Of a DNA stretch of 64,000 bases, positions 1 through 64,000 are shown piece by piece; the first letter of the stretch is position 1; each line of letters begins with the position of its first letter. The stretch spans positions 214,501 to 278,500 of the forward strand of contig NZ_CP119078.1 in the NCBI RefSeq assembly GCF_029026145.1. Direction: 5' to 3'. The notes beneath the pieces were generated by a model, which saw only the letters and a program-made list of their open reading frames with translations, did not search any database and was not told where the DNA came from. The stretch comes from Legionella cardiaca. Lineage in GTDB: Bacteria > Pseudomonadota > Gammaproteobacteria > Legionellales > Legionellaceae. A program made the position numbers and the translations under genes.

Positions 1-736
1 AATCTATTACACTACACAATGTGGTGCGTACATTGTTCATATGAAACGCGGACAAAAATGCACGATAAGAGACACTGTTGCGAATAAATCTGGGAAGACA
101 GGAGTTTTGTAAACACCAAAAACCATCAAGTCTAATTACGTGAATAGGTACTTTATTTTTTAATGCTAGCTTGGCCGCGCCATTGTAGACTCTAGGTGGT
201 TCTTGTTCTAACCTTGCAAAATTACCTTGCGGGAAAATAGCAACACAGCCTTTATTGTTAAGTATTTCACTTGCGAGTTCTAACGCGTCGGAATTAGCGG
301 AGCGTCCATTATCATCTTTAGTTGCATGGGCTTTTACCGGTATAGTTTTAAACATCTTCATAAAAGAAGCTACCCCGGGTACTGCATTAAATGAATCTGT
401 GGCAAAAAAACGAGGTGGGGTGCCTTTCATTTTTGAGGCAACCACAACGGCTTCCCAGCCAGTTCGATGGGGACCTAGTGCAAGGAGTTTACTTTCTGCA
501 TCAGGAATCTCTAAATCGCCACCTTTCGTATGCATCATGCGCGTCATACATACTAAAACACCGGCTATAATACGAGCCAAACGATTATCATAGTTAAGAC
601 GATTGTTAGATTCAGCAAACTTTACAAGCGCCATTGTCGCTACAACAACCCCAGTAAATAGGAGTAATAAAGTATAAGTACTCGATAGCGAGTCATCAGA
701 ATTGTTGAGGTCTAATTGGGAATCAAAGCCAGGCAT
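1..736 (-). CDS. PlsC-like lysophospholipid acyltransferase (3' end beyond window)
   Basis: 245 residues are visible; the gene runs off the left edge. A hydrophobic segment lies near residues 21-37. An acyltransferase block follows: GPHRTGWE (88-95) fits the H-X4-D motif, and IFPQGNF (167-173) fits the FPEGT-type phosphate-binding motif. Such enzymes acylate lysophosphatidic acid or related lysolipids at the inner membrane. The usual catalytic Asp is Glu95 here and the FPEG Glu is Gln, so either this is a divergent subfamily or activity is altered. The start is well set by AAGGAG seven bases before the ATG at 736. Its substrate cannot be read from the sequence. Confidence 0.75.
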   Translation of the reverse strand, partial: MPGFDSQLDLNNSDDSLSSTYTLLLLFTGVVVATMALVKFAESNNRLNYDNRLARIIAGVLVCMTRMMHTKGGDLEIPDAESKLLALGPHRTGWEAVVVASKMKGTPPRFFATDSFNAVPGVASFMKMFKTIPVKAHATKDDNGRSANSDALELASEILNNKGCVAIFPQGNFARLEQEPPRVYNGAAKLALKNKVPIHVIRLDGFWCLQNSCLPRFIRNSVSYRAFLSAFHMNNVRTTLCSVID

Positions 737-876
737 GTAATTAACTCCTTTAAAAGACTAAATCGATTAAGAGTTAGCCGTCCAAAATTTGCTATAGTAC
801 CTTTAAAATTGAGGTTGTCAATTAAATGCCCAAATGAAGAGTTAAGCGATTCCCTAAGAAAAAAGCTGGCTTTACA

Positions 877-904
877 GTAGGTTAGGTCATTTTGACCTAA
901 CAAA
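877..904 (+). repeat. REP-like palindrome, variant copy 1
   Basis: The element reads GTAG, then a 9-base arm (GTTAGGTCA), TTT, the complementary arm (TGACCTAAC) and AAA. It has the same layout as the copies at 1363, 2003 and 19357, but both arms carry one compensatory change, so the hairpin is kept. GTAG is the 5' tetranucleotide typical of REP elements served by RAYT transposases, one of which is encoded at 1464-1991. Confidence 0.75.
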
Positions 905-963
905 TCATCTATACTTCAATACATGATCCTCTTTTAAGATATATCGCTGACAAGGAGATAGTT

Positions 964-1359
964 ATGAGTATATCTAAGTTGGTTTATCCATTTTTGTCTA
1001 TTTTTATCGTTGTTATTAGTGTTGCCTCTACAAACTGTTTCGCCGATCGTGGTTTCCGTGGGCCAGGTGGTGTTGGTGGCGTTGGTGGTGTTGGTGGCGT
1101 TGGTGGCGTTGGCGGCGTTGGTGGCGTTGGCGGTGTTGGTGGCGTTGGCGGTGTTGGTGGCGTAGGTGGTGTTGGTGGCGTAGGCGGTGTCGGTGGCGTA
1201 GGCGGTGTCGGTGGGGTGTATCATTATAATAATGAAAACGTTGATCATTACTATCCAAACAATGGTTGGGTTGCTCCGACAGTTATTCTCAATGGTTCAA
1301 GCAATTGCCAAACATGTGATTCTAATGGCAACTGCATCCAAAATCAGGGCTGCAATTAA
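964..1359 (+). CDS. Secreted protein with 17 tandem Gly-Gly-Val repeats
   Basis: 131 aa. It begins with a basic-hydrophobic signal peptide (about residues 1-28, ending near CFADR), so export is expected. Residues 35-85 are 17 uninterrupted GGV units encoded by 1066-1218. The C-terminus is His/Tyr/Asn-rich and then Cys-rich (CQTCDSNGNC, with a last Cys next to the end). AAGGAG lies seven bases before the ATG. The 9-bp coding unit would let copy number change by slippage without breaking the frame. No function is recognised; Gly-rich secreted repeats suggest a structural or surface role, but this is a guess. It sits between two REP-like palindromes. Confidence 0.75.
   Translation: MSISKLVYPFLSIFIVVISVASTNCFADRGFRGPGGVGGVGGVGGVGGVGGVGGVGGVGGVGGVGGVGGVGGVGGVGGVGGVGGVYHYNNENVDHYYPNNGWVAPTVILNGSSNCQTCDSNGNCIQNQGCN
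1066..1218 (+). repeat. Coding minisatellite, 17 x 9 bp (GGV)
   Basis: Seventeen in-frame 9-bp units of the form GGN-GGN-GTN, with synonymous variation (GTT/GTC/GTA/GTG) increasing towards the 3' end. Third-position divergence suggests the array is not brand new, while the central units are close enough for slippage. Confidence 0.9.
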
Positions 1360-1362
1360 ATA

Positions 1363-1390
1363 GTAGGTTGGGTCATTTTGACCCAACAAA
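1363..1390 (+). repeat. REP-like palindrome copy 2 (left flank of RAYT)
   Basis: GTAG, 9-base arm GTTGGGTCA, TTT, arm TGACCCAAC, AAA. It is a perfect 9-bp hairpin with the GTAG tetranucleotide on its 5' side. It lies 73 bp before the RAYT start codon and faces the inverted copy at 2003-2030. Confidence 0.88.
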
Positions 1391-1463
1391 ATTAAAATTG
1401 ATTGCAAGAACAATCCAAAAACAATATAAGGATAGCTTAAGGAAATATAAAGCAGTCTAAATC

Positions 1464-1991
1464 ATGGAATATCGAAGAGTAATCATACCTGGAGCGGTTT
1501 ATTTCTTTACATTGAATTTAAAAAATAGAAATAGTGAATTACTAGTTAAAGAGATTGATAAGTTACGAATAGCCTTTCAACAAATAAAAAGAAAATACCC
1601 TTTTAAAATTAAAGGCATTGTCATTTTGCCCGAACACCTTCATATGATGATCCGTCTCCCAGCAGGAGATAGTAATTACTCACTTAGAATACGATTGATT
1701 AAAAGTGTTTTTACCCATCAACTTCATATTAATGAATCGATTGGTCCATCAAGAAGGAAACAAGGTGAACGAGGAATTTGGCAGCGACGATTTTGGGAGC
1801 ATCTCATTCGCGATGAAAAAGATTATGAACATCATTTAAATTACATTCACTTTAATCCCGTAAAGCATGGTTATGTAAAACGTGCTTCAGATTGGCCTTA
1901 TTCAAGTATACATCGCGACATTAAAGCAGGACTTTTAGAGGCAAATTGGGCATGTGTACATGATTTTAGCGAGAATTTATTTGGAGAGTGA
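1464..1991 (+). CDS. REP-associated tyrosine transposase (RAYT, Y1/IS200-like)
   Basis: 175 aa, full length for the family. The HUH-type metal motif is HLH at 58-60 (PEHLHMM), and the presumed nucleophile Tyr127 lies in NYIHFNPVKHG, the hallmark of TnpA-REP proteins. A basic stretch at 97-110 and the WPYSS motif near 144-148 are also typical. RAYTs nick single-stranded DNA at REP hairpins and are thought to spread them; they are usually single-copy domesticated proteins. The gene is bracketed by two inverted GTAG palindromes (1363-1390 and 2003-2030), the expected arrangement of a RAYT with its own REPs. No strong Shine-Dalgarno is seen before the ATG. Confidence 0.9.
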   Translation: MEYRRVIIPGAVYFFTLNLKNRNSELLVKEIDKLRIAFQQIKRKYPFKIKGIVILPEHLHMMIRLPAGDSNYSLRIRLIKSVFTHQLHINESIGPSRRKQGERGIWQRRFWEHLIRDEKDYEHHLNYIHFNPVKHGYVKRASDWPYSSIHRDIKAGLLEANWACVHDFSENLFGE

Positions 1992-2002
1992 GGGGCGTGG
2001 AA

Positions 2003-2030
2003 TTTGTTGGGTCAAAATGACCCAACCTAC
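2003..2030 (-). repeat. REP-like palindrome copy 3 (right flank of RAYT)
   Basis: Exact inverse complement of the copy at 1363-1390, starting 11 bases after the RAYT stop codon. Together the two form an inverted pair around the gene. Confidence 0.88.
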
Positions 2031-2321
2031 TTGCTGGTCCGATATTTTATACAAGACTGGATCAATTAATATTTCAAACTCTTCTGTATTAACAATAAGA
2101 TATCTTATAGATTTAGATTTTGTGTCCCAATGCAATGCAGTAGTAATTTCCATGATAATCTCAAAATTCCATTTATTATATAAATATAGTCTATAAATAT
2201 GCCTAAAGGTCTATTATTGGTAATAGTGGTTAAATGGCGGTCTATCCTATGGGATCTATAATGAGGATTTTATTCAAACTTTAAAGTTGAGTTTTTCATA
2301 TTTCTAAGCTTTAATTTTACT

Positions 2322-2456
2322 TGGGTGGTACAAATTAAATTTCCATTGTCTATCTGCGATGGTTATTCTTAAGATTACTATTATCTATTACTCGCTCATT
2401 GCTACTAGTTATTATGGGTGACGCTAAATTATAAAAGAAAAATTATTACCACCCAT
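2322..2456 (+). ncRNA. Candidate retron msr-msd RNA upstream of the RT
   Basis: The roughly 450 bp between the REP palindrome and the RT start holds no convincing ORF but does hold structure. TGGGTGGTA (2322-2330) is complementary to TACCACCCA (2447-2455), a possible a1/a2 pair. Inside it are CCATTG/CGATGG (stem of six with one G-U, about 2343-2362) and a near-palindrome around CTTAAG. ATGGGTG (2414-2420) can pair alternatively with CACCCAT (2450-2456). Retron RNAs normally lie directly upstream of the RT. The exact boundaries and the branching G are not determined here. Confidence 0.4.
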
Positions 2457-2475
2457 TAATTTTCGGGCGATCTAT

Positions 2476-4098
2476 ATGGACAAAATTTCATTTAAAGACT
2501 GCCTTACGGTTAAAGATTTATCCAGATTTTTGGGTATGGATTACTCTCAGCTATCCTCCATGATTTATCCAAGTACAAGCTCTTTGTATATAACTTTTAT
2601 TATTCCTAAAAAAAGCGGATCTGACAGAATAATAGATGCTCCTAAAGCAAAACTTAAGTCTATCCAGAGAGCTTTGGTTAAAGAGTTTAATCAAATCTAT
2701 TTGCCTAGAATTAATGCGCACGGATTTATTTGTAAAAGAAGCATTATTACAAATGCTAAACATCACATAAATAAAAAATATGTTTTCAATTTGGATTTAA
2801 AAGATTTTTTCCCCTCTATCCATTTTGGGAGGGTAAGAAATCTATTTATGAGTAATTTATTTTCATTTACTTATGAGGTGGCTACTGTTCTAGCTCATAT
2901 TTGTTGCCATAATGGAAGATTGCCTCAAGGAGCGCCCACGTCGCCTGTTTTAACTAATATGATTGCTTTCAAATTAGATAATGAGTTACTGAAATTATCC
3001 ATTGAAAATAAATGCTCTTTTACTAGGTACGTAGATGATCTAACTTTTTCATTTTCCTGTCAGAAAAATAAATTACCCCCTGATATCATCTGCTTGAATG
3101 GGGATGAGAATATTACTCCAGGGAATAAGTTGCAAAAGATAATAGAAAAAAATGGCTTTGAAATTAATTTGAGTAAATGTCGATTGCATCATGTTACACA
3201 AAGTCAAAAAGTTACGGGTATAGTTGTAAATAATAAAACTAATGTACAACGTGGTTTTATTAATAAAACTCGATCTATGCTTTATGCTTGGGAAAGATTT
3301 GGTTTAGAGGCAGGAGCCAAAGAATATATCACCAGTTATTTAGAAAAAGACTATGGAACATACGATAAAAAAAGAATTCTTTCTGAACCATCAGCATATT
3401 TTAATTTAGTCATAAAAGGTCGAATTAACTATATTGGCATGGTAAGAGGCAATCAAGATAGTATCTATAAAAAGCTGCTTTATAAGTACAGTGTTCTTAA
3501 TGGCGAGCCCGATGAAAATCTGAAAAAAACTTCAAATGATATTCTCGCAGATAGTATATTCATTGTTGAGCATAGTATAGAAGGTACTCAGGGAACAGCT
3601 TTTCTAGTCGACAAATTAGGCTTGGTTACTGTTTGGCATGTTGTAGAGGGAGTAACGAGTGAAACCAGTTGTTTTTTAGATTTTTTTAGATTTTATGATA
3701 GTGACATTAAGAGAAAGGCGGTTCTACATAATTCTTCTAAAAGCAAAGATTTGGCAATTTTTAAGTTTAGCAACAATTTTCAAGGCATAGTCCCGCTTAA
3801 GTTGGGGGATAGTGCTAAATTAAAACAAGGTGATGAAATCAAATTAATAGGTTTTCCAAGTTACAATATAGGTGATCACTATCATTGTAATATGGGAAAG
3901 ATTACTCAAAGGAAAAAAGTTCTTGGCATAAATGTGTGGTTAATCGATATTCCGATAACTCATGGAATCAGTGGTGGACCTGTATTAAATAGTAATGATG
4001 AAGTTATTGGAATCGCAACGGTAGGATCTGAAAAGCATGATAGCACAACTATAAGCCATGGCTTTATTCCTATAGCAGATGCCTTAAAATTATTGTGA
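2476..4098 (+). CDS. Retron reverse transcriptase fused to trypsin-like protease
   Basis: 540 aa in two parts. Residues 1-340 are a retron-type RT: NAKHH (93-97) and VTG (246-248) match the two retron-specific signatures, DLKDFFPS (107-114) carries the first catalytic Asp, QGAPTSP (151-157) is motif B', and YVDD (185-188) is the active site. Residues 355-540 are a chymotrypsin-fold protease with a complete triad by motif: His388 (TVWHVV), Asp425 (KDLAIF), Ser499 (GISGGPV). Retrons are anti-phage systems in which the RT/msDNA complex restrains an effector; fused proteases are a known effector type. The gene is visibly AT-rich and ends 71 bp before an att repeat. No separate effector gene is nearby. 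The Shine-Dalgarno is weak, and the ATG is chosen because it precedes the conserved N-terminal region. Confidence 0.9.
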   Translation: MDKISFKDCLTVKDLSRFLGMDYSQLSSMIYPSTSSLYITFIIPKKSGSDRIIDAPKAKLKSIQRALVKEFNQIYLPRINAHGFICKRSIITNAKHHINKKYVFNLDLKDFFPSIHFGRVRNLFMSNLFSFTYEVATVLAHICCHNGRLPQGAPTSPVLTNMIAFKLDNELLKLSIENKCSFTRYVDDLTFSFSCQKNKLPPDIICLNGDENITPGNKLQKIIEKNGFEINLSKCRLHHVTQSQKVTGIVVNNKTNVQRGFINKTRSMLYAWERFGLEAGAKEYITSYLEKDYGTYDKKRILSEPSAYFNLVIKGRINYIGMVRGNQDSIYKKLLYKYSVLNGEPDENLKKTSNDILADSIFIVEHSIEGTQGTAFLVDKLGLVTVWHVVEGVTSETSCFLDFFRFYDSDIKRKAVLHNSSKSKDLAIFKFSNNFQGIVPLKLGDSAKLKQGDEIKLIGFPSYNIGDHYHCNMGKITQRKKVLGINVWLIDIPITHGISGGPVLNSNDEVIGIATVGSEKHDSTTISHGFIPIADALKLL

Positions 4099-4121
4099 AT
4101 AGTTGTCTATTGTTATTTCTG

Positions 4122-4142
4122 AGTGCCCCATCAGTGCCCCTC
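4122..4142 (+). repeat. Tandem 10-mers, candidate integrase arm sites of a left-hand element
   Basis: AGTGCCCCAT and AGTGCCCCTC are separated by one base (11-bp pitch). The layout and distance to the att repeat (27 bp) copy those of GTCTACATTG/GTCTACATGA at 13500-13520 (25 bp from the right att repeat). This suggests arm-type binding sites of a different integrase that put a second element at this site. Confidence 0.55.
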
Positions 4143-4169
4143 AGAGGTCTTCAACTTTTTCGAACTACA

Positions 4170-4235
4170 CGTAACTACTTGATTTTATTGGTGGGCCCAC
4201 TAGGACTTGAACCTAGGACCAACGGATTATGAGTC
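4170..4235 (+). repeat. Left att repeat (tRNA-Ile2 3' half duplicate)
   Basis: 66 bp identical to 13546-13611. It contains the tRNA 3' half from the anticodon stem to CCA (4189-4235 on the minus strand) plus 19 bp of 3' flank. The identity ends inside the anticodon stem, so this copy is not a functional tRNA; it is the duplicated attachment site. Confidence 0.92.
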
Positions 4236-4354
4236 TGTAAAATAGGGGTTTTAGCGCGTTTTATCAAATTTTAAATTCTTTCAAAAACCTTTTAAAATCA
4301 ACGTTTATAAGCCATAATTTGCCATATTGAAATTTATTTAGTTTTAAATAAAGT

Positions 4355-4375
4355 GTCTACATGGCGTCTACATGG
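4355..4375 (+). repeat. Tandem 10-mers (GTCTACATGG), candidate arm sites at island left end
   Basis: GTCTACATGG occurs twice with one base between. The same pair, slightly diverged and in the same orientation, is at 13500-13520 just inside the other end of the island. Paired short direct repeats near both ends and next to the integrase gene fit arm-type sites of a tyrosine recombinase. Confidence 0.7.
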
Positions 4376-4392
4376 AATTTTAGGGGTAAATT

Positions 4393-5622
4393 ATGGCAGA
4401 AGCTGAAAAGGGTATTAAATTAACCAAAACCATCGTTGATAAACTCGAACATATCGCTGGAAAAACTCAAACTTTTTATCGTGATAATGATTTAAAGGGC
4501 TTTGCTTTAAGAATTACTTCCGGTGGTGTCAAAAGCTTTATCGTAGAAACCAGAATCAACGGCAAAGTAAAAAGAGTCACTATAGGAAAATACGGTAATT
4601 TAACGGTTGAAGAAGCCAGAAAGCAAGCCAAGAGTCTGTTGGGTAGTGTGGCCAGAGGTGATGATCCGATAGCGGAGAAGAAAACTAAAAAAGTTCATGC
4701 CATGACCTTACAGCAGGTATTGAATGACTACCTCAAAGCAAGAAAAGATTTAAAGCCACGCACCTTAAACGATTATCAATGTGTGCTGCATGAAGTCGTG
4801 CCTGACTGGCTTGATAAACCCTTGGTGAATATTACACGAGAGATGATTGCCAAACGACATAGCAAGCATGGTCAGGCAAATAGTAAAGCTCGCGCTAATA
4901 ATGCCATGAGGGTATTAAGAGCTATTTTTAATTACGCCATGTATGAATATCAAGACGGCAATGGTCATCCAATTATCACCATTAACCCAGTCAAATACCT
5001 CTCGCATACCCGTGCATGGTATCGAGTAGATCGAAAACAAACAGTCATCAAACCCCATCAACTAGCTGACTGGTATAAAGCAGTTATTGTATTGGTGGAG
5101 ACTGATAACTATCGCAACGCCTTATTGTGGCATGATTATTTTTTATTGCTCTTATTCACCGGCATGCGAAAAATGGAGGCAGCCTCTTTGCGCTGGGAAG
5201 ATATTGATCTCAAATCCAAAACCATCACTCTGCAAGATACCAAAAACCACGAAATCCACACCTTGCCTATGTCTGACTTTGTTTATGAGTTGATGGAACG
5301 CAGAAGCCGGAATAAAACCACTGAATTTGTTTTCCCAGCTGAAAGTAAAACGGGTTATATCTATGAGCCTAAAAAGGCGGTGAATAGGGTGGTGGAATTA
5401 TCAGGTGTTCCATTTACTTTGCATGATCTGAGAAGAACATTCGCTACTGTTGCTGATAGCCTTGATTTACCTGCTTATGCTTTGAAGCGATTACTCAACC
5501 ATAAAATGAACAATGATGTTACAGCGGGGTACATCATGAAAGACGTTGAACGGTTGAGGAAACCCATGCAACAAGTAACCAATTTTATACTTGAGCATAT
5601 GATGGAGACGGCTGAGTTATGA
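4393..5622 (+). CDS. Tyrosine site-specific integrase
   Basis: 409 aa, the usual length of P4-type phage/island integrases. An N-terminal DUF4102-like arm-binding domain (about 5-90, GFALRIT and VTIGKYG motifs) is followed by a SAM-like core-binding region (about 105-200) and the catalytic domain. The catalytic residues are Arg259 (TGMRKMEA), His344 and Arg347 (HDLRR), His370 and Tyr380 (AGYIMK). It should recombine the 66-bp tRNA-derived sites flanking the island. The gene lies just inside the left att repeat, at the end opposite the intact tRNA. The candidate arm sites at 4355-4375 overlap its upstream region, so self-regulation is plausible. Confidence 0.95.
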   Translation: MAEAEKGIKLTKTIVDKLEHIAGKTQTFYRDNDLKGFALRITSGGVKSFIVETRINGKVKRVTIGKYGNLTVEEARKQAKSLLGSVARGDDPIAEKKTKKVHAMTLQQVLNDYLKARKDLKPRTLNDYQCVLHEVVPDWLDKPLVNITREMIAKRHSKHGQANSKARANNAMRVLRAIFNYAMYEYQDGNGHPIITINPVKYLSHTRAWYRVDRKQTVIKPHQLADWYKAVIVLVETDNYRNALLWHDYFLLLLFTGMRKMEAASLRWEDIDLKSKTITLQDTKNHEIHTLPMSDFVYELMERRSRNKTTEFVFPAESKTGYIYEPKKAVNRVVELSGVPFTLHDLRRTFATVADSLDLPAYALKRLLNHKMNNDVTAGYIMKDVERLRKPMQQVTNFILEHMMETAEL

Positions 5623-5732
5623 ATATTAATGAACTAATAGAGCGCTGGACTTTGGGTATGAGGATCATTTTCGAACTTAATTTTGTCACGTTTTATATTA
5701 TAATTCGTGACAAAAAAGTAATAAAATTATGA
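5619..5732 (+). CDS. Small ORF overlapping integrase stop
   Basis: A 37-codon ORF whose ATG overlaps the integrase stop (ATGA). The product starts MNINELIERW. Translational coupling is possible, but the 3' half runs through the 10-bp hairpin at 5684-5718, so it may be only a chance frame or a truncated remnant. No family recognised. Confidence 0.25.
   Translation: MNINELIERWTLGMRIIFELNFVTFYIIIRDKKVIKL
5684..5718. terminator. Hairpin between convergent integrase and ATPase genes
   Basis: TTTTGTCACG and CGTGACAAAA form a perfect 10-bp stem around a 15-base AT-rich loop, followed by A/T runs on both sides. It lies between two converging genes and suits a bidirectional terminator. Confidence 0.6.
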
Positions 5733-5742
5733 CAGCGATTAT

Positions 5743-6969
5743 TTAATCAAGAAGCGAGAAGGGTATTGCCCAAAGATTATCCCCAAATGACAAACATTTA
5801 TCTCCACTATATAGAACTATCCCGCTTACCCAATTTTTATCAGCTATATTAGCCAGCTTTCTCAAACCACGGAAATCTTGATTAAGAATCGTTTGACTTG
5901 CTTTAACTTCAATACCAATAATCTTGCGTGCATGATTTTCAATAATAAAATCCACTTCCACTTGGTCTTTGTCACGATAGTAATAAATATTCCATGGCTC
6001 ATCTGTTAGAGTACACATTTTTAATAATTCGCTATACACCCAAGTTTCTAGTAAGGCCCCAAAAGATGATCTATCCGTTTCGATGCTCTCGGGTGAAATT
6101 CTATTTAGACAAGCTAGAAGACCACTATCAATAAAATGAATTTTTGGTGATTTAACGATTCTGTTTAGGTTATTATCGTGCCAAGGTTTTAATTGATCTA
6201 CTAAGAATAGCGTTTCAAGCAAGCTAACATATTTTTGTGCCGTTTTAGTATCTAAATTTAATTGACCACCAATCTGAGTAAAATTGGTCAGTTTACCTGA
6301 CTGTTGAGCCAGTACTTCGAGTAAACGAGGCATTTCAACTAATTTTTCAATTGATGAGATATCTTTAACATCGCGCTCTACTATTGCTTTTATATATGAT
6401 CTAGCCCAAGCACTTCGTCTTTCGAAGGTTGGTCTCGTTAACATTTCTGGATATCCTCCAGTAAGAGCTTGCGAAATAACATCATAATGCTCTGAATGTA
6501 TGGTTTTTGTAGGCCAAGACTGATTTTGAGCATACTTTATAAAATGATTTTCTCGGCGTTGAATTTCAGCTAAAGACAGTGGGAATAGGGTTAATATTTC
6601 CATACGACCCGCCAGGCTATCTCCAACTTGAGGTAATGCGAGTAGATTAGCTGATCCAGTTAATAAAAAACGACCGGGCTGTCTATTTTGGTCAATTGAT
6701 AGTTTTATCGCACGCAGTAATTCTGGTGCTCGTTGAATTTCATCGATGATTGCTTTGTCAATTCTATTAACAAAACCAATGGGATCTTGTTTTGCTGCAT
6801 TGAGTATATTGTCATCATCTAAAGTATAGTAAGGCAATGAGGGTGAGTATTCTTTGACTAAAGTTGTCTTTCCTGATTGCCGGGGCCCGTTAATTAAAAC
6901 AACTGGTGTATCTTTCATGGCAATTTCCATTCGACTTTTAAGTTGTCTTGGAAAATTATTGTTGTTCAT
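5743..6969 (-). CDS. AAA ATPase with C-terminal DUF4143 (AAA_14)
   Basis: 408 aa from the ATG at 6969; a TTG two codons upstream has better spacing to AGGA and may be the real start. The Walker A is GPRQSGKT (28-35), the Walker B IIDE (74-77), and the sensor region RFLLTGSANL is conserved. The C-terminal half is DUF4143, with EVDFIIE and IGIEVKAS resembling the E/D-X-K core of restriction-type nucleases. The family is widespread in mobile DNA, and its biological role is not settled. It converges with the integrase. Five 22-bp repeats lie directly upstream, in the place of a promoter or operator. Confidence 0.88.
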   Translation of the reverse strand: MNNNNFPRQLKSRMEIAMKDTPVVLINGPRQSGKTTLVKEYSPSLPYYTLDDDNILNAAKQDPIGFVNRIDKAIIDEIQRAPELLRAIKLSIDQNRQPGRFLLTGSANLLALPQVGDSLAGRMEILTLFPLSLAEIQRRENHFIKYAQNQSWPTKTIHSEHYDVISQALTGGYPEMLTRPTFERRSAWARSYIKAIVERDVKDISSIEKLVEMPRLLEVLAQQSGKLTNFTQIGGQLNLDTKTAQKYVSLLETLFLVDQLKPWHDNNLNRIVKSPKIHFIDSGLLACLNRISPESIETDRSSFGALLETWVYSELLKMCTLTDEPWNIYYYRDKDQVEVDFIIENHARKIIGIEVKASQTILNQDFRGLRKLANIADKNWVSGIVLYSGDKCLSFGDNLWAIPFSLLD

Positions 6970-6992
6970 TTTCAATGAGGTATCCTAAATTT

Positions 6993-7102
6993 CGTCTAAT
7001 ATGGATTATGATTCCGTCCATTATGGATTATAGGTTCGTCCAAAATGGATTATAAGTCCGTCTAATATGGATTATATGTTCGTCCAAAATGGATTGCAAA
7101 CA
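6993..7102. repeat. Five tandem 22-bp repeats upstream of the DUF4143 ATPase
   Basis: Five units of exactly 22 bp start at 6993, 7015, 7037, 7059 and 7081. The shared core is CGTC-(C/T)-A-x-x-ATGGATT, with variable last bases; the fifth unit is the most diverged at its 3' side. There are no spacers, so this is not CRISPR. Two turns of B-DNA per unit would put bound proteins on the same face, as in iterons or an operator array. No other intergenic tandem array of this kind was seen in the island. Confidence 0.9.
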
Positions 7103-7510
7103 CATTTAGTTCAATTAAAAAATACTTGGGGCGAAAGGGACAAGTGGGGCATCCGCGTCATTACTGGGCTAGACACGTCCCCATCTTATTTTGGAACCAT
7201 GGGACGTATGGGACACCTTCATTTTTAAAGAGATTTTCAATATCAATCAATATCATTTGATAACACCTCTTTTAATTCGAGCTTTTTTGCTTGACAGAGT
7301 TTTAGCAAACCAGCAATACTCTGGTCGAGCTTGAAGTTAAAGCCAGACCTGCTAACCATTCCTAATGGGCAGGAAAGAGTAGCAAGCATTGCTCAACTGT
7401 TTAATACAGTGTGCTGTGTTTGTTAAATAATATTAATCAAAGGATTGCATAATGAAAAATACATTAAAAAGTCAGCTTTATGCTGAATGTATTATGAAAC
7501 GGAGGTATTC
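7103..7510. other. Non-coding stretch before the AlpA-like gene
   Basis: No gene of useful length. A possible promoter is TTGACA (about 7293) with a weak -10 (CAATAC) 17 bases on. A 31-codon ORF begins at the ATG at 7452 (MKNTLKSQLY) and overlaps the start of the HTH gene out of frame; whether it is translated is unclear. Confidence 0.4.
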
Positions 7511-7765
7511 ATGTCTTCACCAAAAACATCTCGGTTACACCTATTAAATGAATTTGAGTTAGCCCCCCAATCAGCTCTCTTTAATCAACACACCATTGCC
7601 GCAGTTCTTAGTTGTTCTACTCACTTGCTTGAACGTAATCGTTGGGCTGGTGGCGGTGTCCCCTACATCAAAATTGGTCGTAAAGTTCTATATCGCAAAA
7701 GCGATGTACTCGAATATATTCAACAGAAAATTTATAGCTCAACAAGTCAACAAAGCTATTCATAG
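7511..7765 (+). CDS. AlpA-like helix-turn-helix DNA-binding protein
   Basis: 84 aa. The start is the ATG at 7511, set by GGAGG at 7501-7505. Residues about 20-70 form a MerR-like winged HTH of the excisionase/AlpA type: FNQHTIAAVLSCS, then ERNRWAGGGVPYIKIGRKVLYRKSDVLEYI. Proteins of this type activate the integrase or act as excision factors in P4-like islands. It precedes the DUF927 gene by 79 bp and is probably co-transcribed with it. Confidence 0.8.
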   Translation: MSSPKTSRLHLLNEFELAPQSALFNQHTIAAVLSCSTHLLERNRWAGGGVPYIKIGRKVLYRKSDVLEYIQQKIYSSTSQQSYS

Positions 7766-7844
7766 CACACATCAACTTGTCTGGAAGTAAATATCAGCAA
7801 AGGTTGCCTTGTGTCGTCTTTGCAAGCATATGTTGGAGAATATT

Positions 7845-9611
7845 ATGAGCAACAATCAAATCATCGCCTTTGATGTAAAAGTCAAACAAGCCGACCACCA
7901 ATCGCAAATAACCTACTGTGACTATGCCGGTGGCAAGTTTCAGATAAACAATAAAGGCGTATTTTATTTGGGTAGGGATAAAGATAGCAATGAACTTGCA
8001 CCACGGTGGATCTGTTCGCCACTGTACGTAACTGCAAAAACGCGTGATGCGCATAATGGCGAATGGGGTCGCTTATTAGAATGGCAGGATGATGATGGTA
8101 TAACACACCAATGGGCAATGCCACTGGCCTTATTGCAAGGGGATGCCTCAGAAGTACGGCGTGAGTTAGTTCGATTAGGTTTAACCATTTCGCCAGGCCA
8201 TCATGCACGGGATTTATTAACATCTTACGTGCAAGTCTTTCCAGTAGAAGCGCGAGCACGTTGTGTAGATAAGCTGGGTTGGCATAACAAAGTATTTGTT
8301 ACACCTAAGCAAGCTATTGGCCAATCGGAAGAAAAAATCGTTTTTCAAAATACCAATGCCATTGAATCATCACTATCAACCTCAGGGAGTGCTGAAGAAT
8401 GGAAAAACTCTATAGGCAAGCTTGCCATAGGTAATTCAAGACTGGTGTTTGCTATTGCCAGTGCCTTTGCTCCAACCATTGCAAGACTTGCTGGTGAAGA
8501 CTCTGGTGGTTTTCATTTTCGGGGTGCTTCATCTTCTGGAAAAAGCACGGCACTGAATGTGGCTGCCTCGGTATGGGGTAAGCCAAATTCATATATACGC
8601 TTATGGCGTGCCACTGCTAATGGCTTAGAGGGATTGGCTGCAATGCATAACGATGGCTTATTGATTCTTGATGAGCTCAGCCAGCTTGATCCTAGCGAGG
8701 CGGGTGAAGCTGCTTATCTGCTTGCAAATGGGCAAGGTAAAAATAGAGCTTCAAAGTTAGGTACGATCAAAGCAACGAATAAGTGGGCTTTGATATTTCT
8801 ATCAGCAGGTGAAGAGTCTCTTGCTACCTTAATGGCACGAATTGGCAGGCGTTGTAATGCAGGGCAAGAAATTCGCTTAGCGGATATTGAAGCTGACGCG
8901 GGTTGCGGCATGGGATTATTTGAAACCTTACATCAACAACTAAGCCCAGCTAGCCTTGCGCTCACGCTTAAGAACTATTCAAGCAAGTATTATGGAGCAG
9001 TGGGGGAAGCATGGCTACAGTTTGTGGTCACAAACCAAGATGTTCTTGCTCGGTTGCTTAACCAAGGGATTCAGCAGTTTGTCGATACGGTTATCGATTC
9101 GGATGTAACCGGTCAAGTCATCCGCGTTGCCAGACGTTTTGCTTTGGTGGGCGCGGCGGGTGAGCTTGCTACCCAATTTAATCTGACTGGTTGGCAGAAA
9201 GGTGAATCCTACGCCGCGGCAAAGAAATGCTTTAAAGCATGGTTGCTTGCTTTTGGTGATAAGGGTAATCGAGAAGACCGTGCCATTAAAGCGCAGGTAA
9301 GGGCATTCTTTGAGCTGCATGGTGCGAGCCGGTTTGATAACGCTAACGCTCCCAATAATGAGAAAGTAGTTAATCGAGCAGGCTTTTATAGAACTGATGA
9401 TCAAGGTTTTCGCCGCTTTATGGTATTGACTGAAGTGTATAAAAATGAGCTTTGTCAGGGCTTTGATCAACGCACAGTAACCAAAATATTATTAGAGTGT
9501 GGTTGGCTGGTTCCAACCAATGATGGTAAGGCATCCCACAAGCCAAGAATCAAAGGGGTAGGTACGCCACGGTTGTATGTCTTCTCTAATAAAGTACTGG
9601 ATGCTGAATAG
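7845..9611 (+). CDS. DUF927 P-loop protein (island replication type)
   Basis: 588 aa from the ATG at 7845, set by GGAG six bases upstream. A TTG-initiated 12-residue extension is less likely. The N-terminal region (about 1-190) resembles DUF927. Walker A is GASSSGKS (227-234), Walker B LLILDEL with Asp276-Glu277. DUF927 proteins are predicted helicase/primase-like ATPases common in integrative islands, where they stand in the position of the P4 alpha replication protein. The following intergenic region is rich in inverted repeats and could be its origin. Replication activity is inferred from family context only. Confidence 0.85.
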   Translation: MSNNQIIAFDVKVKQADHQSQITYCDYAGGKFQINNKGVFYLGRDKDSNELAPRWICSPLYVTAKTRDAHNGEWGRLLEWQDDDGITHQWAMPLALLQGDASEVRRELVRLGLTISPGHHARDLLTSYVQVFPVEARARCVDKLGWHNKVFVTPKQAIGQSEEKIVFQNTNAIESSLSTSGSAEEWKNSIGKLAIGNSRLVFAIASAFAPTIARLAGEDSGGFHFRGASSSGKSTALNVAASVWGKPNSYIRLWRATANGLEGLAAMHNDGLLILDELSQLDPSEAGEAAYLLANGQGKNRASKLGTIKATNKWALIFLSAGEESLATLMARIGRRCNAGQEIRLADIEADAGCGMGLFETLHQQLSPASLALTLKNYSSKYYGAVGEAWLQFVVTNQDVLARLLNQGIQQFVDTVIDSDVTGQVIRVARRFALVGAAGELATQFNLTGWQKGESYAAAKKCFKAWLLAFGDKGNREDRAIKAQVRAFFELHGASRFDNANAPNNEKVVNRAGFYRTDDQGFRRFMVLTEVYKNELCQGFDQRTVTKILLECGWLVPTNDGKASHKPRIKGVGTPRLYVFSNKVLDAE

Positions 9612-9643
9612 TTAATTATTTGGGCACTTTTTGGGAGGATTTT

Positions 9644-9712
9644 ATGTTTTATACATTGAGCACCGCAGGTGCGAATAAGCTAAGTGAATTAGGTAACCTG
9701 CTTGCAGGTTAG
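9644..9712 (+). CDS. Possible 22-codon ORF ending in a hairpin
   Basis: The ATG at 9644 follows a good Shine-Dalgarno (GGGAGG) and encodes 22 residues (MFYTLSTAGANK...). Its last codons and stop lie in the strong hairpin at 9684-9722. It could be a leader peptide or an accidental ORF. Confidence 0.25.
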   Translation: MFYTLSTAGANKLSELGNLLAG

Positions 9713-9722
9713 CTAACTTCAC
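9684..9722. repeat. Strong hairpin after the DUF927 gene
   Basis: AACCTG/CAGGTT closes a CTTG loop. After a two-base internal loop the stem continues with GTGAATTAG against CTAACTTCAC (one bulge). There is no T-run after it, so a classical terminator is less likely than an RNA processing or origin structure. Confidence 0.6.
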
Positions 9723-10057
9723 CTATCTTGCCCTGCATTTTGAAATTTATTTTGGAATCGTATTTTGGTAATTATTCGTAATTGTTCGTTATGTAACGAT
9801 TAGTAACGAAAATAATCATGAATAAACGGAAATAAATAATAAATTACCGAAAATTACCAAAAAGGGCTTAGTCAGAGACATAAAAGGTCGAAAATAAATA
9901 AAAATAAACGTAACTACTCCCCCTACGCCCCGCTGCTTGTCAGCGGGGTCCAGAGTTCTTAATTAGAGCGCATGGATCCCGCTGACAAGCAGCGGGACGT
10001 AGGTAGTGAGAAACTAAACTCAACGGATTGGATAACCAGCAATATGGAGACAATGCC
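9723..10057. other. Non-coding, repeat-rich region; candidate island origin or oriT
   Basis: AT-rich DNA with short inverted and repeated motifs: TTCGTTA/TAACGAA around 9787-9810, with repeated GTAACGA-type words. It is followed by the near-perfect long palindrome at 9922-10003. It lies between a replication-type gene and a TraK-like gene, the usual place of oriV or oriT. No gene seen. Confidence 0.35.
9922..10003. repeat. Long inverted repeat, 31-bp arms
   Basis: Arms 9922-9952 and 9973-10003 are complementary with two mismatches and a 20-base loop. The outer six bases are CCTACG/CGTAGG. From memory, similar GC-rich palindromes with CCTACG ends are dispersed in Legionella genomes, so this may be a MITE-like or REP-like insertion rather than part of the island backbone. 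Confidence 0.85.
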
Positions 10058-10324
10058 ATGAAAAAATCCTTAACAGAAAATTTAATGGCTTCTAAACAGA
10101 GCCCACAAAGAACAAACACTAGAAAAAATAAAGTGGCATTTCTGGCTATGCGCCAAGACATTTCCGAAGCCTTGGAAAAAGGGTGGTCGATTACAATCAT
10201 TTGGGAAACACTTAGGGATGAGGGGAGTTTTTCAGCAACGTATAATACATTCCGGTTATATGTATTGAAATACTTGAATAGTCAAAAGTCCGGGTATTCA
10301 CAAAAGGATGTCAACGTTCAGTAA
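10058..10324 (+). CDS. TraK-like small protein (conjugation accessory family)
   Basis: 88 aa from the ATG at 10058, preceded by GGAGA. The central block VAFLAMRQDISEALEKGW followed by TIIWETLRDEG and a Tyr-Asn-Thr-Phe motif matches the TraK family of IncP-type plasmids, whose members bind oriT DNA near their own gene. A palindrome-rich region sits directly upstream. No relaxase is present in the island, so the likely role would be mobilization by a helper, or an independent DNA-binding role. Assignment is by remembered motif similarity. Confidence 0.55.
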   Translation: MKKSLTENLMASKQSPQRTNTRKNKVAFLAMRQDISEALEKGWSITIIWETLRDEGSFSATYNTFRLYVLKYLNSQKSGYSQKDVNVQ

Positions 10325-10805
10325 CAGAAGAGACTGTTCATAAATCAGGACAAAGAGAAAAGCCGACCACCATAACTTCATTTAGCTTTAATTCGTCACC
10401 TAATTTAAAGGAATTATTATGATGATGAAATGCATTTTTATTGATTGATATAGTATCCAATAAGTCCCACATGCCCCACCTTCATGGCGAAGGGGGGGGA
10501 GTGATAAAACCTAGCAGTAATACGCCTGCCCCAGATGTCCCCTTTGTCCCCGAGATATTGGCTAACATGTTTATGTGAATTTATTTTCTTGATGATAAAT
10601 GTTAATCAATCGGGTCTGAGCATATTGATTTAGTTATCTTTTTGATAATGAACTAAGTACTTTAGGGGCAAGACTTGAAATTTGAATTATAAATACACAA
10701 AAGGAGATATTCGCTTGAAAACTCACAATTCAAGGTCTATCACCGTTATCCCTGTGCTATATTTATTTTAGAAATTAATGAATTATAAGATAAGGATCAT
10801 CTTAT
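10325..10805. other. Non-coding stretch before the envelope cassette
   Basis: No convincing gene. It contains a hairpin at about 10474-10500 (CCTTC/GAAGG with flanking C4/G4 tracts), an 18-codon ORF from a TTG at 10715 behind AAGGAG, and an inverted repeat around the ribosome binding site of the next gene. Confidence 0.4.
10785..10805 (+). promoter_or_regulatory. RNA hairpin holding the ribosome binding site of the next gene
   Basis: ATAAGAT (10785-10791) and ATCTTAT (10799-10805) are exact complements. The seven-base loop AAGGATC contains the Shine-Dalgarno, and the start codon follows at once. The weak AT-rich stem could act as a simple translational or temperature-sensitive control element. 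Confidence 0.5.
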
Positions 10806-11174
10806 ATGGCGGCCGATCCTCAGGAATTATGGATATATACAGAGTTTTTAAATGTTTATAGGGATTATGTATTATATCTTCAACAAATGGGCATTCTTTT
10901 AATCACAGCAATCTCTGTTATCTTTTTTAAGAACCGTAAAAATCAGAATTGTCCTTTTTACCTTACTATATACACCGCGTTCTTACTAGCAATAGTAAAT
11001 TTATTTGTGGGGTTGTGTGTGTATAGCAATATCCTAGGTTTGATTTTAGATGCCTCCCAGAAGTTACCAGATTTAACCTCCCTGAAATTTGGTGTGTATT
11101 GGCAGTTTGGACTTGAGATAACCTCATTAATTGTTTTTGTAGTATCGATATTTTTTATCAAAAAGGAAAAGTAA
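10806..11174 (+). CDS. Small integral membrane protein of unknown function
   Basis: 122 aa with three clear hydrophobic segments (about 28-42, 52-75 and 98-117) and a basic tail (FFIKKEK). No family recognised. The stop codon is one base from the start of the next gene, so the two form an operon. Strong AT-richness relative to the core genome points to acquired cargo. Confidence 0.65.
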   Translation: MAADPQELWIYTEFLNVYRDYVLYLQQMGILLITAISVIFFKNRKNQNCPFYLTIYTAFLLAIVNLFVGLCVYSNILGLILDASQKLPDLTSLKFGVYWQFGLEITSLIVFVVSIFFIKKEK

Positions 11175-11175
11175 A

Positions 11176-11688
11176 GTGAGACGCAAACTAGCATCAATTA
11201 TGGGTATATTTTTCTTTATTCCATTTGCTTATAGCTTCGGATTGGATGATGTGTATGTTCAAGAAAAAAATAAAATTATAAGTTTTAAACAGGCTGTTAC
11301 ATCAAAGCAGGGCTATGTTGGAAAAAAGAATAATCATTATTTTTTATCAATAGGTAGTTATTCTACAACATTTGATTTAAACGGAAATATTAACTCTTTT
11401 GATTCTGCAACAAATATCCTCTTTCCAAAACGGGTTTTTATGGAACTAACTCTGATGAATCTATATCCAAATGCACAAATTTATTTTGATCAAGAGCCAA
11501 TAGGAAATACTGATCAAGATGGTAACGCAAGAAAAGTTCTTTATCTTGAGAAAATCGGTTCATACTCTATAAAAATTAAAAAACCTAAAAACAAAGTTGC
11601 TCATCAAGTAGTGAAAATTGAAGATACGTGTAAAGTTGAATGCAGGGATGTGAAACCTATGACCTGTAACATATTTACCGAAAATTAA
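11176..11688 (+). CDS. Exported protein with PEGA-like region
   Basis: 170 aa with a GTG start at 11176, preceded by AGGA and one base after the previous stop. Signal peptide about 1-20 (MRRKLASIMGIFFFIPFAYS). Residues about 98-146 (AQIYFDQEPIGNTDQDGNA to HQVVKI) look like a PEGA-type beta domain, as found in surface and periplasmic proteins. Three Cys near the C-terminus (TCKVEC, then MTC) may form disulfides. With the upstream membrane protein it forms an envelope cassette of unknown role; defence or toxin/immunity are possible but unsupported. Confidence 0.6.
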   Translation: MRRKLASIMGIFFFIPFAYSFGLDDVYVQEKNKIISFKQAVTSKQGYVGKKNNHYFLSIGSYSTTFDLNGNINSFDSATNILFPKRVFMELTLMNLYPNAQIYFDQEPIGNTDQDGNARKVLYLEKIGSYSIKIKKPKNKVAHQVVKIEDTCKVECRDVKPMTCNIFTEN

Positions 11689-11764
11689 CTTACCAGCATA
11701 ACTTGATGGATAAAATCACAATCAAGGCTTCACTCTAATTTTATTAGAGAGATTATTATTTATA

Positions 11765-12238
11765 CTAAAAAACCCAATTTTCTTTAACCATAAATTGTTC
11801 TAAATTGTTACATGGAATAGAGTAGTATTCACATATAGCGGGAATTTTAGTGCTATTGGGTTTATATCTTTCTTCAGTAATAATAGTAAGGTTATTAATT
11901 TTAGCTTTTGCAACAAGAAAGGGATCTGCACATAATCCGCCTGTTAATTGCTTAGTTTTTTCTATCATTCCTTGGAAATGTCCATTTTTTTCTTTAAATA
12001 ACTCCATCATAAAATTTGCTTCAATGCCGCTTGGCTTATGAAAAATGTCTTTATTGTCGTTTGTCCAAGTTATTGCCGCTGTATTTTTATCCAAGCCTTG
12101 AAGCTCTTTAAATACTTCGATAACAGAAGCAACCTTTTGAGTTTTTATTAATTCGTCAAATTTAGCCCATAAGCTAGGAAATCTACTAGGGTAGTATTTG
12201 AAAAGCAAACTAAATGTTGAAGTATCAAAAATATACAA
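11765..12238 (-). CDS. DUF4411 PIN-like protein, predicted toxin
   Basis: 157 aa. The PIN-type first Asp is at the very start (MYIFDTSTF), which supports the TTG start at 12238; no in-frame ATG upstream would fit. Further acidic positions (VFKEL near 44, CADPFLVAKA near 109) match the PIN core that binds metal for RNase activity. It starts four bases after the stop of the Xre-ImmA gene, with AAAGG upstream, so the pair is an operon. DUF4411 is commonly paired with HTH-COG2856 proteins in predicted type II toxin-antitoxin modules. Toxic activity is inference. Confidence 0.8.
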   Translation of the reverse strand: MYIFDTSTFSLLFKYYPSRFPSLWAKFDELIKTQKVASVIEVFKELQGLDKNTAAITWTNDNKDIFHKPSGIEANFMMELFKEKNGHFQGMIEKTKQLTGGLCADPFLVAKAKINNLTIITEERYKPNSTKIPAICEYYSIPCNNLEQFMVKENWVF

Positions 12239-12242
12239 TTTA

Positions 12243-13385
12243 TTATACCTTTGCTAAGTAATATTCTTCCATTGTAATGAATGACTTAGGCTTTACATTT
12301 GCATAGTCAGCGGCTTTTTCAATGCTTATTACTCCTTGATGGTAATTTTCCAGAATTTTTGAAAAATAATTTTTACCTAAATACGATAATTGGGTGTAAT
12401 AATAATGACCACTAGATTCTTTTGAATTTCTTTTGGCAATGTCATCATTCCAGGATTGTATTTTAGATTTATACTCTTCTTTGCTAATCAGTTGTAATGA
12501 GAGTAATTTTCTCCATATAACCTCTGTACTTACTTTATAATGTCCAGCGAGAGCAATTACTTCATTATCAGTAAGAATACTGTTTTGTAATTTAGTAATA
12601 AAACTATCATTTGGAATAAGAAAGTTTGCTGCAAATGAATTACATTTTACTTCAATATTTGTGGGATCAGAAAACTCTAGATTCCAGAACTCTCCAGCAA
12701 AGACATCTAAGTAGTTTTCTTTATAAATTAAGTGAGCAACCTCATGAAATAGGGTGAAAATTTGTCTATTTTTAGACATAGAGCTATTAAGAAAAATAAT
12801 TGGAAACATTTGATCATAAATGCAAAAGCCTGATACTCTACTATCTTTAAATGCTTCTTTAAAAACATATACTCCATGTTCTGCTAAAACATTTCTCCAT
12901 TCTTCTAGTGCTTGCTCTGAATTTTTCCATTTAGCTTGTTCTTCTATAGTAACACCCAATATAGCTCTTGCTTTTTTGGCTATATCGGACGTTGAGTTAT
13001 TTGATTTAAAATTAAGCCAGTTCACTTTTTCTTTCTGCTCTTCATATTCACTTTGAAATAGCTCTTTCAAGTAAATTTGAAACGCTGTCGCTTTTCTGAA
13101 TAGATATCGTATATGTGGAGAAAGGGTATGAATATCTTCTTGAGATAAGGCACGAAAGGATTTTTCTACATCTTTTTCTTCAGGGGGGGATGGAAAAAAG
13201 AAAATTGCTAATGGGCGATTATAATGTATAGATAACTTTTCTAATTGGCTATAAGTTGGATAACTTACCCCATTTTCCCATTCTTCATGCTTAGAGTTTT
13301 TTTGGCATTCCTCTTCAAGCGTATATCCAGCTTTTTCTCTAGCCCATTTTAAAATGGATGGATTAATAGGAATCTGCTCTGCCAT
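12243..13385 (-). CDS. Xre-family regulator with ImmA/IrrE metallopeptidase domain
   Basis: 380 aa from the ATG at 13385; a GTG one codon upstream is equally possible. N-terminal Xre HTH (about 8-60, WAREKAGYTLEEEC), then an ImmA/IrrE zinc peptidase domain with HEVAH (214-218). Proteins of this kind repress their own operon and cleave or sequester partner regulators. With the DUF4411 gene downstream it makes a predicted toxin-antitoxin or stress module at the island end next to the tRNA. Confidence 0.88.
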   Translation of the reverse strand: MAEQIPINPSILKWAREKAGYTLEEECQKNSKHEEWENGVSYPTYSQLEKLSIHYNRPLAIFFFPSPPEEKDVEKSFRALSQEDIHTLSPHIRYLFRKATAFQIYLKELFQSEYEEQKEKVNWLNFKSNNSTSDIAKKARAILGVTIEEQAKWKNSEQALEEWRNVLAEHGVYVFKEAFKDSRVSGFCIYDQMFPIIFLNSSMSKNRQIFTLFHEVAHLIYKENYLDVFAGEFWNLEFSDPTNIEVKCNSFAANFLIPNDSFITKLQNSILTDNEVIALAGHYKVSTEVIWRKLLSLQLISKEEYKSKIQSWNDDIAKRNSKESSGHYYYTQLSYLGKNYFSKILENYHQGVISIEKAADYANVKPKSFITMEEYYLAKV

Positions 13386-13499
13386 CACAATACCTAATTT
13401 AACATATTAATAATTATTGTAGTACAAGTTGGAAAGTGAAACTACCAATGTTCCTTTACAACTCGGTCAATATATATTTATCAGTCGAAGTGATTTACT

Positions 13500-13520
13500 G
13501 TCTACATTGCGTCTACATGA
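13500..13520 (+). repeat. Tandem 10-mers, candidate arm sites at island right end
   Basis: GTCTACATTG and GTCTACATGA with one base between, matching the pair at 4355-4375 in spacing and orientation. It lies 25 bp from the right att repeat. Confidence 0.7.
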
Positions 13521-13545
13521 CTTTTTCGAACTTTCTAAAAACTAC

Positions 13546-13641
<96 letters not shown>

Positions 13642-13719
13642 GGAGGAGGTGTCATTGTAATAGTTCTAAGGACTTAATACCACTACAATTTTTAAATTTT
13701 TTGCTAAATTCAATCATAA

Positions 13720-13752
13720 TTGGGATAAGGTTTTGTTTATTCCTTATCCCAA
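13720..13752 (-). terminator. Hairpin after rpoD
   Basis: TTGGGATAAGG and CCTTATCCCAA form a perfect 11-bp stem with an 11-base loop just past the rpoD stop. The downstream T-run on the minus strand is poor, so termination efficiency is uncertain. Confidence 0.6.
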
Positions 13753-13763
13753 AAATTGCATAG

Positions 13764-15626
13764 CTAGTTATCATCGCCTTCCAGGAAGCTGCGGAGCTTC
13801 TCTGAGCGTGATGGGTGACGTAGTTTACGTAGGGCCTTGGCTTCAATTTGGCGGATACGTTCGCGGGTTACGTCGAATTGTTTACCTACTTCTTCCAACG
13901 TATGGTCGGTGTTCATTTCGATACCGAAGCGCATACGTAACACTTTGGCTTCGCGTGGTGTTAGCGTTTCCAGAATTTCCAGCGTTGCTTCACGCAAGCC
14001 TTCGGCTGTGGCGCGCTCAATGGGTGATTCGATATTGCTGTCTTCAATAAAGTCACCTAAATGTGAGTCGTCGTCATCACCCACAGGGGTTTCCATTGAA
14101 ATGGGTTCTTTCGCAATTTTTAAGACTTTTCGTATCTTGTCTTCGCTCAGATCCATTTTTTCTGCCAATTCTTCAGGTGTTGCTTCGCGGCCTGTTTCCT
14201 GGAGAATCTGGCGTGAAATACGATTGAGTTTGTTAATCGTCTCAATCATATGCACTGGAATACGAATGGTTCGTGCCTGGTCGGCAATTGAACGGGTGAT
14301 TGCTTGACGAATCCACCAGGTGGCATAGGTAGAAAACTTATAGCCACGGCGGTATTCAAACTTGTCAACCGCTTTCATCAAGCCGATATTTCCTTCCTGA
14401 ATCAAATCAAGGAATTGTAAACCGCGGTTGGTGTATTTTTTGGCGATAGAAATAACCAAACGCAGGTTGGCTTCAACCATTTCTTTTTTAGCACGTCTGG
14501 CTTTCGCTTCACCAATAGACATTTTACGGTTGATGTCTTTGATTTCACTGATGATCAAACCATATTCTTCTTCGAAGCTGGCTAGTTTAGCTTGTAAGCG
14601 CTTAATTTCTTCGCTGTACTCTTCGATGCGAGTCATGTCGAGTTTTTTCGCATGCTTGCTAATGATGGTTTCCAGCCAGGTTAAATCAGTTTCCTGACCG
14701 GGGAAGGTATCAATAAACAACTTACGAGGAATGCGTGCTTTTTCAATACATAAACGCATAATGGTGCGTTCGAATTCACGAATATGATTACGCAATTGTC
14801 GAAAATGGCGTGTTAATCGGTCAACTTGTCTTGAAGTCAGTTTTAATTTCAAGAAAGATTCAGACATTGCATCTAAAAATGCAACCGTCTTTGCCGACGT
14901 GCGACCATGCTCTCTCATTGCACTCATGGCATTCGCAAAGCATTCACGTAAATCGTCGAAATAAACTTTCGCTTGTTCAGGATTGGGGCCTTCATCAGCT
15001 TCACTAAGACCACCTTCACCTTCTTCGCCTTCTTCATCAAGTTCATCAAGAAGAAGTTCTTCCTGCTGTGACTCATCAAGCATAGAGCCAATGTTGGATG
15101 CAGGTGCTTCTTCTTCGACATCAGCAAAACCACTAATGATATCGCTAAGACGAATTTCTTCAGTGACAACGCGGTCATAATCTTCAAGAACCAATTGTAC
15201 TGTTTCTGGGTAGTGCGCCAGAGATTTGAGGACTTGATAAATTCCCTCTTCGATACGTTTGGCAATGCGGATTTCACCTTCACGAGTGAGAAGCTCGACT
15301 GTTCCCATTTCCCGCATATACATACGGACTGGGTCAGTAGTACGGCCTGTTTCTTTGTCGACAGAAGCAAGAACAGCGGCTGCTTCTTCAACGTCTTCAG
15401 GTGCCTCTTCAGTTGTGCCGAGTAGGGCTAATTCATCTTCACTGGGTGATACCTCGAAGACTTTAATATTCATGCCTTCCAACATGCTGATGATGACATC
15501 AAAATGTTCGGTATCGACGATATTGGGTAACAGATCATTAATCTGTGCATAAGTTAGGTAATTTTGTTCTTTCCCTAAACGGATGACTTTTGTGATTTGC
15601 GAGTGCTGCTGTTCTTGATCATTCAT
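13764..15626 (-). CDS. rpoD: RNA polymerase primary sigma factor RpoD (sigma-70)
   Basis: 620 aa from the ATG at 15626, chosen because the product then aligns with the short N-terminus before [17 protein letters not shown]; upstream ATG or TTG codons would add up to 12 residues. Region 1.1 is at the N-terminus, an acidic non-conserved insert near 180-230, region 2 with [14 protein letters not shown], and region 4.2 with [18 protein letters not shown] at the C-terminus. It directs RNA polymerase to housekeeping promoters. Last gene of the rpsU-yqeY-dnaG-rpoD macromolecular synthesis operon. Confidence 0.97.
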
Positions 15627-15713
15627 AGTCGTCATAGGCATTGGTGAGGTTAAGGGCCACAAAAAGGTCTTGATTATAAACCCGCAATGGCAAACATGCC
15701 AGTATATTTTGCG

Positions 15714-17447
15714 TTATTTTTTATCATCAACATTTTGATGCCGTTGTTTCAGCATCTCTTGTAATTTAAGCCTTTCTGATAAAGTTAAGCCCTGATTACG
15801 AGATTTTGCAATGTATAAGTTAATTTTATTTTCTAAATTTTGTTTTTGCAAAAATAAAATAATATCAATGAATTCTTTTACCAGTGCTTGCTCAGGGACT
15901 TGATGGTCCCAACCAGCTAATTTTCCTAACGCCTCAAAATAGGGCGTATTACGCCATTGTTCAATGAGTGTGGCTGTATTAATTTCTGGTGAATTTGCAA
16001 CTTGCAGTAATAGTTTTTTTAATAAATCCTGTTCCTTGTCGTCTAAAAGATTAGGATCGATGTAATTTTTACTCGCACTAAAAATTTCCGGGTTTTGCAG
16101 AAGCAAGGCTATGGCAAGACGAATCGGTGAGCGGGTAATGGTTTTAGTAGCTTGATTCGTTTGTGGGGTGTTATCGCTTATCATTTGTAAGAGCCGATGA
16201 GCTTCAATATGGCTAATGCGTGCTAATTCATTCAACAACAGTTGCTTGTAGGGACCATCCTGCATTTTCAATAGATGAGGTTTGGTTGCATTAACCAATT
16301 GGCTTTTACCGGCAACGGAAAGTAAATCAATGTCACGAGAAAGCGTTTCGAAGAAGAATTGATTTAAGGGCTTTGCCTGCTTTAAACGAGCCATAAACTG
16401 CTGATTGCCTTCCTCGCGCACAAGGCTGTCGGGATCATGGCCTTCTGGCAGAAAAATAAAACTTGCATTAAGTCCGGCGTTTAATTGGGGCAAGCAACTC
16501 TCTAAAGCTCTCCAGGCTGCCTGTCGTCCAGCTGCATCACCATCAAAACAAAATATCAAATGCTGCGTATGTTTAAGCAGCAACTGAATGTGATAAATGC
16601 TGGTGGCGGTGCCTAAGGCGGCAACGGCATTGTCAATGCCATGTTGTGCCAAGGCAATGACGTCCATATAACCTTCAACGACAATGATATTATCAATTGT
16701 CTTTTGTTTCTGCAGAATCTGGTGTAAACCATAAAGTTCGCGACTCTTTTGGAAAATAACCGTCTCAGGTGAATTTAAATATTTAGGCTTTTGTTGAGCA
16801 TCAATGGCCCGTCCACCAAAACCAATAATGCGACCATGCCTGTCATGAATGGGAAAGGTGATGCGATGACGATAACGGTCGTAGGTTTTGCCATCTTCTT
16901 TTTCAATAAGCATTCCTGTTGCAATGAGTTCGCTGCGATGACTCTTGAATTGTTTTTCGAGATTTTGCCAATCGGGAGGGGCATAACCAATTTGATAAAG
17001 CTTGGCAATTTCCCCGGTAAGTCCGCGCTGACGTAAATAATTAATGGCAGCTTGCCCTTTGGTTTTAAGTGTCTGTTGATAAAATTGGCTAACTTGCGCT
17101 AATAATTGATAAAGGCTGAGTGATTGTTGGTTTTTCTCTGTGCGCCCTTCTCGGGGTACCTGAAGCCCGAGTCGTGAAGCTAATGTTTCTACGGCTTCAA
17201 TAAAGCCTTGATTGAGATAATTCATGGCAAAGCTAATGACATTGCCACTCGCCCCGCAACCAAAACAATGATAAAACTGTTTTCTGGCGACAACGTTAAA
17301 AGAAGGGGTTTTTTCATTGTGAAAAGGGCAGCATGCCACAAAAGCGTGGCCACTCTTTTTTAAGGGAAGGTAGCTATCAATAAACTCAACAATATCGGTG
17401 CGAGTAAGCAGTTCATCAATGAATGGCTGCGGAATTAAGCCAGACAT
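15714..17447 (-). CDS. dnaG: DNA primase DnaG
   Basis: 577 aa. The N-terminal CHC2 zinc ribbon has Cys40, His43, Cys61 and Cys64. RNA polymerase domain with RYRHRITFPI (191-200); TOPRIM with VVEGYMDV (256-263) and DGDAAG (302-307). The C-terminal helicase-binding domain is less conserved. It makes RNA primers at the replication fork with DnaB. Nine bases separate it from yqeY. Confidence 0.97.
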   Translation of the reverse strand: MSGLIPQPFIDELLTRTDIVEFIDSYLPLKKSGHAFVACCPFHNEKTPSFNVVARKQFYHCFGCGASGNVISFAMNYLNQGFIEAVETLASRLGLQVPREGRTEKNQQSLSLYQLLAQVSQFYQQTLKTKGQAAINYLRQRGLTGEIAKLYQIGYAPPDWQNLEKQFKSHRSELIATGMLIEKEDGKTYDRYRHRITFPIHDRHGRIIGFGGRAIDAQQKPKYLNSPETVIFQKSRELYGLHQILQKQKTIDNIIVVEGYMDVIALAQHGIDNAVAALGTATSIYHIQLLLKHTQHLIFCFDGDAAGRQAAWRALESCLPQLNAGLNASFIFLPEGHDPDSLVREEGNQQFMARLKQAKPLNQFFFETLSRDIDLLSVAGKSQLVNATKPHLLKMQDGPYKQLLLNELARISHIEAHRLLQMISDNTPQTNQATKTITRSPIRLAIALLLQNPEIFSASKNYIDPNLLDDKEQDLLKKLLLQVANSPEINTATLIEQWRNTPYFEALGKLAGWDHQVPEQALVKEFIDIILFLQKQNLENKINLYIAKSRNQGLTLSERLKLQEMLKQRHQNVDDKK

Positions 17448-17456
17448 GATAAGGAA

Positions 17457-17900
17457 TTAACTCAGTTTTGCCTTTATTAACGCACTGACTTTTGTCATAT
17501 CGGCACGACCTTGAAGCTGAGGCTTTAGAAGAGCCATGACTTTACCCATATCGCTCATTTTTTCAGCACCAACTTCAGCAATTGCCTTGCCAATTAGCGC
17601 TTCAACTTGCTCTTGAGAAAGCGGCTCAGGTAAATAATGACTGATAAGATCCAACTCGAATTGCTCTTGTGCAACCAAATCATCACGTCCTGCAGCTTGA
17701 AATTGTGCGATTGATTCTTTCCGTTGCTTCGCAAGTTTATCAAGAATAACGAGCATGCGCTCTTCATCTACGTCGATGCGTTCATCAACTTCAACTTGCT
17801 TGACTGCAGCAGTAATGAGGCGAAGCGTATCCAGTTTCATTTTGTCCCTGGCACGCATCGCGTCTTTAATGTCATTGCTGATACGGTCTTTAATGGTCAT
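17457..17900 (-). CDS. yqeY: GatB/YqeY domain protein
   Basis: 147 aa, a stand-alone YqeY protein homologous to the tail domain of GatB (tRNA amidotransferase). ARDKMKLDTLRLI and DMGKVMALLKPQLQGRADM are typical. Its position between rpsU and dnaG is common in gammaproteobacteria and implies co-transcription; a role in tRNA or amidotransfer quality control is proposed for the family but not settled. Confidence 0.9.
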   Translation of the reverse strand: MTIKDRISNDIKDAMRARDKMKLDTLRLITAAVKQVEVDERIDVDEERMLVILDKLAKQRKESIAQFQAAGRDDLVAQEQFELDLISHYLPEPLSQEQVEALIGKAIAEVGAEKMSDMGKVMALLKPQLQGRADMTKVSALIKAKLS

Positions 17901-17902
17901 GA

Positions 17903-18136
17903 TTATTTACGTCTATGCTTAGCGTTACGGCGAGCAGACATGGATACATCACGAGAAACTTTCTTAAGATGACGTTTTACAGCAGCAGCTTGCTTGCGCT
18001 TACGCTCTGCAGTTGGTTTTTCGTAAAACTCGCGACGACGTAGTTCAGTTAGAATTCCTGCTTTTTCACAAGAGCGCTTAAAGCGACGCAGTGCGTATTC
18101 AGGATTTTCGCCTTCTTTCACACGAACGGTAGGCAT
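17903..18136 (-). CDS. rpsU: 30S ribosomal protein S21
   Basis: 77 aa. Starts [21 protein letters not shown], set by AGGAAATAAG before the ATG at 18136; in-frame upstream codons are not part of S21. Basic Arg/Lys tail. S21 assists start-site selection in translation. First gene of the operon, divergent from tsaD. Confidence 0.97.
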
Positions 18137-18275
18137 TAACTTATTTCCTCTGATTAATTTAATATAATAGGCTGGCAATTCTAGTGCCAGTTAAGGCAAT
18201 CGTCAAGTTTTATTGTCATACTGAATTTTAAATTCATTTAATTAAATTGCAATGAACTTGTCTGCGCATTCTTAG

Positions 18276-18304
18276 TGTTTGCGTTCTATCTTTCGTATTA
18301 TAAT
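18276..18304 (+). promoter_or_regulatory. Candidate tsaD promoter
   Basis: A perfect TATAAT at 18299-18304 stands 17 bases after a weak -35 (TGTTTG, 18276-18281), in the divergent rpsU/tsaD region. Confidence 0.5.
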
Positions 18305-18340
18305 GACAGATTATTTTTTGAGCATAGTGAAGAGGTATCG

Positions 18341-19354
18341 ATGCGAGTACTGGGTATTGAATCATCGTGTGATGAAACGGGAATAGCGATTTACGACTCC
18401 AAGAAGGGGTTAATGGCACATGCTCTTCATTCACAGATGGCGACACATCAGCGTTATGGTGGGGTGGTACCTGAGCTGGCTTCACGTGATCATGTTAAAT
18501 ACATTGTCTCTTTAGTAGATGAAGCGTTTCATCAGGCGGCAATTACTAAAAAAGATATTGATGCGATAGCTTACACCGGTGGCCCTGGTTTAATTGGTGC
18601 TTTATTGACAGGAGCTTGTTTCGCTAAAAGTTTAGCGTTTGGACTTCAGATTCCAGCATTGGCTATTCATCATCTGGAGGCCCATCTATTGGCTGCTAAA
18701 CTTGATTCCCCCGAACTTGAGTTTCCTTTTCTCGCCTTATTAGTTTCTGGTGGACATACCCAATTAATAGAAGCTCGTGCTTTAGGAGACTACCATATTA
18801 TTGGTGAAACCTTGGATGATGCAGTAGGGGAAGCTTTTGATAAGACAGCAAAGTTAATGGGATTACCTTACCCTGGAGGGGCGATTTTAGCGAGTCTCGC
18901 CGATAAGGCATCAAATCCTGAAGCGAAGGCATTACCAGCATTTCCTCGTCCAATGACGGACAGACCTGGTCTGGATTTTAGTTTTAGTGGATTAAAAACG
19001 CATGCATTGACGACCTGGAATAATAGTAAAAAAGATGAACAAACAAAAGCTGCTATTGCTCACGCCTTTCAAGAAGCAATCGTTGAAACGCTTGTTATTA
19101 AATGTAAGCGGGCAGTCACTCAAACTGGCAGTAATCGTCTGGTCGTTGCTGGCGGGGTAGGGGCGAATCAGGCTCTGCGAGCAGCATTAACTATGCTCAT
19201 GCAAAAGTCGGGAGGGGAAATTTATTTTCCTCGTCCAGAATACTGCACCGATAATGGGGCAATGGTTGCTTATGCAGGGTGCTTGCGTTTATTGCGTGGT
19301 GAAAAAGACGGTTACCAAGCAATTGAAGTCAAAGCACGTTGGCCTTTAGCATAA
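18341..19354 (+). CDS. tsaD: tRNA N6-adenosine threonylcarbamoyltransferase TsaD
   Basis: 337 aa from the ATG at 18341, set by AGAGG. It starts [14 protein letters not shown], the ASKHA ATP/metal-binding opening; HHLEAH is the metal-binding motif and [12 protein letters not shown] the second phosphate loop. With TsaB and TsaE it transfers threonylcarbamoyl from TC-AMP to A37 of ANN-decoding tRNAs. The TC-AMP synthase is also in this window (45332-46288). The 22-residue upstream extension of the frame is not conserved. Confidence 0.96.
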
Positions 19355-19356
19355 AG

Positions 19357-19384
19357 TTTGTTGGGTCAAAATGACCCAACCTAC
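19357..19384 (-). repeat. REP-like palindrome copy 4, between tsaD and plsY
   Basis: Identical in sequence and orientation to the copy at 2003-2030, but 17 kb away in core DNA. It begins two bases after the tsaD stop and lies between converging genes, where it could also act as a terminator. It shows that the palindrome has spread outside the accessory region. Confidence 0.88.
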
Positions 19385-19414
19385 CTACACAAATGATTGA
19401 ACCAGCAAGTTAAA

Positions 19415-20341
19415 TTAAGTCGGTCTTTTGGGCTTTTTTTCTGTAGCTTTTTTCGGTGCAGTCTTCTTTGGTGCTTTTTCACCAGCTTTCTTCGCAGTCA
19501 CTTTTTCGGCTGCCTTTTTCGGCGCTTTCTTTTTTGTTTTTCCGCTGGTTGCGGTTGTTGCTGGCTCTTTCTTTTCTTTCGACTGCGTTGAGTTTTCTAT
19601 TTGTAATGATTGTGCAGGGGTTACTTGTGTGGGTAATGCTGGCGGAATAGGAGTAGAATTTTCAAGAGCTTGCTCTTGCTCCAGCTCTTGTTCCTTTTCT
19701 TGTTCAAGTAATGTTGCGCTAATTTCCTCTCTTAGCGACGAACGAGTAAATTTGATCTTTGGCTCTTGGCGATCAATTAATCGAGTGATGTTATCTCGAT
19801 GTTTGTAAAGCACAAACATCGCAATAAAAAATAATGGAGGAAACATTAATAAGCCATCAGGAATAAAAAGGCTATACCATGGAGCCATTGTCATGGAAAC
19901 GATAGAAGCCAGGGAGGAGTAACGAGTAAAGTTAGCAACGAGTAACCAAGTCGCAATAACTAAAACGCCAAGCATAAAATGCAATCCCAAGAATGCCCCG
20001 ATGGCTGTGGCAACACCTTTCCCACCACGAAAACCAAAAAAAACAGGATACATATGGCCCATTACGGCGGCCCAACAAGTAAAACTCACTGCTATAGGGC
20101 CTGCACCGAGTGCTTTGGCAAATAAAACAGGAAGAAGACCTTTAAAAACATCCGCTAATAAAACAATGGCAGCATATTTTTTGCCTGCAAGTCTTAAAAC
20201 ATTGGTGGCACCAGGATTTTGAGAACCAGTGCTGCGCGGATCGGGAAGTGAAAAAATGCGAGAAACGATAACAGCCGAGCAAACGGAGCCTGCTAAATAG
20301 CCAACCACGACAACGAAAAGAAACAACAGGGCTGATAACAT
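19415..20341 (-). CDS. plsY: Acyl-phosphate glycerol-3-phosphate acyltransferase PlsY with histone-like tail
   Basis: 308 aa from the ATG at 20341 (GGAGG just upstream). Residues 1-200 are a normal PlsY: several membrane segments, GSQNPGATNVLR, and FRGGKGVAT. It acylates glycerol 3-phosphate in phospholipid synthesis. Residues from about 205 to 308 are extra: first Glu/Gln-rich (EQEKEQELEQEQ), then Pro/Thr-rich, then repeated KKAP/KKAxEK motifs like histone H1. PlsY is usually about 200 aa, so the tail is unusual; it would face the cytoplasm or periplasm depending on topology. Confidence 0.92.
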   Translation of the reverse strand: MLSALLFLFVVVVGYLAGSVCSAVIVSRIFSLPDPRSTGSQNPGATNVLRLAGKKYAAIVLLADVFKGLLPVLFAKALGAGPIAVSFTCWAAVMGHMYPVFFGFRGGKGVATAIGAFLGLHFMLGVLVIATWLLVANFTRYSSLASIVSMTMAPWYSLFIPDGLLMFPPLFFIAMFVLYKHRDNITRLIDRQEPKIKFTRSSLREEISATLLEQEKEQELEQEQALENSTPIPPALPTQVTPAQSLQIENSTQSKEKKEPATTATSGKTKKKAPKKAAEKVTAKKAGEKAPKKTAPKKATEKKPKRPT

Positions 20342-20506
20342 CACGCCTCCAAGCAAAGAAAAAGAACTTCATTATTAATGAAAGCTGAATCGTTGTGAAG
20401 ATATCTAGATAGGAGATATGAGATGCAATGATAAAATTGAGTAATTTCTTATTAAAATAATACTAAATGGCTAATTAAATATCATGGCTATTGCTGGAGG
20501 TTGTCC

Positions 20507-21640
20507 TTATTCTGGTAGAAATAAACCTTGCAGATCATTGGTATAGCGTCGCCCCCAATCAGTAATTTGCCAGTAGGTGTCATGCAGGCTAATTAATCCT
20601 TTGTGGGCAGCTTTTGCAAGCAAAGGTTCTAACATTGTCAAAGAAAGTCCAGTTCGTTCACGAAAAAGAGCGTAAGGAATCGGTTGTTGCAGGCGTGTTG
20701 TGTTGAGCATAAATTCAAACAATAAAGAACTAGCTTCTATCTCCTCTTTGCTTGCGAGAAAAGGTTTGCTCCTGTCCAGGTAATCTGCGGGTTGACGATG
20801 TTTTCGTGTTCGATAAATCTGGCCGTTTGCTGTGGTGATTTTTCCGTGAGCACCGGCACCGATGCCATAATAGTCACCAAAGAGCCAATAATTTAAATTA
20901 TGTTGGGCCGATTTGTCAGCGCGACAAAATGCTGATATTTCATAGCGAGAAAAATTCATGGATGCCAGGAGAGCTAACCCTTGTTCTTCTAGTTCATAAG
21001 CATCATCCTCATTAGGTAAAGCAGGTTGTTGCTTATAAAAAACAGTGTTGGGCTCAATGGTTAATTGATACCAGGACAGGTGCTCAGGTTGATGATTTAT
21101 AGCAGTGGTTAAATCCTCCAGGCCCTGTTCAATGGACTGATCAGGCAGGCCATGCATAAGATCGATATTAATGTTATCAAATCCTGCCCGCCGCGCTGCG
21201 TCAATAGCACGATGAGCCTGTTCATCATCATGAATGCGGCCAAGACGTTTTAAATGGTCTGCATTAAAGCTTTGTATACCTAAAGAAAGTCTGTTGATTC
21301 CTAATTGACGGTAATCATTAAAGCGTTGTTGCTCGACGGTGCCTGGATTGGCTTCAAGCGTTATCTCTATATTCGTTGAAAACGAGATTAAATGACTCAA
21401 TTGGTTGAATAGGGATTCATACGCTTTGGCCGATAGTAAGCTCGGTGTTCCACCGCCAATAAAGATACTGTTAATTTCAGACGCGCGAAAAAATAACAAA
21501 TCCTCTTTAAAATCATTTACCAATGCCTGGACATAATCAGCTTCAGGTAAATTCCCTGGACTTTTATGTGAATTAAAATCGCAATACGGGCATTTGCGGA
21601 TACACCACGGAATATGAATATACAGGGAGGTAGGCAGCAT
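20507..21640 (-). CDS. hemW: HemW-like radical SAM heme chaperone
   Basis: 377 aa from the ATG at 21640 (MLPTSLYIHIPWC). The radical SAM cluster motif CIRKCPYC is near residues 15-22, followed by the glycine-rich GGGTPS. The final Cys of the extended motif, which is present in true coproporphyrinogen oxidase HemN, is absent, as in HemW. HemW inserts heme into respiratory proteins; old annotations call it oxygen-independent coproporphyrinogen oxidase. Confidence 0.9.
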   Translation of the reverse strand: MLPTSLYIHIPWCIRKCPYCDFNSHKSPGNLPEADYVQALVNDFKEDLLFFRASEINSIFIGGGTPSLLSAKAYESLFNQLSHLISFSTNIEITLEANPGTVEQQRFNDYRQLGINRLSLGIQSFNADHLKRLGRIHDDEQAHRAIDAARRAGFDNINIDLMHGLPDQSIEQGLEDLTTAINHQPEHLSWYQLTIEPNTVFYKQQPALPNEDDAYELEEQGLALLASMNFSRYEISAFCRADKSAQHNLNYWLFGDYYGIGAGAHGKITTANGQIYRTRKHRQPADYLDRSKPFLASKEEIEASSLLFEFMLNTTRLQQPIPYALFRERTGLSLTMLEPLLAKAAHKGLISLHDTYWQITDWGRRYTNDLQGLFLPE

Positions 21641-21846
21641 TGTTTTAAATCGGACTGGCTTGTTGGAGCATGCAATAGTATCATGACTATAAATTTTACA
21701 AAACATAGCATTGACTAACAAATTCTCCTTTACAGCGATTCCATGCCTGAAGGTGGATGAATAAAAAGGAATTAATTTTCTATTTTAGTTGATCTTTGTC
21801 GTTGGTATTTGCTCTACTTGATAATTTCCAGGAAGGTAATGAGAAG

Positions 21847-22404
21847 ATGCGAGAGAAGCCAGTTTGTTCAAAAAAGGTGGTGATTGCTAAATCCAATCTG
21901 TTTACCATTGAGCAAATGCAGCTTCATTTTGCAAACGGTGCAGAACGAGTTTATGAACGAATTCGCAGTCATGGTCATGGCGCCGTACTCATTGTAGCGA
22001 TTACTGCTGCAGAATCGTTACTTTTGGTTCGTGAGTATGCGGCTGGAACGGATGCTTATGAGTTGGGCTTTCCCAAAGGGGTGGTCAACCAGGGAGAGAC
22101 ATCCTTGGAGGCTGCCAATCGTGAATTACGTGAGGAAGTGGGTGTTGCAGCCAAAAAATTGCACTCGCTAAGAAGAATGACGTTAGCACCTGGTTATTTT
22201 GGTGCAGCGCTAGATCTGGTTGTTGCATATGATTTATATCATTCACCCCTACCCGGTGACGAACCTGAACCGCTTGAGGTGGTGGAGTGGCCCTTGGATG
22301 CTATGGATGAATTATTGCTACGGCCTGATTTTTCGGAAGCGCGAAGTATTGCTGCGCTTTTCTTAGTCAAACAATGGTGGAGAAAGGAAAAGAATAATGA
22401 ATAA
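21847..22404 (+). CDS. nudE: Nudix ADP-compound hydrolase NudE
   Basis: 185 aa from the ATG at 21847. The Nudix box runs from [17 protein letters not shown] through the REEVG element. NudE cleaves ADP-ribose, NADH and similar dinucleotides. The gene overlaps mdh by 8 bp, so the two are translated in tandem. Confidence 0.88.
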
Positions 22405-23386
22405 ACGTGTGAGAGTTGCAGTCACCGGTGCTGCCGGGCAAATTGGTTATGCCTTATTATTTAGAATTGCTTCAGGGCAAATGTTTGGACCCCATACGGA
22501 TGTTGAGCTGCAATTATTAGAGTTGGAAGCCGCATTGCCAGCACTTGAAGGGGTGGCAATGGAATTAGACGATTGTGCTTTCCCCTTATTAAAGCGCATT
22601 GTTTGTACGTCTTCCCTAAATCAAGCTATGGATGGAGTAAATTGGGCTTTATTAGTTGGTTCAGTACCACGCAAACAAGGGATGGAGCGCTCTGATTTAC
22701 TACAAATTAACGGTGGTATTTTTACAAAGCAGGGGCAGGCTATTAATGATTATGCTGCCGATGATATCCGCGTATTTGTTGTAGGAAATCCCTGTAATAC
22801 CAACTGTTTAATCGCAATGAACCATGCTAAAGATGTTCCTAATGATCGCTTCTACGCGATGACAACCCTGGATGAATTACGTGCTCGCACACAGCTTGCT
22901 AAAAAAGCGGGTGTTGATATTACTGAAGTGAGTCAAATGACCATTTGGGGAAATCATTCTTCCACGCAATATCCAGATTTCTATAATGCAAAAATTAATG
23001 GTTTACCTGCTGCGTCAGTGATTAATGATGAAGTTTGGCTAAAGGATACCTTTATTCCAACCGTACAACAACGTGGTGCGGCAATCATTAAAGCGCGCGG
23101 TGCATCATCAGCTGCTTCAGCTGCTAATGCAATTATTCAGGGAGTTAATCATCTAACCAATGATACGCCTGCCAATGAATCATTCTCAATGTGTTTGAGT
23201 TCGCAAGAAGAGTACGGTGTTGATGAAGGGTTAATTTTCTCTTTCCCTTGTCGACGTGTACATGGCGAAATTCAAGTTGTCGAAGGCTTGCAACTTAATG
23301 ATTATGGCCAGGGCAAGTTCAACGCTACTTTAGAGGAACTACGTCAAGAACGCGATACCGTTAAGGAATTGGGCTTACTTGATTAA
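22397..23386 (+). CDS. mdh: Malate dehydrogenase
   Basis: 329 aa, the length of the NAD-dependent cytosolic-type bacterial enzymes. Rossmann motif [10 protein letters not shown] near the N-terminus, substrate Arg loop ([13 protein letters not shown]), catalytic DELR and [10 protein letters not shown]. It interconverts malate and oxaloacetate in the TCA cycle. It overlaps nudE. Confidence 0.96.
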
Positions 23387-23422
23387 TTGAAGCGTCGATT
23401 TAACTTGTCAAAAATCGTAATA

Positions 23423-23460
23423 TCTCTGGCAGTTACCTATCAAGTTCTAACTGCTAGAGA
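23423..23460 (+). terminator. Hairpin after mdh
   Basis: TCTCTGGCAGTTA and TAACTGCTAGAGA form a 13-bp stem with one G-U and a 12-base loop. No clear T-run follows, so it may terminate or protect the nudE-mdh message. Confidence 0.55.
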
Positions 23461-23553
23461 GCAACCACTAAGATATTAGTGAAGTGCTAACCAAGATCCT
23501 CAGCCAAATAATTGTCGAGAAAATACTACGCAAATTGTTTTCGGAGACTTGCT

Positions 23554-24942
23554 ATGCCTGGCATCAAAATACTATTTACTAAACGTAACAAAGAAATAGA
23601 TAAAAATGGAAATGAGGCCGTTCATCTTCCTTCTTTTTTAAAAAGGGACGAAAGTTCAAGAAAGTCACTACTGAAGGCAATTATTTTTATTGATATTTTA
23701 AATGCCAATAATGAATACCCTGAAAGAACAACAGGCATTAATGCTTTGCAGCAATGTTTTGGAGACAAAAAGAGCAGAAAAGAGAGTCGTAAAAAAGCAC
23801 TGGGCAGGTTGAACGATTTATATCACCGTCTTATTGCAGAAGTTACTGAAGAACAAAGCGATGATTTTTATCTTAATATCCATGAGTTGGCAAAGTATAT
23901 TGATAAAATCAAAATCACGAATAGAGAAATCAAAAATTTTGAAGGTGATATTGGGAAAAAACTAAAACATCTTCAGGACGCTGTTCAACCGCTATATCAG
24001 ATTAACCTCTCTTATATCAATGATAGTCTGGCTCGTTACCAGCAAAAACTACGTGTAACTTTACTGCAATCTCAAATTAAAACGGAGCTATGTGAACTGA
24101 GTCAACGGATTAAAGAGGCACTCCAGGCAGATGACTCAGGTCTAGTTTATCAACAACTTTGGGCACCTCTATTTACAAAACTCAAAATAGGGAGTCAAAT
24201 CGATTTTTACTGGTTTAAAAGAACCTGTGACCATCTGGCGGTGTACCCGAGTAACCCTGAAGAATTAAAGCAACTGTTAACGAGAAAAATTACTGTTGTA
24301 TCAAATGAGCCAATCTATTTTACAAATGATTGCCCTGGGAGTTGTACAGGTGAAATGCCAATGATTGAGCGTTATGAAGAATCAACCATATCATGGAGTT
24401 TGACTGAACGGTATAAGGCCTCTATTTTACAAAAAATTATTGATGAATTTCACTCACAATATCTTGAGTTACAAATAAAAGCGACACTAAGGCGTCTGCA
24501 TTTGTATGGAAAAATTCTTGATAAAGAAATGCAACTGTGCATGCAAGAAAATCAAGAAGACAATTTGCTTTTAATAAGAAAAAATCTTGCAGCCATGAAG
24601 AGTAGGATGCAGTCTCAACCTAACAAAGAAAAAGCATCGTTAATATCCATTGCCAGTTTATTGCAACAAGTTTCCAAAAAACGGCTGAGATTGCCTCTGG
24701 ATATTGAAAATTCGATTATTGGATTTGCAGCCAATCCAACGAAGAAGATTTGTCAATTTGGTGGTCAAGGAAACGTTATGTTGCCCTCAGATATATCTGC
24801 CGATAATTATAAATTACAAGATCGCTGCGAGAGATACTTCCTTACTTTTTTTCACAGTTTGTCTGGGGAAGATGCGCTTGATAAAGCAAAAAAACTGGAT
24901 GCCTGGGAGTTCCCAGAGGCGGGAACTTTGGTTCTGGAATAG
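23554..24942 (+). CDS. Legionella-type coiled-coil protein, effector candidate
   Basis: 462 aa from the ATG at 23554, set by CGGAG. No domain recognised. It is Lys/Glu/Gln-rich and helical throughout, with likely coiled coils near 95-190 and 300-375, no signal peptide and no membrane segment. The C-terminus is acidic with interspersed hydrophobics (EDALDKAKKLDAWEFPEAG), the kind of tail seen in many Dot/Icm substrates. A long monocistronic transcript, low-complexity helices and a neighbouring PmrA-box gene support an effector role, but this is inference. Confidence 0.5.
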   Translation: MPGIKILFTKRNKEIDKNGNEAVHLPSFLKRDESSRKSLLKAIIFIDILNANNEYPERTTGINALQQCFGDKKSRKESRKKALGRLNDLYHRLIAEVTEEQSDDFYLNIHELAKYIDKIKITNREIKNFEGDIGKKLKHLQDAVQPLYQINLSYINDSLARYQQKLRVTLLQSQIKTELCELSQRIKEALQADDSGLVYQQLWAPLFTKLKIGSQIDFYWFKRTCDHLAVYPSNPEELKQLLTRKITVVSNEPIYFTNDCPGSCTGEMPMIERYEESTISWSLTERYKASILQKIIDEFHSQYLELQIKATLRRLHLYGKILDKEMQLCMQENQEDNLLLIRKNLAAMKSRMQSQPNKEKASLISIASLLQQVSKKRLRLPLDIENSIIGFAANPTKKICQFGGQGNVMLPSDISADNYKLQDRCERYFLTFFHSLSGEDALDKAKKLDAWEFPEAGTLVLE

Positions 24943-25071
24943 GAACGATTTTTTTGCAAGCTCATGATTCTAATAGTAATGACTTTAAGTTAGCACACAT
25001 AGCGATCTTCATCCACGCGTAAAGCATGAGCTTCATTTGTGTTGTCTGGTAATGAGATTGGCAATTTGTTC

Positions 25072-25091
25072 TTTAATAATACCTTAATATT
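25072..25091 (+). promoter_or_regulatory. PmrA-type tandem box
   Basis: TTTAATAAT and CTTAATATT are direct half-sites with two bases between. This fits the Legionella PmrA consensus (cTTAATatT repeated), all core bases matching in both halves. The site lies about 42-61 bp before the start codon at 25133, overlapping where a -35 would be; TTATCTT about 8 bases on could be the -10. Confidence 0.7.
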
Positions 25092-25132
25092 CAAATGTTA
25101 TCTTTGCTACAAAGCAACAACCTGAATAATGT

Positions 25133-26824
25133 ATGTGGTATACCGATCTGATGCAGCCTTTAGTGGCCAAAATAACAATTGCTCAACAAGAGCAAGCGAA
25201 ATCTTTTTTGAAAAAATTGTTTTCCGGTTTAAGAAATGACGTTCATAAGGAAAAACTTCCAGTAGGCATGTTATTAGGGGTTATCGAAAAAGCATATGAA
25301 AAATTTCAAAGCAGTGAGGATGGTGCTGTTAACTTGGCCGAGTTTTCGCAGTATGTGTTAGGTCTTGCAATAATTTACAGCAAAGTCAATGAAGATAGCG
25401 CTTTTTGGAACGCAGATTTCATTGATTTGTGTCGGTCATTAACCAAAGATTTAAACTTGGCGGGGGATATTGCACAGGTTAGCAAGGATATAGCTACAGG
25501 TCGTAAAAAATTTACTACTAAAGGGTCTATATCGAACGAAGACAAGGCGATTAACTATCTGTTAAATCAATTAGAGAGAAGAGTTTTTCATGAATTACAG
25601 TTTCAAGCTGACGTTAATCTTTCCAAAATAAAAGGTTTATTTGCTAAATATCCTTCTGCTATACCATCATTTTCTGAGTACTGCTGCGATCTGGATGTTA
25701 CTGAGTCACCAGAATTTGCTGCTTTTTTAATTGATCTTGAAAATCCAGATGATACCCATGAACTTATCAAAAAAATGGAGGAGTTTGGTCAGAGGGAGTG
25801 TGATGTAGAAAAAAGAGCAGAGTTTTTAAGGTTTCTGGCTGATTTAAGATTAAAATGGGGATCTATCCTAAAAGAATCTGCAAAAGTGAATAAAAACTCT
25901 ACTCTTATTCAAGAGATGAAAATTAAATTCAAGCAGCAATTAGTAAATGAGACTAAGAATTTTATTTTAGAACAAAGTTCTTGGGCCATCATGAGTAAAT
26001 TTGCCAATGTCTTTTCCGCAGAAATTGTGCTTAAACCAATTACTATGGAAATTAATGCTCGAATCATCGAGTTTTACGAGCAAGACCTTACTGTAGCGCT
26101 CAATGGAATGATGGCTTTTCATGCCTTATATAAAGATCTTCAATCAGCGGATTTTCTGCGGCAATGGCAAGAACTGTACTATAAATCGTTACAGTTAAAT
26201 GGTGACAAAGAAGAGGTTATGAGTCAAAAAGCTAAACTTCAGTCACAAATTGAGGATACGGTTGAACCAATTCTTTTGGGGAACGATAGTACAATAGCTT
26301 TAAAGCGTATCTTTTATAGCAAGTTTAAATCGTTTGTTTTATTTCCTTCTCTTATCGAGAGGCTCTCTCAGCAATTGACGGATTTTGATAATCTACCCAT
26401 ATCGCAAGGAATTAAAGAAATAGAGAGAGTAGGGAATACGTTGATTGGCGTAAAAGGTATTGCTGCGAAAAAACTTGCCGTTGACCTACAAAAACAGTGG
26501 GAAGCTCTTTATTTTGAAGTGCAAAAATCTGATCGTGATGAAGAAAAAATTAAGGGTATGAAAAAACAATTTCATGATTCCTTGCATTCACAGGACGACT
26601 TAATGAATACGCATCGGGAAATTTGGAAACCTATCTTAATCAATATTGGTCTTGCACTGACTGTATTTGGTGCTGTAGCAATAATAGGCAAAACACTTTA
26701 CTCCGGAATCAAGGATAATAAATTGTCGTTTAATTCTTGCCTGTTCTTTGCAAAAACGGCAACGCAGCAACATATCGAGGAATTGGATAAAAATTTGGCC
26801 CCTATAGCAGCACCCGCAGCTTAA
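25133..26824 (+). CDS. Probable PmrA-regulated Dot/Icm effector with C-terminal membrane segment
   Basis: 563 aa, mostly helical and charged, with no signal peptide. Near 497-525 is a conserved-looking module IWKPILINIGLALTVFGAVAI containing one hydrophobic segment, then a Phe/Lys-rich end. From memory, this WKPI...LT...G tail recurs in several Legionella proteins. PmrAB controls many Dot/Icm effectors, and the box at 25072-25091 strongly suggests membership. The start is uncertain: no Shine-Dalgarno before the ATG at 25133 or the one at 25151. Molecular function unknown. Confidence 0.65.
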   Translation: MWYTDLMQPLVAKITIAQQEQAKSFLKKLFSGLRNDVHKEKLPVGMLLGVIEKAYEKFQSSEDGAVNLAEFSQYVLGLAIIYSKVNEDSAFWNADFIDLCRSLTKDLNLAGDIAQVSKDIATGRKKFTTKGSISNEDKAINYLLNQLERRVFHELQFQADVNLSKIKGLFAKYPSAIPSFSEYCCDLDVTESPEFAAFLIDLENPDDTHELIKKMEEFGQRECDVEKRAEFLRFLADLRLKWGSILKESAKVNKNSTLIQEMKIKFKQQLVNETKNFILEQSSWAIMSKFANVFSAEIVLKPITMEINARIIEFYEQDLTVALNGMMAFHALYKDLQSADFLRQWQELYYKSLQLNGDKEEVMSQKAKLQSQIEDTVEPILLGNDSTIALKRIFYSKFKSFVLFPSLIERLSQQLTDFDNLPISQGIKEIERVGNTLIGVKGIAAKKLAVDLQKQWEALYFEVQKSDRDEEKIKGMKKQFHDSLHSQDDLMNTHREIWKPILINIGLALTVFGAVAIIGKTLYSGIKDNKLSFNSCLFFAKTATQQHIEELDKNLAPIAAPAA

Positions 26825-26846
26825 ACAAATCTATTGTCCATACTGT

Positions 26847-26872
26847 GTCATTCCCGCGAAGGCGGGAGTGAC
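26847..26872. repeat. GTCATTCCCGC palindrome
   Basis: GTCATTCCCGC and GCGGGAGTGAC around GAAG, an 11-bp stem with one wobble. This short GC-rich palindrome type is scattered in many proteobacterial genomes. Here it separates the effector gene from the end of the copper operon and could terminate both. Confidence 0.7.
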
Positions 26873-26902
26873 ATGCTGCATAAAGACTAATTTACAACAG
26901 TC

Positions 26903-27787
26903 CTACCCTTGGGTAGTCTTTTCAATAATGACTCCAAAGGGAGCAAAAAGCTCTTTTCCATGGATTTTTACCTGAGCAAAGATTTTCGTAAAGCCAGCTT
27001 TTTCAGGTTCTAGATGAAATAGCAATTCAGGTCCTCCCTGGTCAGTTGCCTTTGTGGGCTCTTTACCCATAGGATGAAGATGAACAACTGTTTTGAGATC
27101 ATCATTAAAGCCAACGATATGAGCAAAAGCTCCCATGATTGGTTGTAAGAAATGAATGGGTTGTCCCTTAGCATTAGTTACTATTATTTTTCCCATGGCT
27201 GGTTGCCCAACTTCCAGTGTGGCTTTATCAAAGGATAATTTGAAGTGATAGCCATCAACGACACTCTCATAAAATGGTTGATTATTAATTTTGTGCGTGA
27301 TGTTTGCGGATTTGGGAGTGATTAAATCAGTGATAATATATTCCTGTGTGTTTGTTTTGAGTGGAACGAGATCCGCCCAGGCTCGATAAGTGGCATTTTT
27401 TCGAGCGGGTTGCCATTCAAATTGATACACGCCTGGTTCTTGTGTCGCTTGTGGATGAACATGACTGTAATCCGACAGACTGTCATCAATGACTAATAAA
27501 TGAATTTTCTGGGTGTGAATTTCTTGAAGATCACTTAAGCGAACAAGTTTATTAGTTGCACTCTCAATAAGCTTAAAAAAGACAACTTTTTTTCCGTTAC
27601 GATCAATTATTTTTTCAATTGTTAAATGGACAGTAGGTAATTTTTTTAACGAAACAGACTTTACATGATGTTGATGATGATGCTGATGTTCTGAATGAAT
27701 ATTAGCAGCAAAAGATTGATAAGCCATGGTCAACAAGGGAAAAATAAGTAAAGGTTTTTTCTTAAAAATACGACTCAGTTTTTTCAC
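26903..27787 (-). CDS. Periplasmic His-rich protein at end of copper operon
   Basis: 294 aa from the GTG at 27787, set by GGAG eight bases upstream; longer in-frame forms would overlap the RND gene. Signal peptide about 1-24, then a His cluster (HSEHQHHHQHH) and several HxH pairs (YSHVHP, VVHLHPMG), suited to metal binding. Two beta-rich halves of similar style follow, one ending in a cupredoxin-like HLHP region. It is the last gene of the csoR-copA-efflux operon, 61 bp after the pump gene, which supports a role in binding or handing over copper. No named family is claimed. Confidence 0.7.
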   Translation of the reverse strand: MKKLSRIFKKKPLLIFPLLTMAYQSFAANIHSEHQHHHQHHVKSVSLKKLPTVHLTIEKIIDRNGKKVVFFKLIESATNKLVRLSDLQEIHTQKIHLLVIDDSLSDYSHVHPQATQEPGVYQFEWQPARKNATYRAWADLVPLKTNTQEYIITDLITPKSANITHKINNQPFYESVVDGYHFKLSFDKATLEVGQPAMGKIIVTNAKGQPIHFLQPIMGAFAHIVGFNDDLKTVVHLHPMGKEPTKATDQGGPELLFHLEPEKAGFTKIFAQVKIHGKELFAPFGVIIEKTTQG

Positions 27788-27848
27788 AACATGACTCCAC
27801 TTGTGGTTTATATAAAAATTCGTTTTACTGGTGAGGCGTGAAGATGGC

Positions 27849-30800
27849 TTATATTTCACTGCGTCGCGCTCGCCACTGTTCAATAAAATTATATACCGTT
27901 GGCACGACAATCATATTTAAGCAGGTCGATGTGAAAAGGCCACCTAATAAAACTTGTGCCAACGGTCGTTCCAATTCTTTACCTACTGGCGAACCCCACA
28001 ATAAAGGGATTAAACCGAGCGCTGCTGTAGTTGCTGTCATTAATACAGGAATCAATCTATCCATGGTGCCTTGGATGACCACCTCTTGTAATGGTCTTCC
28101 TTCTGCTTGTAATTGATTGTAACGAGTAACCAGAATAATGCCATTGCGAGCTGCAATACCAAAAAGCGTGATAAAGCCAATCATAGCTGCAATACTCATT
28201 TCGCCACTGGCTATAAAGAGTGACAGAACGCCTCCAATTAAAGCGAGAGGCAAATTAAAAAGTACCAAAATCGCTTCCCGTAGGGTGCCAAATGCTTTAT
28301 ACAACAGTAATAACATGGCAAGAATAGCCAAGCCACCTAAAAGCATGATGATACGAGCAGCCTGTTGCTGGTTTTCAAATTGTCCACCGTATTGAATGAA
28401 GTAACCAGCGGGAAGCTTTACTTTTTCTTTCACCAATTGCTTAACCTCACCAATCACTGCACCTAAATCACGATCTTCTACGTTAAAGGCTACAACAATC
28501 ATGCGTTGCACGTTTTCACGATTAATCAAAAAAGGTTGTTCCTGCTCTGAAATTTCAGCAACTGCACGTAAGGGAATTTTTTCTGTTTGTGAGGAGACAA
28601 TACCATGGGCATCAATTAGCATATCCTGAACCGCCTTAACACTGTACCGTCCAGACTCAGCTAGCCGTAAATAGAGATCAAAGGTACGCTGTCCCTCAAG
28701 TACGCTTGAAACCCGGATACCATTGAGTAAGGTTTGTATATCTTCAGAAATTTGCCCGACATTAATACCGTAATAAGCTGCTTTCTCACGATCAATTTTA
28801 ATAATTAACTGCGGTACGTTAATTTGCTGTTCCTTGTTAATATCAACGATCCCTGGGATTTCTTTAAGTAGCTTGGTAATAGAGTCGCCTAATTGATTGA
28901 GGGTTGCCAGGTGATCGCCAAAAACTTTAATAGCGACTTGAGCTCGTACACCAGAGAGTACTTCATCCATACGATGGGCAATGAATTGGCCTATATTAAA
29001 CACGGCACCGGGAATAGATGCTAAATCCTGACGAATGCGTTTTAATAACTCTGCCGGGGGCATGGTTTTATCTTTATCAAAGTCAAGATAAAGATCGAAT
29101 TCACTGACATTAGGTGGCAATGCATCCTCATCTAATTCACTACGTCCTGCACGTTGTGCGATAGAAATAACTTGAGGATATTTTAATAAGCGTTTGCGAA
29201 CTTGTTTACCTAAACGCATCGATTCTTCAACAGAGGTTCCCGGTAAGGTTGTCATGGCAATGATGAAATTCCCTTCATGAAATTCAGGTAAAAAGGCTGA
29301 GCCAAAAAATGGAAAGAGAGCTAAAGTCAATGCTAAAGCCAAGAGAGCTGCACTAATAATTAACCAGAAATGATGAAGTGACCAATGCAAAATACGTTGA
29401 AAATGATGCTTAAGCCAAAGCGCAAAACGCGATTCTTTTTCTTCATAATCATTCTCTTGTATTGGCAATAATACCGGCGAAGTTTGTTGCTGTGTCAACT
29501 CCCGTAAGGGAACAGGTTCATCATTTTGTTTCTCTTTTTTATTGACTAAGAGAAGATAGCAAAGCGCTGGGACTGCTGTTATCGAGACCACGAGGGAACC
29601 CAAAACTGAGGCGATATAGGCAACGGCTAAGGGAGTAAAGATTCGCTCTGTAACACCGGAAAGAAAGAAAATGGGGATGAATACTAAACAAATGATAATG
29701 GTTGCATAAATAACGGAGTTCCTGATTTCAAGTACGGCACCAAAAATAACCGATAAACTTGGAAGAGGGTTGGCTGACAGGCGATTCAAACGTAACCGCC
29801 GCACGACATTTTCTACAGTAATAATGCCATCATCAACGACCTCGCCAATAGCAATCGCAATGCCGCCAAGAGTCATTGCATTAATGCCAAGACCAAATAA
29901 ACTCAGGATTAGGATACCAATGACAAAAGAAATAGGCATAGAGATAAAAGTAATCAATGAAGCGCGTATATTCATTAAAAAAATAAAGAGAACAACAATC
30001 ACAATTAATGCGCCCTCTAAAAGCGCAAGGCTAAGATTTTTAATGGCTGCTTCGATAAAATTGGCTTGACGAAAAACATTTGTTATAAATTGTACGCCAG
30101 GTGGAAGAGAGGCTTTAATTTCCGCTAAAGCAGCTTCCACTTTATGAGTCGTGGTAAGAGTATCTGCTCCATAAGATTTGGAAATTGTGCCAATAACGGC
30201 ATTTTGAGTCCCATAAGCACTATCACCTCGTTTTATTTCACCACCGAAAGTAACTGTTGCAACATTACCAATCGTGATTGGAATACCTTTGCGTGTTGTG
30301 ATAATCGTTTTGCGTATGTCCTCCAATGTTTTTATTCTACCGATGGTTCCCACAATTAATTCTCTTCCTGATTTTTGCAGAAATGCACCGGGAACATTGC
30401 GGTTGGAATTTTCTAATGCCTGGCGAACTTCTTCAATGCTAATACGATAGGCAAGCATACGTTGAGAGTCTAAAAGAACTTGATATTGCTTTACTTCCCC
30501 GCCTAAAGAAACGACAGACGCAACGCCTCCTAAAGCCAGGATTCGTGGACGAATTACCCAGTCTGAAATGGTTCTTAATTCTTCGGGAGAGAGGCTGTCG
30601 CTGATTAGCGCATATTTAATCATCCAGCCCACAGCAGAAATAACGGGTAACATGACAGGAGGCGTTGTGCCGGGTGGCAGTTTACTGGCAACCTGTTGAA
30701 TACGCTCATTAACTAATTGCCGATCGCGATAAATATCTGTTTTATCATCAAAAATAATCACAATGGTTGATGAGCCTGCGGATGTTCTTGAACGGACATT

Positions 30801-31040
30801 CGTTACCCCGGGAGTACCGTTAATTGCACTTTCTAAGGGATAGGTAATTAGAGCTTCAACATCTTGAGGGGCCATGCCGGGCGCTTCGGTTTGTACAACC
30901 ACTTGAGGTGGAGCAAATTCGGGGAAAACATCGACTGGCATTTTTTGCAAGACGTAACCACCCAGAATGCATAAGGCAAGGGTCAGGGCCAGCACCAAGG
31001 CACGATTGGCAAGTGACCATGCGACGAGACGATTAAACAT
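27849..31040 (-). CDS. Heavy-metal RND efflux pump, CzcA/CusA family
   Basis: 1063 aa, full length. Twelve membrane segments in two sets with two large periplasmic loops. The TM4 motif reads AIGEVVDDGIITVEN, with the acidic residues of proton relay, and PGMAPQDVEALITYPLE near the N-terminus is typical of metal RND pumps. It starts immediately after the stop of the adaptor gene. In this operon, behind csoR and copA, it should expel Cu(I) from the periplasm across the outer membrane; Zn/Co/Cd pumps share the fold, so copper rests on context. Legionella HelA is the likely relative. Confidence 0.92.
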   Translation of the reverse strand: MFNRLVAWSLANRALVLALTLALCILGGYVLQKMPVDVFPEFAPPQVVVQTEAPGMAPQDVEALITYPLESAINGTPGVTNVRSRTSAGSSTIVIIFDDKTDIYRDRQLVNERIQQVASKLPPGTTPPVMLPVISAVGWMIKYALISDSLSPEELRTISDWVIRPRILALGGVASVVSLGGEVKQYQVLLDSQRMLAYRISIEEVRQALENSNRNVPGAFLQKSGRELIVGTIGRIKTLEDIRKTIITTRKGIPITIGNVATVTFGGEIKRGDSAYGTQNAVIGTISKSYGADTLTTTHKVEAALAEIKASLPPGVQFITNVFRQANFIEAAIKNLSLALLEGALIVIVVLFIFLMNIRASLITFISMPISFVIGILILSLFGLGINAMTLGGIAIAIGEVVDDGIITVENVVRRLRLNRLSANPLPSLSVIFGAVLEIRNSVIYATIIICLVFIPIFFLSGVTERIFTPLAVAYIASVLGSLVVSITAVPALCYLLLVNKKEKQNDEPVPLRELTQQQTSPVLLPIQENDYEEKESRFALWLKHHFQRILHWSLHHFWLIISAALLALALTLALFPFFGSAFLPEFHEGNFIIAMTTLPGTSVEESMRLGKQVRKRLLKYPQVISIAQRAGRSELDEDALPPNVSEFDLYLDFDKDKTMPPAELLKRIRQDLASIPGAVFNIGQFIAHRMDEVLSGVRAQVAIKVFGDHLATLNQLGDSITKLLKEIPGIVDINKEQQINVPQLIIKIDREKAAYYGINVGQISEDIQTLLNGIRVSSVLEGQRTFDLYLRLAESGRYSVKAVQDMLIDAHGIVSSQTEKIPLRAVAEISEQEQPFLINRENVQRMIVVAFNVEDRDLGAVIGEVKQLVKEKVKLPAGYFIQYGGQFENQQQAARIIMLLGGLAILAMLLLLYKAFGTLREAILVLFNLPLALIGGVLSLFIASGEMSIAAMIGFITLFGIAARNGIILVTRYNQLQAEGRPLQEVVIQGTMDRLIPVLMTATTAALGLIPLLWGSPVGKELERPLAQVLLGGLFTSTCLNMIVVPTVYNFIEQWRARRSEI

Positions 31041-32009
31041 CTATTGCTGATCCTCTGTTGTTGATGGTTGTCCACCGGTTAGCCAAAGAGTATAAAGTTG
31101 CCGATTTCCTTGAATAACAACCTCATCACCTTCAACAAGACCCTCAATAATTTCCGTATTCATGTCATCGCTCATACCCGTTTTGACAACGACACGTTGA
31201 AACTGATTGCCTTTGCGGCGGAAAACAAATTTTTCATCGTTTGCTTCCAAAATAGCGGTATTAGGAACGGTAAGTGCCTCTTTATTTTCTTGTAAAACCA
31301 AACTAGCCCGTGTAAACATACCAGGCTTTAATAAATCGTCGGAATTATCAAGAAGGATTTGCACATTGACGGTTCTTGTAATGGAATCAAGGTTCGGCTC
31401 AATCAAAATCACTTTGCCGATAAAAGTTTGCTTGGGATAGCTTAATACATGCAGGTAAGCCTTTTGCCCAAGTTTTACCTTCCCTAGATCTTCTTCATAG
31501 ACTTTAGCAATCATGAGAAGACGATTTCGATTACTAATATGAAAGAGAATGGTATTGGGTTCTACTGCTTGTCCAAGCGTGACATTTCGCGCATCAACAA
31601 TGCCTGACATGGGCGCATTAATGACAATACTTGGAGGAGGATCTCCAATTAATCGCGATTGCACTTTGAGCAATGGTTGTCCAGTTTTTACTTGATCGCC
31701 AAGATTGGCATATAAGGCCGCAACATTACCGCTAATTCTTACGCTGACATCTGCTTGTTCATCAGGTAAAAGTTGAATTTCTCCATTAAGGCCAAGTGTT
31801 TGCACCAATGGGCTCTTACTTGCTTTAATAAGTTTTAAATCGATGATGTTCTCTTGTTCCTTCGTCAAAAAAACAGGTCCACGGGGTTTATCTGATATTT
31901 CAATTTTTTCACCATGGGCAAAGATGGCCACACTATAAGTCATGGGCAACAAAAAAATGAGCCAAAAGGGTAATGGTCTTTTAAGAAATTTCATGATGAA
32001 TGCACACAT
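31041..32009 (-). CDS. Efflux RND periplasmic adaptor subunit
   Basis: 322 aa from the ATG at 32009, preceded by AGGA; a second ATG at 31994 is possible. N-terminal membrane anchor, lipoyl-like halves (SGNVAALYANLGDQVKTGQPLL and NAPMSGIVDARNVTLGQAV), and a beta-barrel. It bridges the RND pump and the outer membrane channel. Its start overlaps the end of the channel gene by 29 bp, showing tight coupling. Confidence 0.9.
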   Translation of the reverse strand: MCAFIMKFLKRPLPFWLIFLLPMTYSVAIFAHGEKIEISDKPRGPVFLTKEQENIIDLKLIKASKSPLVQTLGLNGEIQLLPDEQADVSVRISGNVAALYANLGDQVKTGQPLLKVQSRLIGDPPPSIVINAPMSGIVDARNVTLGQAVEPNTILFHISNRNRLLMIAKVYEEDLGKVKLGQKAYLHVLSYPKQTFIGKVILIEPNLDSITRTVNVQILLDNSDDLLKPGMFTRASLVLQENKEALTVPNTAILEANDEKFVFRRKGNQFQRVVVKTGMSDDMNTEIIEGLVEGDEVVIQGNRQLYTLWLTGGQPSTTEDQQ

Positions 32010-33312
32010 TGATAATCCTGTTATCTGAAAAGGGGGCACATAGCGCCAACTTGTTATTTCCCAATGCTGTACATAATTTCACTACGGCTTGTAAGTATTT
32101 TTCAAGAATATTGAGTCTGGTTGTCTGCAGTTCATTCTGTTGCCGTTGGATTTGCAGGACCTCAAGTAAAGAGATTTGGCCATTTCGATAAGCTTCTCGG
32201 GCTAATTTCACATTGCGCTGAATTAGTTTGCTGGTTTCACCAGTTTGCGATTGACTTAACGTCATTTGTAACGCTTTTACTTGCCCGTAACTGCTTGCAA
32301 TCTCCGTTTTAATCGCTAGTTGAAGAGCTTGTACTTTGATAAGATTTTGAGTGCCGGTGAGTGCTGCAGCTCTAATCCGTCCCTGGTTCGCATTAAATAG
32401 CGGTAGGGGAATGGCTAAATTCACATTAAGGGCGCGATCGGGTTTTTGCACTGGAGCCCCGTCGACTGCAATTTTATCTTGTTGTACCCCTAAGCCCACG
32501 GTCCAATCTGCCCATCGTTCGGCACGAGCAAGCTGGTGGTCGGCTTGGGCACGATGAAAATTTAGCCAGGCAATTTGTATCTCTGGCCGCTGTTGTAAGG
32601 CGTTGGTTTGTAGTTCCGCTAAAGCAGGTAATACTCCAGGTTTTACCAGGCGTTTATCGAGGATTAATGGGGTTTGTTCGGTGCGTCCTAACAATTGATT
32701 AAGTTGGGCCACTTGATTTATTTTCAAACTATCCAGGCCCTGCTTTTCCTGTAAAATACGTTGGTATTCCAATTTAGCGGTGTTGGCATCCAGTTCCGAG
32801 ACTTCTGCAGCATAAAAACGTTTTTGACTAACCTGCATTAACTGCTGATTTATAACTAAAAGATTATTCAATTGCTTTAAGCGTTTATCGGTAATTTGAA
32901 TTGCATAAAAACTGTCAGCAACCTGACCTCTAAGTTGTCGTTTAGCATTTCTGATTTCTGCCAGGGCAATGGCAATATCTACGCGAGCAACGTTCTTCTG
33001 TTTTCCCAAACGCCCAGAAACCGGGAACGCCTGGCTAAACCCTACACTGCGTGTATATTCGCCTTCATTAGTAAAAAAACGATCATCGGTTGTTGCCAGT
33101 TGTAAACTTGGATTTGGCCATAATCCTGCCTGCTTTATGCGAGCTGCTGCAAGAGAAACATTATATTGTGCTGCTTTTAAATCTTTATTATTTTCAATAG
33201 CAATTTTTGTTAGTTGATTTAAATTCAAAGGCGAAGCAGCCACGCTTAAGGCTGGCACCAAGCCGATTATAGTGCAGAGTGCTCTTGTAAAATGTACTCG
33301 ACAAAACCTCAT
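31981..33312 (-). CDS. TolC-family outer membrane efflux channel
   Basis: 443 aa from the ATG at 33312, which overlaps the copA stop (ATGA). Signal peptide about 1-26. Two OEP repeats rich in Ala/Gln/Leu helices, with [20 protein letters not shown] and [11 protein letters not shown] typical. It forms the exit duct for the metal pump. Confidence 0.9.
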
Positions 33313-35519
33313 AACGTAGTCCACTTCAAGCGCAATGCATTAATAATCACTGAGAAAGAACTCAATGACATCGCAGCAGCGGCGATCATTGGGTTGAGTA
33401 ATAAGCCTGTTAATGGGTACAAGATTCCTGCGGCGACAGGAATGCCTAAGGCATTATAAATAAATGCAAAAAATAGATTTTGCCGAATATTGCGCATAGT
33501 TGCTTCTGAGAGGCGTCGAGCTTTAACGATGCCATGTAAATCACCATGGAGCAAGGTAATTCCAGCACTTTCTATAGCCACATCCGTTCCTGTACCCATG
33601 GCAATGCCAATGTCTGCTTTAGCAAGTGCAGGGGCATCATTTACGCCATCACCAGCCATAGCAACGAGTTTGTTTTTCTGTTGTAACTCAGCAACAATGC
33701 GGCTTTTATCGGCTGGCAACACTTCAGCGACAATCTGTTGAATACCAAGTTTGGCTGCGACTGCTTCCGCTGTTTTGCGATTGTCACCCGTTAACATAAC
33801 TATCTCGATACCCTCTTCTTGTAAGGCTTTAAGGGCTTTGCTCGAGTTGTCTTTAATGGGATCTTCAATGACTAACATGGCTGCAATTTCATGTTCAACT
33901 GCCATGTACATAACAGATGCGCCTGTCGCTCTTAATTCATCTGCTTTCACTTGAAAAGCGGAAATGTCGACTTGCTCTTCTTTCATCAAGATTGCATTGC
34001 CAATGGCGATAGATTGACCTTTAATGATGCCACGGACTCCTTTTCCTGAAGGTGCGTCAAAATTTGTAACAGTCAATAGAGCTAACTCTTTCTCCTTGGC
34101 TGCCAAAACAATCGCGCGAGCCAGGGGGTGTTCGCTGTTATTTTCCAAGGAAGCTGCGAGTGATAAGGCTTCTTCTTGTGAAAATTGGGGTGTAATGATT
34201 TGTGTGAGTTTGGGATGTCCTTCGGTGAGTGTTCCTGTTTTGTCTACTACCAGCGTGTTGATCTTTTCTAAACGCTCCAAAGCCTCTGCGTTTTTAATGA
34301 GTACGCCTGTACCAGCACCTTTGCCCACACCAACCATGATGGACATCGGCGTTGCTAAACCTAAAGCACAGGGGCAAGCAATAATAAGAACAGAAACGGC
34401 AGCAATTAACCCATAACTTATAGAGGGTTGTGGACCTACTGCGAACCAGATACCGAAGGAAAAAAGTGCCACCAAAATAACAATAGGAACAAACCAGGCA
34501 GCAACGGTGTCTGCAAGGCGTTGTATTGGGGCACGGCTGCGTTGCGCTTCACTCACCATTTGGACGATGCGTTGTAACATGGTATCGCTACCTACATGAG
34601 TAGCTTTCATAATAAAGCTGCCCGTTTGATTAATAGTCCCACCAATAACTTTTGCACCTAATTCTTTGGTGACGGGAATGGGTTCTCCGGTAATCATTGA
34701 TTCATCAATGTTGCTATATCCCTCGATAATTTCCCCATCAATTGGGATTTTTTCTCCGGGGCGGACACGCAGTTTGTCGCCTGTTGCAATTTTATCCAGG
34801 CTAATTTCACTCTCAAGGTTGTTATCGTCCAATCGATGAGCGGTATCTGGGGCTAACTTTAATAAAGCACGTATAGCCCCACCGGTTTTTTCGCGAGCTT
34901 TAAGCTCTAAAACCTGACCTAGTAATACCAAGGTAGTTATTACCGCTGCTGCTTCAAAATAGACTGGTATAACGCCCTGGTCATTGTGAAAACTTAAAGG
35001 GAAGAGCGCTGGAAACAAGGTGGCAATAACGCTATAACCCCATGCTACCCCCGTACCCATGGCAATAAGTGTAAACATATTTAAATGTCTGGTTTTCAAT
35101 GATTGCCAGCCACGAAGAAAAAAAGGCCAGCCACACCATAAAACAACGGGAGTCGCTAGCAATAGTTGAATCCATATTGAAAGTCGTGCTGGAAAATTGG
35201 GAAATAAATGTGCTTCACCCATAGCAAGAATGAAAACAGGCAATGATAAAATGAATCCAACCCAGAAACGAAAACGCATATCTGTGTATTCAGGATTTTT
35301 TTCTTCTTCCAGAGTAATGGTCTCAGGCTCTAATGCCATGCCGCAAATTGGGCAATTCCCTGGTTTATTTTGGCGAATTTCAGGGTGCATGGGGCAGGTA
35401 TAAATTGCTCCTTGCAGTGTGCGAGATGATTTCACGGATTGTGAGGTTGCTTGAGCATGGCAACAGCTATGTTGATGTTTGGATTTTTTAGAATGATGAT
35501 GCTGATGGTCATGATTCAT
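33309..35519 (-). CDS. copA: Copper-exporting P1B-type ATPase CopA
   Basis: 736 aa, the same length as I recall for the crystallised Legionella CopA, and very similar by eye. His-rich N-terminus with CC, then a CPMHPEI...CPICGM metal-binding domain (42-61). Six to eight membrane helices with the CPC transport motif near 380, phosphorylation DKTGT near 425, actuator TGEP, SEHPLA and GDGVNDAP. It moves Cu(I) from cytoplasm to periplasm. Second gene of the operon, 8 bases after csoR. Confidence 0.96.
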
Positions 35520-35526
35520 AATTTAC

Positions 35527-35802
35527 TTACTCGTATTTTTGCAGCAAATTAATAATTTCGCGAATACGTTCATTTTTGTCGGCTTCGCAACCTGTAGTAC
35601 AAGCCTGCGCTAAACAGTGACCAATATGAGTTTCTAAAACGCTCAACTCAATTGTCTTTAGCGCATTACGAGAGGCTCGCAATTGCGTCATGATATCGAC
35701 ACAATAACGTTTTTCCTCAATCATTTTTTTAATGCCTTCAAGTTGTCCAAGAACACGATTAATCCGTGAAAGTTCTTTTTCATGAGTAGGATGTTTCAAC
35801 AT
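35527..35802 (-). CDS. csoR: CsoR-type copper-sensing repressor
   Basis: 91 aa from the ATG at 35802 (GGAG six bases upstream). All-helical DUF156 fold. Cys34, His59 and Cys63 give the C-H-C Cu(I) ligand set of true CsoR proteins, as opposed to RcnR or FrmR. Copper binding releases the repressor. It heads the operon it should control, with a matching palindrome in its promoter. Confidence 0.9.
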   Translation of the reverse strand: MLKHPTHEKELSRINRVLGQLEGIKKMIEEKRYCVDIMTQLRASRNALKTIELSVLETHIGHCLAQACTTGCEADKNERIREIINLLQKYE

Positions 35803-35826
35803 ACTTTTCTCCAATATACCCTATAA

Positions 35827-35855
35827 GGTATATACCCCAAGGGGTATATTGTCAA
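35827..35855 (-). promoter_or_regulatory. csoR-copA operon promoter with CsoR operator
   Basis: On the minus strand TTGACA (35855-35850) and TATACC (35832-35827) are 17 bases apart. The perfect palindrome ATATACCCC-AA-GGGGTATAT (35830-35849) fills the spacer and touches the -10, so a bound repressor would block RNA polymerase. A second half-site pair, TATACC/GGTATA (35815-35832), overlaps it on the downstream side. Confidence 0.85.
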
Positions 35856-35952
35856 GTGAGGAATTAGTAATCAACGGGACAAAATTCTATCTTTATGAAA
35901 TAATTAGTTTGTTAGCTGTTATTAGATAATCGCTGTACAAGGAAGCCATATT

Positions 35953-36513
35953 ATGATTTTAAAAACTTATGACATTAACAAAATAGATCACTTGACTACA
36001 CCTGAGGAAGCCTTGCCCATTACACTGGATTCCCCTGCATTAGATATTTTTACAGATTTCCAAAAAATAGAACCTTTAGTGATTGATGAATCCCTGAGCG
36101 TGGTGGCAGCGGAAGATTTGATGAAGAAAACACATGTCAGATTAAAGCTAGTTATGAAAAATGACGAGTTTGTTGGTGCTGTGGCCTATGCTGACTTGGT
36201 TGGCGAGAAAATGATGGCGCTCTCTCACCATACCCCTAGACATCAAATTTTAGTTAGTGACGTGATGACACCCCGGACTGGTTTAAAAGCGATTGCCTTT
36301 CATGATTTGCAGCGGTGTAGGATAAGAGATGTGGTCGAAACATTGAAGAATGAAGGAAAGCAACATTTTTTAGTTATTGAAGAGGATATCCATCATATAC
36401 GCGGTATTCTTTCTGCAAGTGATATTGCGCGTCGTCTTCACGTCCCCATCGATATTAATAGGGTATCTACGTTTATAGATATTTATAAAGCACTTAATCA
36501 TGACAGGTATTAA
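35953..36513 (+). CDS. CBS-domain protein
   Basis: 186 aa. Two CBS motifs: VIDESLSVVAAEDLMKKTHV (about 43-80) and VSDVMTPRTGLKAI to GILSASDIARRL (about 98-158). Such pairs bind adenine nucleotides and regulate partner proteins; no enzymatic domain is attached. AAGGAA precedes the start. The partner is unknown and the genes around it are unrelated. Confidence 0.85.
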   Translation: MILKTYDINKIDHLTTPEEALPITLDSPALDIFTDFQKIEPLVIDESLSVVAAEDLMKKTHVRLKLVMKNDEFVGAVAYADLVGEKMMALSHHTPRHQILVSDVMTPRTGLKAIAFHDLQRCRIRDVVETLKNEGKQHFLVIEEDIHHIRGILSASDIARRLHVPIDINRVSTFIDIYKALNHDRY

Positions 36514-36659
36514 CTAGTTTCTTTGTCTTAATCGATGCTGCAGTAACTAGTGTGGTGTCGATTATAATAAAGATTATTTAAGATACTTTATGATTTAATT
36601 ATTGCCACATTGGATTTGGTTTGACATAATGATCAATTATTAATCTTTTTGTGACAATA

Positions 36660-37712
36660 ATGAAGTTTCGCGTTACTTTCTTACCTGTATTTAAACCGCT
36701 TGATATTGATTCCAACTTAACCATTGAAAAGCAGACAGACCTATTTTTGATGGAAGCCAGAGAAGTCATAAAACTGGCTATGGATCATACGAATGAATTG
36801 ATAAGTGAAGAGTCTGATTGCATGGGAATTGTAATTGGGCATGAAGATTTTTTTGAAAGTGGTGGAAAACACATTCAATGTGTTTCTCAAGCCCAAGGAT
36901 TAAATTATTTTGTAGAGGAACTTGCTAAGCTCAGTGAGAACTACCCCAATATTCTGCTTATTCCTGGAACTATTTATTTATCCGTTGAGAAAGAAATAAC
37001 TGATCGCAAATTTTATCGTCAGAATAAATCAAAAAATTATAATGCTGGGCTCTACGTACAGAATATTAGTCCAGTGTTTTATCAGGGACAGTTATTAAGG
37101 CTAATCAAAAAAGGGGATTATTTAAAAAGTGTTACTAAAACTGCTAAGTCTCGATTGATACGCAAGTCCTTATGTTTGGAAGCGGATTTTGTTGAAGCTC
37201 TAGGATCTAATTGTGAGCGTTTAGAAGTAGCTAGCTATGCTGAGGATGAGCTGGAACACTTGGTCCCCAGGGTAGTGATGTTTGGAAAAACTCCTTTGCC
37301 TGGAGAAGGTGCTTTGTTACGTCAACTTGATTTAACTGATAAAGCTCTTTTCTCACCAGAATTTACCATCAAGGGTATTCGTTTTGGCTTGGAAATTTGT
37401 GCCGATCACCAAAAGGCAGCAAAGGGAGAAAAAAAGCCTCTGGAAGGATTAGATATTCATTTACTAACGTCTTTTGGTCAAGTTCCTGTTTATGATGGCA
37501 CTGAAGGTAGAGGCTTTCTAATCCGTGCAGATCATGACAGTTCAACAATTCTTAAGGATAAACGAGTACTTGATATCAATAGGCCTTTTGAAATATACAA
37601 AGATAATCGATCTGCTCTGACTAATCTTTCTATGTTTTCAAGCACAGAAGACAATGGGCCAACAGTAGCCACCCTAGAACAAACATCAGCATCAGCGTCA
37701 ACTTCTAATTGA
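36660..37712 (+). CDS. Nitrilase-superfamily-like protein of unknown role
   Basis: 350 aa from the ATG at 36660 (a GTG three codons upstream is possible; no Shine-Dalgarno for either). The carbon-nitrogen hydrolase triad can be read as Glu62 (IGHEDFFE), Lys150 or 151 (RLIKKGDY) and Cys247 (GLEICADH), with LLIPGTIYLS as the typical strand. Residues 80-180 are poorly conserved and the tail is Ser/Thr-rich (TSASASTSN). No signal peptide. It could be a divergent amidase or an effector that uses the fold; a stand-alone gene with no linked pathway leaves the substrate open. Confidence 0.55.
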   Translation: MKFRVTFLPVFKPLDIDSNLTIEKQTDLFLMEAREVIKLAMDHTNELISEESDCMGIVIGHEDFFESGGKHIQCVSQAQGLNYFVEELAKLSENYPNILLIPGTIYLSVEKEITDRKFYRQNKSKNYNAGLYVQNISPVFYQGQLLRLIKKGDYLKSVTKTAKSRLIRKSLCLEADFVEALGSNCERLEVASYAEDELEHLVPRVVMFGKTPLPGEGALLRQLDLTDKALFSPEFTIKGIRFGLEICADHQKAAKGEKKPLEGLDIHLLTSFGQVPVYDGTEGRGFLIRADHDSSTILKDKRVLDINRPFEIYKDNRSALTNLSMFSSTEDNGPTVATLEQTSASASTSN

Positions 37713-37736
37713 TGCGCTAAGAACTTAAAAAGTTAA

Positions 37737-39323
37737 TTAATGTTTAAAATGGCGATAACCCGTCAGCACCATTGCTATCCCAGCAGTATTTGCTCTTTCA
37801 ATAATTTGTTTATCACGGATAGAACCTCCTGGCTGAATAACAGCCGTGATACCTGCTTCAATGGCCATATCGACTGTATCTGTAAAAGGAATAAATGCAT
37901 CGGATGCCAGAACTGCACCTGTGGTAGAGTATCCCCCTTCTTTTGCTTGCCATAAAGCGATGCGTGTACTCATGACGCGACTGGTTTGTCCGGCACCAAT
38001 ACCCAAAGTAGCCGTATTTTTAGCGAGAACAATGGCATTTGATTTGACATGTTTGACTGCTATCCATGCAAACATTAAATCTTGAATCTCTTGCTTTGTC
38101 GGTTTTTTTTCAGTTATGAAGTTAAATTCTTTGTTATTAATTAAATAGTCGTCATGCTCTTGCACAAGTAATCCACCATGAATGCTACGCAGGTCTAATC
38201 TGGATTCATTTCGTACCTGCCATTCGCCGGTGATTAAGATACGAATCGCTGGTTTTGTGGCAAAAATAGCTTTGGCTGCTTCAGTAATAGCAGGAGTAAT
38301 GATGACTTCTGCAAATTGCTTTTCCAGAATAAGTTTGGCGGTTTCTTCATCAATCGTTTGATTGAAGGCTAAAATTCCACCATAACTTGAGATTGGATCA
38401 GCCTGGAAGGCACGTAAATAAGCATTTCCAATTGTGTCACCTAGAGCTATTCCGCACGGGTTGCCGTGTTTGACAATCACACAGGTTGCTTCTGTTGTCG
38501 GGAATGAACGAACGCAATCATAAGCGGCATCGGCATCAAGCAGGTTATTATAAGAGAGTTGTTTTCCTTGAATTACTTCCGCCATAGCTAAGGAATCTTG
38601 CGGGGGATTTTTATCTCGATAAAAGATGGCCTGCTGATGAGGATTTTCACCATAACGCAGCTCAGATTGTTGTTTAAACTGACATGTCAATACAGAGGGG
38701 AAACCAGAAGGTTCTTTAGCATCATTTAATGTGCCTAAATAATTAGCGATAGCGGCATCATAGGCTGCTGTATGAGCAAAAGCTTTTTTTGCTAATAAAA
38801 ATCCCCAATTTTTCGGAGCTTTTTTAGTACGTAGATACGTTTCCACTGAATCATAATCATCAGGAGTAATTACAACAAAGACATGAGCATGATTTTTCGC
38901 AGCCGAGCGAATCATGGCTGGTCCACCAATATCGATATTTTCGATAGCTTTTTGAAAATCGCAATCATGGCTGCTAATAGTTTGTTCGAATGGATATAGA
39001 TTTACCACCAATAAATCAAATCTTTCGATTTGGTGTTCATGTAAGAGAATTTCATCTTCTTGTCCACGTGCTAAAAGACCTGCATGAATTGCCGGATGTA
39101 ATGTTTTGACTCGACCATCAAGCATTTCAGGGAAATGGGTACAAGAACTAACGTCCGTTACTGGTAAGTCATGACTTTGCAAAAGCGCTGCTGTATTACC
39201 CGTCGCAACCAGTTCAATTCCATGACTGTGAAGTACCTGCCCTAATTTTACAATGCCCCGTTTGTCAGAAACACTTAACAATGCTCTTTTGGGAATGAAA
39301 GGAACAAAATTCTGGTCAGTCAT
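37737..39323 (-). CDS. purH: Bifunctional AICAR transformylase/IMP cyclohydrolase
   Basis: 528 aa from the ATG at 39323, close to the usual 529. N-terminal MGS-like cyclohydrolase domain (RALLSVSDKRGI), C-terminal transformylase with KHGNPCGIAL and ECTTD-like QADPISSYGG. It carries out the last two steps of IMP synthesis. purA at the right end of the window continues the path to AMP. Confidence 0.96.
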   Translation of the reverse strand: MTDQNFVPFIPKRALLSVSDKRGIVKLGQVLHSHGIELVATGNTAALLQSHDLPVTDVSSCTHFPEMLDGRVKTLHPAIHAGLLARGQEDEILLHEHQIERFDLLVVNLYPFEQTISSHDCDFQKAIENIDIGGPAMIRSAAKNHAHVFVVITPDDYDSVETYLRTKKAPKNWGFLLAKKAFAHTAAYDAAIANYLGTLNDAKEPSGFPSVLTCQFKQQSELRYGENPHQQAIFYRDKNPPQDSLAMAEVIQGKQLSYNNLLDADAAYDCVRSFPTTEATCVIVKHGNPCGIALGDTIGNAYLRAFQADPISSYGGILAFNQTIDEETAKLILEKQFAEVIITPAITEAAKAIFATKPAIRILITGEWQVRNESRLDLRSIHGGLLVQEHDDYLINNKEFNFITEKKPTKQEIQDLMFAWIAVKHVKSNAIVLAKNTATLGIGAGQTSRVMSTRIALWQAKEGGYSTTGAVLASDAFIPFTDTVDMAIEAGITAVIQPGGSIRDKQIIERANTAGIAMVLTGYRHFKH

Positions 39324-39395
39324 GATTATGAGATCCATTAAAACGCAATTTATAGTTCAGTGCATATATTCCGCGGCGTGTTGGACCAAAGTCTA

Positions 39396-40265
39396 TTAGC
39401 GGCGGGTAAAAACTAATAAGCACCAGCCATCCATTGTTTTGGAGTCGTGGTGATTAAAATCAGTTTGATAGGCCTCAATTAACGAGGCTGCCTGATCTTC
39501 CAAAATTCCAGAGATTATCAGGGTCCCATTGGTTTTAAGCAAGTCTTTAAATTTGCTTTGCAAACCAAGCAGTGGTGCTAGCAAAATGTTAGCGATTAAT
39601 AAATCAACCTTACTATCCAAATTCTCAGGAAACCCTATGCTTAGTTGGGAGGCATTCTCCACATTGGCAAGAGCATTATTGGTAGTTGCTTGCAAAGCCT
39701 GCTCATCAATGTCTACAGCATACACCTTGGCAGCACCAAGTTTTAATGCAGCAAGAGCAAGAATTCCTGAGCCACAACCATAATCAATCACTGTTTTATC
39801 TTGCAATGGCGCCTGGTCAAGCCAAGTTAAGCAAAGAAAGGTTGTTGGATGAGTTCCTGTGCCAAATGCTAATCCGGGATCTAAAATCAAATTAACCGCG
39901 TTCGGTTCTGGCGGCTCCATCCATGAAGGACAAATCCATAGATTCTGGCCAAAGCGCTGTGGTTTGAAATCTTTCATCCAGGCGCGTTCCCAATCCTGAT
40001 CAGCCAAGGTATGGAGGGAAAATTGCAAATTCTGATATTGCGAACTTAAATTTTGCATCGCTTGCTTTGCATCATTCTCTTCGGCATACAGGGCATTAAT
40101 AATCACATCAGGCCAAAGGGGCATGGTTCCTGGTTCTGGCTCCAAGACAGGATCATCATGTTTATCAGTAAGGGTAATCGATAAAGCGCCAGTTTCTTCC
40201 AGCGCTTCACTTAATGCATCCACATCATCACGGTGGCATTGATCAATTTTTACTTCATACCACAC
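39396..40265 (-). CDS. prmA: Ribosomal protein L11 methyltransferase
   Basis: 289 aa. N-terminal substrate domain, then a class I SAM fold with VIDYGCGSGILALAALKLGA (about 159-178) and NILLAPL. It trimethylates L11. Four bases after accC, in the operon aroQ-accB-accC-prmA. Confidence 0.94.
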   Translation of the reverse strand: MWYEVKIDQCHRDDVDALSEALEETGALSITLTDKHDDPVLEPEPGTMPLWPDVIINALYAEENDAKQAMQNLSSQYQNLQFSLHTLADQDWERAWMKDFKPQRFGQNLWICPSWMEPPEPNAVNLILDPGLAFGTGTHPTTFLCLTWLDQAPLQDKTVIDYGCGSGILALAALKLGAAKVYAVDIDEQALQATTNNALANVENASQLSIGFPENLDSKVDLLIANILLAPLLGLQSKFKDLLKTNGTLIISGILEDQAASLIEAYQTDFNHHDSKTMDGWCLLVFTRR

Positions 40266-40269
40266 GAAA

Positions 40270-41610
40270 TTATTCCTTCAACATTTTTTCTAGATAATGG
40301 ATATTCGTTCCACCTTGCATAAAAGCCTTATCTTTAAGAATACGTTGATGTAATTCTGTATTTGTTTTAATGCCATCGATAATAATCTCATCGAGCGCAT
40401 TGCGCATTCTGGCAAAGGCTTCTGCCCGTGTTTCGCCATAACTGATTAGTTTCCCAATCATGGAGTCATAGTTCGGTGGTACGGTATAACTACTATAAAT
40501 GTGAGAGTCAAAACGAATGCCTGGTCCCCCTGGTTGGTGCAGTAAACGAATAGTACCAGGTGAAGGCATAAAGGTTTTTGCATCTTCAGCATTGATTCGG
40601 CATTCGATAGCATGACCGCGAAATTTGATATCTTCCTGCTGTAACGTAAAGGGTATGTCACTGGCAATTTTAATTTGTTCTTTTACAATATCGATACCGG
40701 TAATCATTTCAGTGACTGAGTGCTCAACTTGAATACGGGTATTCATTTCAATGAAATAAAAGCAACCATCTTGATACAAAAATTCAAAGGTTCCTGCGCC
40801 ACGATATTTTAATTCACGGCAGGCATTAACGACTGATTCACCAATTTTTTGGCGCAATTCAGGGCTAATACCAGGAGCAGGTGCCTCTTCAACGACTTTT
40901 TGGTGTCGGCGCTGCATGGAACAATCGCGCTCACCTAAATGAATGGCATTCCCTTTGCCATCACCAAGCACCTGAAATTCAATATGCCGTGGATTTTCAA
41001 GAAACTTCTCCATATAGACCATGGAGTTATTAAAAGCTGCTTTTGCTTCACTACGAGTTAGTGCGATGGCATTCAGCAAATTTGCTTCTGTATGCACAAC
41101 GCGCATGCCACGACCACCACCGCCGCCAGCGGCTTTAATAATGACCGGATAGCCAATTTGACGACCTAGTTCAAGATTGCGGGCATCATCGTCAGTTAGT
41201 GGACCATCTGAACCTGGAACGCAGGGAACGCCTGTTTTTTTCATGGCAGCAATGGCAGAGACTTTATCACCCATTAAGCGAATGGTATCTCCGCGTGGTC
41301 CAATGAAGCGAAATCCACTCTGCTCAACAATATCTGCAAAATCTGCATTTTCAGATAAAAAACCATAGCCTGGATGAATTGCAACAGCATCGGTAATTTC
41401 TGCCGCCGAAATAATCGCTGGGATATTTAAATAGCTTTTTTGGGAACTGGCAGGCCCAATACATACTGTTTCATCAGCAAGGCGTACATGGAGTAAGTCT
41501 TTATCAACATCAGAATGGACTGCAACAGTTTGAATGCCAAGCTCTTTACAAGCACGTAAAATACGAAGTGCAATTTCGCCACGGTTGGCGATAACAATTT
41601 TACTAAGCAT
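40270..41610 (-). CDS. accC: Biotin carboxylase subunit of acetyl-CoA carboxylase
   Basis: 446 aa from the ATG at 41610 (GAGA upstream). ATP-grasp fold: [12 protein letters not shown] (Gly-rich loop), [10 protein letters not shown] (active-site Arg and Glu), [13 protein letters not shown] at the N-terminus. It carboxylates the biotin on AccB for fatty acid synthesis. Confidence 0.97.
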
Positions 41611-41622
41611 CAATTAACTCTC

Positions 41623-42087
41623 TTATTCTTCAATGACAAATAGGGCCTGGTCATATTCAACGGGTTCACCATTAGCCACCAGAATATCCACTATTTTCCC
41701 TGCTCTATCCGCTTCAATTTCATTAAACATTTTCATTGCTTCAACAATACAGAGTGTATCGCCGACTTTGACTGACTGCCCGATAGTTACGAAAGGTGCC
41801 GCATCGGGAGAGGGTGATGTATACATTGTTCCTACCATTGGCGAGCGAACTTTATGGCCTGCAGTTACTGGTGCTGTAGCTTTATTTTCACTCGGTGCTG
41901 CTGCAGGTGCTGCTGGTGGTGGGGTCGAGTGTACTGGCGGAGCGACATAACGTATTTGCGCAGGATGTTCGCCTGAGTAATTGTGGCGGCTTAAGCGAAC
42001 CGATTCTTCGCCCTCTTTAATTTCAATTTCAGAGATACCGGTTTCTTCTAATAATTCGATCAATTTTTTGATTTTGCGAATATCCAT
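41623..42087 (-). CDS. accB: Biotin carboxyl carrier protein
   Basis: 154 aa. Pro/Ala-rich linker (50-75) followed by the biotinyl domain; biotin is attached to Lys119 in EAMKM. Works with AccC, which lies 12 bp downstream. Confidence 0.97.
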
Positions 42088-42100
42088 TGATAATAACTCT

Positions 42101-42541
42101 CTAATTTAATTCGTTGATAATTGCTTGCAGAGCCAGGGAATATCCCTTAACTCCTAACCCACTGATAACGCCTTTGGCGATATCGGAAAAATAAGAATGA
42201 TGGCGAAAAGATTCGCGCGCATAGATATTGCTGATATGAACCTCAATGAATGGAAGATTTCCAGCTAATAAGGCATCGCGTAAGGCAATACTTGTATGGG
42301 TAAAAGCGGCAGGATTAATAATGAGATAATCCATTTTATCGTCTGCTGCCTGATGAATCATCTCAATCAATTCAGCCTCATTGTTACTTTGTTTGCTGGT
42401 AAGCGAGATGCCAGCAGTTTTGGCTTCTTGATTTAACAAGACATCTAACTCCTTTAACGTCATTGAGCCATAGACATTAGGCTCGCGTAATCCTAGACGA
42501 TTCAGGTTTGGCCCGTGGAGAACAAGTATTTTCTTCATCAT
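42101..42541 (-). CDS. aroQ: Type II 3-dehydroquinate dehydratase
   Basis: 146 aa from the first of two adjacent ATGs at 42541 ([17 protein letters not shown]). Catalytic Tyr in the NVYG segment, [10 protein letters not shown] and [11 protein letters not shown] present. Third step of the shikimate pathway. The aroQ-accB-accC order is common in gammaproteobacteria. Confidence 0.95.
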
Positions 42542-42809
42542 AAGGAGATTTGACAAAATTGAAGGGATTCTGCCTGATCTTTGTAATAATGTCTAGATGT
42601 CCGAGGATATCGGCATGATGTCAGCACGATAGCAGTTTTTTTCCAGTCATGCTGTGCGAAGGAGTTATTTTCTTATGACGTTATGAAGGAGAATGACAGA
42701 TGGAGGCAATTTAGAAACTATTTACGGCAAAAAGTAGGCAAATTTCGTAAATTCACTGGTAATTAAGTGAAGGCTCAAATTAAAATCACTAATTTTTGGA
42801 GACATTGTA

Positions 42810-43355
42810 TTGAGTGGTGTAAGGCATCAATATCAGGATTTAATTACCATTTTTAACCGTTGTTTTGAAGCGAGATACAACACGAAATTAGTTAAAGGGG
42901 ATACAGAACCTGTTTATCTTCCTGCCAACGGAAAACAACCCTATCATGCCATTTTTTTTGCGCATGGCTTTTTTAGTAGTGCGCTCCATGAGTGTGCCCA
43001 TTGGCTTATCGCAGGCAAGGAGCGCAGAAAACAAGTTGATTATGGTTATTGGTATGAGCCTGATGGCCGCACGGCAGAGCAACAAATTATTTTTCAACGG
43101 GTTGAAGCGAAACCACAGGCTTTAGAATGGATACTCTCCGTTGCTGCAGGATATCGTTTCTACGTTAGTGTTGATAATTTAAATGGGCAAGCCTTGGATG
43201 TTGATGCGTTTAAACAAGCTATTTATCAACAAGTAGTTTCTTATTGTGAACGAGGATTGCCGCAACGAGCTGCTCACTTTCGTCAGGAGTTATGTCAATT
43301 TTATGCAACACCGTCACCGTTGATGATAGAGCAGTTTAGTATCGAGAAAATTTAA
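42810..43355 (+). CDS. epmC: EF-P hydroxylase EpmC-like protein
   Basis: 181 aa with a TTG start, supported by GGAG seven bases upstream. HGFFSSALHECAHWLIAGKERR gives the metal-binding His/Glu region of the YfcM/EpmC family, and YGYWYEPDGR is also conserved. In other bacteria it hydroxylates beta-lysylated elongation factor P. EpmA and EpmB are not in this window. Confidence 0.88.
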   Translation: MSGVRHQYQDLITIFNRCFEARYNTKLVKGDTEPVYLPANGKQPYHAIFFAHGFFSSALHECAHWLIAGKERRKQVDYGYWYEPDGRTAEQQIIFQRVEAKPQALEWILSVAAGYRFYVSVDNLNGQALDVDAFKQAIYQQVVSYCERGLPQRAAHFRQELCQFYATPSPLMIEQFSIEKI

Positions 43356-43530
43356 CACAACACTTTTCTTGCAAAGCGATAAAGGCTGTACTTCAATAAC
43401 ACTTTGAAATACCTTAATAATGATAAGCTTCTAGTATAATGCTATTGATGTTTCGATCATAGTTGCACCAGGAATTTGATTTGAGATGTCAATAAATTCT
43501 AAACGATTGTGATAAGCAATGGATTGATTT

Positions 43531-45324
43531 ATGGCGACTACCTATATTACTGATGTTACTTTGCGTGACGCACACCAGTGCTTGATAGCGACTCGAATGC
43601 GTACGGAAGATATGCTGCCTGTATGTCCTAAAATGGATCAGGTTGGTTTTTGGGCAATGGAAGTTTGGGGAGGGGCAACCTTTGATGCCTGCTTGCGATT
43701 TTTAAAAGAAGATCCCTGGCTAAGATTGCGGCAATTACGTAATGCTTTACCCAATACCCGTTTATCAATGTTATTGCGCGGTCAAAATTTATTGGGTTAT
43801 CGTCATTATGCTGATGACGTGGTGCAAGCTTTTGTGAAACTTGCCGCGAATAATGGTGTTGATGTCTTTCGTGTTTTTGATGCGTTAAATGATGTGCGTA
43901 ATTTAAGGGTGGCCCTGGAAGCAGTCAAAGCAAATAAAAAACATGCGCAAGGAACAATTTGCTATACAACGAGTCCGGTTCACACCCTGGATAATTTTGT
44001 TGAATTAGGTAAAGCACTTGCTGAGATGGGTTGCGATAGCATTGCTATTAAAGACATGGCCGGTTTATTAACACCTGCTGCGACGGTGGCTTTATACAAG
44101 GCCTTGGCTGATGCGACGCAGTTACCTATTCATCTTCATAGTCATTCTACTTCCGGACTTGCTAGTATGTGCCACTACCAAGCCGTTCTTGCCGGTTGCA
44201 GGCATATTGATACAGCTATTTCCTCCTTTTCCGGGGGCGCTTCTCATCCTGCGACTGAATCATTAGTGGCGGCATTAGCAGGAACGGAGTATGACACTGG
44301 TTTAGATTTAAATATTCTTCTTGATATCGGTGAGTATTTCAAAAAAGTCCGTAAAAAATATCAACAATTTGAAAGTGAAGCCCAAGATATCGATCCCCGA
44401 GTACAAGTTTACCAAGTGCCAGGAGGAATGATTTCGAATCTGTACAGCCAATTAAAAGAACAACAAGCTCTGGATAAAATAAATGCTGTGCATGCTGAAA
44501 TTCCTCGCGTACGCCATGATTTAGGTTATCCTCCATTAGTGACGCCAACATCGCAAATTGTTGGTACACAAGCGGTAATGAATGTTTTAACAGGGGAACG
44601 CTACAAAACCATTACCAATGAGGTCAAACTGTACTGCCAAGGCAAATACGGTGCTGCTCCTGGAAAAATTAGTCAAAGTTTACGTAAAAAAGCCATTGGT
44701 CGCACGGAAATTATTGATGTTCGGCCGGCTGATTTAATTCCCCAGGAACTTAGCCGCTTACGACAGGAAATTGGCGAGCTTGCAAAAAGCGATGAGGATG
44801 TTCTTTCTTATGCCATGTTCCCAGAAATTGGTAAGCAATTTTTAGAGCAACGACAAAATAATGCGCTTTCACCAGAGCCACTCATCTCCAAAACAGCGGA
44901 TGTCCAGGGAAGTAGTATGTCAGAGTTTGATATTACATTACACGGTGAGAGTTATCATGTGAAGGTGGCAGGTTATGGTGAACGTGAAAGCGGACAGCAA
45001 GCTTGTTTTTTATGGGTAGACGGCGTGCCTGAAGAAGTTATTATTGACCTGAATGACGATGCAGAAGAAGCAGTGATAGCTGGTAAAAAAAGAACCTCTG
45101 GACCTGGAGATATTAACGTTGCTATGCCTGGAACTATCGTTAATCTTAATGTTGAAGTGGGACAACAAGTAACTACAGGGCAAGTGTTATTAGTGCTTGA
45201 GGCGATGAAAATGGAGACTGAAATCCAAGCGCCGTTTAATGGTAGGGTTGCTGAGATATTTTGCCAGAAAGGAGATAAAGTCACTCCTGCACAAGTCTTA
45301 ATGCATGTGCAGAAAGAAGGGTAG
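43531..45324 (+). CDS. oadA: Oxaloacetate decarboxylase alpha / pyruvate carboxylase B subunit
   Basis: 597 aa. Carboxyltransferase barrel with DVTLRDAHQCL (metal and substrate site), conserved SHSTSGLASMCHY, and a C-terminal biotinyl domain with EAMKMETEIQ. No membrane beta or gamma subunits of the Na+ pump are nearby. So it may instead pair with a separate biotin carboxylase as a two-subunit pyruvate carboxylase, or act as soluble decarboxylase. The name is kept for the family. Confidence 0.85.
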   Translation: MATTYITDVTLRDAHQCLIATRMRTEDMLPVCPKMDQVGFWAMEVWGGATFDACLRFLKEDPWLRLRQLRNALPNTRLSMLLRGQNLLGYRHYADDVVQAFVKLAANNGVDVFRVFDALNDVRNLRVALEAVKANKKHAQGTICYTTSPVHTLDNFVELGKALAEMGCDSIAIKDMAGLLTPAATVALYKALADATQLPIHLHSHSTSGLASMCHYQAVLAGCRHIDTAISSFSGGASHPATESLVAALAGTEYDTGLDLNILLDIGEYFKKVRKKYQQFESEAQDIDPRVQVYQVPGGMISNLYSQLKEQQALDKINAVHAEIPRVRHDLGYPPLVTPTSQIVGTQAVMNVLTGERYKTITNEVKLYCQGKYGAAPGKISQSLRKKAIGRTEIIDVRPADLIPQELSRLRQEIGELAKSDEDVLSYAMFPEIGKQFLEQRQNNALSPEPLISKTADVQGSSMSEFDITLHGESYHVKVAGYGERESGQQACFLWVDGVPEEVIIDLNDDAEEAVIAGKKRTSGPGDINVAMPGTIVNLNVEVGQQVTTGQVLLVLEAMKMETEIQAPFNGRVAEIFCQKGDKVTPAQVLMHVQKEG

Positions 45325-45331
45325 CTTGTTG

Positions 45332-46288
45332 TTATCGATGCCCAGCTTTTACAATTCGCTCCCGAATGCCTTGCCAGCCATCATTTTCGGGAGGTAATTC
45401 AATCGCGATAACCGCGGCTTTTGATTGATCTGCTCGTCGAAGTTGATAATACAACTCAAATGCTGCCTTTTCTGGTGAGAGTGGAAGCTGATAATGCAAA
45501 TGAGCAGGAAAGTTGTCTGGATCAGCAAAGCTAATTACATAAACTAAAGAAGGTGTTTCTTTGCAAAATTGGCGAATGGCGTTGACATCTGAAAAACAAT
45601 GCAGTGGTTTTTCTGGTTGATAGTGACTTGCCAATTTTCCGGGAGCGCGAATTGGACTGTCAGCCTGCGAAGATTTACCTGGTAAATTGGCAATAATTTC
45701 CTGTTCCGTAATCACGCCGTGTCGTAAAAGTTGATAATGCTCAGGTGCTGTTGCTGCAAGAATAGTAGACTCAATTCCTACCTGGCAACGTCCACCATCG
45801 AGAATGAGCAAATCCTTATTATTAAAACTATCTCGGACGTGTTCGGCGGTTGTTGGACTAATTTTGCCAAAGGGATTGGCAGAAGGAGCCACTAAAGGAA
45901 AGCCTAACTCGGTTAACAGTTTTTGGGCAATAGGGTGTTTGGGACAACGTAAGGCAACTGTATCCTGGCCGCCGGTTATAAGTGGACTAACTTCAGCCAT
46001 ATTAGCTTGCAGGACTAGGGTTAATGGTCCGGGCCAAAAATGATCAATCAGCGTTTGTGCATAATCTGGGAGAAAAGAAACCCACCTGGATAAATCCCAA
46101 TGTTGAGCCACATGCATAATTAAAGGGTGATTTAATGGCCTGTTTTTTAGCGCATAAATTTTACGAATGGCTGTTTCATCTTCGGCGTTGCCGGCAAGGC
46201 CATAAACTGTTTCTGTAGGGATGGCAACAATATCTCCGCGCGTTAGGTAAGTTTTTGCTAATTCAATATCAGTAGTTATGGTGCTCAT
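45332..46288 (-). CDS. tsaC: Threonylcarbamoyl-AMP synthase, Sua5 type
   Basis: 318 aa, longer than TsaC (about 190) because of the extra C-terminal Sua5 domain. VAIPTETVYGLAGNA is the conserved start, with KNRPLNHPL and the APSANPFGKISPT loop; the domain linker is near SPIRAPGKLASHYQP. It makes TC-AMP for the t6A modification completed by TsaD (18341-19354). It converges with oadA with an 8-bp gap. Confidence 0.92.
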   Translation of the reverse strand: MSTITTDIELAKTYLTRGDIVAIPTETVYGLAGNAEDETAIRKIYALKNRPLNHPLIMHVAQHWDLSRWVSFLPDYAQTLIDHFWPGPLTLVLQANMAEVSPLITGGQDTVALRCPKHPIAQKLLTELGFPLVAPSANPFGKISPTTAEHVRDSFNNKDLLILDGGRCQVGIESTILAATAPEHYQLLRHGVITEQEIIANLPGKSSQADSPIRAPGKLASHYQPEKPLHCFSDVNAIRQFCKETPSLVYVISFADPDNFPAHLHYQLPLSPEKAAFELYYQLRRADQSKAAVIAIELPPENDGWQGIRERIVKAGHR

Positions 46289-46674
46289 AAAAAATAAAAC
46301 GTCCCGTATTTATGCATTGATTACAGCAACTAGACAAATTTATTCAGTGTTTATGTAATATTGTAAAAAAAATATCTCAACAAGTTAAACTTTTTCTAGT
46401 AGCTGAATTGGTTGATGAATTTTATACACATTTGACCAAAATAAACAAAGCTTGTCGCTTTAAATGAGTAATTTTAGCACAGAGTTTTTCTTATTTTGTT
46501 TTAATTGCGCATAATTGAGAGCTCGCCCTAATTTGAAAAAAAGAAAAATTATGTTAGTTTGACCAATACCTGTTAAGATTGGCGTTCGGATTTTAGCTAG
46601 GACAACCTCAAGGAAATTGCTTAATCTAAAATTCGAATTTCAGCTCAACGGGATATGTTCAAGGGGTTGTTATC
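46289..46674. other. AT-rich non-coding region upstream of proA
   Basis: About 390 bp with no ORF of note. It is rich in A/T tracts, and probably holds the promoters of tsaC (leftwards) and of the leader/proA unit. The sequence alone does not fix a start site. Confidence 0.4.
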
Positions 46675-46767
46675 ATGCTTTTTCTAACATTGAGACTTGC
46701 GTTAAGACAAGCATGGAAAAATGTTAACAACATGGCACTCCCGGATGAGATTGCCTCATATACTTAA
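46675..46767 (+). CDS. Possible 30-codon leader ORF before proA
   Basis: ATG with AAGGGG eight bases upstream, 30 codons (MLFLTLRLALRQAWKN...), stop 11 bp before the proA ATG. The proA Shine-Dalgarno AAGGAG overlaps the stop codon region. AACATT/AATGTT segments inside can pair. The layout suits translational coupling or attenuation. It could be accidental. Confidence 0.4.
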   Translation: MLFLTLRLALRQAWKNVNNMALPDEIASYT

Positions 46768-46778
46768 GGAGTAGATTA

Positions 46779-48416
46779 ATGCACCCTAATTTTTATTTAT
46801 CACCACTGGTTGCCTCTTTGGCATTAACAATGGCTTCATCGGTCAAGGCCGCAGAGCCAATATCTTTGCAGTCTGAATCATTCAAAAATTTGCAGCAACA
46901 ATTTCACCTTTCACTCCCAGGTGTAAGACAAGCAACGTCTGCGGTTTCTGTCGATAACTTGCAATTTCTTAGACAGCACACTGACCGCAATCATGTGACT
47001 CATATTCGCATGCAACAGCAATATGCTGGTTTTCCAGTGATTGGGGGTTATGCTATTGTCCATAGTAAAGGTAATATGGCTGCTCTCCTAAATACGCAAA
47101 ACGCAGTTACCATGAATGGTATTGTCTATCGTGGTTTGCAACAAGACTTAGGACAACCTGCTGCCGATTTTGTAAAAAATGGCCAAATCGCCCTGCAACA
47201 ATTAAAAGATCAATACAAAGATAAAAATGTTAGTGCAGAACAAGTAACTCCTGTTGTTTATATTGATGAACAGCATCAAGCTCATTGGGCCTATAAGGTC
47301 AGTATTTTTGTACGCCATACCGATAGAATCCCTGAAAGGCCTACAGCAATTGTTGATGCCAACACTTATCAGCCTTTTGTTAAATGGAATGATATTAAAA
47401 CGGCTCGTGTACCTGCAAAAGGAATGGGTTTCGGTGGTAACAGCAAAATTGGTGAGTATGCTTTCGGTAAAAATTATCCTCTACTCGATATTACCCGTGA
47501 AAAACGAGGCAGTACTTGTTACATGGAAAATACGGATGTTAGAGTAGTTGACATGAAGCACGATTATTATTCCAACAATAGACCCATGAAATTTACCTGT
47601 AAAAAACCTGCGGACGGGACACTTACTTTCTGGACTGGCTATAAAGGGGATGGTTATGACAGAGACAATGGCGCCTTCTCTCCCACAAACGATGCGCTTT
47701 ATGCCGGTTATGTAATTAAGCATATGTATCAGGATTGGTATGGTGTGCAGGCTTTAACTAAAGCTGATGGCTCACCCATGCAGCTTGTGATGCGAGTTCA
47801 CTATGGTGAGGGTTATGAAAATGCTTACTGGGATGGTGAGCAAATGACCTTTGGTGACGGCGAAAACATGATGTATCCTTTGGTTTCCTTAGGCGTAGGT
47901 GGTCATGAAGTCAGTCACGGTTTTACAGAGCAACATTCTAATCTTGAATATTACGGCCAATCAGGTGGAATGAATGAAGCTTTTTCTGATATGGCTGCAC
48001 AAGCTGCGGAATTTTATTCTACGGGCAAAAATAGCTGGCAGATTGGTCCAGAAATTATGAAAGAAGATAGTGGATGGGATGCTCTTCGCTATATGGATAA
48101 GCCAAGTCGTGATGGGATGTCTATTGATACCGCAGATGAATATAACAGTGGTTTAGACGTGCATTTTTCTAGTGGTGTCTTTAATCATTTATTCTATATT
48201 CTAGCTACCAAACCTGGTTGGGATACGCGTAAAGCGTTTGATGTGATGGTGAAAGCGAATATGGATTATTGGACGCCGTCATCAACTTTTGATGAAGGTG
48301 GTTGTGGCGTACTAACTGCTGCCAGAGACCTAAATTATTCGCTGGAAGATGTAAAGGCTTCTCTTGGCGAAGTTGCCGTGAAGTATGATTTTTGCAATTT
48401 AACCAATCCTTCCTAA
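46779..48416 (+). CDS. proA: Secreted M4-family zinc metalloprotease, ProA/Msp-like
   Basis: 545 aa, matching the about 543 aa I recall for L. pneumophila ProA. Signal peptide 1-25 (ending SSVKAAEP), FTP-type propeptide to about 205, then the thermolysin fold: HEVSH (376-380) with zinc ligand Glu400 in GGMNEAFSD, and the catalytic His in DVHFSSG. Exported by the type II system and activated by removal of the propeptide; a major extracellular protease in Legionella. AAGGAG precedes the ATG. Confidence 0.93.
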   Translation: MHPNFYLSPLVASLALTMASSVKAAEPISLQSESFKNLQQQFHLSLPGVRQATSAVSVDNLQFLRQHTDRNHVTHIRMQQQYAGFPVIGGYAIVHSKGNMAALLNTQNAVTMNGIVYRGLQQDLGQPAADFVKNGQIALQQLKDQYKDKNVSAEQVTPVVYIDEQHQAHWAYKVSIFVRHTDRIPERPTAIVDANTYQPFVKWNDIKTARVPAKGMGFGGNSKIGEYAFGKNYPLLDITREKRGSTCYMENTDVRVVDMKHDYYSNNRPMKFTCKKPADGTLTFWTGYKGDGYDRDNGAFSPTNDALYAGYVIKHMYQDWYGVQALTKADGSPMQLVMRVHYGEGYENAYWDGEQMTFGDGENMMYPLVSLGVGGHEVSHGFTEQHSNLEYYGQSGGMNEAFSDMAAQAAEFYSTGKNSWQIGPEIMKEDSGWDALRYMDKPSRDGMSIDTADEYNSGLDVHFSSGVFNHLFYILATKPGWDTRKAFDVMVKANMDYWTPSSTFDEGGCGVLTAARDLNYSLEDVKASLGEVAVKYDFCNLTNPS

Positions 48417-48430
48417 GATGAACCGAGTAT

Positions 48431-48456
48431 GCATAGGAGCAGAAATGCTTCTATGC
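48431..48456 (+). terminator. Hairpin after proA
   Basis: GCATAG and GCA pair with TGC and CTATGC around GAAA, with a two-base internal loop, 14 bp after the proA stop. No long T-run. Confidence 0.5.
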
Positions 48457-48468
48457 TCTAACCATCTG

Positions 48469-48581
48469 CGTCATCTAGAGCGAAGCGAAGGATCCCCTGA
48501 ATCCGGCATAGGTATTTTGTACTTACCTAACGAGAATGCCATATTCAGGAGCTCCTTCGTCGTAAACTCCTCTGGATGACG
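48469..48581. repeat. MITE-like imperfect palindrome, 113 bp
   Basis: Ends CGTCATCTAGAG and CTCTGGATGACG are inverted with one mismatch. Inside, GAAGGATCCCCTGAAT and ATTCAGGAGCTCCTTC match with a few changes. Small non-coding palindromes with CGTCAT ends of this style occur as dispersed repeats in several intracellular bacteria. No target-site duplication was identified. Confidence 0.75.
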
Positions 48582-48591
48582 TGGGGTCTAT

Positions 48592-49431
48592 TCAAAAGCC
48601 ATAAAACTCAGCTAAACACTGAGCAATTGCTGCGGGATGTTCCATATGTAGATGATGGCCACCTGCCAAGTGATAAACTTTTAAATTGGCTACAGCGCGA
48701 GTGCGAGTCTCCATGTCATACTCATTAAAAATGGAATTATCCTTTGCCCATATCAAGCAGCTTTTTGCTGTAATGTTTCGCAAACAGGAAAGAATCTGGC
48801 CCTCGGTCATCCGTAGTGGTGTAGGTGTTAAAAGACGTCTATCATGACGCCAATAAAAAGCGCCCTGAAATTCTCGTGTTCCTCTTTGGCAGAGAATTTC
48901 TGCGTGTTCCAGGGATAAATAACCTCGTTTAGCTCGTGCTTGGGCGGCTAGGGTCAGTGATGCATAAGGTTTTGCTTCTTTTTCTTTATGCTGAGTATGT
49001 TGTAAGTATTGTGCCAATTGTTTGCGACAAGTTTCTTCCGATTTTGAAAAAGGGCCTAAGCCTTCAATTAAAACCATTGATAGGATCTTTTCTGGAGCGA
49101 CACCGGCGATGAGGCTTGCAAGACAAGCACCCATTGAGTGACCTAATAAATGAACTTGTTTTAATTGCAATGCTTTAATAATTTCTAGAAAAGTAAAAAT
49201 GCCATCGGTAAAATGATAATAACAACCTTCTGGTAAATGAGAAGAATGGCCATGGCCTGGTAAGTCGATAGCCAGAAGATAAAAATGATTTGTAATATAA
49301 GGTGCTAGCAATTCGAAGGAGTTGGCATTATCTAACCACCCATGAAGAGCAATCATCGGTGGTAAATCAGGATTACCAAAAGCTTTACCGGAAATATTAA
49401 AACCAGGAATTGCAATATCAAATGTTTTCAT
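48592..49431 (-). CDS. Alpha/beta-fold hydrolase
   Basis: 279 aa. Nucleophile Ser in LLGHSMGA (about 94-101), oxyanion HGWLDNA near 29-35, catalytic His in the C-terminal AGGHHLHMEHP. The lid region (about 130-200) is basic. No signal peptide, so cytosolic. It belongs to the broad esterase/haloalkane dehalogenase-like group; the substrate is unknown. Confidence 0.85.
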   Translation of the reverse strand: MKTFDIAIPGFNISGKAFGNPDLPPMIALHGWLDNANSFELLAPYITNHFYLLAIDLPGHGHSSHLPEGCYYHFTDGIFTFLEIIKALQLKQVHLLGHSMGACLASLIAGVAPEKILSMVLIEGLGPFSKSEETCRKQLAQYLQHTQHKEKEAKPYASLTLAAQARAKRGYLSLEHAEILCQRGTREFQGAFYWRHDRRLLTPTPLRMTEGQILSCLRNITAKSCLIWAKDNSIFNEYDMETRTRAVANLKVYHLAGGHHLHMEHPAAIAQCLAEFYGF

Positions 49432-49575
49432 AGAGATGAGCTCGAATATTTTTCATAATCATAGTCTATATGTTACATTAAATAATAATGGAGAAAAATT
49501 TAGCTTAATTCTCTTAATTCTAATGAAGTAAAGCTGGTGTATGCTTTATACAAGAGATTAATCTGATTAACTTGT

Positions 49576-50349
49576 ATGCAACCACAAAAGCACAATTTAT
49601 CCTTGATAACTTATAACATTCATAAGGGTTTTAGTTTAGGCCGGGTTCGCTTTTTGCTGCCAGAAATGCGAGAGGCTTTGTCTTCGTTAAATCCCGACTT
49701 TGTTTTTCTGCAAGAAGTACAAGGAGAGCATCGACGCCGTGAAAAAAGGATTGATGCATGGCCTGACTTGCCGCAATTTGAATACATTGCTGAAAAAATC
49801 TGGCCTCATTATCTTTATGCTAAAAATGCGGTGTATCAATCAGGACACCATGGAAATGCTATTTTAAGTAAATTTGCTTTTGAAGAATTCGAGAATGTGA
49901 ATCTGTCTTCAATGAACAGAGCTTCAAGAAGTATTCTTCATGGGCAAATCAAGGTAGGGGGCGAATCGCCGATAACTATCCATTTATTATGTGTGCATTT
50001 AGGCCTATTCAAAACAGAGCGTGCTTCGCAATGCAAAGCTTTAATGGCTCGTATTAATGACGTTGTGCCGGAAAATGAACCCTTGCTCATGGCCGGAGAT
50101 TTTAATGATTGGCGTCATCATTTATCCAGACCATTGGCAGAAGAATTGGGGATTCACGAAGCTTTTTATCGTGTGGAAGGACAACATGCGCGCTCATTTC
50201 CCGCAATAAAACCTGCTTTTTGTGTGGATAGAATTTATTTTCGGGGTATGGAAGTCGCAGACGTTCAATGTTTGCAAGGAAAGCCTTGGCGTTTGTTATC
50301 CGATCATGTTCCACTGTTAGCCCGATTTGAGGTTACTTGTAAAAAATAA
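49576..50349 (+). CDS. Endonuclease/exonuclease/phosphatase family protein
   Basis: 257 aa. LITYNIHKG (Asn for metal), FLQEVQGE (Glu), GDFNDWR and the final SDHVPLLA give the complete EEP metal-dependent phosphodiesterase site. Short forms like this include YbhP- and CardB-type enzymes acting on DNA or lipid head groups; the substrate cannot be told. No signal peptide. Confidence 0.88.
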   Translation: MQPQKHNLSLITYNIHKGFSLGRVRFLLPEMREALSSLNPDFVFLQEVQGEHRRREKRIDAWPDLPQFEYIAEKIWPHYLYAKNAVYQSGHHGNAILSKFAFEEFENVNLSSMNRASRSILHGQIKVGGESPITIHLLCVHLGLFKTERASQCKALMARINDVVPENEPLLMAGDFNDWRHHLSRPLAEELGIHEAFYRVEGQHARSFPAIKPAFCVDRIYFRGMEVADVQCLQGKPWRLLSDHVPLLARFEVTCKK

Positions 50350-50365
50350 GGGGCAAAAAGCCCCT
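50347..50365. terminator. Bidirectional terminator between EEP gene and aldolase
   Basis: AAGGGGC and GCCCCTT around five A residues. On the minus strand it is followed by TTATTTTTT-like bases, giving a good rho-independent terminator for the aldolase gene; on the plus strand it ends the EEP gene. Confidence 0.8.
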
Positions 50366-50370
50366 TGTTA

Positions 50371-51381
50371 TTATTCCATATCAGCTTGATACTCACCAAA
50401 ACAGGCAGCGCTGTTAAGACGAGCACGCTTTAATAAAGCAGATTGGGCTGCGCTAACGTTCGCTTTGCTACCTTTCCAGATTTGCAAACAATCTTCTTGT
50501 AATGCTCGTCCATAAGAGAAACTTAAATTCCAGGGTTGATAGCCTGTGCTATTAATAGCATTTAAGTTGGCTGTGGCTTGCTGAGGAGATTGTCCACCAG
50601 AAAGAAAGTTAATCGTGGGAACCGCAGCCGGGACATTATTACGAAATACACTGATAGTGTAATCAGCCACTTCTTCCGGAGTACTAAATGGCTTAACTGA
50701 TTTTCCACAAGTAATCATACTGGGTTTCAGCACAATATTTTCCAATTCTACTTGATGAACAAAGAGCGCATGGAAAACTTCATGCAAGACCATTTCACAG
50801 GCTTCTGCGCAATGCTCAATTGAGTGCTCACCATCCATGAGTACTTCAGGTTCTACAATAGGAACAATACCAACAGCCTGACAACTTGCTGCATAACGAG
50901 CTAAAACCTCAGCGCCAGCTTTAATAGCAGTTAAACTTGGCGTAAATTCGGTAATAGAGTAAACGTTGCGCCATTTAGCAAAGCGCGCGCCCAATTTTTT
51001 AAAGTGTTCCAGGCGCTCAACAAGACCATCCAGCCCTTGAGTCACTTGTTCATTATCTGTATTCGAGAGAGTGACTAAGCCTTTATCGACTTTAATGCCC
51101 GGGACAATGCCTTTTTCAGTGAAGATATCAGCGATGGGTTTGCCATTTTCATCTGTTTGTTCAAAAGTTTCTTCAAAGAGAATAACCCCGTTGATATATT
51201 GCTCTAAATCAGGGGTAGTTGCGAGCAATAGGCGGTAATCGCGACGATTTTCCGCTGTATTTTCAATACCAATACTATTAAAACGCTTGCCGATGGTACT
51301 TGTGCTTTCATCTGCGGCCAAAATGCCTTTGCCATCTTGCAGTAGTTGCTCCATGGTCGCTGATAATTCATCATAATACAT
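50371..51381 (-). CDS. Class I fructose-bisphosphate aldolase
   Basis: 336 aa. Eukaryote-type class I pattern: GKGILAADESTSTIGKRF at the start, VPIVEPEVL (Schiff-base region neighbours), FLSGGQSPQQATANLNAIN. Cleaves fructose 1,6-bisphosphate in glycolysis/gluconeogenesis. Most gammaproteobacteria rely on class II; the class I form fits Legionella. Confidence 0.94.
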   Translation of the reverse strand: MYYDELSATMEQLLQDGKGILAADESTSTIGKRFNSIGIENTAENRRDYRLLLATTPDLEQYINGVILFEETFEQTDENGKPIADIFTEKGIVPGIKVDKGLVTLSNTDNEQVTQGLDGLVERLEHFKKLGARFAKWRNVYSITEFTPSLTAIKAGAEVLARYAASCQAVGIVPIVEPEVLMDGEHSIEHCAEACEMVLHEVFHALFVHQVELENIVLKPSMITCGKSVKPFSTPEEVADYTISVFRNNVPAAVPTINFLSGGQSPQQATANLNAINSTGYQPWNLSFSYGRALQEDCLQIWKGSKANVSAAQSALLKRARLNSAACFGEYQADME

Positions 51382-51416
51382 AATGTTTTATTCTCCTGTT
51401 TAGGTATTCCCAGATA

Positions 51417-52160
51417 TTATTTACCAGGGGCTGAAATATATTTTTCTCGAATAATTTGCTGCATATTAAATCCCTTTTCTTTCAAATAACTGAAAGAATC
51501 ATCGATCATACCGGGATTTCCACATAAATAAACTACATCATTCTCGGGATTTAAGGATAGATCGGGGAAGGCATGTTGAACATAGCCGGAATATTCAAAG
51601 GCTTGTAAATTACCAGCCGCCTCACGACTCAGATGCGCACGAAAAGTAACTTGGGGGAATTCTTTGGCAAAGGCATGAAATTCAGCGGGGTAAAGAATTT
51701 CTTCATGTTTTTGCACACCTTGTAGAATGACGACTTGTAATTCAGGGTTATTTTGCAAACGTCGTTTCAATTCTTCTATCATGGCACGATAGGGAGTAAC
51801 ACCTGTGCTTGTTGCTACCAGGATGTATCGTTTAGGTAATTCGTCTTTTAAAATTAAACGACCGAAGGGGCCACTAATATTAATTTTGTCCCCAGGTTTT
51901 AAATTAAACAATAACTCAGTTCCAGGACCTCCCTCAACATAACCTGCTGCAAACTCAATCTGATTGTTTTGTGTTGGGACATTGGCGATACTGTAGCTGC
52001 GCTTCAGCATTTTCTCATTTTTTTCAAAATGTATGGTAATAAATTGTCCGGGCAGATAATTAAAGGCGGGCGATTGTTCGGTACGAAAAACAAAATGCTT
52101 TACCTTAGGAGAAAGCATAAAGGCATCGTGTAAAGTAATTGGAAAGGTTTTAATTTGCAT
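51417..52160 (-). CDS. Ferredoxin-NADP reductase-like flavoprotein
   Basis: 247 aa. FAD-binding KRSYSIAN (about 53-60), GPFGRL phosphate region, NAD(P) site ATSTGVTPYRAM and CGNPGMIDD near the C-terminus. It passes electrons between NAD(P)H and a carrier; the partner is unknown. It lies 35 bp after the aldolase start on the same strand. Confidence 0.87.
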   Translation of the reverse strand: MQIKTFPITLHDAFMLSPKVKHFVFRTEQSPAFNYLPGQFITIHFEKNEKMLKRSYSIANVPTQNNQIEFAAGYVEGGPGTELLFNLKPGDKINISGPFGRLILKDELPKRYILVATSTGVTPYRAMIEELKRRLQNNPELQVVILQGVQKHEEILYPAEFHAFAKEFPQVTFRAHLSREAAGNLQAFEYSGYVQHAFPDLSLNPENDVVYLCGNPGMIDDSFSYLKEKGFNMQQIIREKYISAPGK

Positions 52161-52250
52161 AATAATAACAACATAATAAGGAAGTTCACTAATATAGGGG
52201 AAAATTTATGCATTGCAAGAGCCAGATGTGAATTGGTATATAATTAGACT

Positions 52251-52787
52251 ATGAGCACTGATTTAATCACAATGATTGGCAATGTCAGCCGATCTCTCTT
52301 TCCAGTCCAGCATCTTTTGACGGGGCTGGCGTATCTACTTGGGATTACATTTTTTATCATTGCCTTAACCAAACTAAAAAAAATAGGTGGGGCCGGGAAG
52401 CAATCTTCTAATGAAAAAATCTTTGTTCCAATGGCCTACCTGGCTGGGGCGGCGATGCTTCTTTATTTGCCTTCGGCGCTAACGATACTGGCAAATTCTG
52501 CCTTTGGTGTCGGTAATGTTTTGCAGTATATTCCTTATAGTCCCTATAATATTTATAGTTCGATGGGACTTGTGATTCAAACAGCAGGTCTTATTTGGTT
52601 CATTCGTGGTTGCGTCTTACTAATTCACGCCAGTGAGCCAGGTGTGCAGTGGGGGCCTAAGGGATTGGTTTTTCTATGTGCAGGCGTATTGGCGATGAAT
52701 TTTCAGAATACGACTAATATGTTAAATGCCATTTTGACTCATCTGACACAGCTAACGTTAGCCGTAAAGAATTATCAGGGCTTTTGA
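52251..52787 (+). CDS. dotV: Dot/Icm type IV secretion protein, DotV-like
   Basis: 178 aa with four membrane segments (about 22-42, 61-85, 104-122, 130-150), small-residue-rich, related to IcmC/DotE. From memory, dotV of L. pneumophila lies apart from the two main dot/icm loci and not far from proA, as here (proA is 4 kb away). DotV is an inner-membrane component of the effector-secretion machine. Function follows from family and position. No other dot/icm structural gene is in the window. Confidence 0.75.
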   Translation: MSTDLITMIGNVSRSLFPVQHLLTGLAYLLGITFFIIALTKLKKIGGAGKQSSNEKIFVPMAYLAGAAMLLYLPSALTILANSAFGVGNVLQYIPYSPYNIYSSMGLVIQTAGLIWFIRGCVLLIHASEPGVQWGPKGLVFLCAGVLAMNFQNTTNMLNAILTHLTQLTLAVKNYQGF

Positions 52788-52798
52788 TTTGGACAAGC

Positions 52799-53080
52799 TT
52801 ACTCATCCTCGCCACAAATTTTAAGATTGTTTGCTTTAGCGAAATCAATAATTGCTTGATAGACTTGCGGGCTGGATTCTTTAAGTTTGGGGTCAAGTAA
52901 AACGCATTTATAACCTTCAGTATTAACGCTGGGTTGTAAAAGCGGTGAGTAATGAATTCGTCTGTTTTTAAAACTCGCAAGGGTTCCGCTCATTCTTTCA
53001 GCCCAATCACTAGGGCGAAACGGTTTTCCTTGTTCCGTCACACCTTCAATGACAATTTTTTTGGTCTTCGAGTCGGTCAT
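52799..53080 (-). CDS. DUF3579 domain protein
   Basis: 93 aa. KIVIEGVTEQGKPFRPSDWAERMSG is the conserved N-terminus of DUF3579; FAKANNLKI closes it. Small cytosolic protein of unknown function, found widely in proteobacteria. It converges with dotV. Confidence 0.85.
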   Translation of the reverse strand: MTDSKTKKIVIEGVTEQGKPFRPSDWAERMSGTLASFKNRRIHYSPLLQPSVNTEGYKCVLLDPKLKESSPQVYQAIIDFAKANNLKICGEDE

Positions 53081-53218
53081 GCTAGTAAGTTAAGAGTTTA
53101 TATACTTTGAAAACAGTATGCGTAGTATAGCATCATCTTGTAAAAACAACGAGGTAATAGCAAGGAAGGGAGAGATTATGATAGGATCTTGGGCGGTTAA
53201 TTATATTGAGCCGATACC

Positions 53219-53977
53219 GTGAATCAGAAAGAGAGTCATTCAGGAATTTATCTATTGCCAAACTTGTTTACTACGGCAAGTTTGTTTGCTGCTTTTTATT
53301 CAATTGTAGCATCTTTAAAGGCTCAATATGAGGCTGCTGTGATTGCTATTTTTGTGGGTATGCTGGCTGATGGTCTGGATGGAAGGATTGCACGATTAAC
53401 AAATACACAGACAGCATTTGGTGCCCAATATGATAGTTTGTCAGATATGGTCACATTTGGTGTAGCGCCAGCACTCTTATTATATAGTTGGAACCTGCAT
53501 AAATTAGGGAAAGTTGGGTGGTTAGTTGCTTTCGTCTACACGGCAGCAGTGGCTCTGCGTCTTGCCCGTTTTAATGTTCAAGTTGAAACAGCGGATAAAC
53601 GCTATTTCCAAGGCTTGGCCTGTCCACCTTCGGCAGCAATTGTTTCAGCGCTGGTCTGGTTTTGTCATCAAAATCAATTGAATCATTTTATCTTTGCCAT
53701 CATTACTGCAGTCATCGCGCTTCTTGCAGCTATTTTAATGGTAAGTAATGTGCGTTATCACAGTTTTAAAGAAATAGACTTTAAAGGGAAAGTTCCCTTT
53801 TTATATTTATTAGTAATGGTTATTTTATTTGTAGCGATTGCCGCAAACCCGTCAGTTGTTTTATTCACAGGCTTTGTCATTTATGCCTTGTCGGGGCCAA
53901 TTCAAACTTTAATTGCGCTGCATCGCCTGCGCAAACAACGAAAGCGTGTTGCTAATGAAGAGAAACCAAAAGATTGA
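53219..53977 (+). CDS. pssA: CDP-diacylglycerol-serine O-phosphatidyltransferase
   Basis: 252 aa with a GTG start (no strong Shine-Dalgarno). CDP-alcohol phosphotransferase signature DGLDGRIARLTNTQTAFGAQ-x-DSLSD (about 48-76), six to seven membrane segments, basic C-terminus. It makes phosphatidylserine, the precursor of phosphatidylethanolamine. Confidence 0.93.
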   Translation: MNQKESHSGIYLLPNLFTTASLFAAFYSIVASLKAQYEAAVIAIFVGMLADGLDGRIARLTNTQTAFGAQYDSLSDMVTFGVAPALLLYSWNLHKLGKVGWLVAFVYTAAVALRLARFNVQVETADKRYFQGLACPPSAAIVSALVWFCHQNQLNHFIFAIITAVIALLAAILMVSNVRYHSFKEIDFKGKVPFLYLLVMVILFVAIAANPSVVLFTGFVIYALSGPIQTLIALHRLRKQRKRVANEEKPKD

Positions 53978-53997
53978 GGTGCAATATTCACTAATCT

Positions 53998-54267
53998 TTA
54001 TTCGGGTTCGCCAAAGCAATTATTAATCAAATCAATGATGGCCTTTTCCATTTCAACTTCATCAGGTCCTTCAATCGTTAAGACTAATTCACTGCCTTTA
54101 TTGGCAGCAAGCATCATTACACCCATGATACTTTTACCATTGATGGTTTTTGAGTCTTTGGTGACGTCAATATGACTTTGAAATCTCGATGTGGTTGAGA
54201 CAAATTTCGCAGAAGCTCGAGCGTGCAAACCTAGTTTATTAATAATTGTAACTTTAGTTTTAATCAT
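53998..54267 (-). CDS. ptsO: HPr-family phosphocarrier (NPr type)
   Basis: 89 aa from the ATG at 54267; a longer in-frame form adds a non-conserved leader. Phosphorylated His15 in LGLHARAS, regulatory-site region GKSIMGVMML. Near ptsN and rpoN it belongs to the nitrogen-related PTS, which regulates rather than transports. Confidence 0.9.
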   Translation of the reverse strand: MIKTKVTIINKLGLHARASAKFVSTTSRFQSHIDVTKDSKTINGKSIMGVMMLAANKGSELVLTIEGPDEVEMEKAIIDLINNCFGEPE

Positions 54268-54336
54268 ACGATTAACAATGTAACACGTGTTGTAATTTTC
54301 TACAATGGTAAACAAAAAAGGAAATTTATTCGAAGG

Positions 54337-54930
54337 TCAATGGTAGTAGTTATGTTTGGCAGGTCGATGATCAAAATCAAAATAAATATGAGAGCAAAAT
54401 TCAGCAAATTTAACGGAAGAAGAGGGATTCATTCTGGTTATTCCGTGTCGAGCTTTCCAGATTTTTTTAATCACCTCATTGACTTGTTTGCGAGTTGCTT
54501 TCAGACCAATGGCCCATAGGTGGGCAATAAAAGCACAACCTCGTGTTTTACAATCAATATCAAGCAAATAAAGCGCATTTTTAAACTGGGTTAATTTCTC
54601 TTTTTTCAATAAGGAAACTGTGCGTGAATTCGTTTTTAGTAGATGCTTATTCCCTAAAATGCGATTAATGAGGAAATGAAATTGTTCTGAATCCTTTCTA
54701 TGAGCCCCATAGCTTCGGGTAATTGATTTATATCTCACTTCAAGTTCCGCGTTTTTAGAAAGTCTTTCAATGTGAGAGAAGATCTGGTAAAGATTCGTTT
54801 TAAGATCAGTGACTTCGATTTCTTTGGGGTAAATAAGATATTCCAAATGTTCGTCAAGTAACATGTATTGTATGAGAGGCGGTTTGTGAGGTCCTCGAGG
54901 TAGCCATCGTAATGCTGCAATATTTGCCAT
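54337..54930 (-). CDS. Unknown protein in the rapZ position of the rpoN cluster
   Basis: 197 aa from the ATG at 54930 (AGGT upstream). Basic, helical, with DCKTRGCAFIAHLWAIG and a closing HNYYH. No signal peptide or membrane segment and no recognised domain. In many gammaproteobacteria rapZ lies between ptsN and the HPr gene; here this unrelated gene takes its place. It may be a Legionella-specific protein or an effector. Confidence 0.55.
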   Translation of the reverse strand: MANIAALRWLPRGPHKPPLIQYMLLDEHLEYLIYPKEIEVTDLKTNLYQIFSHIERLSKNAELEVRYKSITRSYGAHRKDSEQFHFLINRILGNKHLLKTNSRTVSLLKKEKLTQFKNALYLLDIDCKTRGCAFIAHLWAIGLKATRKQVNEVIKKIWKARHGITRMNPSSSVKFAEFCSHIYFDFDHRPAKHNYYH

Positions 54931-55089
54931 AGTAGTTATACCTAAAAATGTCATGATTCGAATGAGTCTACTGTGACGGTTTCCAAATTTATAAAGTTTA
55001 TTTCCCTTATTTTTATATAGAAATAAATAACAACAAGTGCAAATTACTCTGCCAGACTGGATACTGGTTTTAGGTTATCGCCTAAAAAA

Positions 55090-55557
55090 TTAAGCGAGTT
55101 CAGTTGTTGTTTGTTGACTAATTAAATCGTATAGCGCCTCATTGGACGTTACACGTCGGCAAGCGGCGCGAAAAGACGGCTCATTAAATTGTTTAATGAT
55201 GGTATCAAGTAATTGTAAATGTTGATCAATTTGCTCTTGTGGTACAACAAGCCCAATAACCAAATCAACGGGTTGCTTGTCTTGTGCACCAAAATCTACA
55301 GGATGAAGTAATCTAATAATGCAGGCTTTAGGGCTAGTAATTTCGGCCGAACGCACATGAGGAATGGTGATTCCTTGGCCGATAGCGGTACTACCCAGGC
55401 TTTCTCGTTTCCAATAAGCATCGAATAATTGTTGAGCATCCAATTCTGGATAAGTGTGACTCAGCAATTGACTAAGTTTCAGAAGCACTGCTGTTTTGCT
55501 TTGAGAAGTACAATCAATACAGACATTACTTGGATGTATGACCTGGCGAAGTTGCAT
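55090..55557 (-). CDS. ptsN: PTS IIA-like nitrogen regulatory protein
   Basis: 155 aa. Phosphorylation site His67 in GQGITIPHVRS. EIIA-Ntr receives phosphate from NPr and modulates potassium and sigma factor balance in other bacteria. Third gene of rpoN-hpf-ptsN. Confidence 0.93.
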   Translation of the reverse strand: MQLRQVIHPSNVCIDCTSQSKTAVLLKLSQLLSHTYPELDAQQLFDAYWKRESLGSTAIGQGITIPHVRSAEITSPKACIIRLLHPVDFGAQDKQPVDLVIGLVVPQEQIDQHLQLLDTIIKQFNEPSFRAACRRVTSNEALYDLISQQTTTELA

Positions 55558-55637
55558 GATTACAGACCAAAATTAAAACTAATTGTATTTTACATTTTCT
55601 TATAGTAAAGAAACAACTATAGTAGGCTTATCAACAT

Positions 55638-55668
55638 AAAATGACAAGAGGAATACTCTTGTCATTTT
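55638..55668. terminator. Hairpin between hpf and ptsN
   Basis: AAAATGACAAGAG and CTCTTGTCATTTT form a perfect 13-bp stem with a five-base loop; T-tracts are present on both strands. It would reduce or end transcription after hpf. Confidence 0.7.
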
Positions 55669-55704
55669 TAGGGCACTCTAATGAATGCTATTGTCTTGAA
55701 TTAA

Positions 55705-55998
55705 TTATTCACGATGTTCACGAATTTTTTCTTTGTGTTTAATAAGTTGTCTATCAAGTTTATCAATTAATGCATCAATAGCCGCATACATATCTTCTGA
55801 TTCAGCGCGAGCATGTAATTCGCCTTTGGCAACCTGGACAGATGCTTCAGCAATCTGACTTAATTTTTCAATGTCGAAGACCACATGTATTGAGGTAATT
55901 CTGTCAAAATGCCTTTCGAGTTTATTGAATTTTTCAATGGTAAAGGCCCTTAACGCTGGGGTAACTTCCACATTATGACCTGTGAAGCTAATTTGCAT
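55705..55998 (-). CDS. hpf: Short ribosome hibernation promoting factor
   Basis: 97 aa. MQISFTGHNVEVTPALRAF start, HARAESEDMYAAIDALIDKL helix. Binds the 30S subunit in stationary phase to form inactive 70S/100S particles. Between rpoN and ptsN, as in E. coli. Confidence 0.94.
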   Translation of the reverse strand: MQISFTGHNVEVTPALRAFTIEKFNKLERHFDRITSIHVVFDIEKLSQIAEASVQVAKGELHARAESEDMYAAIDALIDKLDRQLIKHKEKIREHRE

Positions 55999-56023
55999 AA
56001 CGCTCTCCTACTATTATTTAACA

Positions 56024-57421
56024 CTAACTACGAATTGTTTTGCGTTCATTGGAAGGAGCAATTCCCATTGCTTCACGGTATTTTGCTACAGTCCTACGTG
56101 CAACTTGAATACCCTGTTCCCCAATTAATTGCGCAATTTTACTATCACTCAACGGTTTTTTACGATTTTCTGCAGCAATTAATTTCTTAATAACGGCGCG
56201 AATCGCAGTAGAAGAACATTCTCCCCCCGTAATGGTAGCAACATGACTTGAAAAAAAGTATTTTAATTCAAATACTCCGCGCGGAGTATGCATAAATTTT
56301 TGTGTGGTAACCCGCGAAATAGTGGACTCGTGCATATCTAAGGCAAGGGCCACATCATTGAGAATAAGTGGTTTCATCGCTTCTTCACCATGCTCTAGGA
56401 ATTCTTGTTGATACTCAACGATGCACTGGGCAACTTTCAACAATGTTTCTTGACGGCTTTGAATACTTTTTAGAAACCAACGAGCTTCCTGCAAATTATT
56501 TTTCAAGAATTGATTATCAGCACTATTATCGGCGCGTTGGATAAGCGATGCATAGTGAGAATTAATGCTGAGACGAGGCAACGTATTCTGATTTAAGGCT
56601 ACCTCCCAGACCCCCTCTATTTTTTTTACAATCACATCTGGAATAATGTATTCAGTTGTATTTTGTTGAATTAAATTGCCTGGCTTTGGGTTAAGCCCTT
56701 GAATAATATGAACAATTCTATCAAGTGTGCCTTCATTAATTTGATGATTTTTCATGAGTTGACGATAATTATGCTGGCCAAGTAACTCGATATCTTCACT
56801 AACGATGCGCTTGGCCAAAGCAATGTCACTATTTGTATCAGGTAATTGTTCTAACTGTATCAATAACGTTTCAGCTAAATTATTTGCAGCGCAGCCTACG
56901 GGATCAAAATGCTGTAAACGATGACGTACTACTTCTATTTCATCTAAATCAAGAGGATGAGTTTCGCTATCTAGACTTGCATGCAATTCAGCCATTGATA
57001 AGGTTAAAAAACCATCATCATCGATCGCATCAATAATGGCTGTTGCAATGACTCGATCTACGTCGCTCATCGGCGTTAAATCGAGTTGCCAACGCAAATG
57101 ATCTTGTAAGTTAGTTGTACTGCAGTGCAGATTTTCATAATTGAAGTCTAAATCATCAAAGTTGGTTCTTTTACTTTGGTTAGAATAGAGTTGGGACCAT
57201 TGGAAATCAGTAAATTCGTCTTGGTTCTGTTTGGACTCTTCCATTCGAGGTTCATCTTTTTCCTCGCTGGCTGTTACTTCTAACATAGGATTTGATTCGA
57301 CGACTTGCTGGATCTCTTGCTGCAAATCAAGTGTAGACAATTGTAAGAGACGAATAGCTTGTTGAAGTTGTGGCGTAAGGGTTAATTGTTGACTGATACT
57401 CAACTGCAACGATGGTTTCAT
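56024..57421 (-). CDS. rpoN: RNA polymerase sigma-54 factor
   Basis: 465 aa. Region I is Gln/Leu-rich (LTPQLQQAIRLLQLSTLDLQ), region II acidic, core-binding and HTH domains follow, and the RpoN box ARRTVAKYRE is near the C-terminus. Directs transcription of enhancer-dependent genes, in Legionella including flagellar genes. Confidence 0.96.
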   Translation of the reverse strand: MKPSLQLSISQQLTLTPQLQQAIRLLQLSTLDLQQEIQQVVESNPMLEVTASEEKDEPRMEESKQNQDEFTDFQWSQLYSNQSKRTNFDDLDFNYENLHCSTTNLQDHLRWQLDLTPMSDVDRVIATAIIDAIDDDGFLTLSMAELHASLDSETHPLDLDEIEVVRHRLQHFDPVGCAANNLAETLLIQLEQLPDTNSDIALAKRIVSEDIELLGQHNYRQLMKNHQINEGTLDRIVHIIQGLNPKPGNLIQQNTTEYIIPDVIVKKIEGVWEVALNQNTLPRLSINSHYASLIQRADNSADNQFLKNNLQEARWFLKSIQSRQETLLKVAQCIVEYQQEFLEHGEEAMKPLILNDVALALDMHESTISRVTTQKFMHTPRGVFELKYFFSSHVATITGGECSSTAIRAVIKKLIAAENRKKPLSDSKIAQLIGEQGIQVARRTVAKYREAMGIAPSNERKTIRS

Positions 57422-57571
57422 GCAAATCCTCTTTGTTCTTACCGCTTTTTTACTAAGTTTAACTGATTCAAAGGGATTATCCAGTAGGGAAAGCAGTATT
57501 CTTAAGGATTAAAGAGAGGAAAATTGCATTAAGAGTTTTAAAAATTTGCGAAAAGTAAAAAAATTTGGCTT

Positions 57572-57595
57572 AAAAAAAAAGGCCTCTCTGAGGCC
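57572..57595 (-). terminator. Rho-independent terminator of rpmB-rpmG
   Basis: On the minus strand GGCCTC-AGA-GAGGCC is followed by nine T residues (57580-57572), a textbook terminator about 12 bp after the rpmG stop. Confidence 0.93.
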
Positions 57596-57606
57596 CTTAA
57601 ATAGGA

Positions 57607-57771
57607 TTACTTAACTTTTTTCTCTTTAAAAATAACATGCTTACGAACTACTGGATCATATTTTTTTAATTCTAATTTCTCAGGATTATTACGCGGATTT
57701 TTAGTTGTAGTTACATAATAACCAGTACCCGCAGTAGATTCCATTTTGACTTTAATCGTGACAGCTGCCAT
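57607..57771 (-). CDS. rpmG: 50S ribosomal protein L33
   Basis: 54 aa ([20 protein letters not shown]...[13 protein letters not shown]). The standard L33 sequence, full length. It contains no zinc-binding Cys pairs, so it is the zinc-free form. Located 17 bp after rpmB in the usual rpmBG operon. Confidence 0.96.
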
Positions 57772-57788
57772 GACATTTTTCCCCTAAT

Positions 57789-58025
57789 TTAAACTTTTTC
57801 GCCTTTTGCTCTGAGCTGCTCGAGAACAACTTTAATACCTAATTTATCGACAATTCGCATACCTTTAGTACTTAATTTCAGGGTAACGAAACGATTTTCA
57901 TCTTCAACCCAAAAACGATGTTGTTTAATGTTGGGTAAAAAACGTCGCTTTGTTTTGTTGTTGGCATGCGACACATTGTGACCAGTGGTTGGTCTTTTGC
58001 CAGTAACCTGACATACTCTTGACAT
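57789..58025 (-). CDS. rpmB: 50S ribosomal protein L28
   Basis: 78 aa. Starts [21 protein letters not shown], the conserved L28 opening; basic throughout. First gene of the rpmB-rpmG operon. Confidence 0.97.
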
Positions 58026-58270
58026 GGTATTACTCCAAAGTGTTCGATAATTATAATTCAGCTTTGTATAAATTCAAGGCATTCGCCAGGCGAATTGGCC
58101 GGGTGTAAAATACAAGAGCGGTTTTATAGCAAAAAAAGACTCATTATGCAATTGTTTTGCTAGCAATGAGGCATCTTAATAGTTTTAAAATTAAACATTA
58201 GCATATCACATGATCACAAAATTGTCAGTACACGGTATAATCCCCTGCCTTTAAAATAATGAGTTATTGA

Positions 58271-58951
58271 ATGCGAACAATTAAAAGTTTTGTACTACGT
58301 GGTGGACGTGTTAGTAATCGACAACAACAGGGCTTGGAACACTGGTTAAAAGATTACGAAATTCCTCTGATGAAAACAGGTTGGGATTTGGAAGAACTGT
58401 TTGGTCGCAAAGCAGATACCATTGTCGAAATAGGATTTGGTATGGGTGCTTCTTTACTGGTGATGGCAGAACAGCATCCAGAAATCAATTTCATTGGCAT
58501 TGAGGTGCATCGTGCTGGAGTTGGCAGTCTGGCTGCTGATTTACATGAAAAATCGATTAAAAATGTACGAATTGTTTCCCATGATGCAGTTGAGGTATTT
58601 AAGCATCATTTCGCGAAAGATTCCTTAGCGGGCGTACAAATTTTCTTTCCCGATCCCTGGCCCAAAAAACGGCATCATAAACGTCGTCTTATCCAACCTG
58701 AATTTGTTAAATTAATTGTTGACCGCATTAAGAACGGCGGTTTTCTTCATTGTGCAACAGATTGGCAAGATTATGCCGAGCATATGCTTAATGTACTATC
58801 TGCAGAGTCTCAATTACGTAACACTCAAAATGAAGGTTTTTCGCCAAGACCTGAAACGCGACCATTAACCAAGTTTGAGCAACGTGGAAATAAGCTTGGT
58901 CATGGCGTTTGGGATTTAATCTACAGAAAAGAAGCCTCAGACATGAAATAA
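58271..58951 (+). CDS. trmB: tRNA (guanine-N7)-methyltransferase
   Basis: 226 aa. SAM-binding EIGFGMGASLL, FIGIEVHRAGVG, and the catalytic FPDPWPKKRHHKRRL. Methylates G46 in many tRNAs. Confidence 0.95.
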   Translation: MRTIKSFVLRGGRVSNRQQQGLEHWLKDYEIPLMKTGWDLEELFGRKADTIVEIGFGMGASLLVMAEQHPEINFIGIEVHRAGVGSLAADLHEKSIKNVRIVSHDAVEVFKHHFAKDSLAGVQIFFPDPWPKKRHHKRRLIQPEFVKLIVDRIKNGGFLHCATDWQDYAEHMLNVLSAESQLRNTQNEGFSPRPETRPLTKFEQRGNKLGHGVWDLIYRKEASDMK

Positions 58952-59057
58952 CGGTGTATGGAATAGTGAACAAAATTTAAAAGAATTTTTGAACTTCATT
59001 TGTCCAATATGTAGAATGGTCTTTCCAGGGAGGAATAATTTAGGGGAATAGGAAATT

Positions 59058-60431
59058 ATGAGTTTATTTAATGAAATAAATCATGCGCTTGTAGGAGGAA
59101 TGGATGCATTCACGACCCTTATCACCGAAAAATTAAAACGCGATAAGAATCTTTTAGACAACTTTTATCTGACACAAAAAGGAAAACAGCAAACTATTCT
59201 TAATTATCTTATTCAGTTGCATTCAGAGAGGAATAATTTACAACCCTATATCCAGTGGCTTTTGCAACAAGAGATAGATATCAATGTTGGGCAACCTCTG
59301 CATTTAGTGTTTCAGCAAAATAAATTGGATTTAATGCCTTTTTTTCTTATCGACAAGTTTTTAAAAGACTCACCAGACAAAAATCCACGAAGACAAAGGA
59401 TACATTTTGATTCCCGCGATATATATGGAAAAACTCTCCTTCATAGAATCATTGAACATAGAAAGTTTGAGCCTCTGGTTTTTGTCGTAGAGCAACAAAT
59501 TAATGTTAATCAATCCAGTGAAACACAACATGAGGGACAGAGTTTAGAAGTACAACCTATTCATCAAGCAGTAATTAGTAATTTTCCTGAGGCTATTGCT
59601 TATCTGGCGAAAGTAGGGGCGCAATTTAATAATCCCTGTGGGGAACTACGAGAAACTCCTCTTCTTTTGGCGGCTCGTCTACTGCGAATTAGAGCAATAA
59701 AGGAGTTACTTACCCAGTCTTTAACATCAGAGACGATAAACTCACATGAGTTTTTAAATGCACTCAATGCAAATCGCTATAATGCAATGAACTTGCTCTG
59801 TACTCACTTGTATGAGGGAAATAAATCAGCGCAGGCTTTGCGAGGAATTGCGATGTTACTTTGCCATGGTGTGGCTGTGCCTTCTTATCCTGTATTACGG
59901 AATTTACTCATGAATTATCGCCAAGAGTTATATCTCGCAGTTAAAGAATATGCGCGCGATAAACCGCAGTTAGCCGCTAATTTTCTAAGAAAATGCCATA
60001 ATAAGGCGGATCCCTTGCATGACATTATTTATGCTAAAGATTCTTGGGGACAGTCTATGCGCCATCTGTTTGGCAAGGCAGATGATTTAGCATTTAAACT
60101 TGAAACGCTGACATTGCCTAAGAAAAAAATTAGCTCTTCAACGGCACGAACTCAATTGGTTCCCTCCGAATCAGAGGCAATATTTGCAAAAGACGAAATC
60201 CTGTTTGCTGAATTTGTGAGGCGCTATAAAGAGTCGATAAAGTCTGTGATTTTTTTTAATCCCTGGAGTGAAATGCTCCATCTACTTGCTACGGGAGAAG
60301 TGACTTGTTGGGCGCACGTTATGCAGCATGCACAAGAAAATAAAAACTCGCGAACAGAACAAATCGTCAAGGATATGTTGGATTTACACAAATCACCGCA
60401 TGAAAATTTGGATGAATCATGCACAATATAG
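59058..60431 (+). CDS. ankH: Ankyrin-repeat Dot/Icm effector, AnkH/LegA3-like
   Basis: 457 aa with no signal peptide. Ankyrin-like units near 125-155 (DIYGKTLLHRIIEH), 165-195 (QPIHQAVISNFPEAIAYL) and 200-225 (ETPLLLAARLLRIRAIKELL). A helical C-terminal half follows with two Cys-containing stretches. Length, repeat position and the neighbourhood (trmB on one side, hflK on the other) agree with AnkH, which I recall as one of the few effectors present in nearly all Legionella species. Host target not visible here. Gene name by memory, not by alignment. Confidence 0.7.
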   Translation: MSLFNEINHALVGGMDAFTTLITEKLKRDKNLLDNFYLTQKGKQQTILNYLIQLHSERNNLQPYIQWLLQQEIDINVGQPLHLVFQQNKLDLMPFFLIDKFLKDSPDKNPRRQRIHFDSRDIYGKTLLHRIIEHRKFEPLVFVVEQQINVNQSSETQHEGQSLEVQPIHQAVISNFPEAIAYLAKVGAQFNNPCGELRETPLLLAARLLRIRAIKELLTQSLTSETINSHEFLNALNANRYNAMNLLCTHLYEGNKSAQALRGIAMLLCHGVAVPSYPVLRNLLMNYRQELYLAVKEYARDKPQLAANFLRKCHNKADPLHDIIYAKDSWGQSMRHLFGKADDLAFKLETLTLPKKKISSSTARTQLVPSESEAIFAKDEILFAEFVRRYKESIKSVIFFNPWSEMLHLLATGEVTCWAHVMQHAQENKNSRTEQIVKDMLDLHKSPHENLDESCTI

Positions 60432-60545
60432 AAATAGGCTGGCTAGAGGGGGCTTAGGCTGTGATTGATGTCCCCCGTATTTGCTTGCTTAAAGCGACTA
60501 TACCCCATAGAATTCTAATTTTCTGTGAAGAGGCGGGAGATATAG

Positions 60546-61691
60546 ATGGGTTGGAATGAGCCAGATAAAGGCAAGGATCCATGGAGTGGTAAAAATCAGC
60601 CACCCGATTTGGATGAGGCATTAAAGCGTTTTCAAGACAAACTGAAGAAAACTTTCTTTGGTGGCTCAAATCAATCTGAAGGTGGGGCTCCTACTAATAA
60701 AAGTGGTGGTTTACTGGCTTTAATGGCTGGTTTAATTGTATTTATTTTATGGGCATTGGCAGGTATTTTTATCGTTGATCCTGCTGAGCAAGCTGTTATT
60801 TTACGTTTTGGTAAATACGTTGAAACAGTAGGCCCTGGCCCTCACTGGATTCCGCGTATTATTTCCTCCAAAATTGTGCAGAACGTTGATCGAGTCTCAG
60901 ATTTCTCTTATTCGGCACAAATGTTAACTAAAGATGAAAATCTTGTTGCCGTTTCTGTTGTTGTGCAATACCGCATTGGCGATCTGGAAGATTATTTATT
61001 CAATGTTGCTGATCCTCAAGAGAGTTTGCAGCAAGCAACATCAAGTGCATTAAGACAAGTGGTGGGTACAACCACATTTGATCAAATTATTACCGAAGGT
61101 CGAGAGGCATGGGGTAATAGTGTGCAGGATACCTTGGTTAAAATCTTAAACCAATATAAGACGGGCATTGTTATTGTTAACGTATCACCTCAGCCAGCAC
61201 GTGCACCAGAAAACGTGCAGGATGCATTTGATGATGCTATCAAGGCACGTGAAGATGAGAAACGCTTTAAAGAGCAGGCTCTGGCTTATCAGGCAAGAGT
61301 GGTACCTATTGCAGAAGGAAATGCCAAACGGATTTCAGAAGAAGCACAGGCTTATGCGCAGCAAGTAATTCTGAAAGCAAAAGGTGATGTTGCTGAATTT
61401 TTGGCCTTACTACCTGAGTATGTGCAGTCACCTGTCGTAACTTCAGAGCGCATGTACCTGGAAATGATGCAGCAAGTTTTAACGAAGAGTAGCAAAATTA
61501 TTGTTGATGGAAAGTCTGGAAATCTTTTGTACTTACCTTTGGATAAACTGGCAAATGCTAAATTTAATCCGCCATTAATGAGTAATGCTCCCGTAGAAGC
61601 AGCCAAAAATGAAAGTGCTGAAAATGCGGCAGAAAGTGACATAGTCGCGGATCGAAATACTAGTAGACGAACTTATCGGCAAGGGAGGTAA
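60546..61691 (+). CDS. hflK: FtsH protease modulator HflK
   Basis: 381 aa. Gly/Pro/Lys-rich N-terminus, one membrane segment (about 55-78), SPFH domain with RFGKYVETVGPGPHW, long helical part, low-complexity tail. With HflC it forms a membrane cage that regulates FtsH. Six bases before hflC. Confidence 0.94.
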   Translation: MGWNEPDKGKDPWSGKNQPPDLDEALKRFQDKLKKTFFGGSNQSEGGAPTNKSGGLLALMAGLIVFILWALAGIFIVDPAEQAVILRFGKYVETVGPGPHWIPRIISSKIVQNVDRVSDFSYSAQMLTKDENLVAVSVVVQYRIGDLEDYLFNVADPQESLQQATSSALRQVVGTTTFDQIITEGREAWGNSVQDTLVKILNQYKTGIVIVNVSPQPARAPENVQDAFDDAIKAREDEKRFKEQALAYQARVVPIAEGNAKRISEEAQAYAQQVILKAKGDVAEFLALLPEYVQSPVVTSERMYLEMMQQVLTKSSKIIVDGKSGNLLYLPLDKLANAKFNPPLMSNAPVEAAKNESAENAAESDIVADRNTSRRTYRQGR

Positions 61692-61697
61692 TGACTA

Positions 61698-62609
61698 ATG
61701 AATGCAGCAAAAACGACACTAGGCATTCTGGTATTTGTCATCTTATTAGTGGTGCTTGCAAGTGTTTTTACTATTACTCAAGGCCAGCATGGTATTTTGC
61801 TGCGCTTGGGACGCTTGGTGATGGATAACAAAACTCAGACTGTAAAGATCTTGGGTCCTGGTTTACACATCAAAACACCATTTATTGAAACTGTCCGTAT
61901 TTTTGATACGCGTATTCAGACTTTGGATATCAAATCTTCGCGAATTGTTACCAAAGAGAAAAAGGATGTTATTGCTGATTATTATGTTAAATGGCGTATT
62001 GCAAACTTGGCGCAATATTACAAATCAACAGGCGGTAATGAATTCAAAGCGGAAACGCTGCTTGAGCAACAACTCAATACCTCATTACGAGCAGAATTTG
62101 GTAAGCGCACGATTTCTGATATTTCCGGTGGTCGTGAAGATGTGACGGAAAAACTTCGGGATAAAGCGGAGCAACAAGCCAAGCAATTAGGAATTCAAAT
62201 TGTAGATGTCCGTATTAAGGGAATCGAATTACCTGAAAATACCAGTAATAACATCTTTCAGTTAATGCGCGCTAATATGCAAAAAATTGCCAACAGTCAT
62301 CGTGCAGATGGTAATGCAATCGCTGAAGCAATTAAGGCTGCAGCCGATGCCCAGGTAACAATTCTGCTCGCCCAGGCTCAAAGTGAAGGTCAGAAAACAA
62401 GAGCAAAAGGTCAAGCGGAGGCTGCTAGAATTTATGCAGAAGCATTTAGCAAAAATCCTGACTTTTTTACATTTTATCGTAGTCTAAAAGCTTACGAAGG
62501 TAGTTTTGACAGCAAGCAAGATATTTTAGTTTTGGACCAAAGTAGCCCTTTTTTTGATTACTTTAAGCATTCATTGACAAAAGGTAATGGTACTAACGCG
62601 AAAAACTGA
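61698..62609 (+). CDS. hflC: FtsH protease modulator HflC
   Basis: 303 aa. N-terminal membrane anchor, SPFH domain (QHGILLRLGRL), and the AKGQAEAARIYAEAFSKNPDFF segment characteristic of HflC. Co-transcribed with hflK. Confidence 0.95.
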   Translation: MNAAKTTLGILVFVILLVVLASVFTITQGQHGILLRLGRLVMDNKTQTVKILGPGLHIKTPFIETVRIFDTRIQTLDIKSSRIVTKEKKDVIADYYVKWRIANLAQYYKSTGGNEFKAETLLEQQLNTSLRAEFGKRTISDISGGREDVTEKLRDKAEQQAKQLGIQIVDVRIKGIELPENTSNNIFQLMRANMQKIANSHRADGNAIAEAIKAAADAQVTILLAQAQSEGQKTRAKGQAEAARIYAEAFSKNPDFFTFYRSLKAYEGSFDSKQDILVLDQSSPFFDYFKHSLTKGNGTNAKN

Positions 62610-62634
62610 TATAATTGTTAATTTTGTTGAAATT

Positions 62635-62660
62635 GGGTTAAGCGTGCTTAACCCTTTTTT
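62635..62660 (+). terminator. Rho-independent terminator after hflC
   Basis: GGGTTAAGC and GCTTAACCC, a perfect 9-bp stem, followed by six T residues. It lies inside the hflC to DUF2065 gap, so purA expression relies on readthrough or its own promoter. Confidence 0.88.
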
Positions 62661-62674
62661 ATTGGAGGCTGTTT

Positions 62675-62872
62675 GTGATCATTAATTTCCTCTCTGCATT
62701 GGCTTTAGTGCTGGTGTTTGAGGGTTTAATGCCATTTACTTCGCCCGTGAAATGGAAAGAATTATTGCGCAAAATTATTGGACAGGATGAAAGAGTATTG
62801 CGTATAACCGGGTTGTTCAGCATGCTGGTGGGGGTCATTCTACTCACTATCGTTCATCAATTTGCAGAGTAA
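62675..62872 (+). CDS. DUF2065 small membrane protein
   Basis: 65 aa with a GTG start preceded by GGAGG. Two membrane segments joined by a short basic loop (about 1-20 and 45-62, PFTSPVKWKE between). Family of unknown function, nearly always between hflC and purA, as here. Confidence 0.85.
   Translation: MIINFLSALALVLVFEGLMPFTSPVKWKELLRKIIGQDERVLRITGLFSMLVGVILLTIVHQFAE

Positions 62873-64000
<1,128 letters not shown>

What the first reader, a model, noticed from the sequence alone, without database searches (positions are those of the whole stretch)
2322..4098. Retron with a trypsin-like protease fused to the reverse transcriptase
The 540-aa protein has both retron RT signatures (NAKHH 93-97, VTG 246-248), YVDD, and a C-terminal domain with a complete His388/Asp425/Ser499 triad. 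No separate effector gene is adjacent, so RT and effector appear to be one chain. Retrons are anti-phage tripartite systems; a protease effector implies activation by phage sensing and cleavage of an unknown substrate. The gene is at the edge of an integrated element, a usual place for defence cargo. How the protease is held off and what it cuts are open.
Basis: partly seen in the sequence, partly recalled or inferred. Interest (0 to 1): 0.82.

Follow-up and report, generated by a model that had tools for sequence, protein, structure and literature searches.

The report
Type XI retron: reverse transcriptase-protease fusion
This is a complete-looking bacterial retron, a small element of an anti-virus kind whose DNA-making enzyme is fused to a protein-cutting enzyme; the kind is already catalogued, but what it cuts and how it is switched on is still open.

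Summary
Window 2476-4098 encodes 540 aa: a retron reverse transcriptase (RT) fused to an HtrA-like trypsin domain with H388/D425/S499; the triad is invariant in 47 of 47 aligned fusions. It is not a new kind: PADLOC's RT-Protease_XI models match end to end (E 1.6e-183) and match 47 of 47 A3 rows, and a 2025 paper mentions retron RTs fused to Toprim, protease or TIR (PMC12405507, passages). I add the RNA part: a conserved ncRNA at 2322-2455, with a1 2322-2330, a2 2447-2455 and a compensated hairpin at 2343-2362. A model built without the window finds it as the one strong hit in the genome (53.0 bits, rough E 5e-5; next 22.5 bits). No neighbour gene family spans more than 3 of 56 fusion loci. 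One correction: the retron lies just outside the att-bounded element (4190-13609). Most likely mechanism, by analogy with Retron-Eco2: RT plus msDNA hold the protease off until phage attack. Defence, msDNA, trigger and substrate were not tested here.

The parts
2322..2330 (+). a1 arm of the retron ncRNA (TGGGTGGTA)
   Evidence: perfect 9-bp complement of a2; own a1/a2 pairing summed over 12 loci is 126.7 against at most 101.0 in 10,000 permutations of partners
2343..2362 (+). msr hairpin (CCATTG / CGATGG, loop TCTATCTG)
   Evidence: 6 predicted pairs, 4 of them with a kept change on both sides among 12 loci
2363..2432 (+). presumed msd (template of the RT-DNA), variable in sequence
   Evidence: lies between the msr hairpin and the conserved A-rich motif; a hairpin is predicted in the window; extent inferred
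2433..2442 (+). conserved A-rich motif before a2 (window AAAAGAAAAA), presumed start of the template
   Evidence: alignment A2; role inferred
2447..2455 (+). a2 arm of the retron ncRNA (TACCACCCA)
2316..2460 (+). whole ncRNA as placed by a covariance model built without the window
   Evidence: 53.0 bits; rough E 9.2e-07 in the window and 5.0e-5 in the whole genome, next best 22.5 bits
2476..4098 (+). RT-protease fusion gene, 540 aa (retron type XI)
   Evidence: PADLOC RT-Protease_XI, residues 5-538, E 1.6e-183
2602..3225 (+). reverse transcriptase domain, residues 43-250
   Evidence: Pfam RVT_1 E 1e-21; retron Ec67 chain E 7.9e-51 over residues 11-276
3592..4014 (+). trypsin-like protease domain, residues 373-513; His388, Asp425, Ser499
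   Evidence: Pfam Trypsin_2 E 2.5e-19; HtrA chains, best E 3.9e-13; triad 47 of 47
4190..4233 (+). distal att repeat of the neighbouring integrated element (copy of the tRNA-Met 3' end); a boundary, not part of the retron
   Evidence: 44 of 44 bases identical to 13566-13609; none in 100 shuffles

Best explanation
It is a complete-looking type XI retron: one ncRNA (2322-2455) and one gene for an RT fused to an HtrA-like serine protease. Shown here: intact gene, invariant catalytic residues, conserved and co-varying ncRNA, no recurrent neighbour gene. Inferred: the RT copies the msd part of the ncRNA into RNA-linked DNA (msDNA) and stays bound to it; this complex keeps the C-terminal protease inactive, by oligomer geometry or by blocking its cleft, as proposed for the RT-Toprim fusion Retron-Eco2. 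A phage function that cuts, modifies or displaces the msDNA releases the protease, which then cleaves one or more host or phage proteins and stops the infection, most likely at the cost of the cell. The protease has no free N-terminus, and the residue before its serine is Ile (Met in 20 and Asn in 17 of 47 rows), so the classic zymogen salt bridge (recalled) is not available; an HtrA-like order-disorder switch is more likely (inference).
For: End-to-end RT-Protease_XI match, also in 47 of 47 A3 rows at E <= 1e-100; Pfam RVT_1 and Trypsin_2 in 47 of 47; triad and RT motifs; nearest solved RT is Ec67/Eco2, itself an RT-effector fusion; ncRNA alignment, compensatory pairs, partner-permutation test and leave-one-out model; ncRNA found in all 13 rows of the window's RT clade (12 of the 13, window included, had built that model, and the 13th, L090, has an RT identical to L005's); no neighbour family in more than 3 of 56 loci. 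Eco2: self-inhibited complex with msDNA, isolated effector domain toxic while full length is not, denB escape mutants point to a phage nuclease as trigger though its direct test failed for toxicity (PMC12405507, passages).
Against: I found no experiment on a type XI retron: searches gave 0 papers, one, which only mentions the fusion; of the 54 papers only 20 were listed, and two key papers are not held. RNAalifold predicted the hairpin but not a1/a2, which are out of register in A2. The window's 9-bp stem is not outstanding in a blind single-sequence search: another repeat scored 10.2 and 8 of 20 shuffles reached that. In the permutation test own partners rank first in 10 of 12 (one tied), second and third in two Pseudomonas loci, and the stretches had been cut around stems already located. 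In 6 of 12 ncRNAs, the window's among them, no unpaired G lies between a1 and the conserved core (read by eye), so the priming G cannot be named. The protease label needs 9 changes on the RT tree, so one origin of type XI is not shown. The window's end branch is long (0.74; four nearest sisters 0.23-0.30), which could mean relaxed selection.
Confidence: 0.6

Rival explanations
1. It is a DRT/UG-type defence RT (protein-primed or template-free) that happens to carry a protease, not a retron.
For: Trypsin-like proteases are fused to DRT systems in print (PMC12799240, passages); weak Drt2 and Drt3a hits (E 1.9e-6 and 2.3e-7, far under their cut-offs).
Against: Retron models win by far (609 bits); NAxxH and VTG conserved; ncRNA with a1/a2 directly upstream.
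Confidence: 0.03
2. The protease works as half of a nuclease-protease pair, as in Avs, Lamassu and Hachiman: it cleaves and activates a pro-nuclease.
For: That mechanism is reported for other defence systems (PMC12799240, start of abstract and passages); the Avs1b protease profile matches weakly (E 2.9e-4, 18.1 bits, residues 370-478).
Against: The paper says the nuclease is a separate, typically upstream gene. Beside 56 type XI loci the only families in 3 loci are a glutathione-S-transferase-like one (named by L004's annotation), the phage replication nickase (L088, L091 by PHROGs) and a response-regulator-like one (judged by eye).
Confidence: 0.1
3. The protease is regulatory: it cuts its own chain or the RT to release or reset the complex, and another activity kills.
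For: The fusion allows cis cleavage; the stretch after residue 325 up to the protease is poorly conserved in A1 (5 sequences).
Against: No second effector domain or recurrent gene found.
Confidence: 0.12
4. The retron in this genome is a decaying copy without function.
For: Only 1 of 22 genomes of the genus, its own, has it at E <= 1e-100; long end branch.
Against: Gene intact, every catalytic residue kept, ncRNA kept with a perfect 9-bp a1/a2 stem.
Confidence: 0.12

Closest known systems
Retron type XI (PADLOC RT-Protease_XI, PDLC02959/PDLC02960)
   Same: Same two domains in one gene over the whole length; all 47 A3 rows match at E <= 1e-100
   Different: No difference found against the models; the paper that defined the type is not held, so its text was not compared. 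New here: host record and an annotated ncRNA for this clade
Retron-Eco2 / Ec67 (PADLOC type I-C, RT-Toprim fusion)
   Same: Closest solved RT (E 7.9e-51 over residues 11-276); RT and effector in one chain
   Different: Effector is a Toprim RNase, here a serine protease; structure and trigger were studied for Eco2
Retron type XII (RT-TIR fusion)
   Same: Related RT (at most 391 bits, up to residue 381)
   Different: C-terminal TIR domain instead of protease
Nuclease-protease pairs of Avs, Lamassu, Hachiman and DRT systems
   Same: Trypsin-like protease fused to a defence core protein
   Different: No recurrent partner gene found beside the type XI loci

Membership tests
Retron | RT with retron motifs NAxxH (region X) and VTG (region Y) and active-site YxDD | tested here: met
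Retron | msr-msd ncRNA next to the RT, closed by inverted repeats a1/a2 | tested here: met
   comparative evidence, not outstanding in the window alone
Retron | Priming guanosine that takes the 2'-5' branch | tested here: inconclusive
   no unpaired G between a1 and the core in 6 of 12 ncRNAs, window included (by eye)
Retron | Makes branched msDNA | not testable with these tools
   needs bench work
Retron type XI | Single gene, RT fused to a C-terminal protease | tested here: met
   PADLOC RT-Protease_XI 609.3 bits, residues 5-538
Retron type XI | Complete serine-protease triad | tested here: met
   H388, D425, S499 invariant in 47 of 47; activity not tested
Trypsin-like (chymotrypsin) fold | Fold of the C-terminal half | tested here: inconclusive
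   sequence match to solved HtrA proteases, best E 3.9e-13, triad aligned; no model could be made
Anti-phage defence system | Protects against phage | not testable with these tools
   inferred from family; some homologues lie beside phage genes: replication nickase (L088, L091), portal protein (L089)

The most novel reading that the evidence does not exclude
A retron that needs no nuclease and no second gene: msDNA loss directly frees a tethered HtrA-like protease, which stops infection by cutting a small set of host or phage proteins. That would be a proteolytic effector mode for retrons distinct from the pro-nuclease route of Avs, Lamassu and Hachiman.
Probability: 0.5. Interest if true: 0.6.

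Novelty: new member of a known kind. Interest (0 to 1): 0.32.

Why it matters
The Eco2 paper counts about a third of retron RTs as fused to effectors; the protease class is named, but I found no study of it in the searches cited. A mapped ncRNA for a clade that includes marine and soil bacteria gives bench workers single-locus units for asking what a retron protease cuts and what holds it off.

Tried and rejected
Rejected: that the retron is inside the neighbouring integrated element (att repeats exclude it; no third tRNA fragment at up to 3 mismatches over 16 bases). Rejected: a conserved partner gene (ORFs of 80 aa or more within 4 kb where sequence is held, blastp E <= 1e-5 over 60 aa; near-copies among the 56 loci were not removed). 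Rejected: a known Rfam family for the ncRNA (bases 1-16000; the only match there, MH_s25 on the other strand, 23.7 bits, is far below its cut-off of 114).

Led nowhere or only part of the way: a blind inverted-repeat search on single sequences beats all 20 block shuffles in 27 of 56 loci, not in the window. Model R1 hits 14 of 64 sources strongly, the 13 rows of the window's clade and L134, a contig end like L010; L021 is weak (E 0.85); the other type XI groups are not reached. Group-wise alignments of 34 of the 55 other loci show a closed stem round a hairpin in two alphaproteobacterial sets, a Pseudomonas set, a beta-like set and a small viral set (3 rows, one of them aligned poorly), and no consensus in six Bacillota rows, though single-sequence stems there are strong. 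Promoter scan: no candidate stands out before the ncRNA. Literature: searches gave 0 papers, one; PMC12548924 has no mention of protease or type XI, PMC13405049 only protease inhibitors; PMC7736814 and 10.1038/s41587-024-02384-z are not held and are not cited for content.

Full report
What is there. The ORF at 2476-4098 (+) is intact and 540 aa long. Pfam finds RVT_1 at residues 43-250 and Trypsin_2 at 373-513. Against solved structures the RT half is nearest to retron Ec67/Eco2 (E 7.9e-51, residues 11-276) and the C-terminal half to HtrA-type serine proteases (best E 3.9e-13), with His388, Asp425 and Ser499 aligned to the H, D and S of the HtrA chain. PADLOC's two RT-Protease_XI models match over residues 5-539 at about 609 bits; the next class, RT-TIR_XII, ends by residue 381 with at most 391 bits.

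Relatives. All 47 rows match RT-Protease_XI at E <= 1e-100 and carry RVT_1 and Trypsin_2. H388, D425, S499, D107, Y185, D187 and D188 are 47 of 47; the residue before the serine is Met in 20, Asn in 17 and Ile in the window alone. On a quick RT tree of 122 rows the window falls in a clade of 13 rows, all with protease (SH-aLRT 96); over the whole tree the protease label needs 9 changes, so a single origin is not shown.

The ncRNA. In 12 loci, the window included, the stretch upstream of the gene aligns (A2): a1, the motif AATTTAACTTTC (window AAATTAAATTTC), a 6-bp hairpin with a TATCTG-like loop, a variable stretch, the motif AAGAGAAAA (window AAGAAAAA), a2, then the start codon. RNAalifold predicts the hairpin, 4 of its 6 pairs with a kept change on both sides, but not a1/a2. 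Because a1 and a2 differ in length and sequence I tested them by permuting partners: own pairs sum to 126.7, the best of 10,000 permutations 101.0; own ranks first in 10 of 12 (one tied), second and third in two Pseudomonas loci. The stretches compared had been cut round stems found before. A model built from the 11 other loci finds the window's ncRNA at 53.0 bits, rough E 5.0e-5 for the whole genome, the next hit being 22.5 bits. The window RNA folds better than shuffles (z -3.64, 1 of 200 as good). Against: a blind search for inverted repeats does not single out this stem, and model R1 does not find the RNA in the other type XI groups, although alignments of 34 other loci show a similar layout in most groups with other sequences, and no consensus in Bacillota. 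In 6 of 12 RNAs no unpaired G stands between a1 and the core (by eye), so I cannot point to the priming G.

Surroundings. Upstream lies a REP-associated transposase (1464-1991; NF047646, E 3e-57) between inverted REP units. Downstream, 44 bases of a tRNA-Met 3' end (gene 13565-13641) stand at 4190-4233 and 13566-13609, with an integrase at 4393-5622: the integrated element is 4190-13609 and the retron is outside it. The tRNA with the sigma-70-like ORF beyond it (13764-15662, recognised by eye) matches in 22 of 22 genomes of the genus, the own genome included, one of them (G016) only weakly. G007 has a 94% identical integrase in the same place and other genes where the retron sits. So the retron looks like cargo of a tRNA-Met hotspot. 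At E <= 1e-100 it is in 1 of 22 genomes of the genus, the own one. Relatives were met beside phage genes (L088, L091, L089), in plasmid records and in genome contigs not typed further.

How it most likely works. Retron-Eco2 is the best guide: RT-Toprim and msDNA form a self-inhibited trimer, the isolated effector domain is toxic while full length is not, and escape mutants in denB suggest msDNA damage as the trigger, although DenB's toxicity prevented the direct test (PMC12405507, passages only). The same paper states that about 32.8% of 3395 retron and retron-like RTs are fused to effectors such as Toprim, protease and TIR. By analogy the type XI protease is held inactive by the RT-msDNA complex and freed by a phage nuclease or a similar attack; its substrate is unknown. 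The pro-nuclease route reported for Avs and others (PMC12799240, start of abstract and passages) is less likely because no partner gene recurs: the largest neighbour families within 4 kb span 3 of 56 loci.

Verdict. What is added here is the RNA half and the boundaries. Host: probably Legionella, inferred from a megablast match of the neighbouring element (4188-6167, not the retron) to a Legionella adelaidensis plasmid and the genome size; no tool named it.

Noticed in passing
1362-2031: REP-associated tyrosine transposase gene (1464-1991) between inverted REP palindromes (1362-1390, 2003-2031) that recur in this genome and in several congeners.
   Followed up: partly
4190-13609: Integrated element at tRNA-Met with 44-nt att repeats, integrase and a DUF927 primase-like gene; a related element sits at the same tRNA in G007 with other cargo.
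   Followed up: partly
9625-9733: traJ-II RNA (RF01760) on the minus strand, 53.5 bits, above its cut-off of 40, inside the element.
   Followed up: no
11765-13388: Gene pair on the minus strand: a regulator with a metalloprotease-like region (phrog_2439, phrog_87, RmrA-like) and a small protein of an unknown phage family (phrog_11126); may be a toxin-antitoxin-type pair (inference).
   Followed up: no
5743-6975: AAA_14/DUF4143 ATPase matching PADLOC candidate family PDC-S01 (E 5.7e-165).
   Followed up: no
964-1359: Small gene with a long glycine-glycine-valine repeat; an orthologue stands in the same region of G007.
   Followed up: no
L168 (G057): Type XI homologue with a stop codon inside the frame while its ncRNA aligns well.
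   Followed up: no
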